Shown one piece after another: positions 1 through 64,000 of a stretch of DNA of 64,000 bases. The stretch spans positions 62,001-126,000 of the forward strand of contig NZ_MJAT01000036.1 of NCBI RefSeq assembly GCF_001742305.1, in the 5' to 3' direction. Every line of letters starts with the position of its first letter. The first letter of the stretch is position 1. The position numbers were made by a program, and so were the translations under genes. The notes under the pieces are model-generated. The model did not search any database and had not been told where the DNA came from. It saw nothing but the letters and a program-made list of their open reading frames with translations. The DNA is from Desulfuribacillus stibiiarsenatis. Lineage in GTDB: Bacteria; Bacillota; Bacilli; Desulfuribacillales; Desulfuribacillaceae.

Positions 1-462
1 CGCACTTTATTAGGTGATGGTACTGCTACATTATTTGCTTCACTAGTTGGGGGACCTCCAAATACAACATACGGAGAAAATATTGGTGTATTAGCAATTA
101 CTCGTGTATACAGTGTGTACGTAGTGGGTGGCGCAGCAGTCATGGCTACTATTATGGCATTTATCGGTAAAATTGCTGCATTGATTAGCACAATTCCTGT
201 ACCTGTTATGGGTGGTGTGAGTATATTATTATTCGGTATTATCGCATCTTCAGGACTTAGAATGCTAGTAGACAGCGGTATTCAATATAAAAATAAGAGA
301 AATCTTGTAATCTCAAGCGTAATTTTAATTTTAGGAGTAGGAAATGCCGTTCTTGACTTTGGACAATTACAGTTACATGGTATGGCTTTAGCTACATTAG
401 CTGGGGTACTATTAAATGCGGTACTACCTAAAGAACAAGAATCATTAGAAGAATCAATGTAG
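1..462 (+). CDS. pyrP: uracil permease, C-terminal part (cut by window start)
   Basis: The reading frame is open from base 1, so only about 153 C-terminal residues are visible. It is an inner-membrane nucleobase:cation symporter of the NAT/NCS2 family that imports uracil. The family signature near the top reads GGPPNTTYGENIGV, followed by hydrophobic helices and a short charged tail. It sits immediately upstream of the pyrimidine biosynthesis genes, as in many Bacillales pyr operons, and is followed by a strong hairpin terminator. The N-terminal two thirds lie outside the window. Confidence 0.93.
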   Translation, partial: RTLLGDGTATLFASLVGGPPNTTYGENIGVLAITRVYSVYVVGGAAVMATIMAFIGKIAALISTIPVPVMGGVSILLFGIIASSGLRMLVDSGIQYKNKRNLVISSVILILGVGNAVLDFGQLQLHGMALATLAGVLLNAVLPKEQESLEESM

Positions 463-470
463 AATAATTA

Positions 471-515
471 AAAAGCTTCTTATCGGAAAGGTTATAAGAT
501 AAGAAGCTTTTTTTA
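471..515 (+). terminator. intrinsic terminator after pyrP
   Basis: A perfect 14-bp inverted repeat (AAAAGCTTCTTATC at 471-484, GATAAGAAGCTTTT at 498-511) runs into a T tract. It separates pyrP from pyrC. No PyrR-binding-loop motif or antiterminator was recognised in the 116 bases between the two genes, so whether pyrC is reached by read-through or by its own promoter is open. Confidence 0.85.
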
Positions 516-578
516 CAAATCGAAATTGGAAAAAATTAGGACGTGTTTGATTCGACAAGGATAGAGGTGGTAAAACCA

Positions 579-1880
579 ATGATTTTATTTAAAAATGTCA
601 AATTATTTGACGGTCATTCCCTAATTGGAGAAAGAGATGTTTTAATTAAGAATAATAAGATTCAGTTAATTCAAAACGATATTGATGAACAATCTATCCC
701 AATGGATATATTGCATGAATTAAAAATAATTAATGGCAATGGAAAATTGTTGGCCCCTGGTTTTATAGACGTACATGTACATTTAAGAGAACCAGGCTTT
801 GAATATAAAGAAACAATAGAAACTGGTTCATTGGCTGCGGCAAAGGGTGGTTTTACAACAATATGTTGTATGCCTAATACAAATCCTGTAATAGATTCAA
901 TAGAAACAGTGCAATCCATCAAAGCTAAAGCAGCAATCAATAATGGTGTTTCTGTGAATTGTATTGCAGCCATTACTGTATCAGAACGTGGTGAAGACTT
1001 AACAGATTTCGTAGCGCTAAGAGAAGCAGGAATTATTGCACTTTCTGATGATGGGCGTGGCGTTCAAGACGCTAAAGTAATGCAAGATGCTTTTATGCAA
1101 GCAGCTGAGTTAAAGATTCCAGTGATTATCCATGCCGAAGATGAACCATTAGCCAAAGGCGGGCATATGCATGCCGGTGAAAAAGCTGAAGAGTTAGGAA
1201 TTAAGGGCATACCATCTACATCTGAATCAGTTATGGTAGCACGTGATATTCTTCTAGCAGAAGCAGCTAACGCACATGTGCATTTTGCACATCTTAGTGC
1301 AAAAGAATCTGTGCGTTGGATTGAACACGCAAAAAAAATGGGAATCAATGTTACATGTGAAGTGACTCCGCAGCATCTGGTCATGAATGATCAAGACATA
1401 TTAGAAGACCATGGTAATTTCAAAGTGAATCCTCCAATACGTGCTAGGGAAGATCAAAATCAGTTAATTTCCGCATTTCAATCTGGAATTATTGATATCA
1501 TTGCAACCGATCATGCACCACATTCTGAAGAAGAGAAGAGCAGAGGAATTAAAGGATCACCGTTTGGAATGGTTGGTTTAGAAACTGCCTTTGCCGTATT
1601 ATATAGCAAATTGGTACTGCAACATAAAGTGTCGTTAGAAAGACTGTTACAAGCTATGACAAGTCGTCCAGCTGAAATTTTTGGATTTAAGAATGGAATC
1701 ATTGAACCCAATGGTGAAGCAAATCTTGTACTGGTTGATTTAGATAAAAGAAAACTGGTAGATGCAAACAATTTTGCATCGAAAGGGAAGAATTCACCAT
1801 TTATAGGTTGGGAATTGCAAGGATGGCCTATTATGACAATAGTATCTGGAGAAATAATACATGAAGATAAAGAGGTGTAA
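579..1880 (+). CDS. pyrC: dihydroorotase
   Basis: Dihydroorotase (433 aa) cyclises N-carbamoyl-aspartate to dihydroorotate, step 3 of de novo UMP synthesis. The amidohydrolase metal motif DVHVHLREPG (HxH) follows the N-terminal beta domain. Later come a HAED segment, a HLSAKES segment and DHAPH, giving the remaining metal and substrate ligands. Start chosen at ATG 579, which has AGAGGTGG eight bases upstream. An in-frame ATG at 543 lacks a good SD and would add residues the family does not have. It heads a tight operon, 5 bp before pyrAA. Confidence 0.95.
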   Translation: MILFKNVKLFDGHSLIGERDVLIKNNKIQLIQNDIDEQSIPMDILHELKIINGNGKLLAPGFIDVHVHLREPGFEYKETIETGSLAAAKGGFTTICCMPNTNPVIDSIETVQSIKAKAAINNGVSVNCIAAITVSERGEDLTDFVALREAGIIALSDDGRGVQDAKVMQDAFMQAAELKIPVIIHAEDEPLAKGGHMHAGEKAEELGIKGIPSTSESVMVARDILLAEAANAHVHFAHLSAKESVRWIEHAKKMGINVTCEVTPQHLVMNDQDILEDHGNFKVNPPIRAREDQNQLISAFQSGIIDIIATDHAPHSEEEKSRGIKGSPFGMVGLETAFAVLYSKLVLQHKVSLERLLQAMTSRPAEIFGFKNGIIEPNGEANLVLVDLDKRKLVDANNFASKGKNSPFIGWELQGWPIMTIVSGEIIHEDKEV

Positions 1881-1885
1881 TCAAA

Positions 1886-3034
1886 ATGACTCATTCATCA
1901 ACAATCAGCAATAAAGCTAAAGAATATTTGCATAAACTGAAACAGCAGAAAAATGCGATGTTAGTACTTGAAGATGGTAATGTCTTATACGGTTGCGCAT
2001 TTGGTGCAACTGATAACAAGAAATCAATAGGTGAGGTAGTTTTTAATACTAGCATGACAGGATACCAAGAGGTTCTAACGGACCCTTCCTATTGCGGGCA
2101 AATTGTAACTATGACGTATCCGTTGATTGGGAATTATGGCTTGAATGCAGAAGATCTAGAGTGCATGTTCAGTCATGTGAGTGGATTTGTTGTAAAAGAA
2201 GCAAGTATCCATCCGAGCAATTGGCGTTCACTTGAAAGCATTGATGAATTTTTAAAAGCACATGGAGTCATGGGAATAGCAGGTATTGATACAAGAATGT
2301 TAACTAGAATCATACGCGTCCACGGTACTTTAAAAGGGATGATTACAACTAATATTGATGCTGATATTTCTACTCTATTAGCGGAGTTACAACAGACATC
2401 ATATATGTATGATCAAGTATCAAGGGTATCCACTAAGAATATTTTTAGAAGTCCTGGAAACGGCTATCGTGTAGTACTAATTGATATGGGAACCAAACTA
2501 GGAATACATCATGAATTATTGAAACGCGGTTGTGATGTCACAGTAGTGCCGTATAACACAACATCAGAGCAAATCCAACGTTTACAACCCGATGGTATTA
2601 TGATTTCTAATGGTCCTGGAGATCCAAAGAGTGTAATGCAAACGGCAGAACAAATACGTCCATTTATCGGTAAATTACCTATGTATGGAATATGTCTTGG
2701 ACATCAGTTAATTGCACTGGCAGCTGGAGCTAACACAATTAAATTGAAATTTGGCCATCGTGGTGGAAACAATCCAGTAAAAGATTTAAGGACAAATCGC
2801 GTGTATATTACTTCTCAAAATCATGGTTATACAGTAGATAAAGAATCTCTTCATGGCACAGGCTTACAAGTTTCACATATCAATCTAAATGATGATACTG
2901 TGGAAGGTTTAGTACACGATAGCGGACTACTTGCTTCAGTACAATATCATCCAGAAGCAGCACCTGGTCCTCTTGATTCTGGATATTTATTTGATGAATT
3001 TGTTGACACTATTAAGAAATGGAAAGCAGAATAG
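1886..3034 (+). CDS. pyrAA: carbamoyl-phosphate synthase small (glutaminase) subunit
   Basis: Hydrolyses glutamine and passes ammonia to the large subunit for carbamoyl phosphate synthesis. The N-terminal CPSase_sm_chain domain contains VVFNTSMTGYQEVLTDPSY. The class I glutaminase domain contains MYGICLGHQLIALAAG with the nucleophilic Cys, and QYHPEAAPGP with the catalytic His and Glu. The start at 1886 has a clear SD (AGAGGTG) inside the end of pyrC. It gives about 20 residues of extra charged N-terminus compared with typical homologues, whose start would correspond to an internal Met near 1958. Named pyrAA (carA) from its place in the pyr operon. Confidence 0.94.
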   Translation: MTHSSTISNKAKEYLHKLKQQKNAMLVLEDGNVLYGCAFGATDNKKSIGEVVFNTSMTGYQEVLTDPSYCGQIVTMTYPLIGNYGLNAEDLECMFSHVSGFVVKEASIHPSNWRSLESIDEFLKAHGVMGIAGIDTRMLTRIIRVHGTLKGMITTNIDADISTLLAELQQTSYMYDQVSRVSTKNIFRSPGNGYRVVLIDMGTKLGIHHELLKRGCDVTVVPYNTTSEQIQRLQPDGIMISNGPGDPKSVMQTAEQIRPFIGKLPMYGICLGHQLIALAAGANTIKLKFGHRGGNNPVKDLRTNRVYITSQNHGYTVDKESLHGTGLQVSHINLNDDTVEGLVHDSGLLASVQYHPEAAPGPLDSGYLFDEFVDTIKKWKAE

Positions 3035-3046
3035 GAGGATCATAAT

Positions 3047-6000
3047 ATGCCGAAAAGAGACATAAAAAAGATATTAGTAATCGGAAGTGGTCCTATTATC
3101 ATTGGACAAGCAGCAGAATTTGATTATGCAGGAACACAAGCATGTCAGGCGCTAAAGGAAGAGGGTTATGAAGTCGTATTAGTCAATAGTAATCCAGCAA
3201 CGATTATGACGGATCCAGATATTGCTGATAGAGTATATATTGAGCCTATTACACTAGAAGCCGTGACACAAGTAATCCGCAAAGAAAGACCTGATGGTCT
3301 CTTACCAACTTTGGGTGGTCAAACAGGTTTAAATATGGCGATTGAGCTCCACAAACATGGTGTACTAGAAGAATATGAAATTAGATTACTAGGAACGAAT
3401 CTTGAGGCTATCCAAAAGGCAGAAGACCGTGAATTATTTAGAAGCCTAATGAATGAACTTAAGCATCCAGTTCCAGAAAGCGATATAGTAAGTACGATTG
3501 AAGATGCATTAAAATTTGCAGAGCGAGTCCCATATCCACTCATTATTCGTCCAGCATACACATTAGGTGGAACAGGTGGTGGAATTGCATATGACGAGGA
3601 TGAATTTAAAGAAATTGTTGCTTTAGGGATTAAATATAGTCCAATTAATCAGGTGTTAATTGAGAAAAGTATTGCAGGTTTTAAAGAGATTGAATACGAG
3701 GTAATGCGTGATAAGAACGATAATTGCATTGTTGTATGCAACATGGAGAATATTGATCCAGTAGGTGTTCATACGGGAGATAGTATTGTTGTAGCACCGA
3801 GTCAAACTTTGTCTGATAAAGAGTACCAAATGCTAAGAAGTTCTTCCTTAGATATTATTCGAGCGTTGAAAATTGAAGGTGGATGTAACGTTCAATATGC
3901 ATTAGATCCTGATAGTTTTCAATATTATGTAATCGAGGTGAATCCTCGTGTGAGTCGTTCCAGTGCATTAGCGTCAAAGGCTACTGGTTATCCAATCGCG
4001 AAGGTTGCTGCAAAAATTAGTATAGGATTAACTTTAGACGAGATTGTCAATCCAGTTACGAAAGAAACATTTGCTAGCTTTGAGCCAGCTTTAGATTATG
4101 TAGTTACGAAAATTCCGCGTTGGCCTTTTGATAAATTTGTGACAGCTAATCGAGAGTTAGGTACACAAATGAAAGCTACAGGAGAAGTTATGGCGATTGG
4201 CCGTACTTTCGAAGAATCTTTGCAAAAAGCAATTCGTTCTTTAGAAATTGACATTGACAGCTTATATTTAAAGGGAGTGGAAGAACTTAGTCAAGAAGTC
4301 TTAGAAACGCGACTAAGAAAGCCTGATGATGAACGTTTATTTCTTGTAGCTGACGCTTTTAGACGTGGAATTTCAGTGGATTCCGTTCAACAAATGACTA
4401 AGATTGATTATTTCTTCTTGAACAAGATTTATGACTTAGTAGAATTTGAAGGTATTTTTAAAGAAATTTGGCACAATGAACAGGGGACTGAGAACATACA
4501 ACTCATTCTTCGTAAAGCGAAAGAAATGGGATTCTCTGATCAATATATTGGCCAATTAGTAGGTGTAAGTGATTTAGAGATCCGTAATATAAGGAAGGAA
4601 CATGGCATTACACCTGTATATAAAATGGTTGATACCTGTGCAGCTGAATTTGAAGCTTTCACACCATACTATTATTCAAGTTATGATACGGAAGATGAAA
4701 TTCAAATTACAGATCGTAAGAAGATTTTAGTACTAGGTTCTGGTCCAATCCGTATTGGTCAAGGGATTGAATTTGACTACGCTTCTGTGCATGCTGTTTG
4801 GGCTATAAAAGAAGCTGGGTATGAAGCAATTATTATAAATAACAATCCAGAAACGGTATCTACAGACTTTAGTACATCGGATCGACTATATTTTGAACCG
4901 TTAGCCTTGGAAGATGTATTAAATGTCATTGATCGTGAACAGCCTGATGGAGTAATTGTCCAGTTTGGTGGTCAAACAGCAATTAACCTAGCGGAACCAT
5001 TATCAGAATTAAACATTCCGATTATAGGAACGAATATGGAAGATATTAATACAGCTGAAGATAGAGAAAAGTTTGATGATTTATTACAAAGATTGAACGT
5101 ACCTCGACCGGCGGGAGAAACTGTCTTCTCAGTAGAAGAGGCAGTTCGAGTAGCGAACACTATTGGTTATCCAGTACTTGTGAGACCATCTTATGTATTG
5201 GGTGGTCGTGCGATGGAAATTGTTTATAATGAGGATGACATACTCAATTATATGAAGAAAGCAGTACAAATTTCATCCAAGCATCCAGTGTTAGTTGATC
5301 GTTATTTACTTGGTAAAGAAGTTGAAGTAGATGCTGTGTCTGATGGAGAAACCGTGTTAATTCCTGGCATCATGGAACATATCGAACGTGCTGGCGTGCA
5401 TAGTGGTGACTCAATTGCTGTGTATCCGACACAGACAATATCGGAAACGATCAAAGCTCAGATTGTGGAACATACGATCAAATTGGCGACTTCTTTGAAT
5501 ACGAAAGGTTTGCTAAATATACAGTTTGTTATCCATAATGATGAAGTGTTTGTTATTGAAGTAAACCCTAGGTCGTCACGTACGGTTCCTTTCTTGAGTA
5601 AAGTGACGGGTTTGCCATTAGCGAATATCGCTACCAAAGTGATTCTTGGTAAGAAGTTAAGTGAAATGGGGTATACAACTGGACTATGGCCAGAAGCAGA
5701 AGAGGTATCTGTTAAGGTGCCAGTATTCTCATTTGCAAAATTACGCAGTGTAGACACTACATTAGGTCCAGAGATGAAATCTACTGGAGAAGTAATGGGT
5801 AAAGATATTAATTTCGCTAAAGCTCTATACAAAGGGTTATTAGGAGCCGGTATGCATATTCCTACCCATGGGAAAATTATTGCGACAGTTGCTGATAAGG
5901 ATAAGGAAGAAGCAGGGGAAATCTTAACTAGATTTATTAACTTAGGTTTTGAAGTGATTGCTACAAAAGGCACGGCTAAGTATTTAATTGACAAAGGATT

Positions 6001-6253
6001 AAAAGTTACGATTGTAAACAAATTAGATGAAGGTTCGCCTAATATTCTTGAAATCGTTAGAACTGGAAATGCCAACATGGTTATTAACACATTAACTAAA
6101 GGTAAACAACCAGAACGAGATGGTTTTAGAATTCGTCGCGAAGCGGTGGAAAATGGTGTACCATGTTTAACATCTTTAGATACTGCTGCTGCAATTTTGA
6201 CAGTTTTAGAAACAATAAACTTTTCTGTCCAACCAATTCAATACAAAAAATAG
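3047..6253 (+). CDS. pyrAB: carbamoyl-phosphate synthase large subunit
   Basis: Full-length CarB-type synthetase (1068 aa, the usual size). It has two homologous ATP-grasp halves: the first from about residue 1 to 400, with [20 protein letters not shown], the second from about 550, with [17 protein letters not shown]. An oligomerisation region lies between them and a C-terminal MGS-like allosteric domain covers about the last 140 residues ([16 protein letters not shown] onward). It makes carbamoyl phosphate from bicarbonate, ammonia and 2 ATP. SD AGGAGG precedes the ATG, 12 bp after pyrAA. Confidence 0.96.
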
Positions 6254-6265
6254 GGAGGACACATA

Positions 6266-7042
6266 ATGAAACATAGTGTCGAAGTAAAAAGCCATAAAAC
6301 GATTGGTCAAGATTTATATGAAATGATTGTAATCGCTCCGAAACTAGCACAAACCGCCCATCCTGGGCAGTTTGTGCATATTCGAGTAATAGATTCTCTA
6401 GATCCATTACTGAGACGTCCTATTTCCATCTGTGACGTTGATAAAAAACGTGGATCGGTCCGTTTTATTTATCGTGCTGGTGGAAAAGGGACAAAAATAT
6501 TATCAAAATCGAAAGAAATGACTAAGATTGACCTTTTAGGACCTTTAGGTAGAGGGACTTTTCCAACTGAAAATCAAGCGAAGCGTAACATGCTATTGAT
6601 CGGTGGTGGAATCGGTGTACCACCACTATTATACGCTGCGAAAGAGTTAGCAAAACAAGGCGCCTCTATTACTGCAATATTAGGATTTGCGAATCATCAA
6701 GTAGTGATTTTGGAAGATGAGTTTCGAGAACTTGGTGATGTCATTGTAACAACAGTCGATGGCAGTTATGGTAAGCAAGGATTCGTAACAGAATATATCA
6801 CAAAAGAGCCTGATTTGTACTTGGCATGTGGACCTAAACCGATGCTACAAGCAATTAAAAATCACGAACTTTTACAAACAGCTAACGGCTATCTATCGTT
6901 AGAAGAACATATGGCATGTGGCATTGGGGCTTGCATGGGTTGTGTTACAAAAATATCTATATCTGATGAGAATTCAGAGTGGAAATATCGAAAAGTCTGT
7001 GACTGTGGACCAGTTTTTCCAGCAGAAAGGGTGGTATTCTAA
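6266..7042 (+). CDS. pyrK: dihydroorotate dehydrogenase electron-transfer subunit
   Basis: The 258-aa FAD/[2Fe-2S] subunit of class 1B dihydroorotate dehydrogenase, passing electrons from PyrD to NAD+. An FAD-binding RPISICDVD motif lies near residue 47, a NAD-binding GGGIGVPPLLYAAKEL stretch near residue 113, and a C-terminal cysteine cluster CGIGACMGC followed by a distal CDCG ligates the 2Fe-2S centre. The gene abuts pyrD with no gap, consistent with subunits of one complex. Confidence 0.95.
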   Translation: MKHSVEVKSHKTIGQDLYEMIVIAPKLAQTAHPGQFVHIRVIDSLDPLLRRPISICDVDKKRGSVRFIYRAGGKGTKILSKSKEMTKIDLLGPLGRGTFPTENQAKRNMLLIGGGIGVPPLLYAAKELAKQGASITAILGFANHQVVILEDEFRELGDVIVTTVDGSYGKQGFVTEYITKEPDLYLACGPKPMLQAIKNHELLQTANGYLSLEEHMACGIGACMGCVTKISISDENSEWKYRKVCDCGPVFPAERVVF

Positions 7043-7960
7043 ATGACTCTAAAGCCTTCCCTAGCCGTTGACTTAGGTTTTCTCCAACTGAAGAATCCGA
7101 TTATGCCTGCTTCTGGATGTTATGGTTTTGGTAAGGAGTATGCACAATATTATGATTTAAACAAGCTAGGTGCAATTGTTGTAAAAGCAACCACACCCCA
7201 TGAAAGACTTGGAAATTCAGTGCCGAGAATTGCTGAAACTCCAGCAGGAATGTTAAATGCAATTGGGTTACAAAATCCTGGGGTGGAAGTGGTATTGGAA
7301 AAAGAATTACCCTGGCTTAAGCAGTATGATACACCAGTGATTGTCAATATTGCTGGTAGTACATTGGAGGAATATATTGAAGTAGCTGAGAAGTTAAACC
7401 AAGCGGAGAATGTCGCAGCATTAGAAGTCAATATTTCTTGCCCAAATGTAAAAGCAGGTGGACTAGCCTTCGGTACGGATTGCGTAATGGCTGAAAAAGT
7501 CATTCGAGAAGTGAAAAATATTTCAAGGTACCCGATTATAGCGAAATTATCACCGAACGTTACTGATATTGTATCAATCTCTCAATCAGTTGAGCAAGCT
7601 GGAGCAGATGCAGTATCTCTTATAAATACCCTACTAGGGATGGCGATTGATGTTCATCGACAAAAGCCAGTTCTTGCTAATGTTATGGGTGGTCTTTCTG
7701 GCCCAGCTGTAAAGCCTGTCGCCTTACGAATGGTATGGCAAGTATCTTCGGCTGTTAAGATTCCTGTGATTGGGATTGGTGGTATAACCACAGGGAACGA
7801 TGTCGTAGAGTTCCTTTTAGCAGGGGCAAGTGCAGTTCAAATTGGCACAGCTAATTTTGTAGACCCTTATGCATGCATCAACATCCTACAGGAGTTAGAA
7901 GAATTTCTAAGTACAAAATCAATTACAGACATTCAAGAATTGATAGGGAAAGCGAAGTGA
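7043..7960 (+). CDS. pyrD: dihydroorotate dehydrogenase catalytic subunit, class 1B
   Basis: FMN TIM-barrel enzyme (305 aa) oxidising dihydroorotate to orotate and working with PyrK, encoded just upstream. Visible motifs are the N-terminal [15 protein letters not shown], the active-site segment [16 protein letters not shown] with the Cys base typical of class 1, and the phosphate-binding [12 protein letters not shown] and [10 protein letters not shown]. The AGAAAGGGTGG SD overlaps the end of pyrK, so the two genes are probably translationally coupled. Confidence 0.96.
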
Positions 7961-7965
7961 TATAG

Positions 7966-8679
7966 TTGAAACCAGCAGAACGTATTATTGTCGCACTTGA
8001 TACACCAAATCCAGCGATAGCATTAGATATTGCAAAGGAGATTTCGCCTGTAATTCGTCGTGTAAAGGTTGGGATGGAGCTATATTATAGTGAGGGGCCT
8101 TCCATTGTAAATGAATTGAGTTCCTTAGGTATGGAAGTGTTTGTTGACTTAAAGATTCATGATATTCCGAATACTGCTATAGGTGCTGCTAAATCTTTAA
8201 CCCGTCACGGAGTTTGGATGTGGAACGTACACGTTGCAGGCGGGTTATTAATGATGCAGAAAGCCAAAGAAGCAGCCCAAGAGATATCTAATCAATTGAA
8301 CATTCCGATGCCTATTGTTATTGGTGTAACGCAATTGACGAGTACAAGTCAAAATATTATGAATCAATATATTGGGATTCCTGGGGAAGTCAAAGATTGT
8401 GTGGTTCGATATGCGAAACTAGCGAAACAAGCTGGGCTAGACGGTGTGGTCGCATCAGCACAGGAAGTTCCATTTATAAAAGAGGCTTGTGGTAAAGAGT
8501 TCCTTACCATAACACCTGGAATCCGTATGTCTAATAGTGAAGTACATGATCAAGTGAGAATTACTACGCCACGACAAGCAATGGACTTAGGTACTGATTA
8601 TATGGTAATAGGCCGTAACATTACTGATGCATCGAATCGTTTACAAGCAGCTAAGGATATTATACAGTCCATGAAATAA
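7966..8679 (+). CDS. pyrF: orotidine 5'-phosphate decarboxylase
   Basis: Decarboxylates OMP to UMP, the last step of the pathway (237 aa). The class 1 catalytic array is visible as VDLKIHDIPNT (D..K..D), and the phosphate-binding end reads GTDYMVIGRNIT. The start is TTG at 7966, giving MKPAERIIVALDTPN, which matches the family N-terminus. The SD is weak, so coupling to the stop of pyrD five bases upstream probably helps initiation. Confidence 0.94.
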   Translation: MKPAERIIVALDTPNPAIALDIAKEISPVIRRVKVGMELYYSEGPSIVNELSSLGMEVFVDLKIHDIPNTAIGAAKSLTRHGVWMWNVHVAGGLLMMQKAKEAAQEISNQLNIPMPIVIGVTQLTSTSQNIMNQYIGIPGEVKDCVVRYAKLAKQAGLDGVVASAQEVPFIKEACGKEFLTITPGIRMSNSEVHDQVRITTPRQAMDLGTDYMVIGRNITDASNRLQAAKDIIQSMK

Positions 8680-8730
8680 TAAAATCTTTGAACTAGGATT
8701 GTTTTATGGATCGAATTAGGAGGATGTAGA

Positions 8731-9315
8731 ATGCTTACTCAAGATCAAATACTGACAATTTTAAAAGAGACAAACGTATTACAAACAGGACATTTTAATT
8801 TAACATCGGGGAAACATAGTGGGCAATACATGCAATGTGCTCAAGTGCTTCAGTACCCGGATAAAGCAAGCCAATTATGTAATGAATTTGTTGAATATAT
8901 TAAGAACCAAAACTTGCAAGTAGATTTAGTTATAGGACCTGCTACTGGGGGCATTATTCTAGCATTTGAGACAGCAAGAATTTTAGGTACTAAAACAATG
9001 TTTGCTGAACGAGAGAATGGTAAAATGGTGTTCCGACGGGGTTTCTTTGTAGAGCCAGGCCAAAAAGTATTTGTTGTAGAAGATGTTATTACAACAGGAG
9101 GATCTGTTAAAGAGGTTGTCGAAATAGTAAAGGAACAAGGGGGAGAAGTAGTAGGAGTTGGGGTATTAGTAAACAGAAGTCCTCAAGAAGTTGATTTTGG
9201 AGCTCCTCTTATATCGTTATTAAAGATCAATATTGAAACGTATGATCCTGCACAATGTCCATTATGCGCGCAAGGAGTAGAAATGAAGAAGCCTGGAAGT
9301 CGAGGTTTGAAATAA
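8731..9315 (+). CDS. pyrE: orotate phosphoribosyltransferase
   Basis: Transfers ribose-5-phosphate from PRPP to orotate (194 aa). The PRPP-binding motif VFVVEDVITTGGSV is near residue 112 and the flexible-loop segment FAERENGKMVFRRGF lies before it. The C-terminal CPLC pair occurs in some Firmicute homologues. SD AGGAGG precedes the ATG. It is the last gene of the pyr operon, and no convincing hairpin terminator follows before the next promoter. Confidence 0.95.
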   Translation: MLTQDQILTILKETNVLQTGHFNLTSGKHSGQYMQCAQVLQYPDKASQLCNEFVEYIKNQNLQVDLVIGPATGGIILAFETARILGTKTMFAERENGKMVFRRGFFVEPGQKVFVVEDVITTGGSVKEVVEIVKEQGGEVVGVGVLVNRSPQEVDFGAPLISLLKINIETYDPAQCPLCAQGVEMKKPGSRGLK

Positions 9316-9345
9316 GTTTGAAATCTTTTTGAACAATCTTTAAAA

Positions 9346-9388
9346 TGTGTTGTGCATCACACTATTATCCAGCCTCTTATGCAATAAT
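9346..9388 (+). promoter_or_regulatory. FNR/CRP-type site and matched -10 box
   Basis: TGTGTTGTGCATCACA at 9346-9361 matches the FNR/CRP consensus TGTGA-N6-TCACA at nine of ten positions. An AATAAT -10 element sits at 9383-9388. If transcription starts near 9395, the dyad centre is at about -41.5, the standard class II activator position. The leader to the ATG at 9409 would then be only about 14 bases but would keep the AGGAGG SD. The match is seen; regulator identity is inferred. Confidence 0.55.
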
Positions 9389-9408
9389 GTTGTGTAGGAG
9401 GTTGATTT

Positions 9409-10392
9409 ATGCATACAAAAATACGTCAAAGTGTACAATTTCTATTTTTAGCTTTTAGTGTCTTTGTGGGAGTAAGGTTTTATATTTTCTACACGTATTA
9501 TAACAATGGGGGAGAAGGAATTTATTTTGGTCGCCCGCATTCTGTAGAAGCGTTTTTACCGATTAGTGCATTAGTAGGTGTGAAAAGTTGGTTTTCTAAC
9601 GGAATCTTTGACACGATTCATCCTGCAGGAGTTATCCTACTGTTGACTTTTATTGTAATCTCTTTTCTTTTTAGAAAAGCTTTTTGTAGCTGGATTTGCC
9701 CGTTTGGATGGATCTCCGAGAAGTTAGCTTTCTTAGCAAATAAAACAATTAAGAAACAATGGGAATTACCTAGGTGGTTAGATATACCATTACGAAGTAT
9801 TAAATACTTAATTTTAGGATTTTTTGTATGGACTATTTTCTTTCAGATGAATGGTATGGTTGCGTACATGTTTCTTAACTCGGATTATAATAAGGTATCT
9901 GACGTAAAAATGCTGATGTTTTTACTTGATATGTCTAAGAATACGCTTATTGGATTTTTAATAATTATTGCCTCAACTTTTTATATTAAAAACTTTTGGT
10001 GTCGTTACCTTTGCCCATACGGGGCTCTTATGGGCATCTTTGGATGGTTTAGTCCTTCTGTGATTGCAAGAAACGCAGATCATTGTATCGATTGTGGTAA
10101 ATGTAATAAAGTTTGTATGAATCGATTAGATATAATGAATAAGAAAGAAGTATATTCTCCAGAATGCACAAGTTGTATGGCGTGTATAGACGCTTGTCCA
10201 AAGCAGGAGGCACTTCAATATCAATTTGTTAGCAATCAGAATTCATTCAAACGTTGGGCTCTACCTGTTAGTATTCTGGGAATTTATTTTGGTGTTATGT
10301 TTACTGCAATCGTGCTTGGATTTTGGCAAACGGAGTTAGATCATGAGGTATATTTACGTTTAATTCCTTATATTAATAGTATAAGTCACTAA
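9409..10392 (+). CDS. membrane 4Fe-4S polyferredoxin (NapH/NosR-C/CcoG-like)
   Basis: An integral membrane electron carrier of 327 aa with about six hydrophobic segments. Two membrane-associated CxxxCP motifs (CSWICPFGW and CRYLCPYGAL) are typical of the NapH/NosR/RdxA group. Two ferredoxin-type clusters follow: CIDCGKCNKVC and CTSCMACIDACP. A final C-terminal helix closes the protein. Such proteins move electrons from quinol or a soluble donor to periplasmic or assembly partners. No partner reductase is adjacent, so the pathway cannot be named. SD GGAGG is present. Confidence 0.85.
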   Translation: MHTKIRQSVQFLFLAFSVFVGVRFYIFYTYYNNGGEGIYFGRPHSVEAFLPISALVGVKSWFSNGIFDTIHPAGVILLLTFIVISFLFRKAFCSWICPFGWISEKLAFLANKTIKKQWELPRWLDIPLRSIKYLILGFFVWTIFFQMNGMVAYMFLNSDYNKVSDVKMLMFLLDMSKNTLIGFLIIIASTFYIKNFWCRYLCPYGALMGIFGWFSPSVIARNADHCIDCGKCNKVCMNRLDIMNKKEVYSPECTSCMACIDACPKQEALQYQFVSNQNSFKRWALPVSILGIYFGVMFTAIVLGFWQTELDHEVYLRLIPYINSISH

Positions 10393-10436
10393 TAATCATT
10401 GGTATGTCATTGGATATAAAAAATACAGTTTTAGAA

Positions 10437-10469
10437 ATGAAAAACCTTATCATGAAAATGATAAGGTTT
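10437..10469 (-). terminator. hairpin terminator of the 55-aa minus-strand gene
   Basis: A perfect 12-bp inverted repeat (10442-10453 and 10458-10469) with a GAAA loop. Read on the minus strand it is followed by TTTTCATTTC and starts six bases after the stop codon of the small gene at 10475-10642. On the plus strand it lies about 50 bases after the polyferredoxin gene and may act there too. Confidence 0.7.
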
Positions 10470-10474
10470 ATTAT

Positions 10475-10642
10475 TTATATCTTTTTCTCTAGTACTTGCA
10501 CTGCTCTGATTTTTTTCCACCAAGAAGGAAGGTTGGATTCCATTTTATTCTCAGTAGAGCTTGCACTTTTAATTTCGCATGACTTGTTACATGTATCACT
10601 ATCTGATGCTAACAATCCAATTTCTAATAATTGATTTGACAC
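10475..10642 (-). CDS. small uncharacterised protein, 55 aa
   Basis: A short minus-strand gene not assigned to any family. It begins at GTG 10642 with AGGAG nine bases upstream and ends in TAA just before a hairpin terminator. The predicted product starts MSNQLLEIGLLASDS, has two close cysteines (CNKSC) in the first half, and ends in a basic amphipathic stretch (LPSWWKKIRAVQVLEKKI). No signal peptide or membrane segment is visible. The combination of SD, uninterrupted frame and terminator favours a real gene over a chance frame; function is unknown. Confidence 0.6.
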   Translation of the reverse strand: MSNQLLEIGLLASDSDTCNKSCEIKSASSTENKMESNLPSWWKKIRAVQVLEKKI

Positions 10643-10741
10643 AGGTGATCACTCCTATTTCTGTCATACAATTGTCGCTAGATTTTGATATTATTGTAAC
10701 ACATCTCCACATTAAAGGAAATACGTAAAGCTTGTAAGATT

Positions 10742-10772
10742 TTGTCGAAATGGTAATATTTTATACTATAAT
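10742..10772 (+). promoter_or_regulatory. candidate promoter for the 2Fe-2S ferredoxin gene
   Basis: TTGTCG at 10742 and TATAAT at 10767-10772 are separated by 19 bases. The spacing is long but the -10 is perfect. It lies in the divergent spacer between the 55-aa gene and the ferredoxin. Confidence 0.4.
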
Positions 10773-10815
10773 AGTAAAAAATAATGATTAGGTGACAATG
10801 AGGAGGGTAAAAATT

Positions 10816-11097
10816 ATGATTCATTTTATAATTGAGGGTAAAGAGTTTGAGGTAGCCGATGAAGTTGGTAAAACACTATTAGAAATAGCATTTTCCAACG
10901 GAATAAGTATCAAACATGCATGTTTACAAGGGGTTTGTAGAAAATGTAGAGTACTAGTGGAAGAAGGCATGATGTTTTTAAGTGATCCATCCGACCAGGA
11001 GCAGGAAGAAATCTCCGATGAATTAGAACAGGGAACACGCTTAGCTTGTCAGAGTAAGATTGTTGGTCATGGTAAAATCGTTGTAAGTCAAGAGTAA
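10816..11097 (+). CDS. 2Fe-2S ferredoxin
   Basis: A 93-aa plant/adrenodoxin-fold ferredoxin. The cluster ligands are CLQGVCRKC (CX4CX2C) plus a distal Cys in RLACQSKI, giving the usual CX4CX2CXnC pattern. ATG 10816 is preferred because AGGAGGG lies at 10801-10807; an in-frame upstream start at 10792 would read through that SD. It stands alone between the polyferredoxin and a convergent PIG-L gene. The redox partner is not evident. Confidence 0.9.
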   Translation: MIHFIIEGKEFEVADEVGKTLLEIAFSNGISIKHACLQGVCRKCRVLVEEGMMFLSDPSDQEQEEISDELEQGTRLACQSKIVGHGKIVVSQE

Positions 11098-11111
11098 TTG
11101 CCACAACCAGT

Positions 11112-11144
11112 AAAAAAAGCCTCTAGGGATATCCTAGGGGCTTT
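11112..11144 (-). terminator. terminator between ferredoxin and PIG-L genes
   Basis: An imperfect hairpin formed by AAAGCCTCTAGGGAT and ATCCTAGGGGCTTT. On the minus strand it ends in seven T, serving the PIG-L gene; on the plus strand the T tract is weak. Confidence 0.75.
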
Positions 11145-11167
11145 GCTACGCTTACCAACATAAACCA

Positions 11168-11935
11168 TTATGCATAATCACTTAAATGATCCAAGATGCT
11201 TGTTTCATGGTAAGTTGATCCGTCAACAGATTTACCATAAAGGCGAATCAATTGATAAAATTCGTATTTTGGGATTATGCTCCAATCATTACTATCTAAT
11301 AAGCCAGGGTATACTTTATTCACTGAGAAGATTTGTGTCTTATACTTTTTTAATGCTTCAAGTTTCTGTTTACGATACAGATCTATGTCTTCCTTTATTG
11401 TGACGAACTGATCATCCACGCCTCTATCTAGCAATCCTCGACTATGATATATGCTTTTTGGTACAACGGAGTAATATACTTTAGGAATCGTGTATGTATT
11501 TTTTACAATATCTAAGGCCGCCTTTGTAGCAAAGTGTATTGCTATGTGGTCTTTGTGAAGAGATATACCATCTTCAGGGAATGTAATAATAATGTGGGGT
11601 TTAACATCTAAGATAACTTTTACAATTGATTTCACAAGTTGTTCGTTCTCGGTATCAGAGAGCATATGAAGAGTACCATCGAGAAAATCTAAATAATGGA
11701 TTTGCTTTACCCCTAATATACGAGTAGCTTGAGCCATTTCCATTTCTCTATAAGCCCCTAATTCTTCTCTTGTTGTTAAGGGAGGGTCCCCTAATTTACC
11801 GGCTTCTCCACGAGTTGCACAAGCAATATGAAACTCTACATTTTTTTCTGTAGTATATTTTGCGATTGTTCCAGCGTTACCAAAGCTTTCATCATCCGGA
11901 TGAGCATAAATAATAAGAATTTTTATTGGATTCAT
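11168..11935 (-). CDS. PIG-L family N-acetylglucosaminyl deacetylase
   Basis: A zinc-dependent LmbE/PIG-L deacetylase (255 aa). The metal and catalytic motif AHPDDE is at residues 11-16 and the second motif HKDH is near residue 129. In Bacillales, members (BshB) deacetylate GlcNAc-malate in bacillithiol synthesis, while others act on different N-acetylated sugars. No bshA or bshC lies nearby, so the substrate is not settled. SD GAGGTG is upstream of the ATG. Confidence 0.85.
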   Translation of the reverse strand: MNPIKILIIYAHPDDESFGNAGTIAKYTTEKNVEFHIACATRGEAGKLGDPPLTTREELGAYREMEMAQATRILGVKQIHYLDFLDGTLHMLSDTENEQLVKSIVKVILDVKPHIIITFPEDGISLHKDHIAIHFATKAALDIVKNTYTIPKVYYSVVPKSIYHSRGLLDRGVDDQFVTIKEDIDLYRKQKLEALKKYKTQIFSVNKVYPGLLDSNDWSIIPKYEFYQLIRLYGKSVDGSTYHETSILDHLSDYA

Positions 11936-12031
11936 TCTTTTAGCACCTCAAAAAGATTTAGTATAATCAAGCATACTTATTTTATGTTATTATAACATGT
12001 GAAAATATATTTTGGGGGATTAGAGCCGTTT

Positions 12032-13195
12032 ATGTATAAATCAAAACGCATCGATAATTTAGGGTCAGCTATTTTCACTGAAATGGCAAATCGCAAAAAG
12101 CAACAAATTGCTAAAGGAAAAAACGTTATTGATTTAAGCATTGGCACGCCGGACCTACCACCGCCATCGGTAGTGATTCAAGCGATGGCAGATGCCTTAA
12201 GTGATTATAATGCTTTTTATTATTCCCTAAAGGGTTCTCAACAATTATATCAATCGATTGCTTCTTGGTACCAAAAGCGCTTCTCAGTTATATTAGATAC
12301 TAATACGGAGATTTTAGATTTGATTGGCTCTCAAGATGGGCTAGCACACCTGCCATTAGCTTTAATTGATCCAGGAGATATTGTTTTAGTACCAGATCCC
12401 GGCTATCCAATTTATCAAGGCAGTGTTGAATTAGCTGGAGGAAAGATTTATCCTATGCCGTTAATGGAACAAAACAGCTTTCTACCGGATTTAGATAAGA
12501 TTCCTAAAGATATAGCTCAACAAGCAAAATTGATGATCATTAATTATCCGTCGAACCCTGTTGCTGCCATTGCAGGTTTAGATTTTTTTCAAAAAGTGGT
12601 CCACTTTGCTAAACAAAATAAAATTGTAGTTGTACATGACCTAGCATATTCTGAATTAGCCTTTGATGGTTACAAGCCGCCAAGTTTTCTACAAGTTACT
12701 GGTGCAAAAGATATAGGTGTAGAAATTAATTCACTCTCAAAAAGCTATAATATGGCTGGTGCAAGATTTGGCTTTATGGTAGGAAATAGAGATATTATTC
12801 AGAGTCTTGGAACTTTAAAGTCGAATATAGATTATGGTGTGTTTCATGTGGTTCAAGCTGGTGCTATCGCAGCATTAGAAGAAGATGGTAGCCATTGTGC
12901 AGACATGGCACAAATCTATCAAAAACGAAGAGATTTATTAATCGAGGGGTTTAATGATTTAGGTTGGAAAATAGAGAAACCAAAAGCATCTATGTTTGTC
13001 TGGGCTAAGAACCCTGGACAATTAACCTCTAGAGAGTTTGCGTATTCTTTACTAGAGGAAGCAGGAATTGTTGTAATTCCTGGAGATGCTTTTGGTCTTA
13101 TGGGTGAAGGGTATGTTCGTATTGCTTTAGTACAAAATGATAACAAAATTAAAGAAGCAATCAAACAACTAGCACAAAGTAAAATTTCATTTTAA
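12032..13195 (+). CDS. class I/II PLP aminotransferase (LL-diaminopimelate/aspartate-type)
   Basis: A fold-type I aminotransferase of 387 aa. It shows the substrate-binding IDLSIGTPDLPPP near the start, NYPSNP around the central domain, and the PLP lysine in NSLSKSYNMAGARFG. The C-terminal KASMFVWAK segment is typical of the LL-DAP aminotransferase/alanine aminotransferase-like group. ATG 12032 is chosen, with GGGGGA upstream; a GTG at 11999 has no SD. The exact amino donor cannot be read from sequence. Its stop overlaps the stop of the convergent deacetylase gene by four bases. Confidence 0.82.
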   Translation: MYKSKRIDNLGSAIFTEMANRKKQQIAKGKNVIDLSIGTPDLPPPSVVIQAMADALSDYNAFYYSLKGSQQLYQSIASWYQKRFSVILDTNTEILDLIGSQDGLAHLPLALIDPGDIVLVPDPGYPIYQGSVELAGGKIYPMPLMEQNSFLPDLDKIPKDIAQQAKLMIINYPSNPVAAIAGLDFFQKVVHFAKQNKIVVVHDLAYSELAFDGYKPPSFLQVTGAKDIGVEINSLSKSYNMAGARFGFMVGNRDIIQSLGTLKSNIDYGVFHVVQAGAIAALEEDGSHCADMAQIYQKRRDLLIEGFNDLGWKIEKPKASMFVWAKNPGQLTSREFAYSLLEEAGIVVIPGDAFGLMGEGYVRIALVQNDNKIKEAIKQLAQSKISF

Positions 13196-14328
13196 TCGTT
13201 GGGATACGTTCTAATCAATTTATCTATCATGTTGTTTTCGTTGAGTTGATCTTTTAAACTTTCAGGTACTGTTATTGTTTTTGCATCACCGTCGCTAACA
13301 AAGCGTTTATCTGGATTCTTCTTAAAGTAATCAATCCATTGATGGAAGAAATCTGATGGAACACTTGCAGCTCGAATACGAGGTATTGCCTCTGTTTTAA
13401 AATCTATTGAATAAGGTGAAGGAGCTGGATGGGAGCCTACTAAAAAAACGCCTTTATGATGGTAGGTAAACCCTTCAAAGCTACCTTTCACTGCTAGCTC
13501 TTTATTTTTTGGATAGATTCCATAGGTTAATGCAAATGTATCCACTGGATAGTCTGGTAGTAATTTTTGTGTAGCTTGAATATTTTTTACAAGAGTTTTT
13601 TGTACATCTTCATCCGTTAACTTATTGAGGAATTCATGTCCAAATGTGTGATTCCCGATTTCCATACCCAAATTTATAATATATTCGTATTTATACCGTC
13701 TCCATTCAGGCCTATCATTTTGACGGAATGGGACAGGGTAGTAGACGTAGAATGAAGCAGCGCTACCAAAATCAGGGTGCATTTTTGCGAAATTTTCTAT
13801 AATACCTACAGCACAGTCGGGATCCACAAAGAATTCGCCATTCTCTTTTTCTATTAGTCGGAAATGGCCTTCCGTTCCATCGTCAAAAGTAAGCACTACG
13901 GGTGTTTTTCCAAGCGGAACATTAATATTACCAGAGACAAAGTCACGAGCAGTCACTAGATAATAGCCTTCTTCATATAATGTTTTTAGATCGTTTTTGA
14001 AATTATTTTTGGTACGTTCCCATTCATCTTCCTTATCGCCAATAATATGATACATGAGAATCATAACTTGGCCTAGCTCATTCACTTTGTGAGAACGTAG
14101 AATATCCTCTGAAACAACTGTTTCAGTTTCTTCTATAGTACTGTCAACAGGACTGTTACTAATAGGCAGGTTAGCACTTTCCTGCAAATGTTCTGGTTGC
14201 TGTTGTTGGTCTAGCTGTTCATTGTTTGAGTTTAAGTTTTTATTTTGGCATGCAAATAAGAATACGACTGTTAAGAGTGTTATAATGCAGATAATGAAAT
14301 GCGTTTGTGGTCTCTTAGTTGAAATCAT
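13192..14328 (-). CDS. lipoprotein polysaccharide deacetylase (NodB domain)
   Basis: A secreted lipoprotein of 378 aa. A hydrophobic signal ends in the lipobox LFAC, followed by a low-complexity Asn/Gln-rich linker. The carbohydrate esterase 4 core contains MYHIIGD, TFDDGT (catalytic Asp and metal Asp) and GNHTFGHEF (the HxxxH zinc pair). It probably deacetylates peptidoglycan or another surface polymer at the cell surface. It is convergent with the aminotransferase gene and divergent from ddl. Confidence 0.85.
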   Translation of the reverse strand: MISTKRPQTHFIICIITLLTVVFLFACQNKNLNSNNEQLDQQQQPEHLQESANLPISNSPVDSTIEETETVVSEDILRSHKVNELGQVMILMYHIIGDKEDEWERTKNNFKNDLKTLYEEGYYLVTARDFVSGNINVPLGKTPVVLTFDDGTEGHFRLIEKENGEFFVDPDCAVGIIENFAKMHPDFGSAASFYVYYPVPFRQNDRPEWRRYKYEYIINLGMEIGNHTFGHEFLNKLTDEDVQKTLVKNIQATQKLLPDYPVDTFALTYGIYPKNKELAVKGSFEGFTYHHKGVFLVGSHPAPSPYSIDFKTEAIPRIRAASVPSDFFHQWIDYFKKNPDKRFVSDGDAKTITVPESLKDQLNENNMIDKLIRTYPND

Positions 14329-14427
14329 TCAATGAGCTCCCATCTATCATTTTCTATCATTATAGCATAAGATAGCGTATTTAGCGGTATATACATTTTA
14401 TTTAAGGGCAAATTAAGGAGGCAGAAC

Positions 14428-15381
14428 ATGGAAAATATAGCTGTCATATACGGAGGTATCTCTAATGAGAGAGATGTTTCTTTAAGAAGTGGGAAAGGTG
14501 TAATAAAAGCTCTTCAAAATAAAGGTTATCAAGTGATTCCAATGGAGTATCAATGTCATAAGACGTTGTTAAAAGAACTTCTAGATAAAAAACCAGATTT
14601 TGTTTATATTGCGTTACATGGTAGATATGGTGAAGATGGTCGAATACAAAGCTTATTAGAATTACTAGATATCCCATATGTAGGTTCTGGTGTATTAGCA
14701 AGCGCACTAGCAATGAATAAATCATTAGCGAAAAAGCATTTTGAATTCGCTGGTATTCGTGTAGCAAAAGAAAAAGTTTATCGCAAACGTGATTTCTCTG
14801 AAGATAGGCTTGTTGAGATTGTTAATGAAATTGAAAGTACGTTTAATTATCCCGTTGTAATCAAACCAAATGAAGAAGGATCCACGATTGGATTAACGAT
14901 TGCTAATAATAGAAACTCTCTTCTCGAAGGCTTACAGCTAGCCGTTACATGTGCTTCAGATATTTTACTGGAAGAATATATTAAAGGTGTAGAAATCACT
15001 GTTGCTGTTCTAGGTTCGGATCAATATATCGAAGCATTACCTGTCATCGAAATAGTTCCTAAAAACGATTATTACGATTATGAGTCAAAATATGCTCCAG
15101 GTGGTTCTGAGCATATTATACCTGCGCGTATCGATGAATCTGCTACTGACACTGCAAAAAAATGGGCAGTTGCTGCTCACAAGGCTTTAGGATGTGAAAC
15201 ATATTCACGTGTAGACTTCATCATACCAGAGACTGGCGACCCCGTGATTTTAGAAGTCAATACTTTGCCAGGAATGACGGAAACGAGTTTATTTCCTGAT
15301 GCAGCAAGAAGTGTAGGTCTACCATATGAAGATATGTTAGAGAAAATCGTTCAAATCGCACAAAAAAAATACAATAAATAA
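14428..15381 (+). CDS. ddl: D-alanine-D-alanine ligase
   Basis: An ATP-grasp ligase (317 aa) joining two D-Ala for peptidoglycan precursors. The N-terminal VIYGGISNERDVSLRSG matches the family start and GYLGEDG-like RYGEDGRIQ lies near residue 70. The ATP-binding KPNEEGSTIGLT and the C-terminal EVNTLPGMTETSLFP (metal and substrate ligands) are intact. AAGGAGG lies ahead of the ATG. It is a single gene, with the SAM-riboswitch promoter following immediately. Confidence 0.93.
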   Translation: MENIAVIYGGISNERDVSLRSGKGVIKALQNKGYQVIPMEYQCHKTLLKELLDKKPDFVYIALHGRYGEDGRIQSLLELLDIPYVGSGVLASALAMNKSLAKKHFEFAGIRVAKEKVYRKRDFSEDRLVEIVNEIESTFNYPVVIKPNEEGSTIGLTIANNRNSLLEGLQLAVTCASDILLEEYIKGVEITVAVLGSDQYIEALPVIEIVPKNDYYDYESKYAPGGSEHIIPARIDESATDTAKKWAVAAHKALGCETYSRVDFIIPETGDPVILEVNTLPGMTETSLFPDAARSVGLPYEDMLEKIVQIAQKKYNK

Positions 15382-15383
15382 TA

Positions 15384-15411
15384 TTGACTTTTCTGATAAA
15401 TTTGCTATGAT
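15384..15411 (+). promoter_or_regulatory. sigma-A promoter driving the SAM-riboswitch gene
   Basis: TTGACT at 15384-15389 and TATGAT at 15406-15411, 16 bases apart, about 25 bases before the first riboswitch helix. Confidence 0.75.
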
Positions 15412-15435
15412 TTCATAAAGACAAATAAATATCAA

Positions 15436-15585
15436 CTCTTATCCAGAGAGGTGGAGGGACTGGCCCGATGAAACCCGGCAACCTGTATTTAATATGAGGT
15501 GCTAATTCCTGCAGTAATCTGATAGATAAGAGAAAGTCATGGTTTATACGAATCCGAAGCTTTCTCACTATGAGAAAGCTTTTTT
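15436..15585 (+). promoter_or_regulatory. SAM-I (S-box) riboswitch with terminator
   Basis: The aptamer closes with helix P1 (CTCTTATC 15436-15443 with GATAAGAG 15525-15532) and holds the S-box core AGAGAGGTGGAGGGACTGGC, GATGAAACCCGGCAACC and GGTGCTAATTCCTGC. The terminator hairpin is AAGCTTTCTCA 15557-15567 with TGAGAAAGCTT 15571-15581 and T5. GAGAAAG at 15530-15536 can instead pair with CTTTCTC at 15560-15566, giving the antiterminator. SAM binding would stabilise P1 and switch the gene off. Confidence 0.96.
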
Positions 15586-15641
15586 GGTACAGTAAATTTA
15601 ATATTCTCATTAATTATGGGGGAAAATGGAGGGTTACCACG

Positions 15642-16790
15642 TTGAGAAAAAATACTATGATTACACAGTTAGGAGTAATTAAAGATGAACAGTATGGCGC
15701 AATTAGTACACCAATTTACCATTCGGCAACCTTTCGTCATCCAGGTGTAGGACAAAGCACAGGTTTTGATTATTCAAGGACATCCAATCCAACGAGAAAA
15801 GAGTTAGAGGCTGCTGTTGCCAAAATTGAAAATGGTAATTATGGTTTTGCTTTCCCGACTGGGATGGCGGCTTTAACTGCTATTTTTGGATTGTTTAAAA
15901 AGGGAGATCATATTATCTTATCAGAAGATTTATATGGTGGAACATATCGTTTGTTGCGACAATATTTTTCTACCTTTGAAATTGAATCCGATTTTGTTGA
16001 CACATCGGATATTTCACAGCTTGAGCAATGTTGGCAAACACACACAAAAGCATTGCTCATTGAAACGCCATCCAATCCATTAATGAAAATAACCGATATA
16101 AAAAAATGCGTAGAAATTTGCAAACAAAATGATGCCTTGTGCATTGTTGATAATACTTTCTTGACACCGTATTATCAAAATCCGTTAGATTTTCAAGTGG
16201 ATATTGTAATACACAGTGGGACGAAATATTTAGCGGGACATAATGATTTATTAGCCGGTGTTGTGATAGTAAATGATCAAGATCTTGCTACTAGAATTGG
16301 ATTTATACAAAACACAACAGGCAGTGTTTTATCACCAGGAGACTCTTGGTTATTGCTTAGAAGTTTAAAGACATTAGGACTTAGAATTGAAAGACAACAA
16401 AGTAATGCGAAACGGATAGTGGAATGGGCTGAAAGCGAAGGTAGTCAGTGGATTGATACTGTCTATTATCCTGGAGCAAGAGAATCACAAAATTATCACA
16501 TTCATACCCAGCAATCAAGCGGTGATGGTGCTATGATTTCACTTCGTCTAAAAACCAGTGAATTAGCGATTGAACTTCTATCGCATATTCAAATTTTTTC
16601 CTTTGCTGAAAGCTTAGGTGGGGTAGAGTCTTTAATCACTTTACCTGCTCGCCAAACACATGCGGATATACCTGAAGAGTATCGTCTAAGACTAGGAATC
16701 ACAGATGATTTATTGAGATTATCGATCGGTATTGAAGACGCAGAAGACTTGATAAATGATTTACATCAGTCATTAACTAAGTGTAAATAG
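15642..16790 (+). CDS. transsulfuration-family PLP enzyme (cystathionine gamma-synthase/lyase-type)
   Basis: A Cys/Met-metabolism PLP enzyme of 382 aa. It shows YSRTSNPTR, the cofactor segment FPTGMAALTAIF and the PLP-lysine motif SGTKYLAGHND. It probably acts in methionine or cysteine synthesis, as the SAM riboswitch in front supports. MetI-like cystathionine gamma-synthase, MccB-like lyase and O-acetylhomoserine enzymes cannot be told apart here. The start is TTG 15642, eight bases after GGAGGG; an upstream in-frame start lies inside the terminator hairpin and is rejected. Confidence 0.87.
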   Translation: MRKNTMITQLGVIKDEQYGAISTPIYHSATFRHPGVGQSTGFDYSRTSNPTRKELEAAVAKIENGNYGFAFPTGMAALTAIFGLFKKGDHIILSEDLYGGTYRLLRQYFSTFEIESDFVDTSDISQLEQCWQTHTKALLIETPSNPLMKITDIKKCVEICKQNDALCIVDNTFLTPYYQNPLDFQVDIVIHSGTKYLAGHNDLLAGVVIVNDQDLATRIGFIQNTTGSVLSPGDSWLLLRSLKTLGLRIERQQSNAKRIVEWAESEGSQWIDTVYYPGARESQNYHIHTQQSSGDGAMISLRLKTSELAIELLSHIQIFSFAESLGGVESLITLPARQTHADIPEEYRLRLGITDDLLRLSIGIEDAEDLINDLHQSLTKCK

Positions 16791-16806
16791 CGAATAAACA
16801 AAAATG

Positions 16807-16836
16807 CTCAGTGCTTTAATAGCACTGAGATTTTTG
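16807..16836 (+). terminator. bidirectional terminator
   Basis: Nine-bp stem CTCAGTGCT (16807-16815) with AGCACTGAG (16821-16829) followed by ATTTTTG on the plus strand and CATTTTTG on the minus strand. It separates the convergent PLP-enzyme and sleB-type genes. Confidence 0.85.
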
Positions 16837-17526
16837 TTACCTACAAAATATATGTCGGCCAATTTGTTTGATTTGCGGACGACTCCATATCCATTTACTT
16901 GTTGCTGTTATCGGATTAAAGTAGTATAAAGCACCTCCACTAGGATCCCATCCATTGATTGCATCTAAAACAGCTTGGCGTAATTGAGGGCTTTGTGGAG
17001 TTAACCAAATTTGTCCATCGTCAACGGCTGTGAATGCACGTGGTTCAAAGATAACCCCTGATACCGTATTAGGGAATATAGGGCTACGAACTCTATTCAT
17101 CACAACAGCAATAATGGCTACCTGACCTATGTATGGTTCACCGCGAGCTTCACCATTTACAAGATGAACTAACAGATTGATATCTTGTGCTGAAAAACCA
17201 CCTGCTGTTGCTCTAGCGGGAGTTTGGGCCGTATTACTTCGCAACGCATTCCAAGTTCGTGGTCCAACGATACCATCGACAGTTAATCCATAATCCGATT
17301 GAAACCTTCGCACTGCAGAGTGGGTACCCCAACCAAAAATCCCGTCGACATTCATTTTATAGTAACCTAATTGATTTAGACGCTGTTGTAATTCGATTAC
17401 GTCGTTGCCACGTGCACCGTATCGTATCGTATTTGCCTGTGCAGACTGGATATCAAATAAGGATAATAGTACGATGTTGATTAAAAATACGAACACCAAT
17501 AAGGATATTACCTTTTTGCGGCTCAT
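16837..17526 (-). CDS. spore cortex-lytic enzyme, SleB family (orphan paralogue)
   Basis: A secreted cell-wall hydrolase (229 aa) with a signal peptide ending near QSAQA, a peptidoglycan-binding domain (about residues 35-95, GNDVIELQQRLNQLGYY) and a C-terminal Hydrolase_2 domain starting at GEARGEPYIGQVA, where the Glu is the likely catalytic acid. SleB lytic transglycosylases degrade muramic-lactam cortex during germination. This copy has no ypeB beside it, unlike the second copy at 44646-45386. A possible sigma-G promoter lies upstream. SD GGGAGG is strong. Confidence 0.9.
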   Translation of the reverse strand: MSRKKVISLLVFVFLINIVLLSLFDIQSAQANTIRYGARGNDVIELQQRLNQLGYYKMNVDGIFGWGTHSAVRRFQSDYGLTVDGIVGPRTWNALRSNTAQTPARATAGGFSAQDINLLVHLVNGEARGEPYIGQVAIIAVVMNRVRSPIFPNTVSGVIFEPRAFTAVDDGQIWLTPQSPQLRQAVLDAINGWDPSGGALYYFNPITATSKWIWSRPQIKQIGRHIFCR

Positions 17527-17556
17527 AAATTTACCTCCCTTGTTTATTACTAGCAG

Positions 17557-17587
17557 TATTATTTGTACAAGAGAGTAAAATCATGCA
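17557..17587 (-). promoter_or_regulatory. candidate sigma-G promoter of the orphan sleB-type gene
   Basis: On the minus strand TGCATG (17587-17582) is followed after 18 bases by AATAATA (17563-17557), close to the forespore consensus TGNATA / CATANTA. The match is one mismatch in each element; this is inference. Confidence 0.35.
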
Positions 17588-17703
17588 TTAATTAACCATG
17601 GAAATTATCTTTTGGAAATTTATACAGTGATTATGTATAGCAATTCTCTTAATTTTTAGGTATATTTTAAATATATACGTCAATATAGCTAGGAGAAATC
17701 AAA

Positions 17704-18882
17704 TTGAACCTACGTCCAATTCTACTATCAGTCATCATCTGCTCTTTTATATTGGTAATAGGTAGTGGATTACTAATTTATCAACAAAATCAAAAAGCAG
17801 TTGTTGCAACAATTACAGAAATCAACGATTTAGAAAGTCAAGAAATTATATTTCCTAAAGCTCTGCTACCATTATTTTTTATAGAAAATCATTTACTTAG
17901 CTCGTTCATTCATAATCGATTCGATGAACAATCGATTGGGTATATTTTAAGTACCGATTTACAGTCAGTATTGAATCAACCTGTCCAGTGGTCTTATATT
18001 GAGCAGGACAAGATATATATCCTTACAATAGGGCCGCGTATTTTTTATGTCGTTAACGGAACTGATATTGGACAGGAGGGTGCGCGTTTCTTTCCAATGC
18101 GTGGTGGTATCATTCAAACCTTAGAGAATGAGACTGGTACAGAATTATACATTTCTAGTGACGTCTTGTCATATGGATTTGGCTTGAAAGTCCAAGAACA
18201 TTCGAATGTAATTTATATTCATGATTTAGAAAGAGCTTTAGAACCGCAAATTAAAGAAGAAGTTATTACAACTTCAAGCGATATACCAATAAGAAACTGG
18301 AATATAGAACAACGCTACAATATATTACAGGGCTTTATTAACCCTATACCAGGTACATCTATTAGCACTAGGGCATCTCATTGGCCAGGAGCGCCACGGA
18401 GCTATAGGAATGGTGTTCATGAAGGATTAGATTTCTATACTGGAACTTCAGGGATGATTGTTAATAAACAAACACCAATTTTAGCAATGGCAGATGGAGT
18501 TGTCATTCGTGCAGACTTCGGGTATACAGAGCTTGGGGATTCTGATCGAAATGTAATTTTAGAGCTTGCTAAGCATCGTCCAATTACTCCAGAGTATATT
18601 TTAGATCAACTAAGAGGAAAGTCTGTTTGGATTCAGCATACAAATGGAGTCATTACAAGGTATGTACATTTAGATCGTATTTCAGAAAGCATAGTAGTAG
18701 GGGAAGAAGTCAAGCAGGGAACAGCAATCGGAACAGCGGGGAATAGTGGAACTAGTTATGGCGTCATAGGTAATGATGAAGGCATTCATCTACATTTAGA
18801 CATTATGATTCACGGGCAGTTATTCTGGGAAGGTCTTAAAACCGAAGAAATCGTGTCATTATTAAAACGTTTGTTTGAATAG
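17704..18882 (+). CDS. M23 family metallopeptidase, membrane-anchored
   Basis: A 392-aa protein with one N-terminal transmembrane segment, a non-conserved extracytoplasmic region of about 200 residues and a C-terminal LytM/M23 domain. Zinc ligands are visible: HEGLD (His239, Asp243) and HLHLD (His362, His364). The spacer between the two motifs is longer than usual (about 120 residues, with an insert around DSDRNVILELAKHRPIT). It probably cleaves peptidoglycan cross-bridges or acts in sporulation; SpoIIQ-like function is possible but not shown. Start TTG 17704 with TAGGAGA upstream. Confidence 0.8.
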   Translation: MNLRPILLSVIICSFILVIGSGLLIYQQNQKAVVATITEINDLESQEIIFPKALLPLFFIENHLLSSFIHNRFDEQSIGYILSTDLQSVLNQPVQWSYIEQDKIYILTIGPRIFYVVNGTDIGQEGARFFPMRGGIIQTLENETGTELYISSDVLSYGFGLKVQEHSNVIYIHDLERALEPQIKEEVITTSSDIPIRNWNIEQRYNILQGFINPIPGTSISTRASHWPGAPRSYRNGVHEGLDFYTGTSGMIVNKQTPILAMADGVVIRADFGYTELGDSDRNVILELAKHRPITPEYILDQLRGKSVWIQHTNGVITRYVHLDRISESIVVGEEVKQGTAIGTAGNSGTSYGVIGNDEGIHLHLDIMIHGQLFWEGLKTEEIVSLLKRLFE

Positions 18883-18891
18883 ATAGAAAAT

Positions 18892-18932
18892 GAGCCACTG
18901 GGGAGTTATAACTCATAACCAGTGGCTCTTTG
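18892..18932. terminator. terminator between M23 and serC genes
   Basis: Ten-bp stem GAGCCACTGG (18892-18901) with CCAGTGGCTC (18919-18928); the loop holds a smaller GAGTT/AACTC stem. Short T or TTTTC tracts occur on both sides, suiting the convergent genes. Confidence 0.75.
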
Positions 18933-18945
18933 TATTTGGTTTAAA

Positions 18946-20034
18946 TTATTTATTATTTTTTTGGAAGGAAAGCATGAAGTCGACTAAAGCTTGGCAGCCT
19001 TCTTGAGTCATTGCATTGTAAATAGAAGCGCGCATTCCACCGACGGAACGATGGCCTTTAATACCAATGATTCCTTTTTCGCTTGCTTCTGCAATAAATT
19101 GTTTATCTAAATCACTATTTTGTAGTGTGAAAGTTACGTTCATTGTCGAACGGAATTCTGGAACAGCATGTCCCATATAAAATCCATTACTATTGTCAAT
19201 CGCATCATAAATGATTTTTGCCTTACTTTCATTATGATCCTCAATAGCAGTGATTCCACCTTGATTCTCAATCCATCCTAACACTAGGTTTAATAAGTAA
19301 ATACTGAAAGTCGGTGGTGTATTGTATAAGGAGTTATTATCTGCCATAATGTCGTATCTTTGCATTGTTGGAATCGTTTTGTTGCTTATTTCAAGTAAGT
19401 CTTTTCTAATCACTATGATTGTAACACCTGAAGGGCCTAAATTCTTTTGAGCACCAGCATAGATAAGCGCAAATTGCTTTCCATCAATAGGCTTACATAA
19501 AATATCACTTGACATATCCGCGATTAACGGAATATTATCGAACGACGGATATTCTTTGTATTGAGTACCATATATGGTATTATTTGTTGTAATATGTAAG
19601 TATGCAGGGTTTTCGCTAAGAGAAAACTTGTCCTTTAAAGGAATATAGTTATGGTTTTGATCTTTTGAAGATGCAGCTATATGTGTCGTACCAAACAGAT
19701 TCGCTTCTTCGCAAGCTTTTTTAGCAAAGCTACCAGTGATTGCATAGTTTGCTTGCTTTCCTTCTGTTAATAGGTTTTGGGGAATCATTGAAAACTGACT
19801 AGAAGCCCCACCTTGTAAGAAGAGGACACGATAATTATCATCTAAGTTTAAAAGATTTTTTAAACGGGTTTCCGCTTGAAAGATGATATTCTCGAAGTCT
19901 TTTGAACGGTGACTGATTTCTATAACGGACATTCCCGTGTTATTATAGTTTAATAATTCACTTTGGGCTTGTTCTAATACTGATAATGGAATTGTGGACG
20001 GCCCTGGGTTAAAGTTGAAAATTCTTTTCGTCAT
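18946..20034 (-). CDS. serC: phosphoserine aminotransferase
   Basis: A fold-type I aminotransferase (362 aa) converting 3-phosphohydroxypyruvate to phosphoserine, and active in PLP synthesis in some bacteria. The N-terminal FNFNPGPSTIPLSVLEQ and the downstream NYNNTGMSVIEISHRSK stretch (here LLNYNNTGMSVIE) are diagnostic. The PLP lysine lies in YAGAQKNLGPSG, and the C-terminus reads GHRSVGGMRASIYNAM. Full length. SD GGAGG lies ahead of the ATG. No serA is adjacent. Confidence 0.95.
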   Translation of the reverse strand: MTKRIFNFNPGPSTIPLSVLEQAQSELLNYNNTGMSVIEISHRSKDFENIIFQAETRLKNLLNLDDNYRVLFLQGGASSQFSMIPQNLLTEGKQANYAITGSFAKKACEEANLFGTTHIAASSKDQNHNYIPLKDKFSLSENPAYLHITTNNTIYGTQYKEYPSFDNIPLIADMSSDILCKPIDGKQFALIYAGAQKNLGPSGVTIIVIRKDLLEISNKTIPTMQRYDIMADNNSLYNTPPTFSIYLLNLVLGWIENQGGITAIEDHNESKAKIIYDAIDNSNGFYMGHAVPEFRSTMNVTFTLQNSDLDKQFIAEASEKGIIGIKGHRSVGGMRASIYNAMTQEGCQALVDFMLSFQKNNK

Positions 20035-20188
20035 AAAAAAGAAAAACCTCCTATTGTGGATCTTATGATTTTAAACTCGAATATTCATTATATTATAATC
20101 TATAATTACATAGTGGAAAAGAATTATTCACTGAAAATATGAACATTATTGTCATTATATATATTTTAGTCGGAAGGGAAGGAATTTA

Positions 20189-21856
20189 ATGAGTTGGAAT
20201 ATCATCTTACCAGATGGCAAAAAAATACAAAAAGAAGGGTCATTGTACGATCTTAGTAAAAAGTTACAAGTACATTATAAGGGGCAGATCTTTGCTGCAA
20301 AAGTGAATGGTCAAATAAAAAGTCTTTTGCAGGATGAACTGAAATCTGGAAGTGTACAGTTTATTGACTATACGGATCCTGACGGTCAGAGGATTTATCA
20401 GCGAAGCCTAAAATTATTGCTATTAAAAGCAATTTACGACTTATATCCGCAGTATGTCTTATCTGTGGAACATTCTTTAGGTAAAGGAGTATATTGTCAA
20501 TTACATCATTCTATGACAAACCAAGTGATTCAACTATCGAATAAAGAAATAAAACACATAGAATCTTACATGTGCAATTTAGTAGATCAGAACCTACCTT
20601 TTGTGAAGCTTAATGAAGATATTGATGATGCTCGAGATTATTTTATACATAACCAACGGGACGATATGGCAGCGCTTTTAAGCTTTAGAGATAAAACAAG
20701 TCTTACGATGTATCGGTTAGAAGATTATAAGGATTATTTATTTGGAACATTAGTACCGACGACAGGGTTTTTGAAGTATTTTGGTTTGAAATTTTATATT
20801 CCGGGTTTTATTGTTAGGTTTCCTGATGCAAGTGAACCTACAAAGCTTCCTGAATATTTGGAGCAACCGAAACTATTTGAAATATTTCGGGAGTCTCAGC
20901 GTTGGAATAATGTATTGGGAATACATACTGTAACTGACGTAAATAAACAAATATGGGCTAAAATGGTCCAAGAGCTGATACTAATTAATGAAAGTTTTCA
21001 CGAGAAAAAAATTGCGAAGATTGCAGATGCTATTGCTAGCTCTAAAGATCGCTTAAAGTTAATATTAATTGCTGGACCTTCATCATCAGGTAAGACTAGT
21101 TTTGCTCAAAGATTAAGAATACAATTAAAAGTCAATGGAATTGACCCTATTCCAATTTCATTGGATGATTATTTTGTGAATAGAGAACAGACACCTATAG
21201 ATGAAGACGGTAATTTTGATTTTGAATCGATAGAAGCAATTGACATTGGATTGTTCAACGAACATTTAAGTGAATTAATCAATGGGTCTCAGATTGAATT
21301 ACCAACTTTTAACTTTAAGACTGGTGAAAGAGAGTATAGAGGAAAGTCTATCCAGTTACTTCCGAATCAGCCACTAATTATTGAAGGAATTCATTGTCTA
21401 AATGAAAGATTAACGAAATACATACCAAAAGGTAATAAGTATAAAATCTATGTGAGTGCTCTTACATCTTTGAACTTTGATCGACATAATCGTATTCCTA
21501 CTGCAGATTTACGTTTACTAAGACGTATTGTTCGTGACCATCAGTATCGTGGCAATTCCGCTCAAAATACGATTCGAATGTGGCAATCTGTAAGAAAGGG
21601 TGAAGAGAAAAACATTTTTCCTTTTCAAGAAGAAGCGGATATTATGTTTAATTCTACATTATTGTATGAAATTTCAGTCCTAAAGACATTTGCTGAAAAA
21701 TTACTTTACGAGATCCCTCTAGAATCATTTGAGTACGTAGAAGCACAAAGATTATTACGGTTTTTAAGCTACGTCGAACCGATAGAAGACACATATATCC
21801 CATGCACTTCATTTTTAAAAGAATTTATTGGTGGCAGTTGCTTGTTTGATTTATAA
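20189..21856 (+). CDS. TGS-domain nucleoside/uridine kinase-like protein
   Basis: A 555-aa protein. Residues 1 to about 65 form a TGS-like domain (IILPDGKKIQKEGSLYDLS). A middle region resembles the threonyl-tRNA synthetase second additional domain. From about 290 a uridine kinase/phosphoribulokinase domain begins with the P-loop GPSSSGKTS (residues 296-304) and continues with ISLDDYFVNRE and DFESIEAIDI. Known homologues are annotated as nucleoside kinases of unproven substrate; a role linked to translation or ribonucleotide salvage is inference. SD GGAAGG precedes the ATG. Confidence 0.82.
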   Translation: MSWNIILPDGKKIQKEGSLYDLSKKLQVHYKGQIFAAKVNGQIKSLLQDELKSGSVQFIDYTDPDGQRIYQRSLKLLLLKAIYDLYPQYVLSVEHSLGKGVYCQLHHSMTNQVIQLSNKEIKHIESYMCNLVDQNLPFVKLNEDIDDARDYFIHNQRDDMAALLSFRDKTSLTMYRLEDYKDYLFGTLVPTTGFLKYFGLKFYIPGFIVRFPDASEPTKLPEYLEQPKLFEIFRESQRWNNVLGIHTVTDVNKQIWAKMVQELILINESFHEKKIAKIADAIASSKDRLKLILIAGPSSSGKTSFAQRLRIQLKVNGIDPIPISLDDYFVNREQTPIDEDGNFDFESIEAIDIGLFNEHLSELINGSQIELPTFNFKTGEREYRGKSIQLLPNQPLIIEGIHCLNERLTKYIPKGNKYKIYVSALTSLNFDRHNRIPTADLRLLRRIVRDHQYRGNSAQNTIRMWQSVRKGEEKNIFPFQEEADIMFNSTLLYEISVLKTFAEKLLYEIPLESFEYVEAQRLLRFLSYVEPIEDTYIPCTSFLKEFIGGSCLFDL

Positions 21857-21861
21857 TATTA

Positions 21862-21888
21862 AAATTTCTACGTAGCAGGTAGAAATTT
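21862..21888 (+). terminator. possible terminator after the kinase gene
   Basis: A 10-bp inverted repeat (AAATTTCTAC with GTAGAAATTT) six bases after the stop codon. There is no proper T tract, so it may be only a transcript-stabilising hairpin. Confidence 0.4.
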
Positions 21889-21975
21889 ACATCTATCATT
21901 ATTGAGAAGAACATGATACAATTAGTTATGATTTTCTGAGTCTTGTAAGATATTAGAAAATATGAGGATGATTAT

Positions 21976-22188
21976 ATGAGGAAAAAATTCAAAGAAACTA
22001 TGGAAGCAAACAATAAGCAAAGATTATTGGAAGAGCAATTTGAGGTTCTTCGCGTAGAATTGAATCAATTTGTGGACTCCGATGGATATTTTTTAGATAA
22101 AGATCGGATGTTAGAATTAAGCCAAAAAATAGACAAGTTACATACAGAGTATATGAAATTAAAGCTTGAGAAGAAAGAAACGGTCTAA
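21976..22188 (+). CDS. Spo0E-like sporulation regulatory phosphatase
   Basis: A 70-aa helical protein. The C-terminal half holds LSQKIDKLHTEYMKLK, matching the Spo0E-family signature SQxLDxLIxxY that carries the phosphatase active residues. Family members dephosphorylate Spo0A~P and hold back sporulation. The N-terminal half is longer than in most Spo0E-like peptides and predicts a coiled coil. It has its own SD (AGGATGAT) and a strong terminator, so it is monocistronic. The family match rests on one motif. Confidence 0.65.
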   Translation: MRKKFKETMEANNKQRLLEEQFEVLRVELNQFVDSDGYFLDKDRMLELSQKIDKLHTEYMKLKLEKKETV

Positions 22189-22214
22189 CCCTAAGTTGGG
22201 AGACCGTTTCTTTT
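22174..22214 (+). terminator. terminator after the Spo0E-like gene
   Basis: A 13-bp stem AAAGAAACGGTCT (22174-22186) with AGACCGTTTCTTT (22201-22213), overlapping the stop codon. The loop carries a small AACCC/GGG pairing. Confidence 0.85.
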
Positions 22215-22345
22215 GGCATCATCAGAATTAATAAAAATTCTGACGATAAGTAACGGCAACTAAAGCAATCGTTTCGCAAAAGGACTTAGCGAATGCTAAG
22301 CTATGTTTATAGTCGCTAAGCGATATACTATATTTCGTCTAATTA

Positions 22346-23437
22346 TTATGGTAAAACATACACAGTAACATTTTGTCTACCAAAAGTTCGGGCTTCGCGT
22401 AGAGTTGCAGTATATAAGTCTATTTTGTTACCCTTTACTGCACCGCCAATATCTGCAGCCACAGCGTATCCATAGCCCTCAACATACAAGTGTGTGCCAA
22501 GCGGGATTACACTCCTGTCAACAGCTACGACTCCTACTCTAGTAGTTAGTCCAGTATAGGTTACATTTGATAGCTTTGTCTCAGAACTATTAAAAGCAGT
22601 CGCTTGCATAGTGAGTTGTTTTGTATAAGCGACAGGAACTCCATTGATTGAAATCGTATTAGAATCTTGTTGTATTGAATTATTTGATAAAATAACTCTA
22701 TCAATCAGAACTGCAGCCTCAGCTCGGGTCGTAAATTGACTTGGGCGAATCGTTTGATCTGGGTATCCAGAAACAAAATTATTTTTGATAGCGTAAGCAA
22801 AATAATGTTCTGCCCATTCTACAATCGATTGTTTATCTTTAAAATTTGCAAGTAAATCTCTGCGTTCTTGCCACCCTAGGATGTGCTTTACATTCAATTC
22901 TCCTGAAGCAGTAGTTAACATTTTTACTAATGCATCTCTGCGAACAGGATCTCCAGGTCGAAACTGTTGATTCCCAACACCATCTACAATTCCTAATCGA
23001 TGCGCTATGTTAATATATGGTGCAAAAGCATCATTCATATCAACATCAGAAAAAGAAGGTGGGTCAAAATCTACCCAATAAAGTCCTTTTGCTAATAAAA
23101 GCATATGAACAAACTCAGCTCGACTAATAGGAGCACTAGGCATGAATTGCTGTTCTACTCGATAATTAATAGCACCTAAAGAGTAGAGGCGATCAATAGA
23201 TTCATAGGCAAAATGATTCAAAGGAACATCAATAAAATATGGATGATGATTTATTTCTACAGGCTCTTCAGCTAAATTATCTTCGCTTACTTGTTCAATT
23301 TGTTCTTGTTGCCCATTGATAGGAGTCTGTTCTTGGTTGATAGGTACTGATAATTCTGCGTAAACAGTGGTGCTTCCTAAACCTATAAATAGACAACAAG
23401 TGAATAATATGAGTATTCTAGTAGATACTTTCCTCAT
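22346..23437 (-). CDS. SLH-repeat protein with C-terminal 3D domain
   Basis: A secreted protein of 363 aa. A signal peptide (ending near VYA) is followed by a Gln/Glu-rich linker, then three S-layer-homology repeats between about residues 68 and 240 (DVPLNHFAYESIDRLY, SDVDMNDAFAPYINIA, and a degenerate third with ATRAEAAVLID). The C-terminal 3D domain is marked by VAVDRSVIPLGTHLYV and AADIGGAVKGNKIDLY, with the three conserved Asp of resuscitation/MltA-type double-psi barrels. SLH repeats would hold it on secondary wall polymer while the 3D domain trims peptidoglycan. SD AGGAG is present. Confidence 0.87.
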   Translation of the reverse strand: MRKVSTRILILFTCCLFIGLGSTTVYAELSVPINQEQTPINGQQEQIEQVSEDNLAEEPVEINHHPYFIDVPLNHFAYESIDRLYSLGAINYRVEQQFMPSAPISRAEFVHMLLLAKGLYWVDFDPPSFSDVDMNDAFAPYINIAHRLGIVDGVGNQQFRPGDPVRRDALVKMLTTASGELNVKHILGWQERRDLLANFKDKQSIVEWAEHYFAYAIKNNFVSGYPDQTIRPSQFTTRAEAAVLIDRVILSNNSIQQDSNTISINGVPVAYTKQLTMQATAFNSSETKLSNVTYTGLTTRVGVVAVDRSVIPLGTHLYVEGYGYAVAADIGGAVKGNKIDLYTATLREARTFGRQNVTVYVLP

Positions 23438-23615
23438 TTAATTCTCCTATTCATTTTTTTGTACATTATATCATAACCTATAAAAATATCATAATCTACT
23501 AAACTCAAGATTAGAAGAGTATCGCAACATAAGATTAGAAAAATGTTATGCTTTCTTATATAGTACTTATATAGTACAATATTAAGAAAAGATAATTTTT
23601 TTGGAGGGTTCGATA

Positions 23616-24920
23616 ATGCCTTTTTTCTCAAAGAAACAACAACCGAAAGCAAAAATTAAAATTGTTAATTTCCCTACAACAGGTACTCTCTATCGAATTT
23701 CAGACCAAACCGTTCAAACTAAAATTAGCTTCATGAAATTATCGAATCTACAAACTGAGAAAATGGGCAACATGAAAGCTTTATTAAACGTACATGCGGA
23801 TTATATTGTAAACGCTTTTTATGATGAGATTCTGCAGGTACCAGAGCTTAAGCAGATTATTCAAAAAAATAGTAACGTAGATAAACTACGGAAAACCTTT
23901 AAGTGGTACTTAAATTCTATCGCCGAAGATAGTATTAATGATAAATATGTCAAAGAAAGACAAAAAGTTGGTCAAGTACATGATCATGTGAATCTTAAGC
24001 CGGAATGGTTTATGGGAGCTTATCATATTCTTAGAAAAAATATCATTCCTCTAATTGTAGATGAATATCAACATGATCCACAAACCTTATCAGATTCAAT
24101 TATTGCTTTAGATAATATAACTTCTTTTGATAATATACTAATGATTGAGGAATACATTAAGAGTTTTACATCTCAAATGTTAGAGATAGATCAAGTGAAA
24201 CAAATTCAGTTTCAATTACAAAACGATAGTCAAAACCTTGCTGCCGCAGCAGAACAAACGACTGCATCAGCAAATGAAATGTCACATACAATGACAAATA
24301 TCCGTCAAGAAGCCTTAGAGGCAGCATCATTTACTAATAAAGTAATGGAACTAGCTAAAAAGGGTGGGGAACAGATAAAAGCAGTTACTGAAGCAATGAA
24401 GGAAATTGAAGAAGATTTTGGAGATATGCAAAAAAATGTATCTGGGTTAAATGAAAGCTCAGAACAGATTGCTAAGATTATTGATACAATTAGCCAAATC
24501 GCGAGTCAAACCAATCTCTTAGCGCTGAACGCGTCAATAGAAGCAGCTAGGGCAGGGGAGCATGGTAGAGGATTTGCAGTTGTAGCAGAAGAGGTTAGAA
24601 AATTAGCTGAAGACACGGATAAGGCGCTTAAAGACATTGCGATTAAAATACAAAAATCCCGTAAAGATACAACGGAAGTGCTTGTTGCAATGGGAAGAGC
24701 TAGTAAATCAGTCAATGAGGGTACCGATATAACTGAGCAGACGATTGAAGGATTTAAGAGTATCATCGATTCTGTTAAATCAAGTTTAGAGATTACTGAA
24801 CGAGTAGCAGATGGGATTGATTATAACGCGAATATTGCGCAACAAATTAAAGATGCTTCAGAAAACGTTGCAATGTTAGCCGAGGGACTGGCGGGACTTG
24901 CTGGTGAGTTGAGTCGTTAA
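23616..24920 (+). CDS. hemAT: globin-coupled methyl-accepting aerotaxis sensor (HemAT-like)
   Basis: A soluble chemoreceptor of 434 aa with no membrane segment. Residues about 30-180 form a protoglobin heme domain, with the proximal-His segment [19 protein letters not shown] placing His122 next to B. subtilis HemAT His123. The C-terminal half is a coiled-coil MCP signalling domain with the hairpin tip ([18 protein letters not shown] then [17 protein letters not shown]). It senses O2 and signals to CheA. ATG 23616 is chosen, seven bases after GGAGGG. No che genes are nearby. Confidence 0.92.
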
Positions 24921-24944
24921 AGTGTTTAGCGTGTTAACAATGTA

Positions 24945-24990
24945 AAATTAGGCGTATGCAGATTTAGCGATGCATACGCCTAATTTATTG
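24945..24990. terminator. bidirectional terminator between hemAT and bioY
   Basis: A perfect 16-bp stem AAATTAGGCGTATGCA (24945-24960) with TGCATACGCCTAATTT (24971-24986), with A/T-rich flanks on both sides. Confidence 0.85.
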
Positions 24991-24998
24991 CTTAAATT

Positions 24999-25583
24999 TT
25001 ACTGATTGACGCGGAAATGGGCTAACCTTTTAAAAACTTTCTGCGCAACGATAGTAACAATTACCACTAAAGCTAAATCTTTTGGAAGAGGAGTTAAGAC
25101 TCCAACCTTAATTGCGTTCGCAAAACTAATTGGCGATAATGATACATAATTTAATATTAAGTATAAATAGACAACGCCAATTGTGTAGATCACTGTTAGG
25201 CCGGCTAAGTTAGCTAGTAAGAATGTTATGAGATTCTTATCTTTCCTCATTTCAATAATCTTACCAATGATAAAACTCCCAACAACGAAGCCTAAAAGAT
25301 AGCCAAAAGTTGGCTGGAATATATATCCGAATCCGCCACCTTTAGTGAATACGGGAATTCCAATAAGTCCAAGTGTGACATACAAAATTTGGCTTAATGC
25401 TCCCATTCTACTACCAAGCAATGCCCCGGATAAAATAACAAACAACGTTTGAAACGTTAGACTTACAATCGGCGTAGGAATCTTAATAAATGCACCAATA
25501 ATAGTAAGAGCAGTAAACATCGGAACAAGTACAATATAATAAGTTCTAATTTTTTGTTTTTGGTGATTGTGTGTTAAATCCAT
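24999..25583 (-). CDS. bioY: biotin transporter BioY (ECF S-component)
   Basis: A membrane protein of 194 aa with about six hydrophobic helices. It carries the family-typical TPIVSLTFQTLFVILSGALLG opening region (here split as PIPTPIVSLTFQ and LSGALLGSRMGALSQ), GLIGIPVFTKGGGFGYIF and PTFGYLLGFVVGS. BioY binds biotin and either works with the shared ECF module or alone. It is monocistronic, behind a BirA-type operator, so it should be repressed when biotin is plentiful. SD AGGGAGG. Confidence 0.93.
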   Translation of the reverse strand: MDLTHNHQKQKIRTYYIVLVPMFTALTIIGAFIKIPTPIVSLTFQTLFVILSGALLGSRMGALSQILYVTLGLIGIPVFTKGGGFGYIFQPTFGYLLGFVVGSFIIGKIIEMRKDKNLITFLLANLAGLTVIYTIGVVYLYLILNYVSLSPISFANAIKVGVLTPLPKDLALVVIVTIVAQKVFKRLAHFRVNQ

Positions 25584-25628
25584 TGCTTCACCTCCCTTTT
25601 ATGTATAGTATATGATTATAAATCAAAC

Positions 25629-25664
25629 ATATGTTAACCGTTTCGTTATTTCGAGTTAACATAT
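25629..25664 (-). promoter_or_regulatory. BirA operator upstream of bioY
   Basis: A perfect 10-bp dyad, ATATGTTAAC (25629-25638) and GTTAACATAT (25655-25664), with a 16-base spacer. This fits the Firmicute BirA box (TGTWAAC-N15/16-GTTWACA). It lies about 45 bases before the bioY start and 28 bases before the -35 of the divergent cobalamin operon promoter. Confidence 0.85.
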
Positions 25665-25691
25665 AAATGAGAATACGCTACTAGATTATAA

Positions 25692-25720
25692 TTGTCAATC
25701 CTATAATTATTGATTACAAT
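25692..25720 (+). promoter_or_regulatory. sigma-A promoter of the cobalamin operon
   Basis: TTGTCA (25692-25697), 17-base spacer, TACAAT (25715-25720). The transcript would start near 25727, leaving only about 29 bases before the ATG at 25756. That is too short for a cobalamin riboswitch, and none was seen. Confidence 0.6.
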
Positions 25721-25755
25721 AGTTAAAATTAACTTTTCCCATTGGGGTGACTGAT

Positions 25756-27810
25756 ATGATAAAGGAAACGTTTGCAATATGTTCGCTTGATTGCCCAGAT
25801 ACATGTCGTTTAAAAGTAAAAATTAATGATCAACATATGATACAAAGCATTGAAGGAGACAAAGAGCATCCCATAACTCAAGGTTTAATATGTAATAAGA
25901 TGAGATTTTATAAGGATCGTATCTATCATACTGAACGAATTAAAACACCGCTCAAAAGAATCGGGAAAAAAGGAGAAGCTAAATTCGAACCGATTTCTTG
26001 GGATGAAGCGCTTGACATCATATATGATAGATTTCAAGATTCTATTGATAAATACGGGTCAGAAAGTATTTTACCTTTTAGTTACGCTGGCACAATGGGG
26101 ATCATCAATAACAGTTCGATGGATCGAAGGTTCTTTCATAGATTAGGAGCTAGTAGATTAGATCGTACAATTTGTGCTTCTGCTGGTTGTACTGGTTATT
26201 TTTATACAATGGGTGAAAGTAAAGGTGTTGACCCTGAGCATACAGTAAATGCTGAATATATTATTATTTGGGGAACTAATACTGTAAGTACAAATTTGCA
26301 TCAATGGCAGTATGTCAATCGTGCAAAAAGAATGGGTGCCAAGGTAGTAGTAATCGATTCACATAGAAACAAAACGGCAAAATTAGCAGATTGGTTTTTG
26401 CAAATAAACCCTGGAACTGATGGTGCCTTAGCATTGGCAATCATGCATGTCTTAATTAACGATAACTTTATAGATAAACAATTTATAGAAAACAAAACAA
26501 CAGGATTTGACTCATTAAAAATGCAAGTTCAGTCTTATGATCCAGAAACAGTAGCGAAAATTACGGGAATATCAAGTGAACATATCTTTCAGCTTGCTCG
26601 AGAATATGGCAAAAATCAGAAAAGTTTTATACGAATTGGGAATGGGTTACAGCATCATGTAAATGGCGGTATGGCAACTAGAAATATATCCTGTTTGCCT
26701 GCTCTAACAGGAGCCTGGAAATATAAGGGCTGCGGAGCATTAAAAAGCAATTCAGAATACTTCAATATAAATAAAAAACATTTAGAATATGCAAATATGG
26801 ATATCAAACCTGCTAGAAGTATAAATATGAATCAGCTAGGAGAAGCACTGTTAAATGCTTCGAATCCGAACATTCATTGCATTTTCGTATATAATTCTAA
26901 CCCTGTAACAGTAGTTCCTAATCAAAATCTAGTGATACAAGGGTTTATGCGCGATGACCTGTTTACAGTTGTCCATGAACAATTTATTACAGACACAGTT
27001 AAATATGCTGATATTGTTTTGCCAGCTCCAACAAGCTTTGAATATTTAGATTTATATAGGTCATATTGGCATCTATACTTACAATTATCTGAACCAGTGA
27101 TTCCATTGCAAGGGGAAGCGATTCATAATACTGAATTATTCAGGCGTTTAGCGAAACGATTTGGTTTTCACGAATCATGTTTTACAGATTCTGATGAGGA
27201 GCTAATGATTCAGGCTTTATCAGATATGATTCCCAATAAAACTGGTCGTGAAATATTACAAGTACTAAAAGAAAAACAATATATCAAAGTTAAGTCAGAG
27301 AATGCTTGTACAGAATTTCTATCGAACTTAAAGACGCCAAGTGGTAGGATTGAGCTAGATTCTATTGCTATGAAGAATGAAGGGCACTCGTCTGTGCCAT
27401 CATTTACTAGAATTCAAGAGTTAGTCTTACAGGATACGACAAGATATCCGCTCGTTTTAATCAATGCACCGAATCACATGTTTCTAAATTCCACTTTCGC
27501 TAATGCTAGTGTCTCTAAAGAATATGAAGGACGACCAATGTTAGAAATGCATCCTTTGGATGCTGTCAGTAGGAGTATTGACGACAACTCAGTTGTTGAG
27601 ATTCGTAACGAGAGAGGATCCTGTAGAATTCACATAAGAGTTACTAAGGACGTTCCACAGGGTACTGTAATCAGTTTAGGTTTATGGTGGAATGAATCAT
27701 ATATAGACAATAGTAATTTAAACCAATTTGTTTCTCAGCAACTTTCAGATATGGGAGATGGACCAATCTTTTTTAGTACATTTGTTGAGGTAACTAGAGT
27801 GTTTGAATGA
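25756..27810 (+). CDS. molybdopterin oxidoreductase, DMSO-reductase superfamily, cytoplasmic
   Basis: A bis-MGD molybdo- or tungsto-enzyme of 684 aa with no Tat signal. The N-terminal 4Fe-4S site uses Cys9, 13, 17 and 46 (CSLDCPDTC and LICNK). DRTICASAGCTG aligns with the metal-ligand segment of formate dehydrogenase and NapA, making Cys140 the likely Mo/W ligand. The C-terminal MGD-binding domain runs from about residue 555 (NAPNHMFLN). Homologues are annotated broadly; the substrate is unknown. ATG 25756 has GGGGTGA six bases upstream. It opens the cobalamin operon, ending 17 bases before cbiD. Confidence 0.85.
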   Translation: MIKETFAICSLDCPDTCRLKVKINDQHMIQSIEGDKEHPITQGLICNKMRFYKDRIYHTERIKTPLKRIGKKGEAKFEPISWDEALDIIYDRFQDSIDKYGSESILPFSYAGTMGIINNSSMDRRFFHRLGASRLDRTICASAGCTGYFYTMGESKGVDPEHTVNAEYIIIWGTNTVSTNLHQWQYVNRAKRMGAKVVVIDSHRNKTAKLADWFLQINPGTDGALALAIMHVLINDNFIDKQFIENKTTGFDSLKMQVQSYDPETVAKITGISSEHIFQLAREYGKNQKSFIRIGNGLQHHVNGGMATRNISCLPALTGAWKYKGCGALKSNSEYFNINKKHLEYANMDIKPARSINMNQLGEALLNASNPNIHCIFVYNSNPVTVVPNQNLVIQGFMRDDLFTVVHEQFITDTVKYADIVLPAPTSFEYLDLYRSYWHLYLQLSEPVIPLQGEAIHNTELFRRLAKRFGFHESCFTDSDEELMIQALSDMIPNKTGREILQVLKEKQYIKVKSENACTEFLSNLKTPSGRIELDSIAMKNEGHSSVPSFTRIQELVLQDTTRYPLVLINAPNHMFLNSTFANASVSKEYEGRPMLEMHPLDAVSRSIDDNSVVEIRNERGSCRIHIRVTKDVPQGTVISLGLWWNESYIDNSNLNQFVSQQLSDMGDGPIFFSTFVEVTRVFE

Positions 27811-27827
27811 GTTATGAGGTGTCGATT

Positions 27828-28976
27828 ATGGAATGGCAACCGTATCGGTTAGTGGAAGGCAGAAAACTAAGACGGGGATTTACAACTGGGGCGGCTGCTA
27901 CAGCTGCTACTAAAGCTGCATTAGAATTACTTAGCCGGCAATTCGTATCATCCAAAGTTGATATTTCTCTGCCAACGCAACAAGAATATACTGTCTCTAT
28001 ACCTATTGATAGTTGCTTTTATAATAAAGATGGCTCCGTTACGGCATTCGTTATTAAAGACGGGGGAGACGACCCGGATGTAACGAATGGTATAAAAATT
28101 GGTGCTACAGTGAAATATGTCTCATTTCTTAACCATACGGATACAACTTTAGACGAATCTAACCAAGCTATACACATTAATGGTGGTACAGGAATAGGAA
28201 TCGTAACTAAACAAGGTCTGAAAGTTCGTGTAGGAGAGCATGCAATTAACCCAGTACCAAGGCAAATGATAAAAAATGTCGCTAAAACCTATGCTCAAAG
28301 GGGAAAGACTATTAATATTACCATTTTTGTTCCTGAGGGAGAGAAAATTGCTCATAAAACATTAAATCCTGCCTTAGGTATTATCGGTGGTATATCAATT
28401 CTTGGAACTACAGGAATTGTTGAGCCGATGTCGGAGGAAGCATATAAAGAATCCTTAGTCCCGCAGTTAGATATGGTACAAGCTTTAGGATATGATACTG
28501 TTTTTCTTACTCCTGGGAGGCGCGGGCAGTTAACACTGAATTCTTTCGGAATTCCTTTAGAACAGACGGTTCAAATGAGTAACTTTGTTGGGTATATGTT
28601 GAAAGAGTGTCAAATTCGGAAATTTAAGAAAGTCATTTTGTTTGGCACTCAAGGAAAGTTAATCAAACTTGCCGGGGGGATTTTTCATACACATCATCGC
28701 GTCGCGGATGCGCGTATTGAGATTTTAATCAGTGAAGCTGCGCTCAACGAAGTTCCTATTGATTTATTATTTCAATTACGCAATGAAGTGACGATTGAAG
28801 CGAGTGTAAAGCTTTTACAAGAACATGGGTATCATGTAGTTCTGCAAAAGCTTTGTGAAAAAGCTGCGATGAAAGCCGCTGATTATATTCAAAATGAAAT
28901 AGAGATAGGTGTAGTATTTCTTGATATAGATGGCAAAATTGTTGCAAAGAGTAATTCCGTAGATCAATGGTGGTGA
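27828..28976 (+). CDS. cbiD: cobalt-precorrin-5B C1-methyltransferase
   Basis: CbiD (382 aa) methylates C1 of the corrin ring in the anaerobic pathway. The N-terminal LRRGFTTGAAATAATKAAL is diagnostic, followed by the DGGDDPDVTNG motif and GGTGIGIVTKQGL. It is not related to the CbiE/F/H/L methylases. ATG 27828 is preferred, six bases after GAGGTG; an in-frame ATG at 27807 lacks an SD and overlaps the previous gene. Its presence marks the early-cobalt-insertion route. Confidence 0.95.
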   Translation: MEWQPYRLVEGRKLRRGFTTGAAATAATKAALELLSRQFVSSKVDISLPTQQEYTVSIPIDSCFYNKDGSVTAFVIKDGGDDPDVTNGIKIGATVKYVSFLNHTDTTLDESNQAIHINGGTGIGIVTKQGLKVRVGEHAINPVPRQMIKNVAKTYAQRGKTINITIFVPEGEKIAHKTLNPALGIIGGISILGTTGIVEPMSEEAYKESLVPQLDMVQALGYDTVFLTPGRRGQLTLNSFGIPLEQTVQMSNFVGYMLKECQIRKFKKVILFGTQGKLIKLAGGIFHTHHRVADARIEILISEAALNEVPIDLLFQLRNEVTIEASVKLLQEHGYHVVLQKLCEKAAMKAADYIQNEIEIGVVFLDIDGKIVAKSNSVDQWW

Positions 28977-28980
28977 AGTA

Positions 28981-30237
28981 GTGAATACTCAGTCAAGTAA
29001 AAAAATATATGTCATTGGTATGGGGTCGGGTGATCGTGACTATATCTTACCAATCGCTTTGCGAACAATTAAAAAAGTAGCTATTTTAATAGCAACTCAA
29101 CGTATTTTAGATATGTACGCACAAGATCAACATACGACACTTGTATTAAATAAAAATATAAAATCAACGATAGAGTTTGTAAGAAAAATGGAAGAAGATG
29201 TAGCTTTTTTAGTAAGTGGTGACCCGTTATGTTACAGTATTTTACCATATCTACAAAAAAATTTTAGCCAAGAATCTATTGAGGTAATACCAGGAATTAG
29301 CTCAGCACAAATTGCTTATAGCAAGTTTAAAATACCTCAACAGGATGCTCCTGTTGTTTCTATTCATGGAAGGGATAAGTCATTACTTGATAGTTATATC
29401 CATAAGTATTCAAGGTTCGCTTTATTAATAGATCAGGATATGACTGTGCAAGAGATTGCTAGTAAGATTATAGATTACGGATATCATTTAGCGGAAATTC
29501 ACATTGGGGATTGTTTAGGAACTGACAAACAAACTCTTGTAAAAGGACTAGCAGAGGATATTATCCATTGGAACCAACAATTTACGAATAGTGTTCTTTT
29601 AATAGATTTGCACAAAGAAAAAACGAATAAAGAAAAACATATAAACAAAGGTCATAGGATTTTTGCTCCCGGGATAGATGATTGTCACTTTATACAAGGT
29701 GATATTCCTATGACAAAACAAGAAATACGTTCGATTCTCTTATCTAAGCTTGTGTTTCCAAAACACGGTGTTTTTTATGACATTGGCGCAGGTACAGGTT
29801 CTATTTCTATAGAACTAGGACTCATGCAAGATGTTCAAGAGGTTCACTCTATGGAGAGAAACCATGCGGCAATCCAACTATTAAAACAAAATATACAAAA
29901 ATTTGCAGTAGATAATATTCACGTACATCACGGAGAGGCTTCTGAGATTATCCCCGAATTACCATTAGCAGATGGCATAATAGTAGGGGGCAGTGGAGGG
30001 TACCTGCAAGAAATTCTGCACTCTTCCTATAAGCAATTGAAAGCTAATGGAATCCTAGCGATTACTGGTGTAACTCTTGAAACCCCATACCTTGCAACAC
30101 AAATATTGGAAGGTTTGGGGATGAAAGTGGATATCTGTTCTGTTAACATTTCAAGAGCAAGTCAATCAGGATCTTATCATCTTTGGAAATCTAATAATCC
30201 TGTATTTATCATATGGGGTTGTAAAGGAGAATTATAG
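28981..30237 (+). CDS. cbiET: CbiE/CbiT fusion: precorrin-7 C5/C15-methyltransferase
   Basis: A bifunctional protein of 418 aa. Residues 1 to about 205 form the CbiE tetrapyrrole methylase (YVIGMGSGDRDYILP, VSGDPLCYSILP, EVIPGISSAQIA). Residues about 215-418 form CbiT, a Rossmann SAM methyltransferase with FYDIGAGTGSISIELG that also decarboxylates the C12 acetate. The same fusion is known as CobL in the aerobic pathway and is common in Firmicutes. Start GTG 28981 with GGTGG upstream. Confidence 0.94.
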   Translation: MNTQSSKKIYVIGMGSGDRDYILPIALRTIKKVAILIATQRILDMYAQDQHTTLVLNKNIKSTIEFVRKMEEDVAFLVSGDPLCYSILPYLQKNFSQESIEVIPGISSAQIAYSKFKIPQQDAPVVSIHGRDKSLLDSYIHKYSRFALLIDQDMTVQEIASKIIDYGYHLAEIHIGDCLGTDKQTLVKGLAEDIIHWNQQFTNSVLLIDLHKEKTNKEKHINKGHRIFAPGIDDCHFIQGDIPMTKQEIRSILLSKLVFPKHGVFYDIGAGTGSISIELGLMQDVQEVHSMERNHAAIQLLKQNIQKFAVDNIHVHHGEASEIIPELPLADGIIVGGSGGYLQEILHSSYKQLKANGILAITGVTLETPYLATQILEGLGMKVDICSVNISRASQSGSYHLWKSNNPVFIIWGCKGEL

Positions 30238-30239
30238 AT

Positions 30240-30938
30240 ATGAAACTCTATGGGGTAGGTGTTGGGCCAGGTGACCCAGATTGGTTAACTATGAAAGCAG
30301 TTCATGTAATACAAGAGGCTGATATAATAATGACACCAATCTCTAATCAAGATAAACAAAGTATCGCGTTATCTATTGTTGAAAAATATATCACAAACCA
30401 AAAAATTCATAGGGTTATTTTTCCGATGACAAGTGATCCGATACGGTTACAAGTAGCTTGGGAAGAAGCGCGTAACGATTTAGCACAATTTCTCATGGAA
30501 GGAAAAACTGTTGCCTTTATCACGTTAGGGGACCCGCTTTTGTATAGTACTTTTATATATCTTAAACATTCTATTCAAGAGCAACTTTCGAATTTATCGA
30601 TTGAAGTAGTACCGGGGATTCCTTCATTTGTAGCTTTATCGGCAATGGCACAAATACCAATTGCAGAACGTGATGAAAATCTTGTCGTTATTCCAGTGAT
30701 TCGTTCTCTTGATGAAGTGAAAAAAGCGATTGAATTACATGATAATATTATCTTAATGAAGATAAACAAAGATTATCCGGCCATAGTAGAACTTCTGGAC
30801 GAGATGCAATTACTAGATTGTTGTTGGGTCGGTCAACGGATTGGAATGGAAGACAGTATCATTACGAACCAACCTAAAGAATTATTGAATGGTAAATTGG
30901 ATTATTTAACAACTATGATGATTAAGAAAAAAAGGTAG
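30240..30938 (+). CDS. cbiL: cobalt-factor II / precorrin-2 C20-methyltransferase
   Basis: A canonical tetrapyrrole methylase (232 aa) that begins GVGVGPGDPDWLTMKAV, with the second SAM motif TLGDPLLYSTFIYL and EVVPGIPSFVALSA. It adds the C20 methyl group to cobalt-factor II. The start lies two bases after cbiET behind AAAGGAGA. Assigned to CbiL over other methylases from the PGDPDWLT opening and the length. Confidence 0.93.
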   Translation: MKLYGVGVGPGDPDWLTMKAVHVIQEADIIMTPISNQDKQSIALSIVEKYITNQKIHRVIFPMTSDPIRLQVAWEEARNDLAQFLMEGKTVAFITLGDPLLYSTFIYLKHSIQEQLSNLSIEVVPGIPSFVALSAMAQIPIAERDENLVVIPVIRSLDEVKKAIELHDNIILMKINKDYPAIVELLDEMQLLDCCWVGQRIGMEDSIITNQPKELLNGKLDYLTTMMIKKKR

Positions 30939-30946
30939 GTGTGGGA

Positions 30947-31711
30947 ATGTCCACAGTTATGTTTGTAGGTGCAGGACCAGGAGACATTGAATTAATAACG
31001 TTAAAGGGGTTAAGGGCATTACAATCAGCAGACATAATTATATGGGCTGGTTCCTTAATTAATCCTGAGATCCTTACATATGCAAAGAAAGACGCAGTAA
31101 TCTTTAATAGTGCTACTATGAATTTACAAGAAATCGTTGGTTGTATAGTTGATCATTATAATAAGGGCTATAAGGTTGTAAGGCTTCATACAGGCGACCC
31201 TAGTATTTTCGGAGCGATAGATGAACAGATAAGGGAATTAAGGAGAAATAATATCCCTATTGAGGTGATTCCTGGTGTCAGTTCATTTACTGCGGCTGCC
31301 GCTTCTATACAAAAAGAACTAACACTTCCGGAAGTATCACAAACAATTATTATCTCTAGAATATCAGGCAAAACTCCTGTTCCAAATAAAGAAGATTTAG
31401 CATTGTTGAGTATGCATCAAGCGACCATGTGTATTTTCTTAAGTGTTCATTACATACAAGAAGTAGTCGATAAATTGTTAGCAGGTTATCCAGAATCGAC
31501 ACCAATTTTTGTTGTTGAAAAAGCATCTTGGCCTGAGCAACGGATAGTCAAAGGTACTTTAAACAATATTGCAGAGAAGGTTAAAGAGGCAGAAATCAAA
31601 AAAACAGCTATGATTCTTGTAGGGAATGCATTAAATGATGAACTAGCAACTTGCTCTTTATTATACGATCAATCCTTTCAACACGAGTTCCGTACGGGAG
31701 TGAAACTATGA
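30947..31711 (+). CDS. cbiF: cobalt-precorrin-4 C11-methyltransferase
   Basis: A tetrapyrrole methylase (254 aa) with VMFVGAGPGDIELITLKG, IIWAGSLINPEIL (typical of CbiF/CobM), HTGDPSIFGAI and EVIPGVSSFTAAAA. It methylates C11 of the macrocycle. ATG 30947 is chosen, seven bases after AGGTAGG; an in-frame GTG at 30941 is too close to that SD. Its stop codon overlaps the cbiG start (ATGA). Confidence 0.94.
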   Translation: MSTVMFVGAGPGDIELITLKGLRALQSADIIIWAGSLINPEILTYAKKDAVIFNSATMNLQEIVGCIVDHYNKGYKVVRLHTGDPSIFGAIDEQIRELRRNNIPIEVIPGVSSFTAAAASIQKELTLPEVSQTIIISRISGKTPVPNKEDLALLSMHQATMCIFLSVHYIQEVVDKLLAGYPESTPIFVVEKASWPEQRIVKGTLNNIAEKVKEAEIKKTAMILVGNALNDELATCSLLYDQSFQHEFRTGVKL

Positions 31712-32928
31712 AAATAGCGATTACTTGCCTTACTCAAAATGGCTATCATATGGCAACTCAAATCGTGAAACAGCTGCGTGAAGATACAGCAGCTACTATT
31801 TTTGTGACGAGCAGATGCTATGATTCTATTACTGTAGACTCCGAGTTGGGAAAGTACGTTCAGATTATAAATGATGATATAGGATTGAAAAAAACGTTCC
31901 AAAGCAAATTTCATGAATATAATCACTGGACTATGATTATGTCTTTAGGTATTGTATTTCGAATGGCACCAACTGTCTTAATCGATAAATTTTCTGATCC
32001 ATCGATTACAGTTATTGATGATGCGGGTCAATTTGCAGTCGCTGTATGCTCCGGTCATTGGGGTGGGGGCAATGAATTCACAAAATATATAGCTACAATT
32101 ATCAATGCTGTGCCCGTGATTACTACTGGTACAGATACTTGGATGTTACCAGCTGTTGATGTCATAGCGAAAAATATTAATACTAGGATCTCTAGAGATA
32201 CAGTTTTAGCTATTAATAGCGCTATCATCCATAGAATGCCTGTATACTTTTGGAGTGATTGGGAAGCGGACGTTTTATTGGATGCTTATTGTCAATTCAA
32301 TCAGCATGAACATATACATTTTACAAAAATTATTTATCATCAGAATCATCATCCGACAGTTACAAAGCTGGTTAAAGATTCATCAAATGGAGTTAATTGT
32401 GGAAAATACAGGGAACCGATTCATGTGATTATCACGAATTCGAATCACAATCTGTTATTGAATAGTAATATCAAGGAACTGTTAATTGATAAAAACTTGA
32501 ATTCCAATTATTATATCCTAACGCCAAGAAACATTATTCTTGGTATTGGTTGTAAGCGCAATACACCAGCTGATATGATTGAACAGTGTATATTAGATGC
32601 TTGTCATCAAGCGAACGTTAGTATTGATTCAGTACGGGCGATTGCATCGATAGATTTAAAACAGGATGAGTTAGGAATACAATACGTAGCGGAAAAATAT
32701 AATTGCTCTTTTCTTACTGTCACGAAGGAACAAATATTAGTGTGGGAACAGCATCACGAAGGAAAATTTTCTAAGTCACAGCAAGTAAAAGACAAGGTAG
32801 GAGTGAATTGTGTATGCGAACCAGCAGCAATGATTGTTGCGAATCAAGGGAAAGTAATCTTGCCAAAAACAATTTACAAAGGTGTCACAATCGCGTTAGT
32901 CGAGGAAAAGTTTGGGTTATTGGCTTAG
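31708..32928 (+). CDS. cbiG: cobalt-precorrin-5A hydrolase
   Basis: CbiG (406 aa) opens the delta-lactone and releases acetaldehyde, giving cobalt-precorrin-5B. The N-terminal domain carries MSLGIVFRMAPTV and VCSGHWGGGNEFTK. The C-terminal domain has LGIGCKRNTPADMIEQ, ASIDLKQDELG and the closing GVNCVCEPAAMIVA with LPKTIYKGVTIALVEEKF. Both domains look complete. The start overlaps the cbiF stop by four bases. The last ~115 bases also encode the proposed N-terminus of cbiH in the -1 frame. Confidence 0.94.
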   Translation: MKIAITCLTQNGYHMATQIVKQLREDTAATIFVTSRCYDSITVDSELGKYVQIINDDIGLKKTFQSKFHEYNHWTMIMSLGIVFRMAPTVLIDKFSDPSITVIDDAGQFAVAVCSGHWGGGNEFTKYIATIINAVPVITTGTDTWMLPAVDVIAKNINTRISRDTVLAINSAIIHRMPVYFWSDWEADVLLDAYCQFNQHEHIHFTKIIYHQNHHPTVTKLVKDSSNGVNCGKYREPIHVIITNSNHNLLLNSNIKELLIDKNLNSNYYILTPRNIILGIGCKRNTPADMIEQCILDACHQANVSIDSVRAIASIDLKQDELGIQYVAEKYNCSFLTVTKEQILVWEQHHEGKFSKSQQVKDKVGVNCVCEPAAMIVANQGKVILPKTIYKGVTIALVEEKFGLLA

Positions 32929-33647
32929 GACCTGGGGATCATCAGCTTATGAGTTATCAAGCAAAGCATGTATTACAGGAGTCAGAAGTAGTTGTAGGTT
33001 ACACTACGTATATAGAGTTGATCCAAGATATAATCGCTCCTCATCAAACGGTAATCCGTTCGCATATGAAAAAGGAAGTAGAACGTGCTCTAGAAGCACT
33101 AGAAGAAGCGAAAGCTGGTAAGGTCGTTTCAGTAATTTCTAGTGGAGATGCAGGGATATATGGGATGGCAGGATTAATTCTAGAGTTATTGTATAAGAAT
33201 AATCTAGAAGAATATATAGAGGTGGAAATTGTACCTGGGATTTCAGCCGTACAAGCTGCTGCCGCTCGATTAGGGGCACCGTTAATGCACGACTTTGCAT
33301 GTATCAGTTTGAGTGACTTACTAACTCCCTGGCAGACAATTGTAAAAAGGATTCATCATGCAGCTCAAGGGGACTTTGTAATTGTTTTATATAACCCGAA
33401 GAGTAAGAAGCGAATCGAGCAAATACAAGAAGCAGTTGATATTTTGTTACAATACAAAAAAACAGATACTCCTGTTGGAATTGTCAAATCCGCTTATCGT
33501 GAAGGGGAAGAAGTACATATTTCGAGTTTGGAGTCATTACTAGAGCATGAGATTGATATGTTTACTACCATTATTATAGGAAATCAATCAACTTTTATGA
33601 ATAAGACACACATGATTACTCCTAGGGGTTATAATATTCATGAGTAA
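32814..33647 (+). CDS. cbiH: cobalt-factor III C17-methyltransferase
   Basis: CbiH contracts the ring while methylating C17. The conserved part begins at RGKVWVIGLGPGDHQ (residue 30 in this model) and continues with VISSGDAGIYGMAGL, EIVPGISAVQAAAARLGAP and LSDLLTPW. The start is uncertain. No ATG, GTG or TTG occurs in frame near the conserved N-terminus. The nearest is ATG 32814, ten bases after AGGAGTG inside cbiG, giving a 29-residue Cys-containing extension unlike CbiH. A -1 frameshift from cbiG is an alternative. Confidence 0.85.
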   Translation: MRTSSNDCCESRESNLAKNNLQRCHNRVSRGKVWVIGLGPGDHQLMSYQAKHVLQESEVVVGYTTYIELIQDIIAPHQTVIRSHMKKEVERALEALEEAKAGKVVSVISSGDAGIYGMAGLILELLYKNNLEEYIEVEIVPGISAVQAAAARLGAPLMHDFACISLSDLLTPWQTIVKRIHHAAQGDFVIVLYNPKSKKRIEQIQEAVDILLQYKKTDTPVGIVKSAYREGEEVHISSLESLLEHEIDMFTTIIIGNQSTFMNKTHMITPRGYNIHE

Positions 33648-34443
33648 CCCGCTTGGATATCGAATATTATTGTTTGGTGGTACTCAAGAGTCTCGAGAAT
33701 TCGTAATGGATTTGAAAAACAATCATCCAGATCTTTTTGATTCTACCATTGTTTCAGTAACGTCATCTTATGGCGCTAGTTTGTTACCATGTGGAACTCA
33801 AGTCTATATTCAACGGTTGAACGTGGAGGATATGTTGCAATTTTGCTTAGTGCAAAAGGTAAGATGTATTGTTGATTTGAGTCATCCATTTGCAGCCCAG
33901 GTTAGTATTAATGCTATAGACGCATCGGAAAAGTTAAAAATTCAATACATTCGTTTTGAACGCGAACCGATACACATTTCTAATTTATCTCATCATGCCA
34001 ATGATAACCTGCATATTGTATATAGCTATGAAGAAGCTGCAAAAGTAGCGTTTTCTTTAGGTGAGAGAATACTTCTTACTACAGGTAGTAAGACTTTAAA
34101 GGTTTTTGTTGATTACCGTACACCTAATAAACACTTGATGGTACGTGTATTACCAACTTCAGAGGTGATTACTATATGTGAATCGCTTGGATTCACACCC
34201 GATCATATTATCGCCATGAAAGGGCCTTTTTCCAAAAAAATGAACCAAATGATCCTAGAGGACTATAAAATAGATGTAATGGTAACGAAAGAAAGTGGCG
34301 CTACTGGAGGATTTGCAGAAAAGGTTGAAGCCGCTTTAGAAATGAATATAAAAGCTATCGTCATAGCAAGACCTAATATTCAATATCCATTCTATACAAA
34401 TGCATTTGAAGATATCTATAAAAAAATTTACGAGGTGGCGTAA
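33640..34443 (+). CDS. cbiJ: cobalt-precorrin-6A reductase
   Basis: CbiJ/CobK (267 aa) reduces the C18-C19 double bond with NAD(P)H. The opening LFGGTQESREF is the dinucleotide-binding start, followed by IVDLSHPFAAQVSINA, RFEREPI, LLTTGSKTLKVF and MVTKESGATGGFAEKVEAA, all typical. It overlaps the end of cbiH by eight bases and its stop touches the start of cbiX, consistent with translational coupling. Confidence 0.94.
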   Translation: MSNPLGYRILLFGGTQESREFVMDLKNNHPDLFDSTIVSVTSSYGASLLPCGTQVYIQRLNVEDMLQFCLVQKVRCIVDLSHPFAAQVSINAIDASEKLKIQYIRFEREPIHISNLSHHANDNLHIVYSYEEAAKVAFSLGERILLTTGSKTLKVFVDYRTPNKHLMVRVLPTSEVITICESLGFTPDHIIAMKGPFSKKMNQMILEDYKIDVMVTKESGATGGFAEKVEAALEMNIKAIVIARPNIQYPFYTNAFEDIYKKIYEVA

Positions 34444-34814
34444 TGAAAGGTATTATTATCTTAGGACATGGTAGTAGGAATAAAGATTCAATCGCTGAGC
34501 AAAATCAAGTGATTCCTATGATTCAAGAAATGCTACCAGATTATACAGTGAGAAATGCGTTTTTTCAACTATGCGAACCAAAGTTTGAAGATATATTAAA
34601 TGAAATGATTCAAGATGGCTTTCAAGATATCACGGTTATGCCATTACTTTTATTTGCAGGTGTTCATGTGCAAACAGATATTCCTGAACTGATCCAGGAA
34701 TACCGTAGTCAATATCCGGACATTTCATTTGCGTTAACAAAGCATATTGGAGCCCATAAAAAAATAGCAGAGATAGCTGTTGAAAGAATAGTAGATGGTG
34801 ATATTGATGCGTAA
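34443..34814 (+). CDS. cbiX: sirohydrochlorin cobaltochelatase, short CbiX form
   Basis: A single chelatase domain of 123 aa that inserts Co2+ into sirohydrochlorin, the first committed step of the anaerobic route. IILGHGSRNKDS carries one metal-binding His, and LLLFAGVHVQTDIPEL carries the second. Only one ~120-residue module is present, as in the CbiX-S type best known from archaea, which acts as a homodimer, whereas most bacterial CbiX proteins are about twice as long. Both active-site histidines are present, so it is unlikely to be a fragment. Confidence 0.9.
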   Translation: MKGIIILGHGSRNKDSIAEQNQVIPMIQEMLPDYTVRNAFFQLCEPKFEDILNEMIQDGFQDITVMPLLLFAGVHVQTDIPELIQEYRSQYPDISFALTKHIGAHKKIAEIAVERIVDGDIDA

Positions 34815-35451
34815 TTATATTCACAATCCAATGAAAATTGAAGATACTAGTTTTGATATTATTAATAATGAACTTAACGAGATGGGAAAACAAGTACCAC
34901 AAGAGTTTCAACATATCATTCATAGGGTTATACATACCACTGCAGATTTTGAATATGCAGATCTTCTGCATTTCTCTGATGGGGTCCTACAGGTCATCGA
35001 ACAAGCTCTTAATCATGGTTGTAATATCATAACAGATGTACAAATGGTTTTAGCAGGAGTGAACAAGAAGACATTACAGAATATTGGTTGCCAAACGTAT
35101 TGTTTTATTTCCGATTCACAAGTGGAGTCATTAGCCAAGGAGCAATCCATTACTCGGTCAATGGCGTCCATACAGTTTGCCAAACCTTATTTACCGAATA
35201 GTATTGTACTCATTGGAAATGCACCTACTTTTTTATTTGAGTTATTGTCTGCCATTGAAAATGAATCCCTTAGACCTGCAGCAATTATAGGAACTCCTGT
35301 TGGTTTTGTGGGCGCCGTAGAAGCAAAGGAGCTTTTACTGCAACAATTGAATATTCCATTTATAGTTTCACGCGGAAGAAAAGGTGGGAGTCCAGTGGCT
35401 GCTGCTATTTTAAATGCAATTTTGAAACAAAGAATGAACCAAAGGGCTTAG
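34807..35451 (+). CDS. cbiC: cobalt-precorrin-8 methylmutase
   Basis: CbiC (214 aa) moves a methyl group from C11 to C12 to give cobyrinic acid. The N-terminus YIHNPMKIEDTSFDII is the family signature; HRVIHTTADFEYADLL holds the catalytic His, and the C-terminal VSRGRKGGSPVAAAILNA is conserved. ATG 34807 is chosen because it starts the protein directly before that signature; ATG 34795 would add four residues. It overlaps cbiX by eight bases. Confidence 0.94.
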   Translation: MRNYIHNPMKIEDTSFDIINNELNEMGKQVPQEFQHIIHRVIHTTADFEYADLLHFSDGVLQVIEQALNHGCNIITDVQMVLAGVNKKTLQNIGCQTYCFISDSQVESLAKEQSITRSMASIQFAKPYLPNSIVLIGNAPTFLFELLSAIENESLRPAAIIGTPVGFVGAVEAKELLLQQLNIPFIVSRGRKGGSPVAAAILNAILKQRMNQRA

Positions 35452-35453
35452 AT

Positions 35454-37394
35454 ATGAAAAATCAATTTGTGATTGCAGCAACACATAGTGGTTGTGGTAA
35501 AACAACAATTACATTAGGGCTATTAAAAGCATTGATAGATAGAGGATATGATGTGCAAAGTTTTAAATGTGGTCCTGACTTCTTAGATCCAATTTTGCAT
35601 GAGTATGTGACGAATCGTCCTTCCAATAATTTGGATACGTGGATGTTAGATGAGGTTAGCAATCGAAAGATATTTCATAAATATGCTAGTAACTGTGATA
35701 TCTCAATCATCGAAGGAGTCATGGGAACTTTTGATGGAAGTGAAGGGGTTGGTCAAAAGGGTAGTACCGCCGATTTAGCAAAACTACTGTCATTGCCTGT
35801 GCTCCTTGTTGTTGATGCACAGGGCATGGCTGGAAGTATTGTACCTTATATTGCAGGTTTCCTACAATGGGATTCGGGAATTCGATATTGTGGTATTCTG
35901 CTAAATCGAGTCGGTAGCGAAAGTCATGGAAACCTATTGAAAGGTTTAATCGAAGAAAATTTAAACGTACCAGTGATTGGATTCTTACCTAAAAATCCTG
36001 ACATTACACTACCTTCAAGGCATTTAGGATTACGTACTGACTATAACGTTGATGTTTGGTCAGAGACAATTCAATTGATAGCTAATTTTATTGAAAAGCA
36101 TGTTAATATTGAAGAACTGTTACAATATACAGCAGTACCACAGAACTCTAATACAATTCAGGAAGAGCTAGTCACTGAAACAATACAATATAGTATAAAT
36201 AGGTTAATTAAGACTGAAGAATCTCATAGTGACGAAAAAATTACTATTGGGATTGCTAAAGATGAGGCATTTAAATTTTATTATCATGAGAATCTAGAAC
36301 TATTGAAATCTTCCCAAATAAATCTTGTTGAATTTAGCCCGCTGAATGATTGGACCCTTCCCGATGTAGATGCTATATACATTGGTGGTGGCTATCCTGA
36401 AGTATATAAAGAGCAATTAGCCCATAATGCTGGTTTTATCAAAAATCTAAGAGATAAAATTAACGATGGAATGCCTGTTTTTGCTGAATGTGGCGGATAT
36501 ATGTATCTGGCAGAAGCTATCGATGGGGTTCCAATGGTAGGTGTGGTTCCAGGCAAAATTACCATGGAATCACGTTTTCAAGCATTGGGATACGTAGAAG
36601 CATTAACGGCATCTGAAGGTTTTATGATGCAGGGGATTCCTATAAGAGGGCATGAATTTCATTATTCAAAACTTACCTCAGAGATACCAGCAGATCAACA
36701 AAAACCTGCATTTCAATATTTAGGACGTAAAGCAGGCAAGATATCTGGTTATCATTCCAATCATATATTTGCTAGCTATGTTCATGTACATTTTCTTAGT
36801 AATATTGATTTTGTCTCTTCGTTCGTTAATGCCGCTTACTTGTATCGAAATCAGTTGAAACAAAGACAAAATAGCATTGAAAATCAATTGAATATTCAAG
36901 TCCATACGGGAAATGGTAAAGGGAAAACCACAGCTGCAATCGGGAATGTGATTGCGCGATTACCAAATAAGGCAGGTATTGTACAATTTCTTAAAGGCTC
37001 AAGAGACACTGGTGAAAAAATAGTATTCTATCATTTAGAACAAGTAGACTTATTTACATGTGGCACTGGTAAATTTATAAGAAACTCAAATCCAACACAA
37101 GATGATTATCGGGAAGCTGAGAATGGCTTGCTTAAGGCAAACGAGTTCGTGAAAAACCCAAGTTACAAAACAATTGTGCTTGATGAGATATCCCATACAA
37201 TTAACAAAGGATTAATCTCAATCACTGATATCTTAGAGTTAATACGCTTAAAGTCACCGGAAACGTTACTGATTTTAACTGGTCGTGATATGCCTAATGA
37301 GCTAATGGAAGTAGCAGATTGTGTTATGCACTATCGTCAAGAAAAACATCCATATGAGAAAAATATACAAGCTAGAAGAGGGATTGAATATTAA
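35454..37394 (+). CDS. cbiA-cobO: fusion: cobyrinate a,c-diamide synthase (CbiA) + cob(I)yrinate adenosyltransferase (CobO/BtuR)
   Basis: A 646-aa two-domain protein. Residues 1-455 are CbiA: P-loop AATHSGCGKTTITLG, SIIEGVMGTFDGSEG, and a glutaminase domain with GGGYPEVY and ECGGYMYLAEA (nucleophile Cys346). After a short Gln/Asn-rich linker, residues about 479-646 are CobO: VHTGNGKGKTTAAIG (P-loop from Gly486), VQFLKGSRDTGE, VLDEISHTINKGL and the C-terminal ARRGIEY. CbiA amidates the a and c carboxylates; CobO adds the adenosyl group to that product, so consecutive steps are joined. The frame is unbroken through the junction. Confidence 0.93.
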   Translation: MKNQFVIAATHSGCGKTTITLGLLKALIDRGYDVQSFKCGPDFLDPILHEYVTNRPSNNLDTWMLDEVSNRKIFHKYASNCDISIIEGVMGTFDGSEGVGQKGSTADLAKLLSLPVLLVVDAQGMAGSIVPYIAGFLQWDSGIRYCGILLNRVGSESHGNLLKGLIEENLNVPVIGFLPKNPDITLPSRHLGLRTDYNVDVWSETIQLIANFIEKHVNIEELLQYTAVPQNSNTIQEELVTETIQYSINRLIKTEESHSDEKITIGIAKDEAFKFYYHENLELLKSSQINLVEFSPLNDWTLPDVDAIYIGGGYPEVYKEQLAHNAGFIKNLRDKINDGMPVFAECGGYMYLAEAIDGVPMVGVVPGKITMESRFQALGYVEALTASEGFMMQGIPIRGHEFHYSKLTSEIPADQQKPAFQYLGRKAGKISGYHSNHIFASYVHVHFLSNIDFVSSFVNAAYLYRNQLKQRQNSIENQLNIQVHTGNGKGKTTAAIGNVIARLPNKAGIVQFLKGSRDTGEKIVFYHLEQVDLFTCGTGKFIRNSNPTQDDYREAENGLLKANEFVKNPSYKTIVLDEISHTINKGLISITDILELIRLKSPETLLILTGRDMPNELMEVADCVMHYRQEKHPYEKNIQARRGIEY

Positions 37395-37936
37395 TGATTT
37401 ACTCAATTAGTGGCGGTGCCCGAAGTGGAAAAAGTAAGTTTGCTGAAGCGCTTGCATTGCAATTATCTGAAAAATATCAAACCGAAGTTATATATATTGC
37501 CACCTGTGAGTTCGTTGATGAGGAAATGGCAGACAGGGTAAAGCGACATGTAGAGCAACGGCCTAGCGATTGGAAAACGATAGAAGAACCGATTAAATTA
37601 GAAAATATGATTGCTAGTTTTAAAAGCGAAAATATCATTCTAATTGATTGCTTGACTTTATGGATATCAAATCTCCTCGTTAGAAACCACACAGAAGAGG
37701 AAATAATAGAACGTTTGCACGCACTGTGCCAATACATGAAAACAACTTCTCATCAATGTATTTTTGTCACCAATGAGGTTGGGTTAGGAATTATACCATC
37801 AAATGAATTATCTCGGAAGTTTCGAGATATTGCTGGCTTATCAAATCAAATACTTAATTATTATGCAGATGAGAAGATTTTTGTTCTTTCCGGAATACCA
37901 ATTGATTTAAAGAAAATATCGTGGGAAGGGGTGTAA
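37394..37936 (+). CDS. cobU: adenosylcobinamide kinase / guanylyltransferase
   Basis: CobU (180 aa) phosphorylates adenosylcobinamide and attaches GMP. The P-loop ISGGARSGKSKFAE is at residues 5-18. The segment RVKRHVEQRPSDWKTIEEP contains the guanylylated His region. LIDCLTLWISNLL and VTNEVGLGIIPSNELSRKFRD complete the pattern. Its ATG overlaps the stop of cbiA-cobO by one base (TAATG). Confidence 0.95.
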   Translation: MIYSISGGARSGKSKFAEALALQLSEKYQTEVIYIATCEFVDEEMADRVKRHVEQRPSDWKTIEEPIKLENMIASFKSENIILIDCLTLWISNLLVRNHTEEEIIERLHALCQYMKTTSHQCIFVTNEVGLGIIPSNELSRKFRDIAGLSNQILNYYADEKIFVLSGIPIDLKKISWEGV

Positions 37937-37942
37937 TGCTCA

Positions 37943-39502
37943 ATGAAGATACCTGCTATTATGCTCCAAGGGACATCTTCTGATGTTGGGAAAAGTATTC
38001 TTGCTACAGCGTTATGTAGAATTTTTAAGCAGGATCAGTTTGCAGTTACACCTTTTAAATCTCAAAATATGGCATTAAATTCTTATATTACAGCTGATGG
38101 TGGGGAAATTGGTCGTGCACAAGCAGTACAAGCTTTTGCAGCGGAAGTCACACCTACAGTCGATATGAATCCGATTCTACTTAAACCTAGCCGTGAAATG
38201 ATGGCAGAGGTAATAGTTCACGGGAAAACTGTAGAAAACATGAGTGCAAAAGCATATCGAAATCATTTCATTGATCAAGCATTACAATCTATTAATTTAT
38301 CTTTGCAAAGACTGCAAAACCAATATGACGTAATTGTTATAGAAGGAGCAGGGAGTCCGGCAGAGATTAATTTGAAAGACCGAGATATAGCAAATATGAA
38401 AATAGCTGAACTAGCAGACGCTAAAGTAGTCCTTGTAGCAGATATTGATAGAGGCGGGGTGTTTGCCTCTATTGTTGGAACGTTAGAATTACTATCACAA
38501 CAAGAACGAGACAGAATTATAGGTTTTATTATTAACAAATTTCGTGGGGATATTGAGCTTTTACAGCCTGGTCTTACATGGTTAGAAGAACGTACAGGTA
38601 AAAAAGTGCTAGGTGTCGTTCCCTATATCACAAATTTGAAGATCGAAGCTGAGGACTCGCTTGCGTTAACCAAAACATATCAATCTTCGCAACAAAAGTT
38701 CAAACAGTGTACTGTAAGGGTTGGGGTTATACAATTCTCTAAAATATCAAATTTTACAGACTTTGATTGTTTGCAGTTAGAAGCAATGATAGATTTACAA
38801 TTTATTCAATCAACTGATCTAGAGACGAATTTCTTAGACTTTGATGCGATAATATTACCTGGCACGAAAAACACGATGGACGACTTATATCAACTTCAGA
38901 TCTCTGGCATAGATAGAAAAATCATTCAATATGCAAATGATGGTGGATTAGTGATTGGGATTTGCGGAGGATATCAGATATTAGGCAAACATCTCTATAA
39001 TCCGCATAGTAATGACTCGGAGATTGAATATTTAGAAGGATTAGGTCTGATTCCTGTGGAAACTCGATTCGAAAAAACGAAGATTACGCAACAGGTCGTA
39101 GGAGAATTTGTAGACTCATTATTCTCCGACACGCATAATTGCCTAGGAAAGACAGTAAAAGGGTTTGAAATTCACACAGGAAGAACGGAATATTTAGAGA
39201 ATGCCATTCCGCTCATTAAAATACGTTTACGTTCGAACACCCCTACTGATAGTTTGGATGGTTGTCGGAATCAAATGGGAAATGTATTTGGTAGCTATTT
39301 TCATGGGATTTTTGATAATGATATATTTCGCCGAATGTGGATAAATTATATGATGATTCGAAAGGGTCAAAAGCCATTGGATCAGTCTGATTTTATCAAG
39401 TACGAGGGTAGTCATGACTATCAATTCGATCAACTAGCAAATATTGTTAGAGAAAACGTGAATATTGAAACTATTTATCAACAGATTTCTTTGTATAAAT
39501 AA
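37943..39502 (+). CDS. cbiP: cobyric acid synthase (glutamine-hydrolysing)
   Basis: CbiP/CobQ (519 aa) amidates the b, d, e and g carboxylates of adenosylcobyrinate a,c-diamide. The dethiobiotin-synthetase-like ATPase domain carries MLQGTSSDVGKSILA and FKSQNMALNSYIT. The C-terminal glutaminase domain has LPGTKNTMDDL, GICGGYQILGKHL with its Cys, and GSYFHGIFDND. SD GGAAGGGG lies upstream of the ATG. Confidence 0.96.
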   Translation: MKIPAIMLQGTSSDVGKSILATALCRIFKQDQFAVTPFKSQNMALNSYITADGGEIGRAQAVQAFAAEVTPTVDMNPILLKPSREMMAEVIVHGKTVENMSAKAYRNHFIDQALQSINLSLQRLQNQYDVIVIEGAGSPAEINLKDRDIANMKIAELADAKVVLVADIDRGGVFASIVGTLELLSQQERDRIIGFIINKFRGDIELLQPGLTWLEERTGKKVLGVVPYITNLKIEAEDSLALTKTYQSSQQKFKQCTVRVGVIQFSKISNFTDFDCLQLEAMIDLQFIQSTDLETNFLDFDAIILPGTKNTMDDLYQLQISGIDRKIIQYANDGGLVIGICGGYQILGKHLYNPHSNDSEIEYLEGLGLIPVETRFEKTKITQQVVGEFVDSLFSDTHNCLGKTVKGFEIHTGRTEYLENAIPLIKIRLRSNTPTDSLDGCRNQMGNVFGSYFHGIFDNDIFRRMWINYMMIRKGQKPLDQSDFIKYEGSHDYQFDQLANIVRENVNIETIYQQISLYK

Positions 39503-39534
39503 ATACAACAAAAATCGTAGACACGAGGCGATCT

Positions 39535-40500
39535 ATGTTTTTTTCATCAAGTATTGTGATCTTTGCAATTATGGTTGACCGTTTTATTGGAGATCCTAAG
39601 AGATATCATCCCGTAGTGCTTATAGGGTATATGATTAGTAAATTAGAGCAAATTCTTTATCCACAGTTAGCAGGAACCCCATTCGTCAAAAAGTTTTTAG
39701 GTGGTGTTTTAGTTAGTACTGTGATTATTTTTACTTGGGTTGTCTCTTACTACGTCTATATATTAGTATTCGCCATTCATCATTGGCTTGGTTACGCGAT
39801 TGCAATATATCTCATGTCATTAACAATGACTTGGAAGGGATTAAGGGATGCTGCAGTCTCAATCTATATGCTATTAATGGATAATCGAGTACAAAACGCC
39901 AGACATGAAGTAGGGATGATAGTAGGAAGAGATACTGTAGAACTAAATGATTCGGAAATCAGCCGGGCTACCATCGAATCCGTATCGGAAAACTTAGTAG
40001 ATGGAGTAATCGCTCCTGTATTTTATGGGTTTTTATTTGGGATGCCAAGTGCATTTGTATATCGATCGATTAATACAATGGATTCCATGTTAGGTTATAA
40101 AAATGAACGCTATGCTGACTTTGGTTTTTGCGCTGCAAAAATTGATGATGTCATGAATTGGATACCTGCAAGAATTAGTTATGTTCTTATTATGCTTGCA
40201 GTAATGATTGGCAAATTTCACTTTCGCTTAGCTGCTTTAACTGTTAGAAATGACGCCGCCAAGCACCCTAGTCCCAATAGTGGCATACCTGAATCTGCTT
40301 TTGCAGGTGCATTAAATGTTCAATTAGGTGGTACAAACTACTATCAAGGAACCCCATCATTTAGAGCATATCTAAATGAGTTTGGGAGAAAATCGGAACC
40401 TATTGACATCAAGAAAGCAGTCCAATTATTAGATTTAACTATGATGATCACAGTTAGCATGCTAGGTATCATAGCCGTATTAATTCATCTTGTATGGTAG
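39535..40500 (+). CDS. cbiB: adenosylcobinamide-phosphate synthase
   Basis: A membrane protein of 321 aa joining aminopropanol phosphate to cobyric acid. It opens with VDRFIGDPKRYHPVVLIG, the family signature. VGRDTVELNDSEISRATIESVSEN (conserved core, quoted in part as IESVSENLVDGVIAPVFY) and MDSMLGYKNERYADFG follow. About four to five hydrophobic segments are visible. SD CGAGGCG precedes the ATG. Confidence 0.95.
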   Translation: MFFSSSIVIFAIMVDRFIGDPKRYHPVVLIGYMISKLEQILYPQLAGTPFVKKFLGGVLVSTVIIFTWVVSYYVYILVFAIHHWLGYAIAIYLMSLTMTWKGLRDAAVSIYMLLMDNRVQNARHEVGMIVGRDTVELNDSEISRATIESVSENLVDGVIAPVFYGFLFGMPSAFVYRSINTMDSMLGYKNERYADFGFCAAKIDDVMNWIPARISYVLIMLAVMIGKFHFRLAALTVRNDAAKHPSPNSGIPESAFAGALNVQLGGTNYYQGTPSFRAYLNEFGRKSEPIDIKKAVQLLDLTMMITVSMLGIIAVLIHLVW

Positions 40501-40510
40501 GAGGTGTCAA

Positions 40511-41269
40511 ATGGAACTACTAAAAACTTTATTTGTAGCTATTACGTTTTTAACAAAAATTCCAATGCCCTTGATACCGTATCAAGAAAAAAGACTCAGA
40601 GAATCTGTGATATTCTTCCCTGTGGTCGGAGCGTTAATCGGTTCATTATATGTACTAATCTATACTGCGGCCCAAGGGTTATTAACTACTATGATTGCAG
40701 GTGTATTCGTTTTGTTTTTTGGTGCGGTAATTACAGGTTTTCTGCATTATGACGGTTTAATGGATACATTTGATGGAATCGGCAGCCAGAAACCGAAAGA
40801 TGCTATTTTAGAAATTATGAAAGACAGTAGAGTAGGCGCAATTGGTGTTATTATGACTATTTTTATTACGTTATTACAATGGTCTGCCATTGTGAGCATT
40901 CCGGAAATATACATATTAGCAATTTTATTTGTAGCACCAATCATCAGTAGAAGTATGATGGTTTATGCTATGTTTTTATTTCCATCAGCAAAACATGGAG
41001 AAGGCTTGGGTGGGATTTTTGCAAAAAAAGTTAATATTCGCCAATTATCGATTGTATTTATCATTACGATTGGTTTATCTGTAATTGCTTTGCAAATGTA
41101 TGGAGTTTTGTTATTTATTCTCGTATTGGGGTTTTCAATTTTTACTATGAAATATATCAGCATGCAAGTTGGTGGAATGACAGGAGATACCTATGGAGCA
41201 ATTCAGGTAATTGCTGAACTTTACGTTTATTTATTTGCTGTATTTGTATTTAAAGGCGGATGGCTTTAG
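40511..41269 (+). CDS. cobS: adenosylcobinamide-GDP ribazoletransferase
   Basis: CobS (252 aa) is a polytopic membrane enzyme that joins alpha-ribazole to adenosylcobinamide-GDP. The active-site region GFLHYDGLMDTFDGIGS and KDSRVGAIGVI are clear, with several hydrophobic helices after it. ATG 40511 directly follows a near-perfect AGGAGGTG SD; an in-frame start at 40490 is inside cbiB and rejected. It abuts pduX with no gap. Confidence 0.95.
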   Translation: MELLKTLFVAITFLTKIPMPLIPYQEKRLRESVIFFPVVGALIGSLYVLIYTAAQGLLTTMIAGVFVLFFGAVITGFLHYDGLMDTFDGIGSQKPKDAILEIMKDSRVGAIGVIMTIFITLLQWSAIVSIPEIYILAILFVAPIISRSMMVYAMFLFPSAKHGEGLGGIFAKKVNIRQLSIVFIITIGLSVIALQMYGVLLFILVLGFSIFTMKYISMQVGGMTGDTYGAIQVIAELYVYLFAVFVFKGGWL

Positions 41270-42226
41270 ATGAATCAACAAACTATTCAGGTTCGTGTAC
41301 CTGGTACTTGCGGGGAATGGTCCCAAGGGTATATAGATGGGGAACCTTTTCTGATTACTTGCCCTATTCAAAAATACACTGTAGTACAAATAGAATACTC
41401 TCCGCAGACCGTTGGTTCTAGTTTGTCTTTCGTGATGAGCCACGAGAAAAGAAAAGTTCATCAAGCGCTAGCTTTATTGTTACATTCACTTGAAGTTAGT
41501 GGTAGTTTCACCGTTAAGTTTCTTGATGAGCTACCAATGCACAAAGGTTATGGAAGTAGTACTGCTGATATTACAGCCGTTTTATTAGGGGTAAGCAAAT
41601 TACTCTTCAATACTCCAATGGACGCAAGTAAAATTTTAGATATAGCCACAAAGATTGAGCCTTCGGACGGCGTGATGTATAACGGAATTGCTGCAGTCAA
41701 TCAAAGGGATGGCAAACAGATGTTACTCATAGCCCCCCCCCTTACAAATCCAGTATTTATTATAGATTATGGAATCCATATTAACACTCTAGAATGGAAT
41801 CAATTACTTAAGGACCAAGCAAAGTTTTATTCAAAGAGTGAGCGTTCTCATAAAATGAAAGACAGTTTCTGTTGTATTAGGGATGGAATTGCTTACAATA
41901 ATCTACCTGCTCTTAAAATGGGATGTGCGATTAGTAGAGATATACTTCACGAATATCTCAACCAATATAAGATACCATATTACCCGATGTTAGGGTTTTA
42001 TAATCAATTATCTACTTCTTTGCAAAGTTGCATTGAAGCTATCATTCCTTCGCATAGTGGTTCCATTGAAGGCTATGTATTGAAAGAAGATTTATCAATG
42101 GCACAAAAAAAAGTACTAAGTCATATTGCAGCAGAAAATGAGTGGGAAATTGAGTTTACATATTTAGGTAACGGCGGGGGAGAGTTTTATGATTGTGCGA
42201 CCAATTCATGGAGGAAATGTACATAG
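41270..42226 (+). CDS. pduX: L-threonine kinase (GHMP family, PduX-like)
   Basis: A GHMP-superfamily kinase (318 aa) making L-threonine O-3-phosphate, the precursor of the aminopropanol linker. It begins VRVPGTCGEWSQGYIDG and has the GHMP phosphate loop MHKGYGSSTADITAVL, then KIEPSDGVMYNGIA. Its position next to cobD, which decarboxylates that product, supports the role. A run of nine C lies at 41733-41741 within the gene. The 3' end overlaps cobD by 38 bases. Confidence 0.9.
   Translation: MNQQTIQVRVPGTCGEWSQGYIDGEPFLITCPIQKYTVVQIEYSPQTVGSSLSFVMSHEKRKVHQALALLLHSLEVSGSFTVKFLDELPMHKGYGSSTADITAVLLGVSKLLFNTPMDASKILDIATKIEPSDGVMYNGIAAVNQRDGKQMLLIAPPLTNPVFIIDYGIHINTLEWNQLLKDQAKFYSKSERSHKMKDSFCCIRDGIAYNNLPALKMGCAISRDILHEYLNQYKIPYYPMLGFYNQLSTSLQSCIEAIIPSHSGSIEGYVLKEDLSMAQKKVLSHIAAENEWEIEFTYLGNGGGEFYDCATNSWRKCT
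41733..41741 (+). repeat. homopolymer of nine C inside pduX
   Basis: Nine consecutive C at about residue 155 of PduX (codons for Ala-Pro-Pro-Leu). Long C runs are rare in this AT-rich window and are prone to slippage or sequencing length errors; the frame as given is intact. Confidence 0.9.
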
Positions 42227-43247
42227 CGAAAATAGCGATACAATAGATTTCAGTGCGAATATCAACCCATGGGGACCACCAAGAGGTTTAAAAGATCACT
42301 TAATGTCAGCTTATGATCAAATTATTCACTACCCTGAGCCTACCGCTAATAACCTTAAGAACCAGTTAAGTATTGATTTACAAGTAGCAATGGACAGTCT
42401 AGTCGTTGGGAATGGAGCTATAGAGTTGATCTATTTGCTGGCTCAAGCAAAGCGGTATCAGACAGTTGTTGTTATTACACCTACTTTTCAAGAATACGAA
42501 TATAGCTTGAGAAAAAGTAGTGCAAAAATAATTCATTATTTTCTTGAGGAAGGTCACAAATTTTCTCTTATAGTTAAAGAATTTATAACATGGATTGATA
42601 CAATAGATGGCAAACCCGATGCCATCTATTTCTGTAATCCCAATAATCCAACTGGAAGTTATGTTCCTTCTGTCCAATTAAAACCATTATTAGAGTTCAC
42701 CGCTCACAATCAAATTGATTTCATTGTAGATGAGTCATTTATCGAGTTCACAGAAACCTGTGGTTTGATACATTATACAAAGAAATACCATAACTTACTG
42801 TTAATTCGTTCCATGACTAAATTTTATAGTATACCAGGCTTGCGATTAGGATACATGATTTGCGCTCCTACAGTAGCTTCGCTAATAGAATCTTATCAGC
42901 CGCCATGGTCAGTGAATGTATTTGCCCAATACGCAGGGGAATACGTGTTGAGAGATCAGAATTTTGTTAATAATTCCATCTTTCAAAATCGAATGCAGAG
43001 ATTTTATTTGCAATCTGTATTGCAAAGTAATAAGTTATTTACAATCTATCCGTCTTATACAAACTTTCTACTTTTAAAAACTGATTCTCACCTTGTCGGC
43101 AATCTAATATCTCATTTATATAAACATAAAATATTGATTCGTGATTGTAGTAACTTTGTAGGTTTGGAGAAGGGATATATACGTATAGCAGTGAAAGGCG
43201 AAGCAGAGAATCAGAAATTACTAGATGCTGTTTCAAAATTTCGTTAA
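42189..43247 (+). CDS. cobD: threonine-phosphate decarboxylase
   Basis: A PLP enzyme (352 aa; class I aminotransferase fold, histidinol-phosphate aminotransferase-like) producing (R)-1-amino-2-propanol O-2-phosphate. It opens HGGNVHSENSDTIDFSANIN, typical of CobD. It also shows FCNPNNPTGSYVP and the PLP-lysine segment RSMTKFYSIPGLRLGYM. The name follows the Salmonella convention. Start ATG 42189 follows GGCGGGGGAGA inside the end of pduX. The product feeds CbiB. Confidence 0.92.
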   Translation: MIVRPIHGGNVHSENSDTIDFSANINPWGPPRGLKDHLMSAYDQIIHYPEPTANNLKNQLSIDLQVAMDSLVVGNGAIELIYLLAQAKRYQTVVVITPTFQEYEYSLRKSSAKIIHYFLEEGHKFSLIVKEFITWIDTIDGKPDAIYFCNPNNPTGSYVPSVQLKPLLEFTAHNQIDFIVDESFIEFTETCGLIHYTKKYHNLLLIRSMTKFYSIPGLRLGYMICAPTVASLIESYQPPWSVNVFAQYAGEYVLRDQNFVNNSIFQNRMQRFYLQSVLQSNKLFTIYPSYTNFLLLKTDSHLVGNLISHLYKHKILIRDCSNFVGLEKGYIRIAVKGEAENQKLLDAVSKFR

Positions 43248-43263
43248 CTGAGAGGGTGAATAG

Positions 43264-43857
43264 ATGCGTGTGGTAATGGTAAGGCATGGAGAAACAGATT
43301 GGAATTTACACAGAAAATACCTTGGACATACGGATGTCCCGTTAAACCAGAAAGGATATTTCGAAACGGCAGAAATATGTGAAAATTTATTGAGTGATTT
43401 GGCACCGCTAAATGGTAATATTCTTATAGCTTCCAGTGATTTGCAACGCTGTTTGTACCTTGCGAAGAGGGTTCAAGAACGTTTACATGTGAAAACGGAT
43501 ATAATCGTTAATAAAAGTTTTAGAGAAATCGACTTTGGTGATTGGGAAGGTTTGACCTTTGATGAAATCCAAGACAAGTATCCGAAACAAGCGGCTTTAT
43601 TTTTAAAACAACCGAATCAGTTACTATTTAACGGAGAAAATCTAGAACAATTTAGCGATAGAATAGTAAACGGAATTCAAAACATATATAATGATGTTAA
43701 AGATATTCATAATATAAATACACTTCTTATAATTACTCATGGTGGTGTGATACGAGTATTGAAGTCGTTGATTCACAAGGGTACGCCTTCGGATTATTGG
43801 CAATACTCTGCAAATCATGGAGAAGTGTTTTGCTTTGAATATCCATACGTTAGTTAA
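43264..43857 (+). CDS. cobC: alpha-ribazole-5'-phosphate phosphatase (histidine phosphatase family)
   Basis: A phosphoglycerate-mutase-like phosphatase (197 aa) with the catalytic VMVRHGETDWNLHRKYLGH (phospho-His in RHGE), SSDLQRCLYLA and the second His in LIITHGGVIRVL. In cobalamin operons this family removes the phosphate from alpha-ribazole phosphate or from cobalamin phosphate. The assignment relies on operon context because the family is broad. SD GAGAGGGTG precedes the ATG. Confidence 0.85.
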   Translation: MRVVMVRHGETDWNLHRKYLGHTDVPLNQKGYFETAEICENLLSDLAPLNGNILIASSDLQRCLYLAKRVQERLHVKTDIIVNKSFREIDFGDWEGLTFDEIQDKYPKQAALFLKQPNQLLFNGENLEQFSDRIVNGIQNIYNDVKDIHNINTLLIITHGGVIRVLKSLIHKGTPSDYWQYSANHGEVFCFEYPYVS

Positions 43858-43918
43858 TCAACTTTATTTAAGAAATCATTGGTATTATATTTATAGTTAT
43901 AAATATAAGGAGAATAAT

Positions 43919-44458
43919 ATGGAGAATTTGTGGAATTTATTTGTAGCTTTTTTTCGTTCAAATATTGTTGGATTTGGCGGTGGACCTGCTTCAATTCCAT
44001 TGATTCGAAAAGAAGTTGTAGATGTTTTTGAATGGATGACCAATGAAGAATTTGCGAATGCTTTAGCTATAGGAAATTCACTACCTGGACCAATTGCTAC
44101 TAAATTAGCGGCGTATATTGGATATCAGGTTGGTGGAGTGAGCGGGGCAATTATCAGTATTGTAGCGACTGTTGGGCCTACTGCTATTGCAATGATTCTT
44201 TTGTTTAGTTTTTTAATGAAATATAAAGATACCGCAGCTATAAAAGGTTTGATGAAAGCAATACAACCAGTAATCGTTATCTTATTACTTCAAGTGGTGT
44301 ATGAGATGAGTAAAAGTACGTATAATCATTATACAATGGGTTTAGGATTGATTACGGTAGGCGCATTTATCGGTGTATTTTTTCTAGGGATTCACCCAGT
44401 GTTTCTTATTATATTAAGCATGTTGACAGGCATTGTATTCTCTAAATTTATTCTATAA
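43919..44458 (+). CDS. chromate transporter family protein, single half
   Basis: A membrane protein of 179 aa equivalent to one ChrA domain: FRSNIVGFGGGPASIPLIRKEVV, then EFANALAIGNSLPGPIATKLAAYIGYQVGG and several hydrophobic helices. Short ChrA proteins usually occur as adjacent pairs, but only one half is present here and a terminator follows. ATG 43919 follows AAGGAGA; a longer frame starting inside cobC is rejected. The substrate in this operon context is unknown. Confidence 0.83.
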   Translation: MENLWNLFVAFFRSNIVGFGGGPASIPLIRKEVVDVFEWMTNEEFANALAIGNSLPGPIATKLAAYIGYQVGGVSGAIISIVATVGPTAIAMILLFSFLMKYKDTAAIKGLMKAIQPVIVILLLQVVYEMSKSTYNHYTMGLGLITVGAFIGVFFLGIHPVFLIILSMLTGIVFSKFIL

Positions 44459-44496
44459 TCTATTGAATTAAACTTTAATCTTATCAATCATTGTAA

Positions 44497-44523
44497 GGCT
44501 ACCTTCATGGGTAGTCTTTTTTT
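44497..44523 (+). terminator. terminator of the cobalamin operon
   Basis: Stem GGCTACC (44497-44503) with GGTAGTC (44510-44516), then seven T. Confidence 0.8.
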
Positions 44524-44577
44524 GATGCCTGAATTTAAGAGATATAATGGTCCGTTATATTTGGTCCAATGACAATA

Positions 44578-44607
44578 TGTATAAAAATAAGAAAATAATG
44601 CAAAATA
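44578..44607 (+). promoter_or_regulatory. candidate sigma-G promoter of sleB-ypeB
   Basis: TGTATA (44578-44583), a 17-base spacer, and CAAAATA (44601-44607) resemble the forespore consensus TGNATA / CATANTA. One mismatch in the -10. Forespore expression is known for sleB-ypeB in Bacillus; the site itself is inference. Confidence 0.4.
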
Positions 44608-44645
44608 AGAGAAATTATTAAAACAAAAATAAGTGAGGGTGAAAT

Positions 44646-45386
44646 ATGGCTAAAAAAACAGTATTGGCTCTAGCGTTGACCACCTTAGCACTAACGTTTA
44701 TGTTAGCAGAAGGAAATGTTTTTGATACAAGAGAAATCCAAGATGTATTTTCAAATCGCACGTTGTCTCTGGGAAGTAGAGGCGATGATGTCTCCCAACT
44801 ACAAAGTAGGTTGAAAGAGATCGGTTTCTACCAAGCGAATGTAGATGGTATTTTCGGACACCAAACATTATATGCAGTGAGAAGATATCAAAAGGAATTT
44901 GGGTTAAAAGTAGATGGAGTTGTAGGGAAACAAACTAGAGAGTCACTGTTACGAAGCACAAAAGGGCAACCAAAAGGACAAAATCCTGGACAAGCGCAAC
45001 AATCAGCAGTGAATAGTACAACTGGAAAATACAATAGTAATGATATGAGGATTATGGCCAACGCCGTGTACGGAGAGGCTAGAGGCGAGCCTTATATTGG
45101 TCAAGTCGCAGTTGCAGCAGTTATTTTAAACAGAATGCGTAGTGAAACATTCCCAAATACAGTATCAGGAGTGATTTTTGAACCAAGGGCATTTACAGCA
45201 GTTGCTGATGGACAAATCTGGATGGAGCCAAATGATTCTGCAAGGAAGGCCGTTCAAGACGCTATCAATGGTTGGGATCCTTCAAGTGGAGCGACCTATT
45301 ATTTTAATCCTGACACAGCTACGTCAGGTTGGATTTGGACTAGACCGCAAAAGAAGAAGATTGGGAAGCATATTTTTTGTGACTAA
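44646..45386 (+). CDS. sleB: spore cortex-lytic enzyme SleB
   Basis: A secreted cortex lytic transglycosylase (246 aa). It has an N-terminal signal segment, a peptidoglycan-binding domain at about residues 40-100 (GDDVSQLQSRLKEIGFY), a Gln-rich linker, and a Hydrolase_2 domain starting GEARGEPYIGQVAVAAV. The C-terminus is KIGKHIFCD. It is followed after 14 bases by ypeB, the partner needed for its stability in the spore. A second, orphan copy lies at 16837-17526. Confidence 0.94.
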   Translation: MAKKTVLALALTTLALTFMLAEGNVFDTREIQDVFSNRTLSLGSRGDDVSQLQSRLKEIGFYQANVDGIFGHQTLYAVRRYQKEFGLKVDGVVGKQTRESLLRSTKGQPKGQNPGQAQQSAVNSTTGKYNSNDMRIMANAVYGEARGEPYIGQVAVAAVILNRMRSETFPNTVSGVIFEPRAFTAVADGQIWMEPNDSARKAVQDAINGWDPSSGATYYFNPDTATSGWIWTRPQKKKIGKHIFCD

Positions 45387-45400
45387 GAAGGAGGATGCAT

Positions 45401-46768
45401 ATGTATAAAAAAATTGCTGCTTGGTTAGTTCCAGTTCTAGCAATTGCTATTGTTGGAATTGGATATTGGGGATATACACTATTTCAAACTAAGGAAGCTT
45501 TATATAATACTTCAGAAAATAACTATCAAAGAGCATTTTTCGATTTAGGATATTTCGTCGACTCGATCCAAGATGAGTTAGGGAAAACAATTGCTGTTAG
45601 CACCCCAGGACAATTTAGAAAATCCCTATCAAATGTTTGGCGATTGTCTTATGCCGCACAAGCGCGCATTGGTCATCTCCCTTTAGGAATTATGGATTTT
45701 AGTCAAACTGAAGAATTCTTAGCTCGCGTTGGTGACTTTACATATCGTGCAGCTGTAAGGAATTTAGATGTTGAACCAATTACAGAAGAAGAATGGCAAA
45801 CATTAAAACAATTATATCAGTGTGCTTCTACACTTCAAGGTGAAATTCGTGGTGTCCAATCGGTTGTTCTAAATGAAAATTTGAAATGGACAGATTTTGA
45901 ACTGATGAGCCTTAAACAGAATCCGGATGAACCATTAGACAATCATATTGTAAATGGTTTTAGTACGTTGGAAGAAGAAGTGAATCATTTCCCTGAGATT
46001 CAGTGGGGGACTGGTATAGACACGATTAAACAAATCAGACAAGAAAAGATTAAACGCTTAGAGGGTGAAAATTTCACCGAAGAGATGGTCCGTAAAAAAG
46101 TTACCGATTTTCTTGACTTAGGGCCTGAAAAGAATTTTGAAATTGTTAGAAATCCTGATGGTGGAGAGTTTAATACTTATAGTGTGTATGTAACAAACGG
46201 TGATGAAGACATTATTTATTTAGATGTTATGGAAAGGGCTGGCAATATCTTATGGTTATTACATGACAGAAATATAGGTAGACCTACCATGGACCTTCAA
46301 GAAGCTGAACAAAAAGCTGTAGAGTATCTGCAAAAATTAAAAGTCACAAATGCTATTGCTACTAATATAGATGATTATGAGAATATAGCAGTTATCTCAT
46401 TTTCTTCGCTAGTGGATGATATTGTAGTGTATCCAGATACTATCACTGTTAAAATAGCTTTAGATAACGGCGAAATCGTTGGATTTGCATCCGAAAAATT
46501 CTTGCTAAATCATACGGAAAGAGATATTGAAAGTCCACAAATTTCGATAGATGATGCAAGCAAACGCTTGAATCAGCGCTTGCAAGTGGAAGAGCAAAGA
46601 ATGGCGATTATTGAAGCTGATGATGGTAGAGAAGTGTTAACCTATGAATTTATAGGGACGATTGATAATAATACGTATAAGATATACTTAAATGTTGAAA
46701 ACGGTGAAGAAGAGAAAGTTGAGAAAGTAGAGCAAGTTGGTTTATTAAGAGTTAACAGTTGGTATTAG
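45401..46768 (+). CDS. ypeB: germination protein YpeB
   Basis: YpeB (455 aa) has an N-terminal transmembrane anchor, a helical N-terminal region and C-terminal PepSY-type repeats (around DLQEAEQKAVEYLQKL and SIDDASKRLNQRLQVE). It localises with SleB in the spore inner membrane/cortex region and protects SleB from degradation. ATG 45401 is chosen six bases after AAGGAGG; ATG 45395 sits directly against the SD. Terminator follows. Confidence 0.93.
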   Translation: MYKKIAAWLVPVLAIAIVGIGYWGYTLFQTKEALYNTSENNYQRAFFDLGYFVDSIQDELGKTIAVSTPGQFRKSLSNVWRLSYAAQARIGHLPLGIMDFSQTEEFLARVGDFTYRAAVRNLDVEPITEEEWQTLKQLYQCASTLQGEIRGVQSVVLNENLKWTDFELMSLKQNPDEPLDNHIVNGFSTLEEEVNHFPEIQWGTGIDTIKQIRQEKIKRLEGENFTEEMVRKKVTDFLDLGPEKNFEIVRNPDGGEFNTYSVYVTNGDEDIIYLDVMERAGNILWLLHDRNIGRPTMDLQEAEQKAVEYLQKLKVTNAIATNIDDYENIAVISFSSLVDDIVVYPDTITVKIALDNGEIVGFASEKFLLNHTERDIESPQISIDDASKRLNQRLQVEEQRMAIIEADDGREVLTYEFIGTIDNNTYKIYLNVENGEEEKVEKVEQVGLLRVNSWY

Positions 46769-46774
46769 AAAATG

Positions 46775-46802
46775 AAAAAATCCCTGCTCAGGGATTTTTT
46801 TT
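46775..46802 (+). terminator. terminator after ypeB
   Basis: Stem AAAATCCCT with AGGGATTTT around a GCTC loop, followed by a T tract (eight T). Confidence 0.85.
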
Positions 46803-46830
46803 GATGCAATATTTTTTAATATGATATAAT
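46801..46830 (+). promoter_or_regulatory. sigma-A promoter of the orphan cobO
   Basis: TTGATG (46801-46806), an 18-base spacer and a perfect TATAAT (46825-46830). Its position rules out translation from the ATG at 46831 and supports the start at 46870. Confidence 0.6.
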
Positions 46831-46869
46831 ATGAATAATAGTGCCATTGGAAAGGCCGTGGGGAAATAT

Positions 46870-47397
46870 ATGTTAGTACAAATTTATTTTGGCGATGGAA
46901 AAGGCAAGACAACTGCTGCAATCGGTCTTGCTATTCGTGCATTAGGGCATGATTTTAAAGTTGGTATTGTATTTTTTATGAAAAATCCTAGCTTTTTTCC
47001 TATGGGTGAGAATCAAACTCTTGCTTTACTACAAAAGAATATGCCAAATAACTTGCAGGTATTTTTTTATGGGAAAGCTGGGTGGGTGTTACAAGATCAA
47101 CTCGAAGATATTGATCGTCAAGAGGCAATTCAAGGTTTGCAGAAGTGTAAAGATTTAATTAATCAGTGCGATCTTTTAATCATGGATGAAATATTAAATG
47201 CAATACATTTTAATCTTATATCAGAAGATGCAGTGCTGGATTTTATACATAATAAGCCAAGAGATTTAGAAGTTGTACTAACGGGCAGAAAAGCGAGTAA
47301 GCGTTTCATAGATAAAGCTGACCTAGTTACCGAGGTAGTTGAGATTAAACACCCGTATCACACTAGGTTGGAAGCAAGAAAAGGAATTGAGTATTAA
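46870..47397 (+). CDS. cobO: CobO/BtuR-type corrinoid adenosyltransferase, stand-alone
   Basis: A 175-aa P-loop protein: IYFGDGKGKTTAAIGLA (Walker A at residues 8-15), LLIMDEILNAIHFNL and the C-terminal LEARKGIEY. It matches the cob(I)alamin/cob(I)yrinate adenosyltransferase family and resembles the C-terminal domain of the fused protein at 35454-37394, so it is a second copy. The first motif is GDGKGKTT instead of GNGKGKTT, and the middle is divergent (MKNPSFFPMGENQ). It lies outside the cobalamin operon, between ypeB and the PilZ gene. SD GTGGGG. Confidence 0.87.
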   Translation: MLVQIYFGDGKGKTTAAIGLAIRALGHDFKVGIVFFMKNPSFFPMGENQTLALLQKNMPNNLQVFFYGKAGWVLQDQLEDIDRQEAIQGLQKCKDLINQCDLLIMDEILNAIHFNLISEDAVLDFIHNKPRDLEVVLTGRKASKRFIDKADLVTEVVEIKHPYHTRLEARKGIEY

Positions 47398-47414
47398 TTG
47401 CAGGTGGTGAAATC

Positions 47415-48083
47415 GTGAGCTATGAAGTGAATACTTCTTTAGTCTTAGAGACTATAGATACTGAGCATAAAAAAGTATATAAGGCAAGAATAGCCGATAT
47501 AAAATCAGATTCTTTATTTCTAGAAATGCCAATGAATGAAGAAACAAAACGCATAGAAGCTCCTATGCAGGGTACTAAATTACGGGTTTGGTATCAGACG
47601 AAGGATGGTGCGAAGGCAAATTTTGATACAGAAGTCACTGGTAGATACCGTGATAACATTGCAATGCTTATAGTCGCTAAACCTGATCCAAGTAGCATTC
47701 AAAAAAATCAAAGGCGCGATTTTATACGTATGCCAGCTCATGTAGAGGTTTCTCTTGAAATCATAAAAAAAGATTTAACGAAAGAGAGAGTTTTGTGTAA
47801 GAGTGAGGACTTGAGTGGTGGAGGTTTTTCTGTTAAGTTCAACAGAGATATTAAGATTACGGAAGGACAAAAAATTAAGTTCTGGATGGTGCTACCTAAA
47901 AAGAATAAAGTAATCCATCACAGCCATGGTGAAGGAGAGGTCGTTAGGGTAATTTATCCTGTGGTAGATAATCCGAAGGCATTAGCTTGGGCGTCATTTA
48001 AATTTTCGAAAATTCTAGAAAGTGAACGAAGTAAAGTTATTCAGTATACGTTTGAAAGACAAATTGAACTACACGGTAAATAA
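47415..48083 (+). CDS. PilZ-domain c-di-GMP-binding protein (YpfA/MotI-like)
   Basis: A 222-aa protein with an N-terminal YcgR-like beta domain (about residues 1-95) and a C-terminal PilZ domain. The c-di-GMP motifs are visible as RRDFIR and DLSGGG. In B. subtilis the homologue YpfA acts as a flagellar clutch or brake, and its gene likewise sits between ypeB and cmk. Start GTG 47415 with GCAGGTGGTG upstream. Confidence 0.88.
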   Translation: MSYEVNTSLVLETIDTEHKKVYKARIADIKSDSLFLEMPMNEETKRIEAPMQGTKLRVWYQTKDGAKANFDTEVTGRYRDNIAMLIVAKPDPSSIQKNQRRDFIRMPAHVEVSLEIIKKDLTKERVLCKSEDLSGGGFSVKFNRDIKITEGQKIKFWMVLPKKNKVIHHSHGEGEVVRVIYPVVDNPKALAWASFKFSKILESERSKVIQYTFERQIELHGK

Positions 48084-48135
48084 TATGTATGTATGAATCT
48101 CCTGTTGCGTAAAATGTGCATAAGGAGGTTTTTTT

Positions 48136-48603
48136 ATGAACGATATATTAAATATTTTTAAACCATTAGAAATAATATTAAAAAAGACAATTATTGGGTT
48201 AATCAGTATGTTATTAATCTCTCAATTATTGTTAATTCACCCTAGTACTAGAATGTACATTTCACAAGTAGATCGATTAGAAGGTAGGGTGATAGAGAAT
48301 GCTGAGATTGTTCCCGCATCTAAGCAAGTTACACAAAGTCAATGGATTGAGTTTAGTTTATTAGATTCTCCAAGAAAAGAAATCATAATACTTGTTGATG
48401 ATGTAGTTGTAGGTACATTTCAGAAGGATACACAACGAGTTTTAATAAATAATAATCAGACACTCTCTATTATCCCTAAAGGAATACCAGGAATTTATAA
48501 TATTCAGGTAAACGATAGTAGTGGAATAGAACACAATATTTTAGTACCTGGCAGAGTATTAGAGGTATCTGTCGATAAGCCTTTTATAACTAGTTTATAC
48601 TGA
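48136..48603 (+). CDS. uncharacterised membrane-anchored protein
   Basis: A 155-aa product not recognised as a named family. A cytoplasmic N-terminus (MNDILNIFKPLEIILKK) precedes one transmembrane segment (IIGLISMLLISQLLLI), then an extracytoplasmic domain rich in short beta-type stretches, ending in LEVSVDKPFITSLY. It occupies the ypfB position before cmk but is much longer than B. subtilis YpfB. A strong TAAGGAGG SD lies eight bases upstream. Role unknown. Confidence 0.75.
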   Translation: MNDILNIFKPLEIILKKTIIGLISMLLISQLLLIHPSTRMYISQVDRLEGRVIENAEIVPASKQVTQSQWIEFSLLDSPRKEIIILVDDVVVGTFQKDTQRVLINNNQTLSIIPKGIPGIYNIQVNDSSGIEHNILVPGRVLEVSVDKPFITSLY

Positions 48604-48812
48604 TTTGTGGCTTGTTGCATAAGATATATTGTTATGATATCCTTTTTATAAATGGTATATTTTGAAATCCTTTATTAGGACAAGTTTTGAACTGATTATC
48701 TATTACAGATGCGTAAATATGCTGCTAGATAGCAGACAAGGTCTGCTCTTTTTAATTGGGAAATCTATAGATTTTTTTTATAGTGAACTGAAATTTCTTT
48801 ACAGGAGGAACT
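48604..48812 (+). other. intergenic spacer before cmk
   Basis: 209 bases between the membrane-anchored protein and cmk. It contains a short hairpin AGCAGAC (48731-48737) / GTCTGCT (48741-48747) followed by CTTTTT, a likely weak terminator. No convincing RNA gene or open frame with an SD was seen. Confidence 0.5.
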
Positions 48813-49508
48813 ATGACACATATCAATATAGCAATTGACGGTCCTGCAGGAGCAGGGAAAAGCACTGTTGCAAAGAAAGTTTCAGATTTATTAGGAAAAG
48901 GATATTACTACATAGATACAGGGGCTTTGTATAGAGGAATTACTTACATTGTTCTCTATAATAGCATTGATATTACAAATGAGAGAGCGATACTCGAAGA
49001 ACTTCAACGTCATGAATTAGCATTTGATCAAAATCAAAAATTAATGATAAATGGACAAGTATATGCTGAAGCGATTCGTACACCGGAAGTTACTTCACAT
49101 GTATCGTCTATTGCAGCCTATCCAGGCGTCCGTAGTTACATTTTATCCCTTTTGCGGAAGTTGGCAGTTACTGGTGGAGTAGTTATGGATGGTAGAGACA
49201 TAGGCTCGTATGTACTACCAAATGCAGAAGTGAAGATATTTTTAACGGCCTCGTTAGAAGAACGTGCGAAACGACGCGCGGAAGAGCTGCAATCTAAGAG
49301 TTATGAGATTGATTTAAGTGCACTTCAAAAAGAAATAGCAGATAGAGATAAGCAAGACACCGAGCGTAAGGAATCACCTCTCATTCAGGCTGAGGATGCC
49401 ATACGCATTGATACAACAAATTTAACAATTGACGAAGTGGTTCAAGAAATTGTTGCGATTTCTAGGACTATGATTAAGGAGTTAAATCATTGCCAAGTAA
49501 AGTCTTAA
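48813..49508 (+). CDS. cmk: cytidylate kinase
   Basis: Phosphorylates CMP and dCMP (231 aa). The P-loop IDGPAGAGKSTVAKKV is at residues 7-22, followed by YYIDTGALYRGITY, VVMDGRDIGSYVLPNAE and the LID region ASLEERAKRRAEEL. ACAGGAGGA precedes the ATG. It overlaps the next small gene by 19 bases. Position before S1 is conserved in Bacillales. Confidence 0.95.
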   Translation: MTHINIAIDGPAGAGKSTVAKKVSDLLGKGYYYIDTGALYRGITYIVLYNSIDITNERAILEELQRHELAFDQNQKLMINGQVYAEAIRTPEVTSHVSSIAAYPGVRSYILSLLRKLAVTGGVVMDGRDIGSYVLPNAEVKIFLTASLEERAKRRAEELQSKSYEIDLSALQKEIADRDKQDTERKESPLIQAEDAIRIDTTNLTIDEVVQEIVAISRTMIKELNHCQVKS

Positions 49509-49693
49509 TCACAATCGTAGGTTTTTACCTATTGATTATTGCCATTATTCTTCTTGGCAAACTATTATTGTCCGCGTTAATCAAAGCACGCTTTACATTT
49601 ATGCAGGTAAAATATATTGTATGGATTTATTTTGTTTTATCCATACTAACTGCTATAAGTGTAACCATATATATACTTTTACGTTTGATATAG
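49490..49693 (+). CDS. small two-TM membrane protein
   Basis: A 67-aa protein with two hydrophobic segments (ITIVGFYLLIIAIILLGKL-type and YIVWIYFVLSILTAIS) joined by a basic loop. TTG 49490 is preceded by AAGGAG at seven bases, inside the end of cmk, so it is likely translated. No family recognised. Conserved position between cmk and ispH/S1 would be the best clue to function. Confidence 0.6.
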   Translation: MPSKVLITIVGFYLLIIAIILLGKLLLSALIKARFTFMQVKYIVWIYFVLSILTAISVTIYILLRLI

Positions 49694-49715
49694 TTAGAGA
49701 GATGGATGTGGAGAC

Positions 49716-51695
49716 TTGACTATTACATTAGCGCGTCATGCTGGATTTTGTAAAGGTGTACAAAGGGCAATTGATACAGCCAAAAAAGTTGGCGAGAACC
49801 ATGGGAAGGCTGTAACATTGGGTCCAATTGTACATAATCAACATGTAGTAGATTATTTATATCAATATGGTGTGCAAACCATCGATAGTATTCAAGAAGT
49901 CAAACCGGATGAAGCGGTGGTATTACGATCCCATGGTGTCGGGAAATTGGTATACGACAATTTGCAAGAAAATAATATTTCTTACATAGACGCGACTTGT
50001 CCTTTTGTTAAAGCAGTACATAAATTAGCATCTAAGGCTTACAAAGAAAACAAAACTGTACTCATAGTTGGCGACCCAAAACATCCTGAAGTTGAAGGGA
50101 TTCTTGGATGGACAGAAGATAAAGGTTATGTGATTAAAAGTATTGATGATATTGAGAACTTGCCTGCTATCAATGGGGATATAGTTGTTGTTGCTCAAAC
50201 TACACAGACTGGTGAGAACTGGAATCAAATTACTGACTGCTTGAAAAATAAATATACAAATATTGAATTTTTCAACACTATATGCAAAGCAACTTCTGAG
50301 AGACAAGAAGCAGCTATTGACTTAGCAAAACAGGTCGATGTAATGATTGTGGTTGGTAGCTTTAAAAGTTCTAATACTAATAAATTAACCCAAGTATGTA
50401 ATTTACAAGGTACCAAGACTTATCAGATTGAATCTAAATCTGATTTGAACAAAGATTGGCTGATTGGTAATCACTCGATTGGAATTACTGCTGGGGCATC
50501 AACACCAGATTGGATACTTAAGGAGGTAATTGAAATGGTAGAAGAAATGCAAAATGAAATGATTGATGTAAAAGCTATGAATCAAGGTGATATTGTAAAA
50601 GGTGTAGTTACCAATGTCGAAGATAATCAGGTAACTGTAGATATTGGCTACAAATATGATGCCATTATTCCAATTGGGGAACTATCAAATCTGCATATTG
50701 AAAAAGCTAGCGATTTTGTAAAAGTTGGGGATCAATTCGAGCTTGAAGTGTTACGTATAAATGATGACAAGGAAAAGGTAGTTGTATCTAAAAAAACGAT
50801 TGATGCAAAACTTGCTTGGGAAGATCTAAAGAATAAGTATGAAAATAGTACTACTTTTGAAGTAAAAGTAGCGGATGTAGTAAAAGGTGGCTTGGTTGTT
50901 GATTTGGGGGTTAGAGGATTTATACCGGCTTCTCATGTGGAAAGACATTTTGTAGAAGACTTTTCTGAATACAAGGGTAAATCAATTCAAGTGAAAATTA
51001 TTGAATTCGACCCTGAAAATAAAAAGGTTATCTTATCGCAAAAAATGGTTTTAGAAGCTGAAAATAATAATCTTAAATCACAAGCGATGTCTCGTGTACA
51101 GATCGGGTCTATAATTGATGGAACTGTCCAACGGTTAACAGATTTTGGGGCATTTGTAGATATTGGTGGCATCGATGGTTTAATTCACGTATCAGAACTT
51201 GCATGGTATCGGGTAGACCACCCTTCGGATGTAGTAAAAGAAGGTGATAAAGTTCAGGTGAAGGTTCTAAGTATTGATTCATCAAAAGAACGAATCAGTC
51301 TGAGTCTAAAATCTGCTCAGGCAGGTCCATGGGATACAATAAGCAATCAATATAAACAAGGCGATATCGTAGATGGAGTTGTGAAACGTCTCGTTAGTTT
51401 TGGCGCTTTTGTAGAACTTATTCAGGGTGTCGAGGGTCTTGTGCATATTTCAGAAATTTCCCATGATCATATTGGTTCGGCTAATGAGGTACTAGAAGTT
51501 GGTCAACAAGTGAAAGTTAAGATTTTAGATTATAACGTAGCAGAAAAACGCATTAGTTTAAGTATCCGCCAAACAACAGAAGATGTGAAAGCTAAACAAG
51601 AAGCTGAAGAGATCCGCAAATTAACTGCAGATCAAGGTCCAACAACCTTTACATTAGGGGAAATGTTAGGAGATAAGTTGAAAAGCTTAAAATAA
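49716..51695 (+). CDS. ispH-rpsA: fusion: HMBPP reductase (IspH) + ribosomal protein S1
   Basis: A bifunctional 659-aa protein. Residues 1 to about 280 are IspH, the last enzyme of the MEP isoprenoid pathway, with [4Fe-4S] ligands Cys12 (AGFCKGV), Cys95 (ATCPFVK) and Cys190 (TICKATSERQ). Residues about 288-625 hold four S1 RNA-binding repeats (for example GSIIDGTVQRLTDFGAFVDI and GDIVDGVVKRLVSFGAFVEL). This fusion is known in Clostridia and some other Firmicutes. Start TTG 49716, giving MTITLARHAGF; the SD is close (GTGGAG). fni follows. Confidence 0.94.
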   Translation: MTITLARHAGFCKGVQRAIDTAKKVGENHGKAVTLGPIVHNQHVVDYLYQYGVQTIDSIQEVKPDEAVVLRSHGVGKLVYDNLQENNISYIDATCPFVKAVHKLASKAYKENKTVLIVGDPKHPEVEGILGWTEDKGYVIKSIDDIENLPAINGDIVVVAQTTQTGENWNQITDCLKNKYTNIEFFNTICKATSERQEAAIDLAKQVDVMIVVGSFKSSNTNKLTQVCNLQGTKTYQIESKSDLNKDWLIGNHSIGITAGASTPDWILKEVIEMVEEMQNEMIDVKAMNQGDIVKGVVTNVEDNQVTVDIGYKYDAIIPIGELSNLHIEKASDFVKVGDQFELEVLRINDDKEKVVVSKKTIDAKLAWEDLKNKYENSTTFEVKVADVVKGGLVVDLGVRGFIPASHVERHFVEDFSEYKGKSIQVKIIEFDPENKKVILSQKMVLEAENNNLKSQAMSRVQIGSIIDGTVQRLTDFGAFVDIGGIDGLIHVSELAWYRVDHPSDVVKEGDKVQVKVLSIDSSKERISLSLKSAQAGPWDTISNQYKQGDIVDGVVKRLVSFGAFVELIQGVEGLVHISEISHDHIGSANEVLEVGQQVKVKILDYNVAEKRISLSIRQTTEDVKAKQEAEEIRKLTADQGPTTFTLGEMLGDKLKSLK

Positions 51696-51711
51696 CATAG
51701 GGTGAAAAGTT

Positions 51712-52746
51712 ATGCAGAGAAAAATAGAGCACATTGATTTAGCATTAAAGCAATGTCTTACGCTTTCGAATGGTTTGAACGATATACAGTTGATTCCTAA
51801 CTCGCTTCCAAAGATTGCAAACGCTGATCATATCAATATTGAAACAAAAATCGGTGAACTTTGTTTGAGTTCGCCGATTATTATTAATGCAATCACTGGA
51901 GGCGTGAAAGAGGCTTATCAAATCAACAAAGACTTAAGCTTAATTGCAAGAAAACATAATTTAGCGATTGCTGTTGGTTCACAAAAAGCAGCAATAAAAG
52001 ATCCAGTAATGCAATACACTTATAGCATAGTTAGAGAAAATAACCCAGATGGAATAGTTATAGCAAATATTGGGATGGATTCGACATTCGACATGGCAAT
52101 GCAGGCAGTTGAAATGTTACGAGCAAATGCCATCCAATATCACTTCAATTTACCACAGGAATTACTAATGAATGAAGGAGATCGCACCTTTCAACATATG
52201 AAAGAGGAGTTATCAAAAATTCTTATTCATTCACCTGTTCCAGTAATCTTGAAAGAAGTAGGGTCTGGAATGAGTAGGGAATTTATGAAGGAAATGATAT
52301 CGATGGGTGCTGCTATATTTGATCTTGGTGGCAAAGGGGGAACTAACTTTGCCTGGATAGAGTTGCAAAGGCAGGGTATCCAAGACGATACATTTGTTGA
52401 CTGGGGTCTAACATTAGCAGAAAGTTTAATAGAATATCAAAGGATACGAGCGTTACATACGGATGTACACGTGATTGCCTCCGGTGGGATTGAGAATGGA
52501 CTAGAAATTGTGAAATGTCTTGCGCTAGGTGCTAGTGCAGTGGGTATAGCCGGACATTTCTTAAGGACATATTATTTGAAATCTATAGAACACTTAGACC
52601 AAGAAGTTTCGAAGTTGCATCGAGAATTTAAAATCGGGATGGCCTTAATTGGTGCTAATAAGGTTGATGAAATTAAAAACATTCCATTTGTACTTAAGCA
52701 TTCATTGTATACATATGCATATCAACGCAAGCTCTTCTCAAATTAG
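51712..52746 (+). CDS. fni: type 2 isopentenyl-diphosphate delta-isomerase
   Basis: An FMN- and NADPH-dependent isomerase (344 aa) interconverting IPP and DMAPP. It opens RKIEHIDLAL; INAITGGVKEAYQIN and AVGSQKAAIKDP follow; HFNLPQELLMNEGDRTF carries the conserved H/Q/E residues; DLGGKGGTNFAWIE and VIASGGIENGLEIV bind FMN. Adjacent IspH supplies both IPP and DMAPP, so Fni balances the pool. SD GGGTGA. Confidence 0.95.
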   Translation: MQRKIEHIDLALKQCLTLSNGLNDIQLIPNSLPKIANADHINIETKIGELCLSSPIIINAITGGVKEAYQINKDLSLIARKHNLAIAVGSQKAAIKDPVMQYTYSIVRENNPDGIVIANIGMDSTFDMAMQAVEMLRANAIQYHFNLPQELLMNEGDRTFQHMKEELSKILIHSPVPVILKEVGSGMSREFMKEMISMGAAIFDLGGKGGTNFAWIELQRQGIQDDTFVDWGLTLAESLIEYQRIRALHTDVHVIASGGIENGLEIVKCLALGASAVGIAGHFLRTYYLKSIEHLDQEVSKLHREFKIGMALIGANKVDEIKNIPFVLKHSLYTYAYQRKLFSN

Positions 52747-52767
52747 AAGAAGCTTGCGTATTTTTTT
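52725..52767 (+). terminator. terminator after fni
   Basis: Stem ACGCAAGCT (52725-52733) with AGCTTGCGT (52751-52759), extended by CTTCT/AGAAG, then ATTTTTTT. The left arm lies inside the last codons of fni. Confidence 0.85.
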
Positions 52768-52819
52768 AGAAAGATATGGCAAACTATAATAATAAAGATG
52801 TTAAAGAAAGGTGAGGAAT

Positions 52820-52996
52820 ATGCATATCAAAAAACATTTATCAGAATGGGATTTAGAACAACTAAAATACGAACTAGCAAAGAAGAATGGTATCGATAAA
52901 TATATTGGTGATGATTGGGGGGATATATCCTCTAAACAATGCGGAAAGATAGGGAATAAAATTAAAGAATATTTAAAGAAGGAAAAGAATCTATGA
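52820..52996 (+). CDS. small uncharacterised charged protein
   Basis: A 58-aa soluble, Lys-rich protein (HIKKHLSEWDLEQLKYELA ... IGNKIKEYLKKEKNL) with a predicted helical start. ATG 52820 follows GGTGAGG. Its stop overlaps the start of the next gene (ATGA), so the two are probably co-translated. No family recognised. Confidence 0.6.
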   Translation: MHIKKHLSEWDLEQLKYELAKKNGIDKYIGDDWGDISSKQCGKIGNKIKEYLKKEKNL

Positions 52997-53643
52997 ACCA
53001 CGGCACCATATCTAGTATTATATTTATTAGTATTATAATATTATTGCTTACAGACTGGTTCGCAGAATTTTTTCTGAAATTTTATTTAAAATCTTCTTGG
53101 ATTGTTTACTTCATAGTCAGTATTATCATAACCACATATCTGTGGATTCCAATACCTTATTCACTTGTATATATAAACGTTGGAGGAGTTTCAATACTTA
53201 TCGCTAGTTTGTTATGGATATATATAAAAATGCTCAAGGGTACAGAGATAACAGATTCAATTAGCGCTAGTTTTCTAGCTTCCAGTTTGATTCTATTGTT
53301 ACATGAGGTTATCCCTAGAGATCCAAAACTGTTTATTTTTGATCATCTTATCATTTACCAAGCGGTTTTAGTATTGTCTGTTTTAGTCATATTGAAAAAT
53401 CCATTAAGCAATGTCTCGAACGTGTATTATAAAGCAATTGGAAGTATCACATTGTCTGTCCTTATATTAGATATACTCTCTATTTTACTGATTCCACGTG
53501 AACATATAGGATATATTGGTGATGCATATGCAAGGGATTTATTTGCTATTAGTTTGTTATTTCTAACCGTGATAGTAAAAATCAGAGAATTTCCTGTTGC
53601 TCGTATGATTCGTCGGAAGACAATTGTCTTAAATAAAGACTAG
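52993..53643 (+). CDS. YphA-like polytopic membrane protein
   Basis: A 216-aa protein with about seven hydrophobic segments and a basic C-terminus (MIRRKTIVLNKD). It sits between fni and the der region, the position of yphA in B. subtilis, and is of similar size. Assignment is from position and topology, not from a recognised motif. Function unknown. Confidence 0.6.
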   Translation: MNHGTISSIIFISIIILLLTDWFAEFFLKFYLKSSWIVYFIVSIIITTYLWIPIPYSLVYINVGGVSILIASLLWIYIKMLKGTEITDSISASFLASSLILLLHEVIPRDPKLFIFDHLIIYQAVLVLSVLVILKNPLSNVSNVYYKAIGSITLSVLILDILSILLIPREHIGYIGDAYARDLFAISLLFLTVIVKIREFPVARMIRRKTIVLNKD

Positions 53644-53714
53644 CACCTTGACTCTTACTTGGGATTAGGAGATAATTAAATAATGTATGTTTAAAGTACT
53701 AAGGAGATGACTTT

Positions 53715-55118
53715 TTGTCCATCATTTCAAAAGTTCAGCCTGAAAGCCTAGCAGAAGAAATAAATTTAGAGCCGGGAGATGCTATTCTTAGTGTAAACGG
53801 CCAGAGTTTTGTTGATATTATAGACTTACATATGTTATTAAGTGATGAATATATAGAGTTAGAAGTAAAAAAGAAGTCTGGTGAAATATGGGTATTAGAG
53901 GTTGATAAGGATTATGATGAACCATTAGGTGTTGAATGGTTGACGCCAACGATTGATAAATTACGTACGTGTCATAATCAATGCGTTTTTTGCTTCGTCA
54001 ATCAAACTCCACCCAATATGCGGAGTAGCTTACAGATTAGAGATGACGATTATCGCTTATCGTTTCTGCATGGTAACTTTGTTACACTCACGAATGTAAA
54101 AGAGGATGAACTATCAAGAATCGTTCAATACCATCTATCACCAATTAATATCTCAGTACATACAACAAATCCTGATTTGCGAAGAAATATGTTAGGAAAT
54201 AAGCGCGCAGGCGAAATAATGAATCAAATTCAATATTTGACTGACCATAGTATCACAGTGCATACACAAGTCGTGCTATGTCCTTCGTACAATGACCAAG
54301 TTGAATTAGATCGTACTATAGGTGATTTGAGAAGATTATTTCCTTTTGTAAAGACTCTCTCGATTGTACCAGTTGGTTTGACAGATTATAGAGAAAACTT
54401 ACCCAATATTGCACCGATTAGTAAGGAGTTAGCGGAACTTACCATTAAGCAAATAGAAAATTGGCAAAAGAAAAACATTCAAGATTTTGGTGCTGCTTTT
54501 GTATATGCTGCTGATGAGTTCTATGTAATAGCAGGTAAAGAAGTACCTAATTCAATTATGTATGATTCGTTTGAGCAAACGGAGAATGGGATCGGGCTAT
54601 TACGATTATTCTTAGATGAATTTAATTATTATATGGATAAGTTACCAACCTATAATAATCAACCCAAAAGAATTTTATTATTCACTGGGAATTCTTCAGA
54701 GTCGATGATACGAAATATTTCAGCAATTTTGACTAATCAACTGAAAGACGTGGAGATTTTGTATCATGTGATACCTAATAGATATTTTGGACAACAGGTA
54801 ACTGTTACTGGCTTAGTTACTGGTTATGATATTATTCAAGAGTGGGAAACAATAAAAGAGCTAGACCGATATTGCAATGTCGACGAAATTATTATTCCAG
54901 ATGTAATGTTAAAAGATGATGAAGATGTCTTTTTGGACAACTTGACGATTTGTGATGTGGAAGAAACTATCAGGAAACCTATTGGTGTTGTACCTACAAC
55001 ACCAAAGGGGCTATTAGAACAAATCTATAATTGTTCTTTTCCTGATTATAAACCATCATACTTTGAAGAAGATTATCAAATGCATTTACACCGCTCACAA
55101 CGATATGAAAGGGTGTGA
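53715..55118 (+). CDS. DUF512 radical-SAM protein with N-terminal PDZ domain
   Basis: A 467-aa protein. Residues 1 to about 60 resemble a PDZ domain ([16 protein letters not shown]). A radical-SAM-like cluster motif [12 protein letters not shown] (CX3CX2C) is near residue 90, and the rest is the DUF512 region ([11 protein letters not shown] and [12 protein letters not shown]). The family is widespread in Firmicutes and often lies beside der, suggesting a role in ribosome or envelope biology, but no reaction is established to my knowledge. Start TTG 53715, eight bases after AAGGAG. Confidence 0.85.
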
Positions 55119-55123
55119 CTTTT

Positions 55124-56437
55124 TTGCGTAAACATGTAGTGGCAATCGTAGGAAGACCGAATGTTGGAAAGTCTATGTTATTTAATCGAATTATAGGAGA
55201 ACGTTTGTCGATAGTAGAGGATGAGCCAGGGGTAACAAGAGACCGAATCTATGCAAAGACGGATTGGTTAGATCACCAATTTAATATTATCGATACAGGT
55301 GGTATAGAGATAGTCGATGATGATAAGATTATTAACCAAATTCGTATGCAGGCTCAAATAGCAATCGATGAAGCTGATGTAATCGTTTTTGTTGTTGATG
55401 GAACAATGGGGATTACTTCTTCAGATCAAGAAGTAGCAAAACTATTGTATCGTTCGAATAAGCCGATTGTGTTAGCAGTTAATAAGATTGATAATCCAGA
55501 AATGTTAAATAATACGATTGAATTTTATTCTTTAGGTTTTGGAGATCCAGTAGGGGTTTCATCTGTACATGGTATTGGGATAGGAGATTTATTAGATGCA
55601 GTAACAGATCATTTTTCTAACATAGAACTTAACAGCTATGATGAAGATGTAATACGTGTTGCTGTTATTGGAAGACCAAATGTTGGCAAATCTTCTCTTA
55701 TTAACTCAATTTTAGGTGAGGATCGGGTAATTGTAAGTGATATTGCTGGGACTACTCGAGATGCTATCGATACACCGTTTGAGGCTGATGATCAGCGCTA
55801 TGTTTTAATCGATACAGCTGGAATAAGAAAACGTGGGAAGGTCTATGAAAAGATAGAGAAATACAGCGTGTTACGTGCAATGTCTGCTATAGAGAATGCT
55901 GACGTTTGTTTAATAGTTATTGATGGAGCCCAGGGAATCATTGAGCAAGATAAAAAAATTGCAGGCTATGCTCATGAAGCAGGACGAGCTTGCATATTTA
56001 TTGTGAATAAGTGGGATCTAGTCGAAAAAGACGATAAGACATATGATCGAATGACTAAAGAAATCCATGAACAATTTATATTTATGGATTACGCACCAGT
56101 TGTGTTTTTATCAGCATTAACGAAGAAAAGATTACATACTTTATTACCGATGGTTAAATTTGCCGCCGAACAACATAATTTACGTATTGAAACACACTTA
56201 CTTAATGAATGTTTAAGGGATGCTATGGCGATTTTCCCACCACCAACTGATAAAGGCAGAAGATTAAAGATATATTATATGACTCAAGTTTCTGTAAAGC
56301 CACCATCATTTGTAATTTTTGTGAATGACCAAGAGTTATTACATTTTTCCTATGAACGTTTTATTATAAATAAACTTCGTGAGCGTTTTAACTTTGAAGC
56401 TACACCAATCAAATTTTTTGTCCGACAAAAAACATAA
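55124..56437 (+). CDS. der: ribosome biogenesis GTPase Der (EngA)
   Basis: A double-GTPase (437 aa) needed for 50S subunit assembly. Two G domains show Walker [12 protein letters not shown] (about residue 10) and [11 protein letters not shown] (about residue 180), with DTGGIE and [10 protein letters not shown] as G3 and NKID and NKWD as G4. A C-terminal KH-like domain ends [16 protein letters not shown] 55124 is chosen, eight bases after AAAGGGTG; GTG 55115 is part of that SD and overlaps the previous stop. Confidence 0.95.
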
Positions 56438-56479
56438 GTAATTTTTAGTAAGCTCGAATTTTAAAGGGGTATAGGAGAA

Positions 56480-57070
56480 ATGATTGCAAGCAATTTAATC
56501 GGTTATTTATTAGGAAGTATTAGTTTCAGTTATTTAGTAGGTAAATATTGGGCTGGTATAGATATTCGGAATTTTGGTAGCGGCAATGCTGGAGCAACCA
56601 ATACTTTGCGAGTTTTAGGAGTAGGGCCGGGTATCATTGTTTTTATTTTTGATGGGTTAAAAGGTGTGATGTCGGTCCTAATTGCTGAGTTTATCTCATC
56701 TGGAGATCCGTTGGTGATGATAGTAGCTGGTATTTCTTCAATTGTAGGTCATAATTGGCCAATTTATTTGAAATTTAAAGGCGGTAAAGGCGTAGCAACA
56801 ACAATTGGTGTTGTTGCTAGCTTGGTATTCTGGCCAGCACTATACTCAGCACTTATTGCAAGCATTCTTCTGGTTACTACTCGATATGTGTCGCTAGCAT
56901 CCATTGTTTTTTCAATTTTAATACCGATATTTGTTATATTTTTAGGTTACTCGCTATCATATATTATTTTTACAATTTTAATTGCGATACTAGTTTGTCT
57001 ACGTCACAAAGAAAATATCAAGCGATTACTAAAAGGTACGGAGAGAAAGTTCGGCGAAAAATCAAGGTAA
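56480..57070 (+). CDS. plsY: glycerol-3-phosphate acyltransferase PlsY
   Basis: A polytopic membrane enzyme (196 aa) transferring acyl from acyl-phosphate to glycerol-3-phosphate, the first step of phospholipid synthesis. Motifs: GSGNAGATNTLRVLG and HNWPIYLKFKGGKGVATT. About five transmembrane segments. TAGGAGA precedes the ATG. It neighbours gpsA, which makes its substrate. Confidence 0.95.
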   Translation: MIASNLIGYLLGSISFSYLVGKYWAGIDIRNFGSGNAGATNTLRVLGVGPGIIVFIFDGLKGVMSVLIAEFISSGDPLVMIVAGISSIVGHNWPIYLKFKGGKGVATTIGVVASLVFWPALYSALIASILLVTTRYVSLASIVFSILIPIFVIFLGYSLSYIIFTILIAILVCLRHKENIKRLLKGTERKFGEKSR

Positions 57071-57088
57071 TATTAACGAGGTGTATGT

Positions 57089-58117
57089 ATGAAGTACGGA
57101 GTTACTGTATTAGGAGCAGGTAGTTGGGGTACTGCTTTGTCGATGGTCCTTGCTGATAATCAGCAGGAAGTGACCTTGTGGACTCGCTCTCAAGACCAAG
57201 CTGTATTTATCAATCAGTATCATATGAATCCAAAGTACATTAAAGACATTCCTTTACCACACAATTTAATTGCAACGACTGACCTTGAAATGGCATTAAC
57301 CAAAAACCAATATATTGTTTTGGTTACACCGTCTCATTCTTTGTATGATCTTGCACCAATTATTAATCAATGGATATCTAATGAGACCAAAATAGTCCAT
57401 GCGATTAAAGGTATCGATCCCGAATCACTTTTATGTGTTTCCGACATACTACTTACTTATATGCCTAAACTCCTTCCTGAAAATTTAGCTATTTTGTCAG
57501 GGCCAAGTCATGCCGAAGAAGTTGCTTTACGTAAACCGACAACAGTAGTTATTTCCTCAAAAAGTATTACAGTAGCAGAAACGTTCCAAGATATGTTTAT
57601 GAATCAAAATTTCCGTGTATATACAAACACTGACACCATTGGAGTTGAACTTGGTGGCGCTCTCAAGAATATTATCGCATTAGGTGCTGGAATTTCTGAT
57701 GGTTTAGGATATGGGGACAATGCAAAGGCGGCTCTGATAACGCGAGGATTAGCGGAGATTACTAGGCTAGGTGTACATTTAGGTGCGGATCCATCAACAT
57801 TTGCTGGACTAGCAGGAGTTGGTGATTTGATTGTTACATGTACGAGTATTCATAGTCGTAATTACCGAGCTGGCAAACTAATCGGAGAAGGTAATACAGT
57901 AGAGGAAGCAATAGCTAAAATGGAGATGGTTGTAGAGGGCGTAAGAACAACGAAAGCAGCCTATGAATTATCTAAGAAGCACCATGTAACAATGCCAATT
58001 ACAACACAATTATACGAAATTTTATTCAATAATAAAAACGCTAAAGAAGCTGTTGAGAACCTAATGGCAAGGGTCAAAAAAGATGAAGTAGAAGCAAATC
58101 TATCTATAGAAAAGTAA
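57089..58117 (+). CDS. gpsA: glycerol-3-phosphate dehydrogenase [NAD(P)+]
   Basis: A soluble dehydrogenase (342 aa) reducing dihydroxyacetone phosphate to sn-glycerol-3-phosphate. The NAD(P)-binding LGAGSWGTALSMVL starts at residue 7; ILSGPSHAEEVA, GALKNIIALGAGISDGLG (active Lys in ALKN) and GLAGVGDLIVTCTS are intact. SD CGAGGTG. A terminator follows. Confidence 0.96.
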   Translation: MKYGVTVLGAGSWGTALSMVLADNQQEVTLWTRSQDQAVFINQYHMNPKYIKDIPLPHNLIATTDLEMALTKNQYIVLVTPSHSLYDLAPIINQWISNETKIVHAIKGIDPESLLCVSDILLTYMPKLLPENLAILSGPSHAEEVALRKPTTVVISSKSITVAETFQDMFMNQNFRVYTNTDTIGVELGGALKNIIALGAGISDGLGYGDNAKAALITRGLAEITRLGVHLGADPSTFAGLAGVGDLIVTCTSIHSRNYRAGKLIGEGNTVEEAIAKMEMVVEGVRTTKAAYELSKKHHVTMPITTQLYEILFNNKNAKEAVENLMARVKKDEVEANLSIEK

Positions 58118-58145
58118 ACCTTCTTGATTAAGGTTTATTTTTTTA
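58115..58145 (+). terminator. terminator after gpsA
   Basis: Stem TAAACCTT (58115-58122) with AAGGTTTA (58130-58137) followed by a T tract; it includes the gpsA stop codon. Confidence 0.8.
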
Positions 58146-58435
58146 TCCAAATATTTTACTTTATTATTACATGCATTTCTTACAATAAAAAAAGATAATT
58201 GTATATAATAAAAGCTATATCATAGGTTTTTAGCAACTAGTACTTTATAGTACAAAATGATAAGAGGAACTACACAGTTTTAATAAAAAATGAGTGCAGA
58301 ATGACTAGAAACGTGTTAGAATAAAGATAAGTACATATTTCTTTTGTAAGCTGTTATATAAAATGTACTGCGTTTAATCATACAGTTTTAGTACAGTTAT
58401 TCATTTTAAACTAATTTGAAAGGGTGTTAAGTTTA
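58146..58435 (+). other. 290-base AT-rich spacer
   Basis: No open frame with an SD, no tRNA-like or riboswitch core seen. It contains several AGTAC/GTACT words and a loose repeat pair (ACACAGTTTTAATA near 58271 and ATACAGTTTTAGTA near 58381). It probably holds the pduL promoter, but no element is convincing. Confidence 0.4.
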
Positions 58436-59017
58436 ATGAAAGTTCCTGTAGGAATTTCGAATCGACATATACATTTATCAGATCGAGAAGTTGCCATTCT
58501 TTTTGGTGATGATCATGAGCTTACACCATTTAAACCTCTATCGCAGCCTGCACAATATGCTGCTGAAGAGACAGTAACAATCAAAGGCCCTAAGGGATTC
58601 ATAGAAAAGGTTAGAGTTTTAGGACCTACCAGAAGACAAACGCAAATTGAGATTTCTAGAACAGATTGTTTTACATTGGGAATTAATCCACCTGTTCGTG
58701 ATTCAGGAGATGTAGAAGGTAGTGCTGGTTTGGAAATTATAGGGCCGAATGGTAGTGTTCATATTGATGAAGGTGTGATCATAGCACAAAGGCATATTCA
58801 TATGCATACTAAAGATGCAGAGAATTATGGCTTAGAAGATAAAGACCGAGTATTTGTTAAAACTGGAGGAGACCGTTCGATTATTTTCGAGAATGTGTTA
58901 ATTCGCGTAAGCGATAAATTTTCCTTAGAATTTCATGTCGATACGGATGAGGGGAATGCCGCCTCTTTAAAAAATGGACAATTAGTTGAAATTATTAGTG
59001 TTCATATATTAAGATAA
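58436..59017 (+). CDS. pduL: PduL-type phosphate acyltransferase
   Basis: A 193-aa phosphotransacylase interconverting acyl-CoA and acyl phosphate. It opens VPVGISNRHIHLSDRE; the second domain has AQRHIHMHTKDAENYG, and both carry zinc-binding His pairs. FHVDTDEGNAA ends the core. It starts directly at the catalytic domain with no encapsulation peptide, so it is likely a housekeeping acetate-forming enzyme (Pta replacement) and not a microcompartment enzyme. ATG 58436 follows AAAGGGTG at nine bases. Confidence 0.9.
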   Translation: MKVPVGISNRHIHLSDREVAILFGDDHELTPFKPLSQPAQYAAEETVTIKGPKGFIEKVRVLGPTRRQTQIEISRTDCFTLGINPPVRDSGDVEGSAGLEIIGPNGSVHIDEGVIIAQRHIHMHTKDAENYGLEDKDRVFVKTGGDRSIIFENVLIRVSDKFSLEFHVDTDEGNAASLKNGQLVEIISVHILR

Positions 59018-59045
59018 CACCATGAGAAATCCTGGTGTTATTTTA
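59016..59045 (+). terminator. terminator after pduL
   Basis: Stem AACACCA (59016-59022) with TGGTGTT (59033-59039), then ATTTT. Overlaps the pduL stop codon. Confidence 0.65.
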
Positions 59046-59066
59046 ATATTTAGGGGTGGTGTAATA

Positions 59067-59804
59067 ATGAAAATTCATATCTTAGGTTGTTATAGCCCTT
59101 TTCCATCAGCATTAGGAGGTACTTCTGGGTACCTTTTACAAACGGAATATGGAAATATATTAATCGATTGTGGAAGTGGTGTGATTCACCAATTACACAA
59201 ACACATTCAGGCACATAAACTAGATGCAGTTATTATTTCTCATACGCATGCAGACCATATAAGTGATTTATCAGTATTAAAATATGCCATCGATATTCCT
59301 AAGCATTTAGGAATTACTAAGAATAGTTTAACGTTCTATGGCCCGATTGAACTGAAAAGCGAATATAGTAAATTCGAATATAAGGACAGTTTAATCTATC
59401 AACCTATATGTTGTAACGATCGGTTAAATATTTCAGGTGTAGATATAGTGTTTTGTAAAACAAAACATCCCGTTCCTTGTTATGCTATGAAATTTACATA
59501 TCATAATAAAGTAATCGTATATACAGCTGATACTGAGTACTGCAATGAAATTCTTAACTTTGCAACTGATGCAGACTTATTAATAATTGAAGCTACCATG
59601 CTAGAAAAGGACTTTAAGCCAGATAGTGGTCACTTATCTGCAAGGTTAGCAGCAGAATTAGGACATAAAGCGAATGTGAAACAACTATTATTGACGCATC
59701 TATGGCCTTATTATTCTACCGATTTGATATTACAAGAAGCGCAACAAAACTTCAAAGGTCCAATTACTATAGCAAGTGTAGGACAGGAGTATTATATCCG
59801 ATGA
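59067..59804 (+). CDS. MBL-fold metallo-hydrolase (RNase Z/YhfI-like)
   Basis: A metallo-beta-lactamase-fold enzyme of 245 aa. It opens IHILGCYSPFPSALGGTSGYL, has the zinc motif ISHTHADHISDL, a later VIYTADTEYCNE and the third His in LLTHLWPYYS. The ordering matches the YhfI/ElaC-like subfamily; the substrate is unknown. ATG 59067 follows AGGGGTGGTG. It overlaps mnmM by four bases (ATGA). Confidence 0.83.
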   Translation: MKIHILGCYSPFPSALGGTSGYLLQTEYGNILIDCGSGVIHQLHKHIQAHKLDAVIISHTHADHISDLSVLKYAIDIPKHLGITKNSLTFYGPIELKSEYSKFEYKDSLIYQPICCNDRLNISGVDIVFCKTKHPVPCYAMKFTYHNKVIVYTADTEYCNEILNFATDADLLIIEATMLEKDFKPDSGHLSARLAAELGHKANVKQLLLTHLWPYYSTDLILQEAQQNFKGPITIASVGQEYYIR

Positions 59805-60385
59805 GAAAGCTACTTCCAGTCATTCAATTTTCTCACCAATTAGTAGCAACAAAACTTCAATCTGGTGGTCATGCCGTAGATGCAACAGCTGGAAATGGTA
59901 ATGACTCGCTATTCATGCTTAACCACATGAAAAAAAATGCTCATTTATACATTTTTGATATTCAAGAACAAGCATTAAACAATACGAAAGAGAAAATTAT
60001 ACACAAATTTGGTACTCAAGAGATTATAAATGCGAATCGGAAGATACATTTCTTGTGCACAGGACATGAAAATTTAAAGCGGCACGTCCATTCAAAAGTA
60101 AAAGTTATTATGTTTAACTTAGGTTATCTTCCAGGATCAGATGTAAGCATCATTACAAAGCCAAATACGACACTAGAGGCAATAGAGTCCGGTCTAGAGT
60201 TATTAGAAACGTCTGGACTTATAAGCGTTGTTCTATATCCAGGACATGATGGTGGAGACAAAGAGGCAAATCTAGTTTCAGAGTATGTGACTAAATTAAA
60301 CTCGTATGATTATGGAGTTATTTTGTATAAACAAATGAATAAGGAAAAGTCACCTTTTTTTATTGGTATTGAAAAAAAGAGATAG
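59801..60385 (+). CDS. mnmM: tRNA (mnm5s2U34)-methyltransferase MnmM (YtqB family)
   Basis: A class I SAM methyltransferase (194 aa) with AVDATAGNGNDSLFML (SAM motif I), IFDIQEQAL, MFNLGYLPGSDVSIITKP and LYPGHDGGDKEA. These match the YtqB/MnmM family, which methylates nm5s2U at tRNA wobble position 34. ATG 59801 is chosen with ACAGGAG upstream; a frame starting at 59702 lies inside the MBL gene and is rejected. Confidence 0.85.
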   Translation: MRKLLPVIQFSHQLVATKLQSGGHAVDATAGNGNDSLFMLNHMKKNAHLYIFDIQEQALNNTKEKIIHKFGTQEIINANRKIHFLCTGHENLKRHVHSKVKVIMFNLGYLPGSDVSIITKPNTTLEAIESGLELLETSGLISVVLYPGHDGGDKEANLVSEYVTKLNSYDYGVILYKQMNKEKSPFFIGIEKKR

Positions 60386-60447
60386 CTATCTCTATATAAT
60401 TATGATTCAATAAAGTTATTATAGAGAAAAAGGGAGAGAAAATAATT

Positions 60448-61035
60448 ATGGTCGCGATTTTATATGGAATATTAGCAATTATTTTTCTCGTCACTTCACT
60501 TGTTACATTTTTATCGTATAAACAAAAATCAAATTATTTTAAATTCTGGGCCATCTTATTAGGGGTCTCGGTAGTAGCTATTGTAGCTATTGCAATTGTA
60601 CTACTTATTACTTCTTCACCAGACGTACCAATAGAACAACCTCCTATGGAGGTACCAGTAGAATCATCATTAGTCGCTCCTCAAGTGAGTGAGCCAAACT
60701 CAACGTCTAGTAATGGAAATAGTTTTTTAGTTATGCTACTAATGTTAGGAATATATATTCTAATCAACAGTATTCTAGCTGTTTTTGCCTATCGTGATGC
60801 AAGTGCAAGGGCGGGTATCACAGGTGGTGTTGCTTGGGCGATAATAATTTTCTTTTTTTCGATTATAGGACTAGGAATCTATCTGCTTATCAGACCTGTA
60901 GGGAACCTAATGGTCTGTGGAAATTGTAAACGAGTAGCTTTAGATGCTTTACCATATTGTCCTCATTGCCATGCTACTTTAGCAAAAAACCTTGTAATTG
61001 ATGACAAAATTGAAGAGGTTATGGAAGATGTATAA
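60448..61035 (+). CDS. uncharacterised membrane protein with C-terminal zinc ribbon
   Basis: A 195-aa protein. Two N-terminal transmembrane segments precede a Pro/Ser/Val-rich loop of about 45 residues, then two more segments. The C-terminal tail carries CGNCKRVALDALPYCPHC, a CX2C-X11-CX2C zinc-ribbon-like motif, and an acidic end. AGGGAGA precedes the ATG. No family assigned; a terminator follows. Confidence 0.7.
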   Translation: MVAILYGILAIIFLVTSLVTFLSYKQKSNYFKFWAILLGVSVVAIVAIAIVLLITSSPDVPIEQPPMEVPVESSLVAPQVSEPNSTSSNGNSFLVMLLMLGIYILINSILAVFAYRDASARAGITGGVAWAIIIFFFSIIGLGIYLLIRPVGNLMVCGNCKRVALDALPYCPHCHATLAKNLVIDDKIEEVMEDV

Positions 61036-61064
61036 ATTCAGTTTTTGAACTTAGTTATCTTTTG

Positions 61065-61097
61065 AGATTATTCTGAAGAGAGTAATCTTATTTTTTT
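61065..61097 (+). terminator. terminator before miaB
   Basis: Six-bp stem AGATTA (61065-61070) with TAATCT (61083-61088) and a T tract. The stem is short, so efficiency is uncertain. Confidence 0.6.
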
Positions 61098-61165
61098 ATG
61101 TGATTTTTGTTATAATGATAAAACTTAGGAAAAATTAAGAACTATACACAATAGGAGTGATAGCA

Positions 61166-62491
61166 ATGAACCCTAAAACATATATGTTTCGTACATTCGG
61201 TTGCCAAATGAATGAACACGATACGGAAATTATGGAAGGTATTTTAAACGAATTAGGATATTCGCCTACAGTTGAAGAGCAGCAAGCAGACTTAATCATT
61301 TTCAACACATGTTCTGTTCGAGAGAATGCGGATAATAAAGTTTTCGGTGAAATTGGACGCATGAAGCATCTTAAGCGTCAGAATCCTAACATGTTGTTAG
61401 CACTATGTGGCTGTATGGCACAACAACAACCTGTAGTAGACAAAATTTTAAGATCATATTCTCAAGTAGATATGGTATTTGGCACTCACAATATACATAA
61501 GTTACCAGATATAATTGAACAAGCAATACTTTCAAAGGAAACCGTCGTCGATGTATGGCAGACTGAGGGAGAAGTAGTGGAAAATCTTCCGCGTGTTCGA
61601 AGGGACGGATTAAAAGCATGGGTAACGATTATGTACGGATGCAATAATTTTTGCACATATTGTATCGTTCCACATACTCGAGGCAGAGAGCGAAGTCGGT
61701 CAGCTGAGAATATCCTAAAGGAATTACAAGATTTAAAAGATCTAGGTTATAAAGAAGTTATGCTTTTAGGACAAAATGTAAATTCCTATGGCAATGATTT
61801 AGAAGAGGGTATTGATTTTCCTGAGTTACTAGAGAAAATTGATGCTATAGGAATTCCACGGATACGTTTTATGACGAGCCACCCTAAGGATTTCAACGAA
61901 AAGTTAACGAATGTCATTAAAAATGGAAAACATTTATGTGAGCATATACATTTACCGTTTCAAGCAGGTAGCGATGAAGTCTTGAAGCGAATGAATAGGA
62001 AGCATACTAGGGATTGGTATTTAGAGAAAATTGACATGATCAAGAAAATCATTCCAAATGTATCGCTCAGTACAGATATTATCGTTGGATTTCCAGATGA
62101 GACAGAGGAGCAGTTTGATAAAACACTCGATATTGTGAAACAGGTAGAATTTGATTTAGCATACACTTTCATATACTCACCTCGAGAGGGAACTCCAGCA
62201 GCTAACTTAATCGACTCAATTAATCAAACGGATAAGAAAAGAAGGCTTCAGGCTTTAATTGAAACGCAAAATGAGATTAGCAAAAAGAAAAATTTGGCTT
62301 ATCTTGATACGATAGTAGAGGTCCTAGTTGAGGGGTATAGCAAAACAAATGCTGAAAAACTAACAGGTAGAACTAGAACAAATAAGGTTGTTAATTTCTC
62401 AGGAGACGATAAATTAATTGGTGAATTTGTAAATGTTAAAATCGAGCATGCAAAGACTTGGAGTTTAGAAGGGGTGCTAGTCGATGTCTAA
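61166..62491 (+). CDS. miaB: tRNA-2-methylthio-N6-dimethylallyladenosine synthase MiaB
   Basis: A radical-SAM methylthiotransferase (441 aa) modifying i6A37 to ms2i6A37. The N-terminal UPF0004 domain holds the auxiliary cluster Cys in FGCQMNEHD, NTCSVRENA and LCGCMAQ. The radical-SAM motif YGCNNFCTYCIVPHTRGRE gives CX3CX2C. A C-terminal TRAM domain (about 375-441) binds tRNA. ATG 61166 is seven bases after AGGAGTG; an in-frame GTG at 61157 is within that SD. It overlaps ricA by eight bases. Confidence 0.95.
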   Translation: MNPKTYMFRTFGCQMNEHDTEIMEGILNELGYSPTVEEQQADLIIFNTCSVRENADNKVFGEIGRMKHLKRQNPNMLLALCGCMAQQQPVVDKILRSYSQVDMVFGTHNIHKLPDIIEQAILSKETVVDVWQTEGEVVENLPRVRRDGLKAWVTIMYGCNNFCTYCIVPHTRGRERSRSAENILKELQDLKDLGYKEVMLLGQNVNSYGNDLEEGIDFPELLEKIDAIGIPRIRFMTSHPKDFNEKLTNVIKNGKHLCEHIHLPFQAGSDEVLKRMNRKHTRDWYLEKIDMIKKIIPNVSLSTDIIVGFPDETEEQFDKTLDIVKQVEFDLAYTFIYSPREGTPAANLIDSINQTDKKRRLQALIETQNEISKKKNLAYLDTIVEVLVEGYSKTNAEKLTGRTRTNKVVNFSGDDKLIGEFVNVKIEHAKTWSLEGVLVDV

Positions 62492-62870
62492 TGATTCAAT
62501 TGAAACAGTGGCAATATTAGATGAAGTAGAACAATTAGCAAAAAAACTTTCCAACGTAGAGTTTATTCAAAGATATAAAAGGGTGGAAGAGCTCGTAAAT
62601 CAACATGATACGATTCAAAAATTACTAAAAGATTTAAAAAATGCACAATATGCATCAATTGATAGTGTGCAAAAACAAAGCGTAATTGATCATCTATATA
62701 AACAGTTAATGGACAACCCTTTATTCTCAGAATACATGGAATTACAAGAACAAGTAGAAAATTTTCTCAAAGATACGATTTATATATTTACAAAAACGAT
62801 TTCACCTAATATCTCAATTAATGAAAAAAGTTCAGGTGGCTGTGGGGGCGGCTGTGGCGGCTGTCACTAA
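62484..62870 (+). CDS. ricA: RicA/YmcA family regulator with Cys-rich tail
   Basis: A small helical YlbF/YmcA-family protein (128 aa). RicA works with RicF and RicT in RNase Y-dependent mRNA processing, competence, biofilm formation and sporulation, and the complex carries Fe-S clusters. The family core spans about residues 10-105. The C-terminus is a Gly-Cys tail (GGCGGGCGGCH) with Cys120, 124 and 127, suited to metal or cluster binding. Position directly after miaB matches B. subtilis. Confidence 0.88.
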   Translation: MSNDSIETVAILDEVEQLAKKLSNVEFIQRYKRVEELVNQHDTIQKLLKDLKNAQYASIDSVQKQSVIDHLYKQLMDNPLFSEYMELQEQVENFLKDTIYIFTKTISPNISINEKSSGGCGGGCGGCH

Positions 62871-62880
62871 AAATAATATA

Positions 62881-62919
62881 AAAAAAAGCGCACATTTTTA
62901 AAAAATGTGTGCTTTTTTA
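62881..62919 (+). terminator. terminator after ricA
   Basis: Long stem AAAGCGCACATTTTT with AAAAATGTGTGCTTT and T6; one G-T pair. Confidence 0.85.
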
Positions 62920-62925
62920 TGCACT

Positions 62926-62949
62926 ATAGGAACCTAACCTGCATACAAT
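62926..62949 (+). promoter_or_regulatory. candidate sigma-E promoter of cotE
   Basis: CATACAAT at 62942-62949 matches the sigma-E -10 (CATACANT). An ATA at 62926-62928 sits roughly at the -35 distance, though the upstream element is weak. B. subtilis cotE has a sigma-E promoter; the site here is inference. Confidence 0.4.
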
Positions 62950-63036
62950 TGAACTAAAAGCTTTTATAGGCTTATTCTTTGCAGTTTTATATTTATATCT
63001 CTATCTGCAAGCGAAAAGAAAGAGGAGGTTAATTTT

Positions 63037-63591
63037 ATGGTTTATGTAGATAACCAAGTCAATACTCGCGAAATCTTCACTAAAGCGGTATGTGCAAAAG
63101 GTCGTAAGTATTCGCAAGCTCTCCATATAGTGAAACCAGTGAACGTTCCAACAAGTATTTTAGGAGCTTGGGTTATTAATCACACATGTATCTCAGAAAA
63201 GGTTGGAGACATTGTCGAGGTTGCTGGAAGTTATGATTTAAACATTTGGTATTCTTATGATAATAATACCAAAACAACAGTAGCAAAAGAGTTAGTGACT
63301 TATGTAGAAGAAATTCCTCTACAAAAAATTGACACAAACTATACTGGGAATCAAATGGAAGTCATTACCCTAGTAAAGCAGCAACCAAATTGTTTAGAAG
63401 CAAAAATTGATCTAGATGGAGCAAGTATTCGAATTAAAGTGGAAAAAGAGTTCTTCGTAGAATTAGTAGGAGAAACGAAAATTTCGGTATTAGTTCTTGA
63501 ACCAGAGGATAAAGAGATTGACGAACAAGAAGCATATGATGAGGAATACGATCAAGACGAAACAGAAATTCTCATTGATGACGAAGAATAA
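63037..63591 (+). CDS. cotE: outer spore coat morphogenetic protein CotE
   Basis: CotE (184 aa) organises the outer spore coat. NTREIFTKAVCAKGRKYSQ, VPTSILGAWVINH and YDLNIWYSYDNNTKT are typical, and the C-terminal third is highly acidic (EQEAYDEEYDQDETE). AGGAGG precedes the ATG. Its position after miaB-ricA is the same as in Bacillus. Confidence 0.94.
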   Translation: MVYVDNQVNTREIFTKAVCAKGRKYSQALHIVKPVNVPTSILGAWVINHTCISEKVGDIVEVAGSYDLNIWYSYDNNTKTTVAKELVTYVEEIPLQKIDTNYTGNQMEVITLVKQQPNCLEAKIDLDGASIRIKVEKEFFVELVGETKISVLVLEPEDKEIDEQEAYDEEYDQDETEILIDDEE

Positions 63592-63606
63592 TATTAATTA
63601 TTTTTA

Positions 63607-63630
63607 GGGCGTAATCGCCCGTTTTTTTTT
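63607..63630 (+). terminator. terminator after cotE
   Basis: Stem GGGCG (63607-63611) with CGCCC (63616-63620), TAAT loop, then G and nine T. Confidence 0.85.
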
Positions 63631-63709
63631 ATCCAAATAAAGTATTACGCTCACTTATATTTTATTCCATGCATAGACTATTGCTAGATGGTTGTAGGAG
63701 GTTTCTATT

Positions 63710-64000
63710 ATGAACATATATAAGATACCGATTTCTGTTATGGAAGATAAAGAGCTATGTATAATATTACCTACTACATGGCAACAGCTCGTTTCTGATC
63801 AAGATAAACAAATCATCGAAGTAAGTTTTGGGATGATTGATTTACAAGTACCGATTCGTTTCCACGTAGGCAACCAATTGATTTTATCAAAATTGCTTGC
63901 ACAAGCCATTGGATTTCCATATTCAACGACAATTTTACATGTCTTGATAAACAAGAAAGTTATTCGAATAGGACCTTTGTTTGGAATCTATGCGAAAGAA
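63710..64000 (+). CDS. YheC/YheD-like spore coat-associated protein, N-terminal part (cut by window end)
   Basis: An open frame runs from ATG 63710, eight bases after TAGGAGG, through the last base, giving 97 residues with no stop. The product begins MNIYKIPISVMEDKELCII and ends with VIRIGPLFGIYAKE, resembling the N-terminal GP-x-x-GI segment of the YheC/YheD endospore coat-associated ATP-grasp family. The ATP-grasp part would lie beyond the window. Position after cotE fits a sporulation role. Confidence 0.6.
   Translation, partial: MNIYKIPISVMEDKELCIILPTTWQQLVSDQDKQIIEVSFGMIDLQVPIRFHVGNQLILSKLLAQAIGFPYSTTILHVLINKKVIRIGPLFGIYAKE

Follow-up and report, generated by a model that had tools for sequence, protein, structure and literature searches.

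A CbiA–CobO gene fusion among the cobalamin synthesis genes of Desulfuribacillus stibiiarsenatis

In cobalamin synthesis, CbiA converts the c and a side chains of the corrinoid to amides, and an adenosyltransferase then acts on its Co(I) form (PMC7242693). The preceding reduction of Co(II) to Co(I) takes place at one of two sites: on a reductase such as CobR, or on the adenosyltransferase itself, where a flavin or flavoprotein can reduce four-coordinate Co(II) (PMC4083273, PMC7242693). Fused pathway steps are already known from CobL and CysG (PMC7242693), and NCBI names a bifunctional CobBC (NF053748) in which a second enzyme is joined to the C terminus of a CobB/CbiA enzyme; that partner is a histidinol-phosphate-aminotransferase-like protein, not an adenosyltransferase.

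Here we describe a gene of Desulfuribacillus stibiiarsenatis in which CbiA continues in frame into a CobO-type ATP:corrinoid adenosyltransferase. It lies in a 64,000-nucleotide stretch of contig NZ_MJAT01000036.1 that we call the window, whose numbering we use throughout. The fusion resembles CobBC in carrying its partner at the C terminus of a CobB/CbiA enzyme, but it scores 337.5 bits against NF053748, below the cut-off of 950, and aligns with positions 4–455 only of the 797-position profile. With CobL, CysG, the CbiET of the operon in the window and a CbiA-CbiP-like protein from a genome of the same class, it shares the joining of neighbouring steps in one chain, and it differs from all of them in the partners joined. 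We regard it as a rare and probably bifunctional CbiA–CobO fusion in a pathway where fusions (CobL, CysG, CbiET, CobBC) are routine.

One open frame for CbiA and CobO

The fused gene, encoding a cobyrinate a,c-diamide synthase followed by an ATP:corrinoid adenosyltransferase, occupies 35454–37394 on the forward strand and runs from ATG to stop without a break in frame (646 residues). Three Pfam domains score above their cut-offs: CbiA at residues 6–191 (65 bits), GATase_3 at 264–449 (129 bits) and CobA_CobO_BtuR (PF02572) at 481–646 (159.3 bits against a gathering cut-off of 25.7), the last covering positions 5–172 of a 172-position profile and thus nearly all of it. When the organism's own genome was searched, the CobO domain fell inside a stop-free open frame of 706 codons, and the codon-position GC content of the CobO part (GC1.47, GC2.34, GC3.28) matches that of the neighbouring genes. 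The first-pass annotation, which had read a single uninterrupted 646-residue frame, was right in this respect, and the fusion is confirmed as real in the assembled sequence.

The CbiA part (residues 1–450; 35454–36803, forward strand) comprises a dethiobiotin-synthetase-like ATPase domain at about 1–228 and a class I glutaminase domain at about 260–450, with Cys346 and His444. It scores 473.2 bits over residues 4–447 against the NCBIfam model for cobyrinic acid a,c-diamide synthase (NF002204; cut-off 254) and 432 bits against TIGR00379 (cut-off 261.4). All of the motifs are in place: the P-loop at residue 13, GPDFLDP (GPDxxDP) at 40, IEGVMG at 86, AECGGY with the cysteine nucleophile at 344, GHEFHYS at 399 and YVHVHF, the C-terminal histidine motif, at 442. 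Among solved structures, modelled residues 1–228 match dethiobiotin synthetases (BioD; Z about 18) and residues from about 260 to 470 match GatD glutaminases (Z 18–19). The branch leading to this part is long in the CbiA tree (1.89 against a median of 0.39), and the sequence agrees at 91% of the 105 columns conserved across 128 CbiA sequences. The description of this part as a complete cobyrinate a,c-diamide synthase is well founded on the family scores and motifs. Residues 4–461 correspond to known CbiA/CobB proteins motif for motif and at scores far above the cut-offs, but the usual protein measures about 455–480 residues and stops after its C-terminal helix, whereas here CobO comes next.

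At the junction (residues 451–478; 36804–36887, forward strand), which reads ...NAAYLYRNQLKQRQNSIENQL|NIQVHTGNGKGKTT, alignments show the C-terminal helix of CbiA ending almost immediately before the first CobO strand. An AlphaFold2 model of the fusion, for which 85 proteins from the window and the loci were aligned as input, is confident as a single structure (mean pLDDT 92.1, pTM 0.80), and its DSSP assignment gives an unbroken helix at 451–476 that joins the domains, followed by the first CobO strand at 481–486.

A full anaerobic cobalamin gene set surrounds the fusion (27807–43857, forward strand). It runs from cbiD through cbiET, cbiL, cbiF, cbiG, cbiH, cbiJ, cbiX and cbiC to the fusion, with cobU following it at 37394, and continues with cbiP, cbiB, cobS and pduX-like, cobD-like and cobC-like genes. 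These open reading frames lie on one strand and mostly overlap or stand less than about 30 bases apart; Pfam supports cbiX, cbiC, cobU, cbiP, a tetrapyrrole methylase and a GHMP kinase, and the other names come from reading the sequences. Rfam found no cobalamin riboswitch upstream of the set between window positions 24500 and 29500. Directly 5' of cbiD lies a molybdopterin oxidoreductase gene (25747–27810, forward strand) whose stop overlaps the cbiD start. The only Rfam match in the 64-kb window is a SAM riboswitch (15436–15532), ahead of a PLP enzyme of Cys/Met metabolism.

A divergent CobO domain and a second, free CobO

The CobO domain (residues 479–646; 36888–37391, forward strand), delimited by PF02572, structure and motifs, has the fold of the CobA/CobO/BtuR family (Salmonella CobA, 4hut and 1g64): in the model it superimposes on 4hut chain A with Z 23.9 and an rmsd of 2.0 over 169 residues. 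It keeps the P-loop GNGKGKTT (486–493), Walker B (VLDEI, 575–579), TGR (609–611, in LTGR), KHPY (631–634, in KHPYE) and GIEY (643–646, in RRGIEY). In other respects it departs from the family, being joined to CbiA and so having no free N terminus, and having lost two patterns. Arg-Ala-x-Gly after the P-loop helix, a motif that we drew empirically from a 57-sequence sample and that is no curated family criterion, is identical in the 56 other CobO sequences and reads Ala-Arg-Leu-Pro in the fused domain, with Ala501 aligned to the Arg51 position and Arg502 adjoining it. The segment that holds Phe91 and Trp93 in Salmonella CobA (GFTW) reads GKFIR. None of the same 57 sequences agrees with fewer of the conserved columns (76% for the fused domain) or sits on a longer branch (2.62, against a median of 0.22).

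The first-pass annotation had described a complete CobO domain with its own P-loop and had named the loss of key residues in one domain as evidence against its reading. The fold, the P-loop and most motifs bear the description out; Arg-Ala-x-Gly is absent, and together with the Phe91/Trp93 pattern it represents a partial loss of key residues from CobO. Scores against the NCBIfam cobA equivalog models fall below both cut-offs (138.3 against 167.75 for TIGR00708; 149.5 against 185 for NF004637), but this says little about the fused domain, because the genome's own free CobO falls short of them as well, as do the CobO proteins of three other genomes (G001, G138 and G265), so that the cut-offs exclude this branch. 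Some other CobO proteins (L014, L030 and L031) carry an insertion in the region of the corrinoid loop with cysteines in a CxxCGxC-like spacing, for example CPHAAVIKSGFMNCQKCGQC, which resembles a metal-binding loop; neither CobO copy in the window has one.

The free CobO is encoded by a separate gene for 188 residues at 46831–47397 on the forward strand (PF02572, 184 bits). It is 33% identical to the fused domain and is the sister of G001 CobO in the tree (support 98/92). Its gene stands outside the cobalamin set, with a sleB/ypeB pair on one side and a PilZ (YcgR-like) gene on the other. We found no PduO-type enzyme in the whole genome, so the two CobO copies are its only adenosyltransferases of these two families, and adenosylation would depend on them unless an EutT-type enzyme is present. 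Four B12-binding domains score above cut-off in the genome.

With a second CobO at hand, the fused domain could be catalytically weak or a binding or regulatory remnant of a real fusion, leaving the free protein to adenosylate the a,c-diamide. Its rank as the most divergent of 57 sequences, its loss of Arg-Ala-x-Gly and the Phe91/Trp93 pattern, and the intact look of the second copy all favour this reading. However, the P-loop, Walker B, TGR, KHPY and GIEY have survived a very long divergence. The reading frame is also open with a coding-like composition, and the model fits 4hut at an rmsd of 2.0. The free CobO and the G138 and G001 copies are likewise divergent at conserved columns, and the branch of the free CobO is also long (1.59), so long branches are partly a property of the lineage. 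On balance we consider a weak or remnant domain unlikely.

In Salmonella CobA, the four-coordinate Co(II) form is reached when Phe91 and Trp93 push aside the lower base of cobalamin, a base that cobyrinic acid a,c-diamide does not carry. The loss of both residues may for this reason be tolerable in a domain that serves de novo synthesis alone. The free CobO probably serves corrinoid salvage. A further step, which we advance only tentatively, is that the fused domain has become specialised for the lower-ligand-free a,c-diamide, shedding the Phe91/Trp93 lower-base machinery as the free CobO took over salvage. Such a division of duties would offer a clean test of whether the need for Phe and Trp is limited to corrinoids with a lower base.

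Rarity, adjacency and origin

The first-pass annotation was unsure how widespread the architecture might be. We surveyed 787 genomes by whole-protein searches of 398 genomes of the phylum and 399 of the class, two partly overlapping sets, which gave matches at the set thresholds in 292 and 165 genomes, respectively; the best matches of each were listed. A fusion was expected to appear as a single stop-free match over about residues 5–646, or as a CbiA match within a frame of more than 600 residues. Among the matches listed from these 787 genomes, each candidate having been opened, there was no second single-frame CbiA–CobO fusion, and the long open frames (more than about 560 residues) inspected around other CbiA genes contain no CobO. 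Class-wide searches around G138, G265 and G087 took in 3, 10 and 20 genomes, and a scan of genome contigs with the fused protein as single query returned no relative. Outside the phylum, coverage consisted of 80 named loci, none of them fused (0/80), and plasmid matches, for which 276 records were found; in the two that were opened, both from Thermus, cbiA and cobO are separate but adjacent. NCBIfam holds no model for the architecture, and our literature search, which covered the matching papers in part, returned no report of a CbiA–CobO fusion. The census indicates that the fusion is very rare within the sampled genomes. Among long frames of other kinds, one genome of the same class (G469; L167:1383–4199) has a single frame of 939 codons in which the CbiA-type ATPase domain and the GATase_3 domain each occur twice, a CbiA-CbiP-like arrangement (CbiP being cobyric acid synthase).

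Adjacency of the two genes is common: cbiA is followed by cobO at 12 of the 19 loci that ranked highest in the phylum search and at 7 of the 19 that ranked highest in the class search. A single in-frame stop is all that parts them in three genomes (G138, G048 and G035; loci L049, L062 and L063) and on a Chloroflexota contig (L090). Since four relatives have exactly this layout, and a TTG codon stands at 36888 immediately ahead of the first CobO strand, the fusion might in the cell be two polypeptides, either through an assembly or sequencing error that erased a stop or through an additional internal start for CobO. Yet no in-frame start candidate between codons 440 and 484 has a ribosome-binding site, whereas the G138 junction carries a purine-rich stretch; anti-Shine-Dalgarno energies lie between +0.7 and −1.1 kcal/mol at these candidates and between −4.0 and −11.2 kcal/mol at the starts of the other operon genes, for which the cbiC and cobS coordinates used are not exact start codons. 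With an assembly that is 99.86% complete and 0.27% contaminated, we judge two polypeptides to be very unlikely.

Because adjacent cbiA and cobO genes are common and four pairs differ from a fusion by one in-frame stop, loss of the stop codon between adjacent genes would be the easy and cheapest route to a single gene, and we infer that the fusion arose in this way. The tree favours neither candidate source of the fused CobO: topologies joining it to the clade of cbiA-adjacent CobO (p-AU 0.30) or grouping it with the free CobO (p-AU 0.076) were both retained, with a deep split from the latter (33% identity). The second of these values neither shows nor excludes that the fused domain came from the free CobO by recent duplication. 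In G001, the sole family relative compared, cbiA and cobO lie at different places and are not fused; as its genes are apart and its CbiA is not the one closest to the CbiA of the fusion, G001 does not show the ancestral state.

Pathway chemistry and possible uses

We place the probability that the CbiA–CobO fusion is a bifunctional enzyme of de novo cobalamin synthesis at roughly 0.7, both activities being predicted from sequence and model. Domains above cut-offs, motifs in both parts, one model with a joining helix and the match to 4hut support this, as do the lack of an internal Shine-Dalgarno sequence, the cbiA–cobO adjacency in relatives, the same-strand cobalamin genes on both sides, the missing PduO-type enzyme and the B12-binding domains. 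The case is weakened by the divergence of the fused CobO and its two lost patterns, by a second CobO that may suffice alone, by the lack of a homologous fusion that would show the architecture to be conserved and by a stop-loss origin that the tree leaves unsettled.

In the bifunctional enzyme, the N-terminal part would carry out CbiA/CobB chemistry, amidating cobyrinic acid on its c and a side chains at the expense of ATP and glutamine. Once the a,c-diamide had been reduced to Co(I) at the CobO site, the C-terminal domain would move the 5'-deoxyadenosyl group from ATP onto its cobalt. That CbiA makes the a,c-diamide and CobO adenosylates exactly that product, as first proposed, agrees with the domain identities, with their order and with the described pathway (PMC7242693). 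What CbiA passes on is the Co(II) a,c-diamide, and labile Co(I) never travels between the domains. The proposal that the covalent link protects or channels Co(I) between active sites draws on the consecutive steps on one corrinoid and on a survey of metabolic fusions that linked fused neighbouring enzymes to unstable metabolites and hypothesised their channelling, but it is highly improbable. Co(I) is generated not at CbiA but on the adenosyltransferase or on a reductase (PMC4083273, PMC7242693), so that no such benefit follows, and the survey also reports that channelling was not promoted by fusion in itself (PMC4921024). Plausible benefits would instead be an equal stoichiometry and the passing on of the Co(II) a,c-diamide within close range; we favour stoichiometry and proximity as the putative advantage.

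If active, the fusion would unite two successive late steps of B12 synthesis in one ready-made chain, which could be used in cell-free or engineered B12 pathways and in asking whether proximity matters at the step from Co(II) to the Co(III)-adenosyl form. Otherwise it is one further gene fusion, ordinary in kind, within a fusion-rich pathway. Elsewhere in the window, at 49716–51695 on the forward strand, IspH (LytB) and four S1 RNA-binding domains are joined in one fusion.
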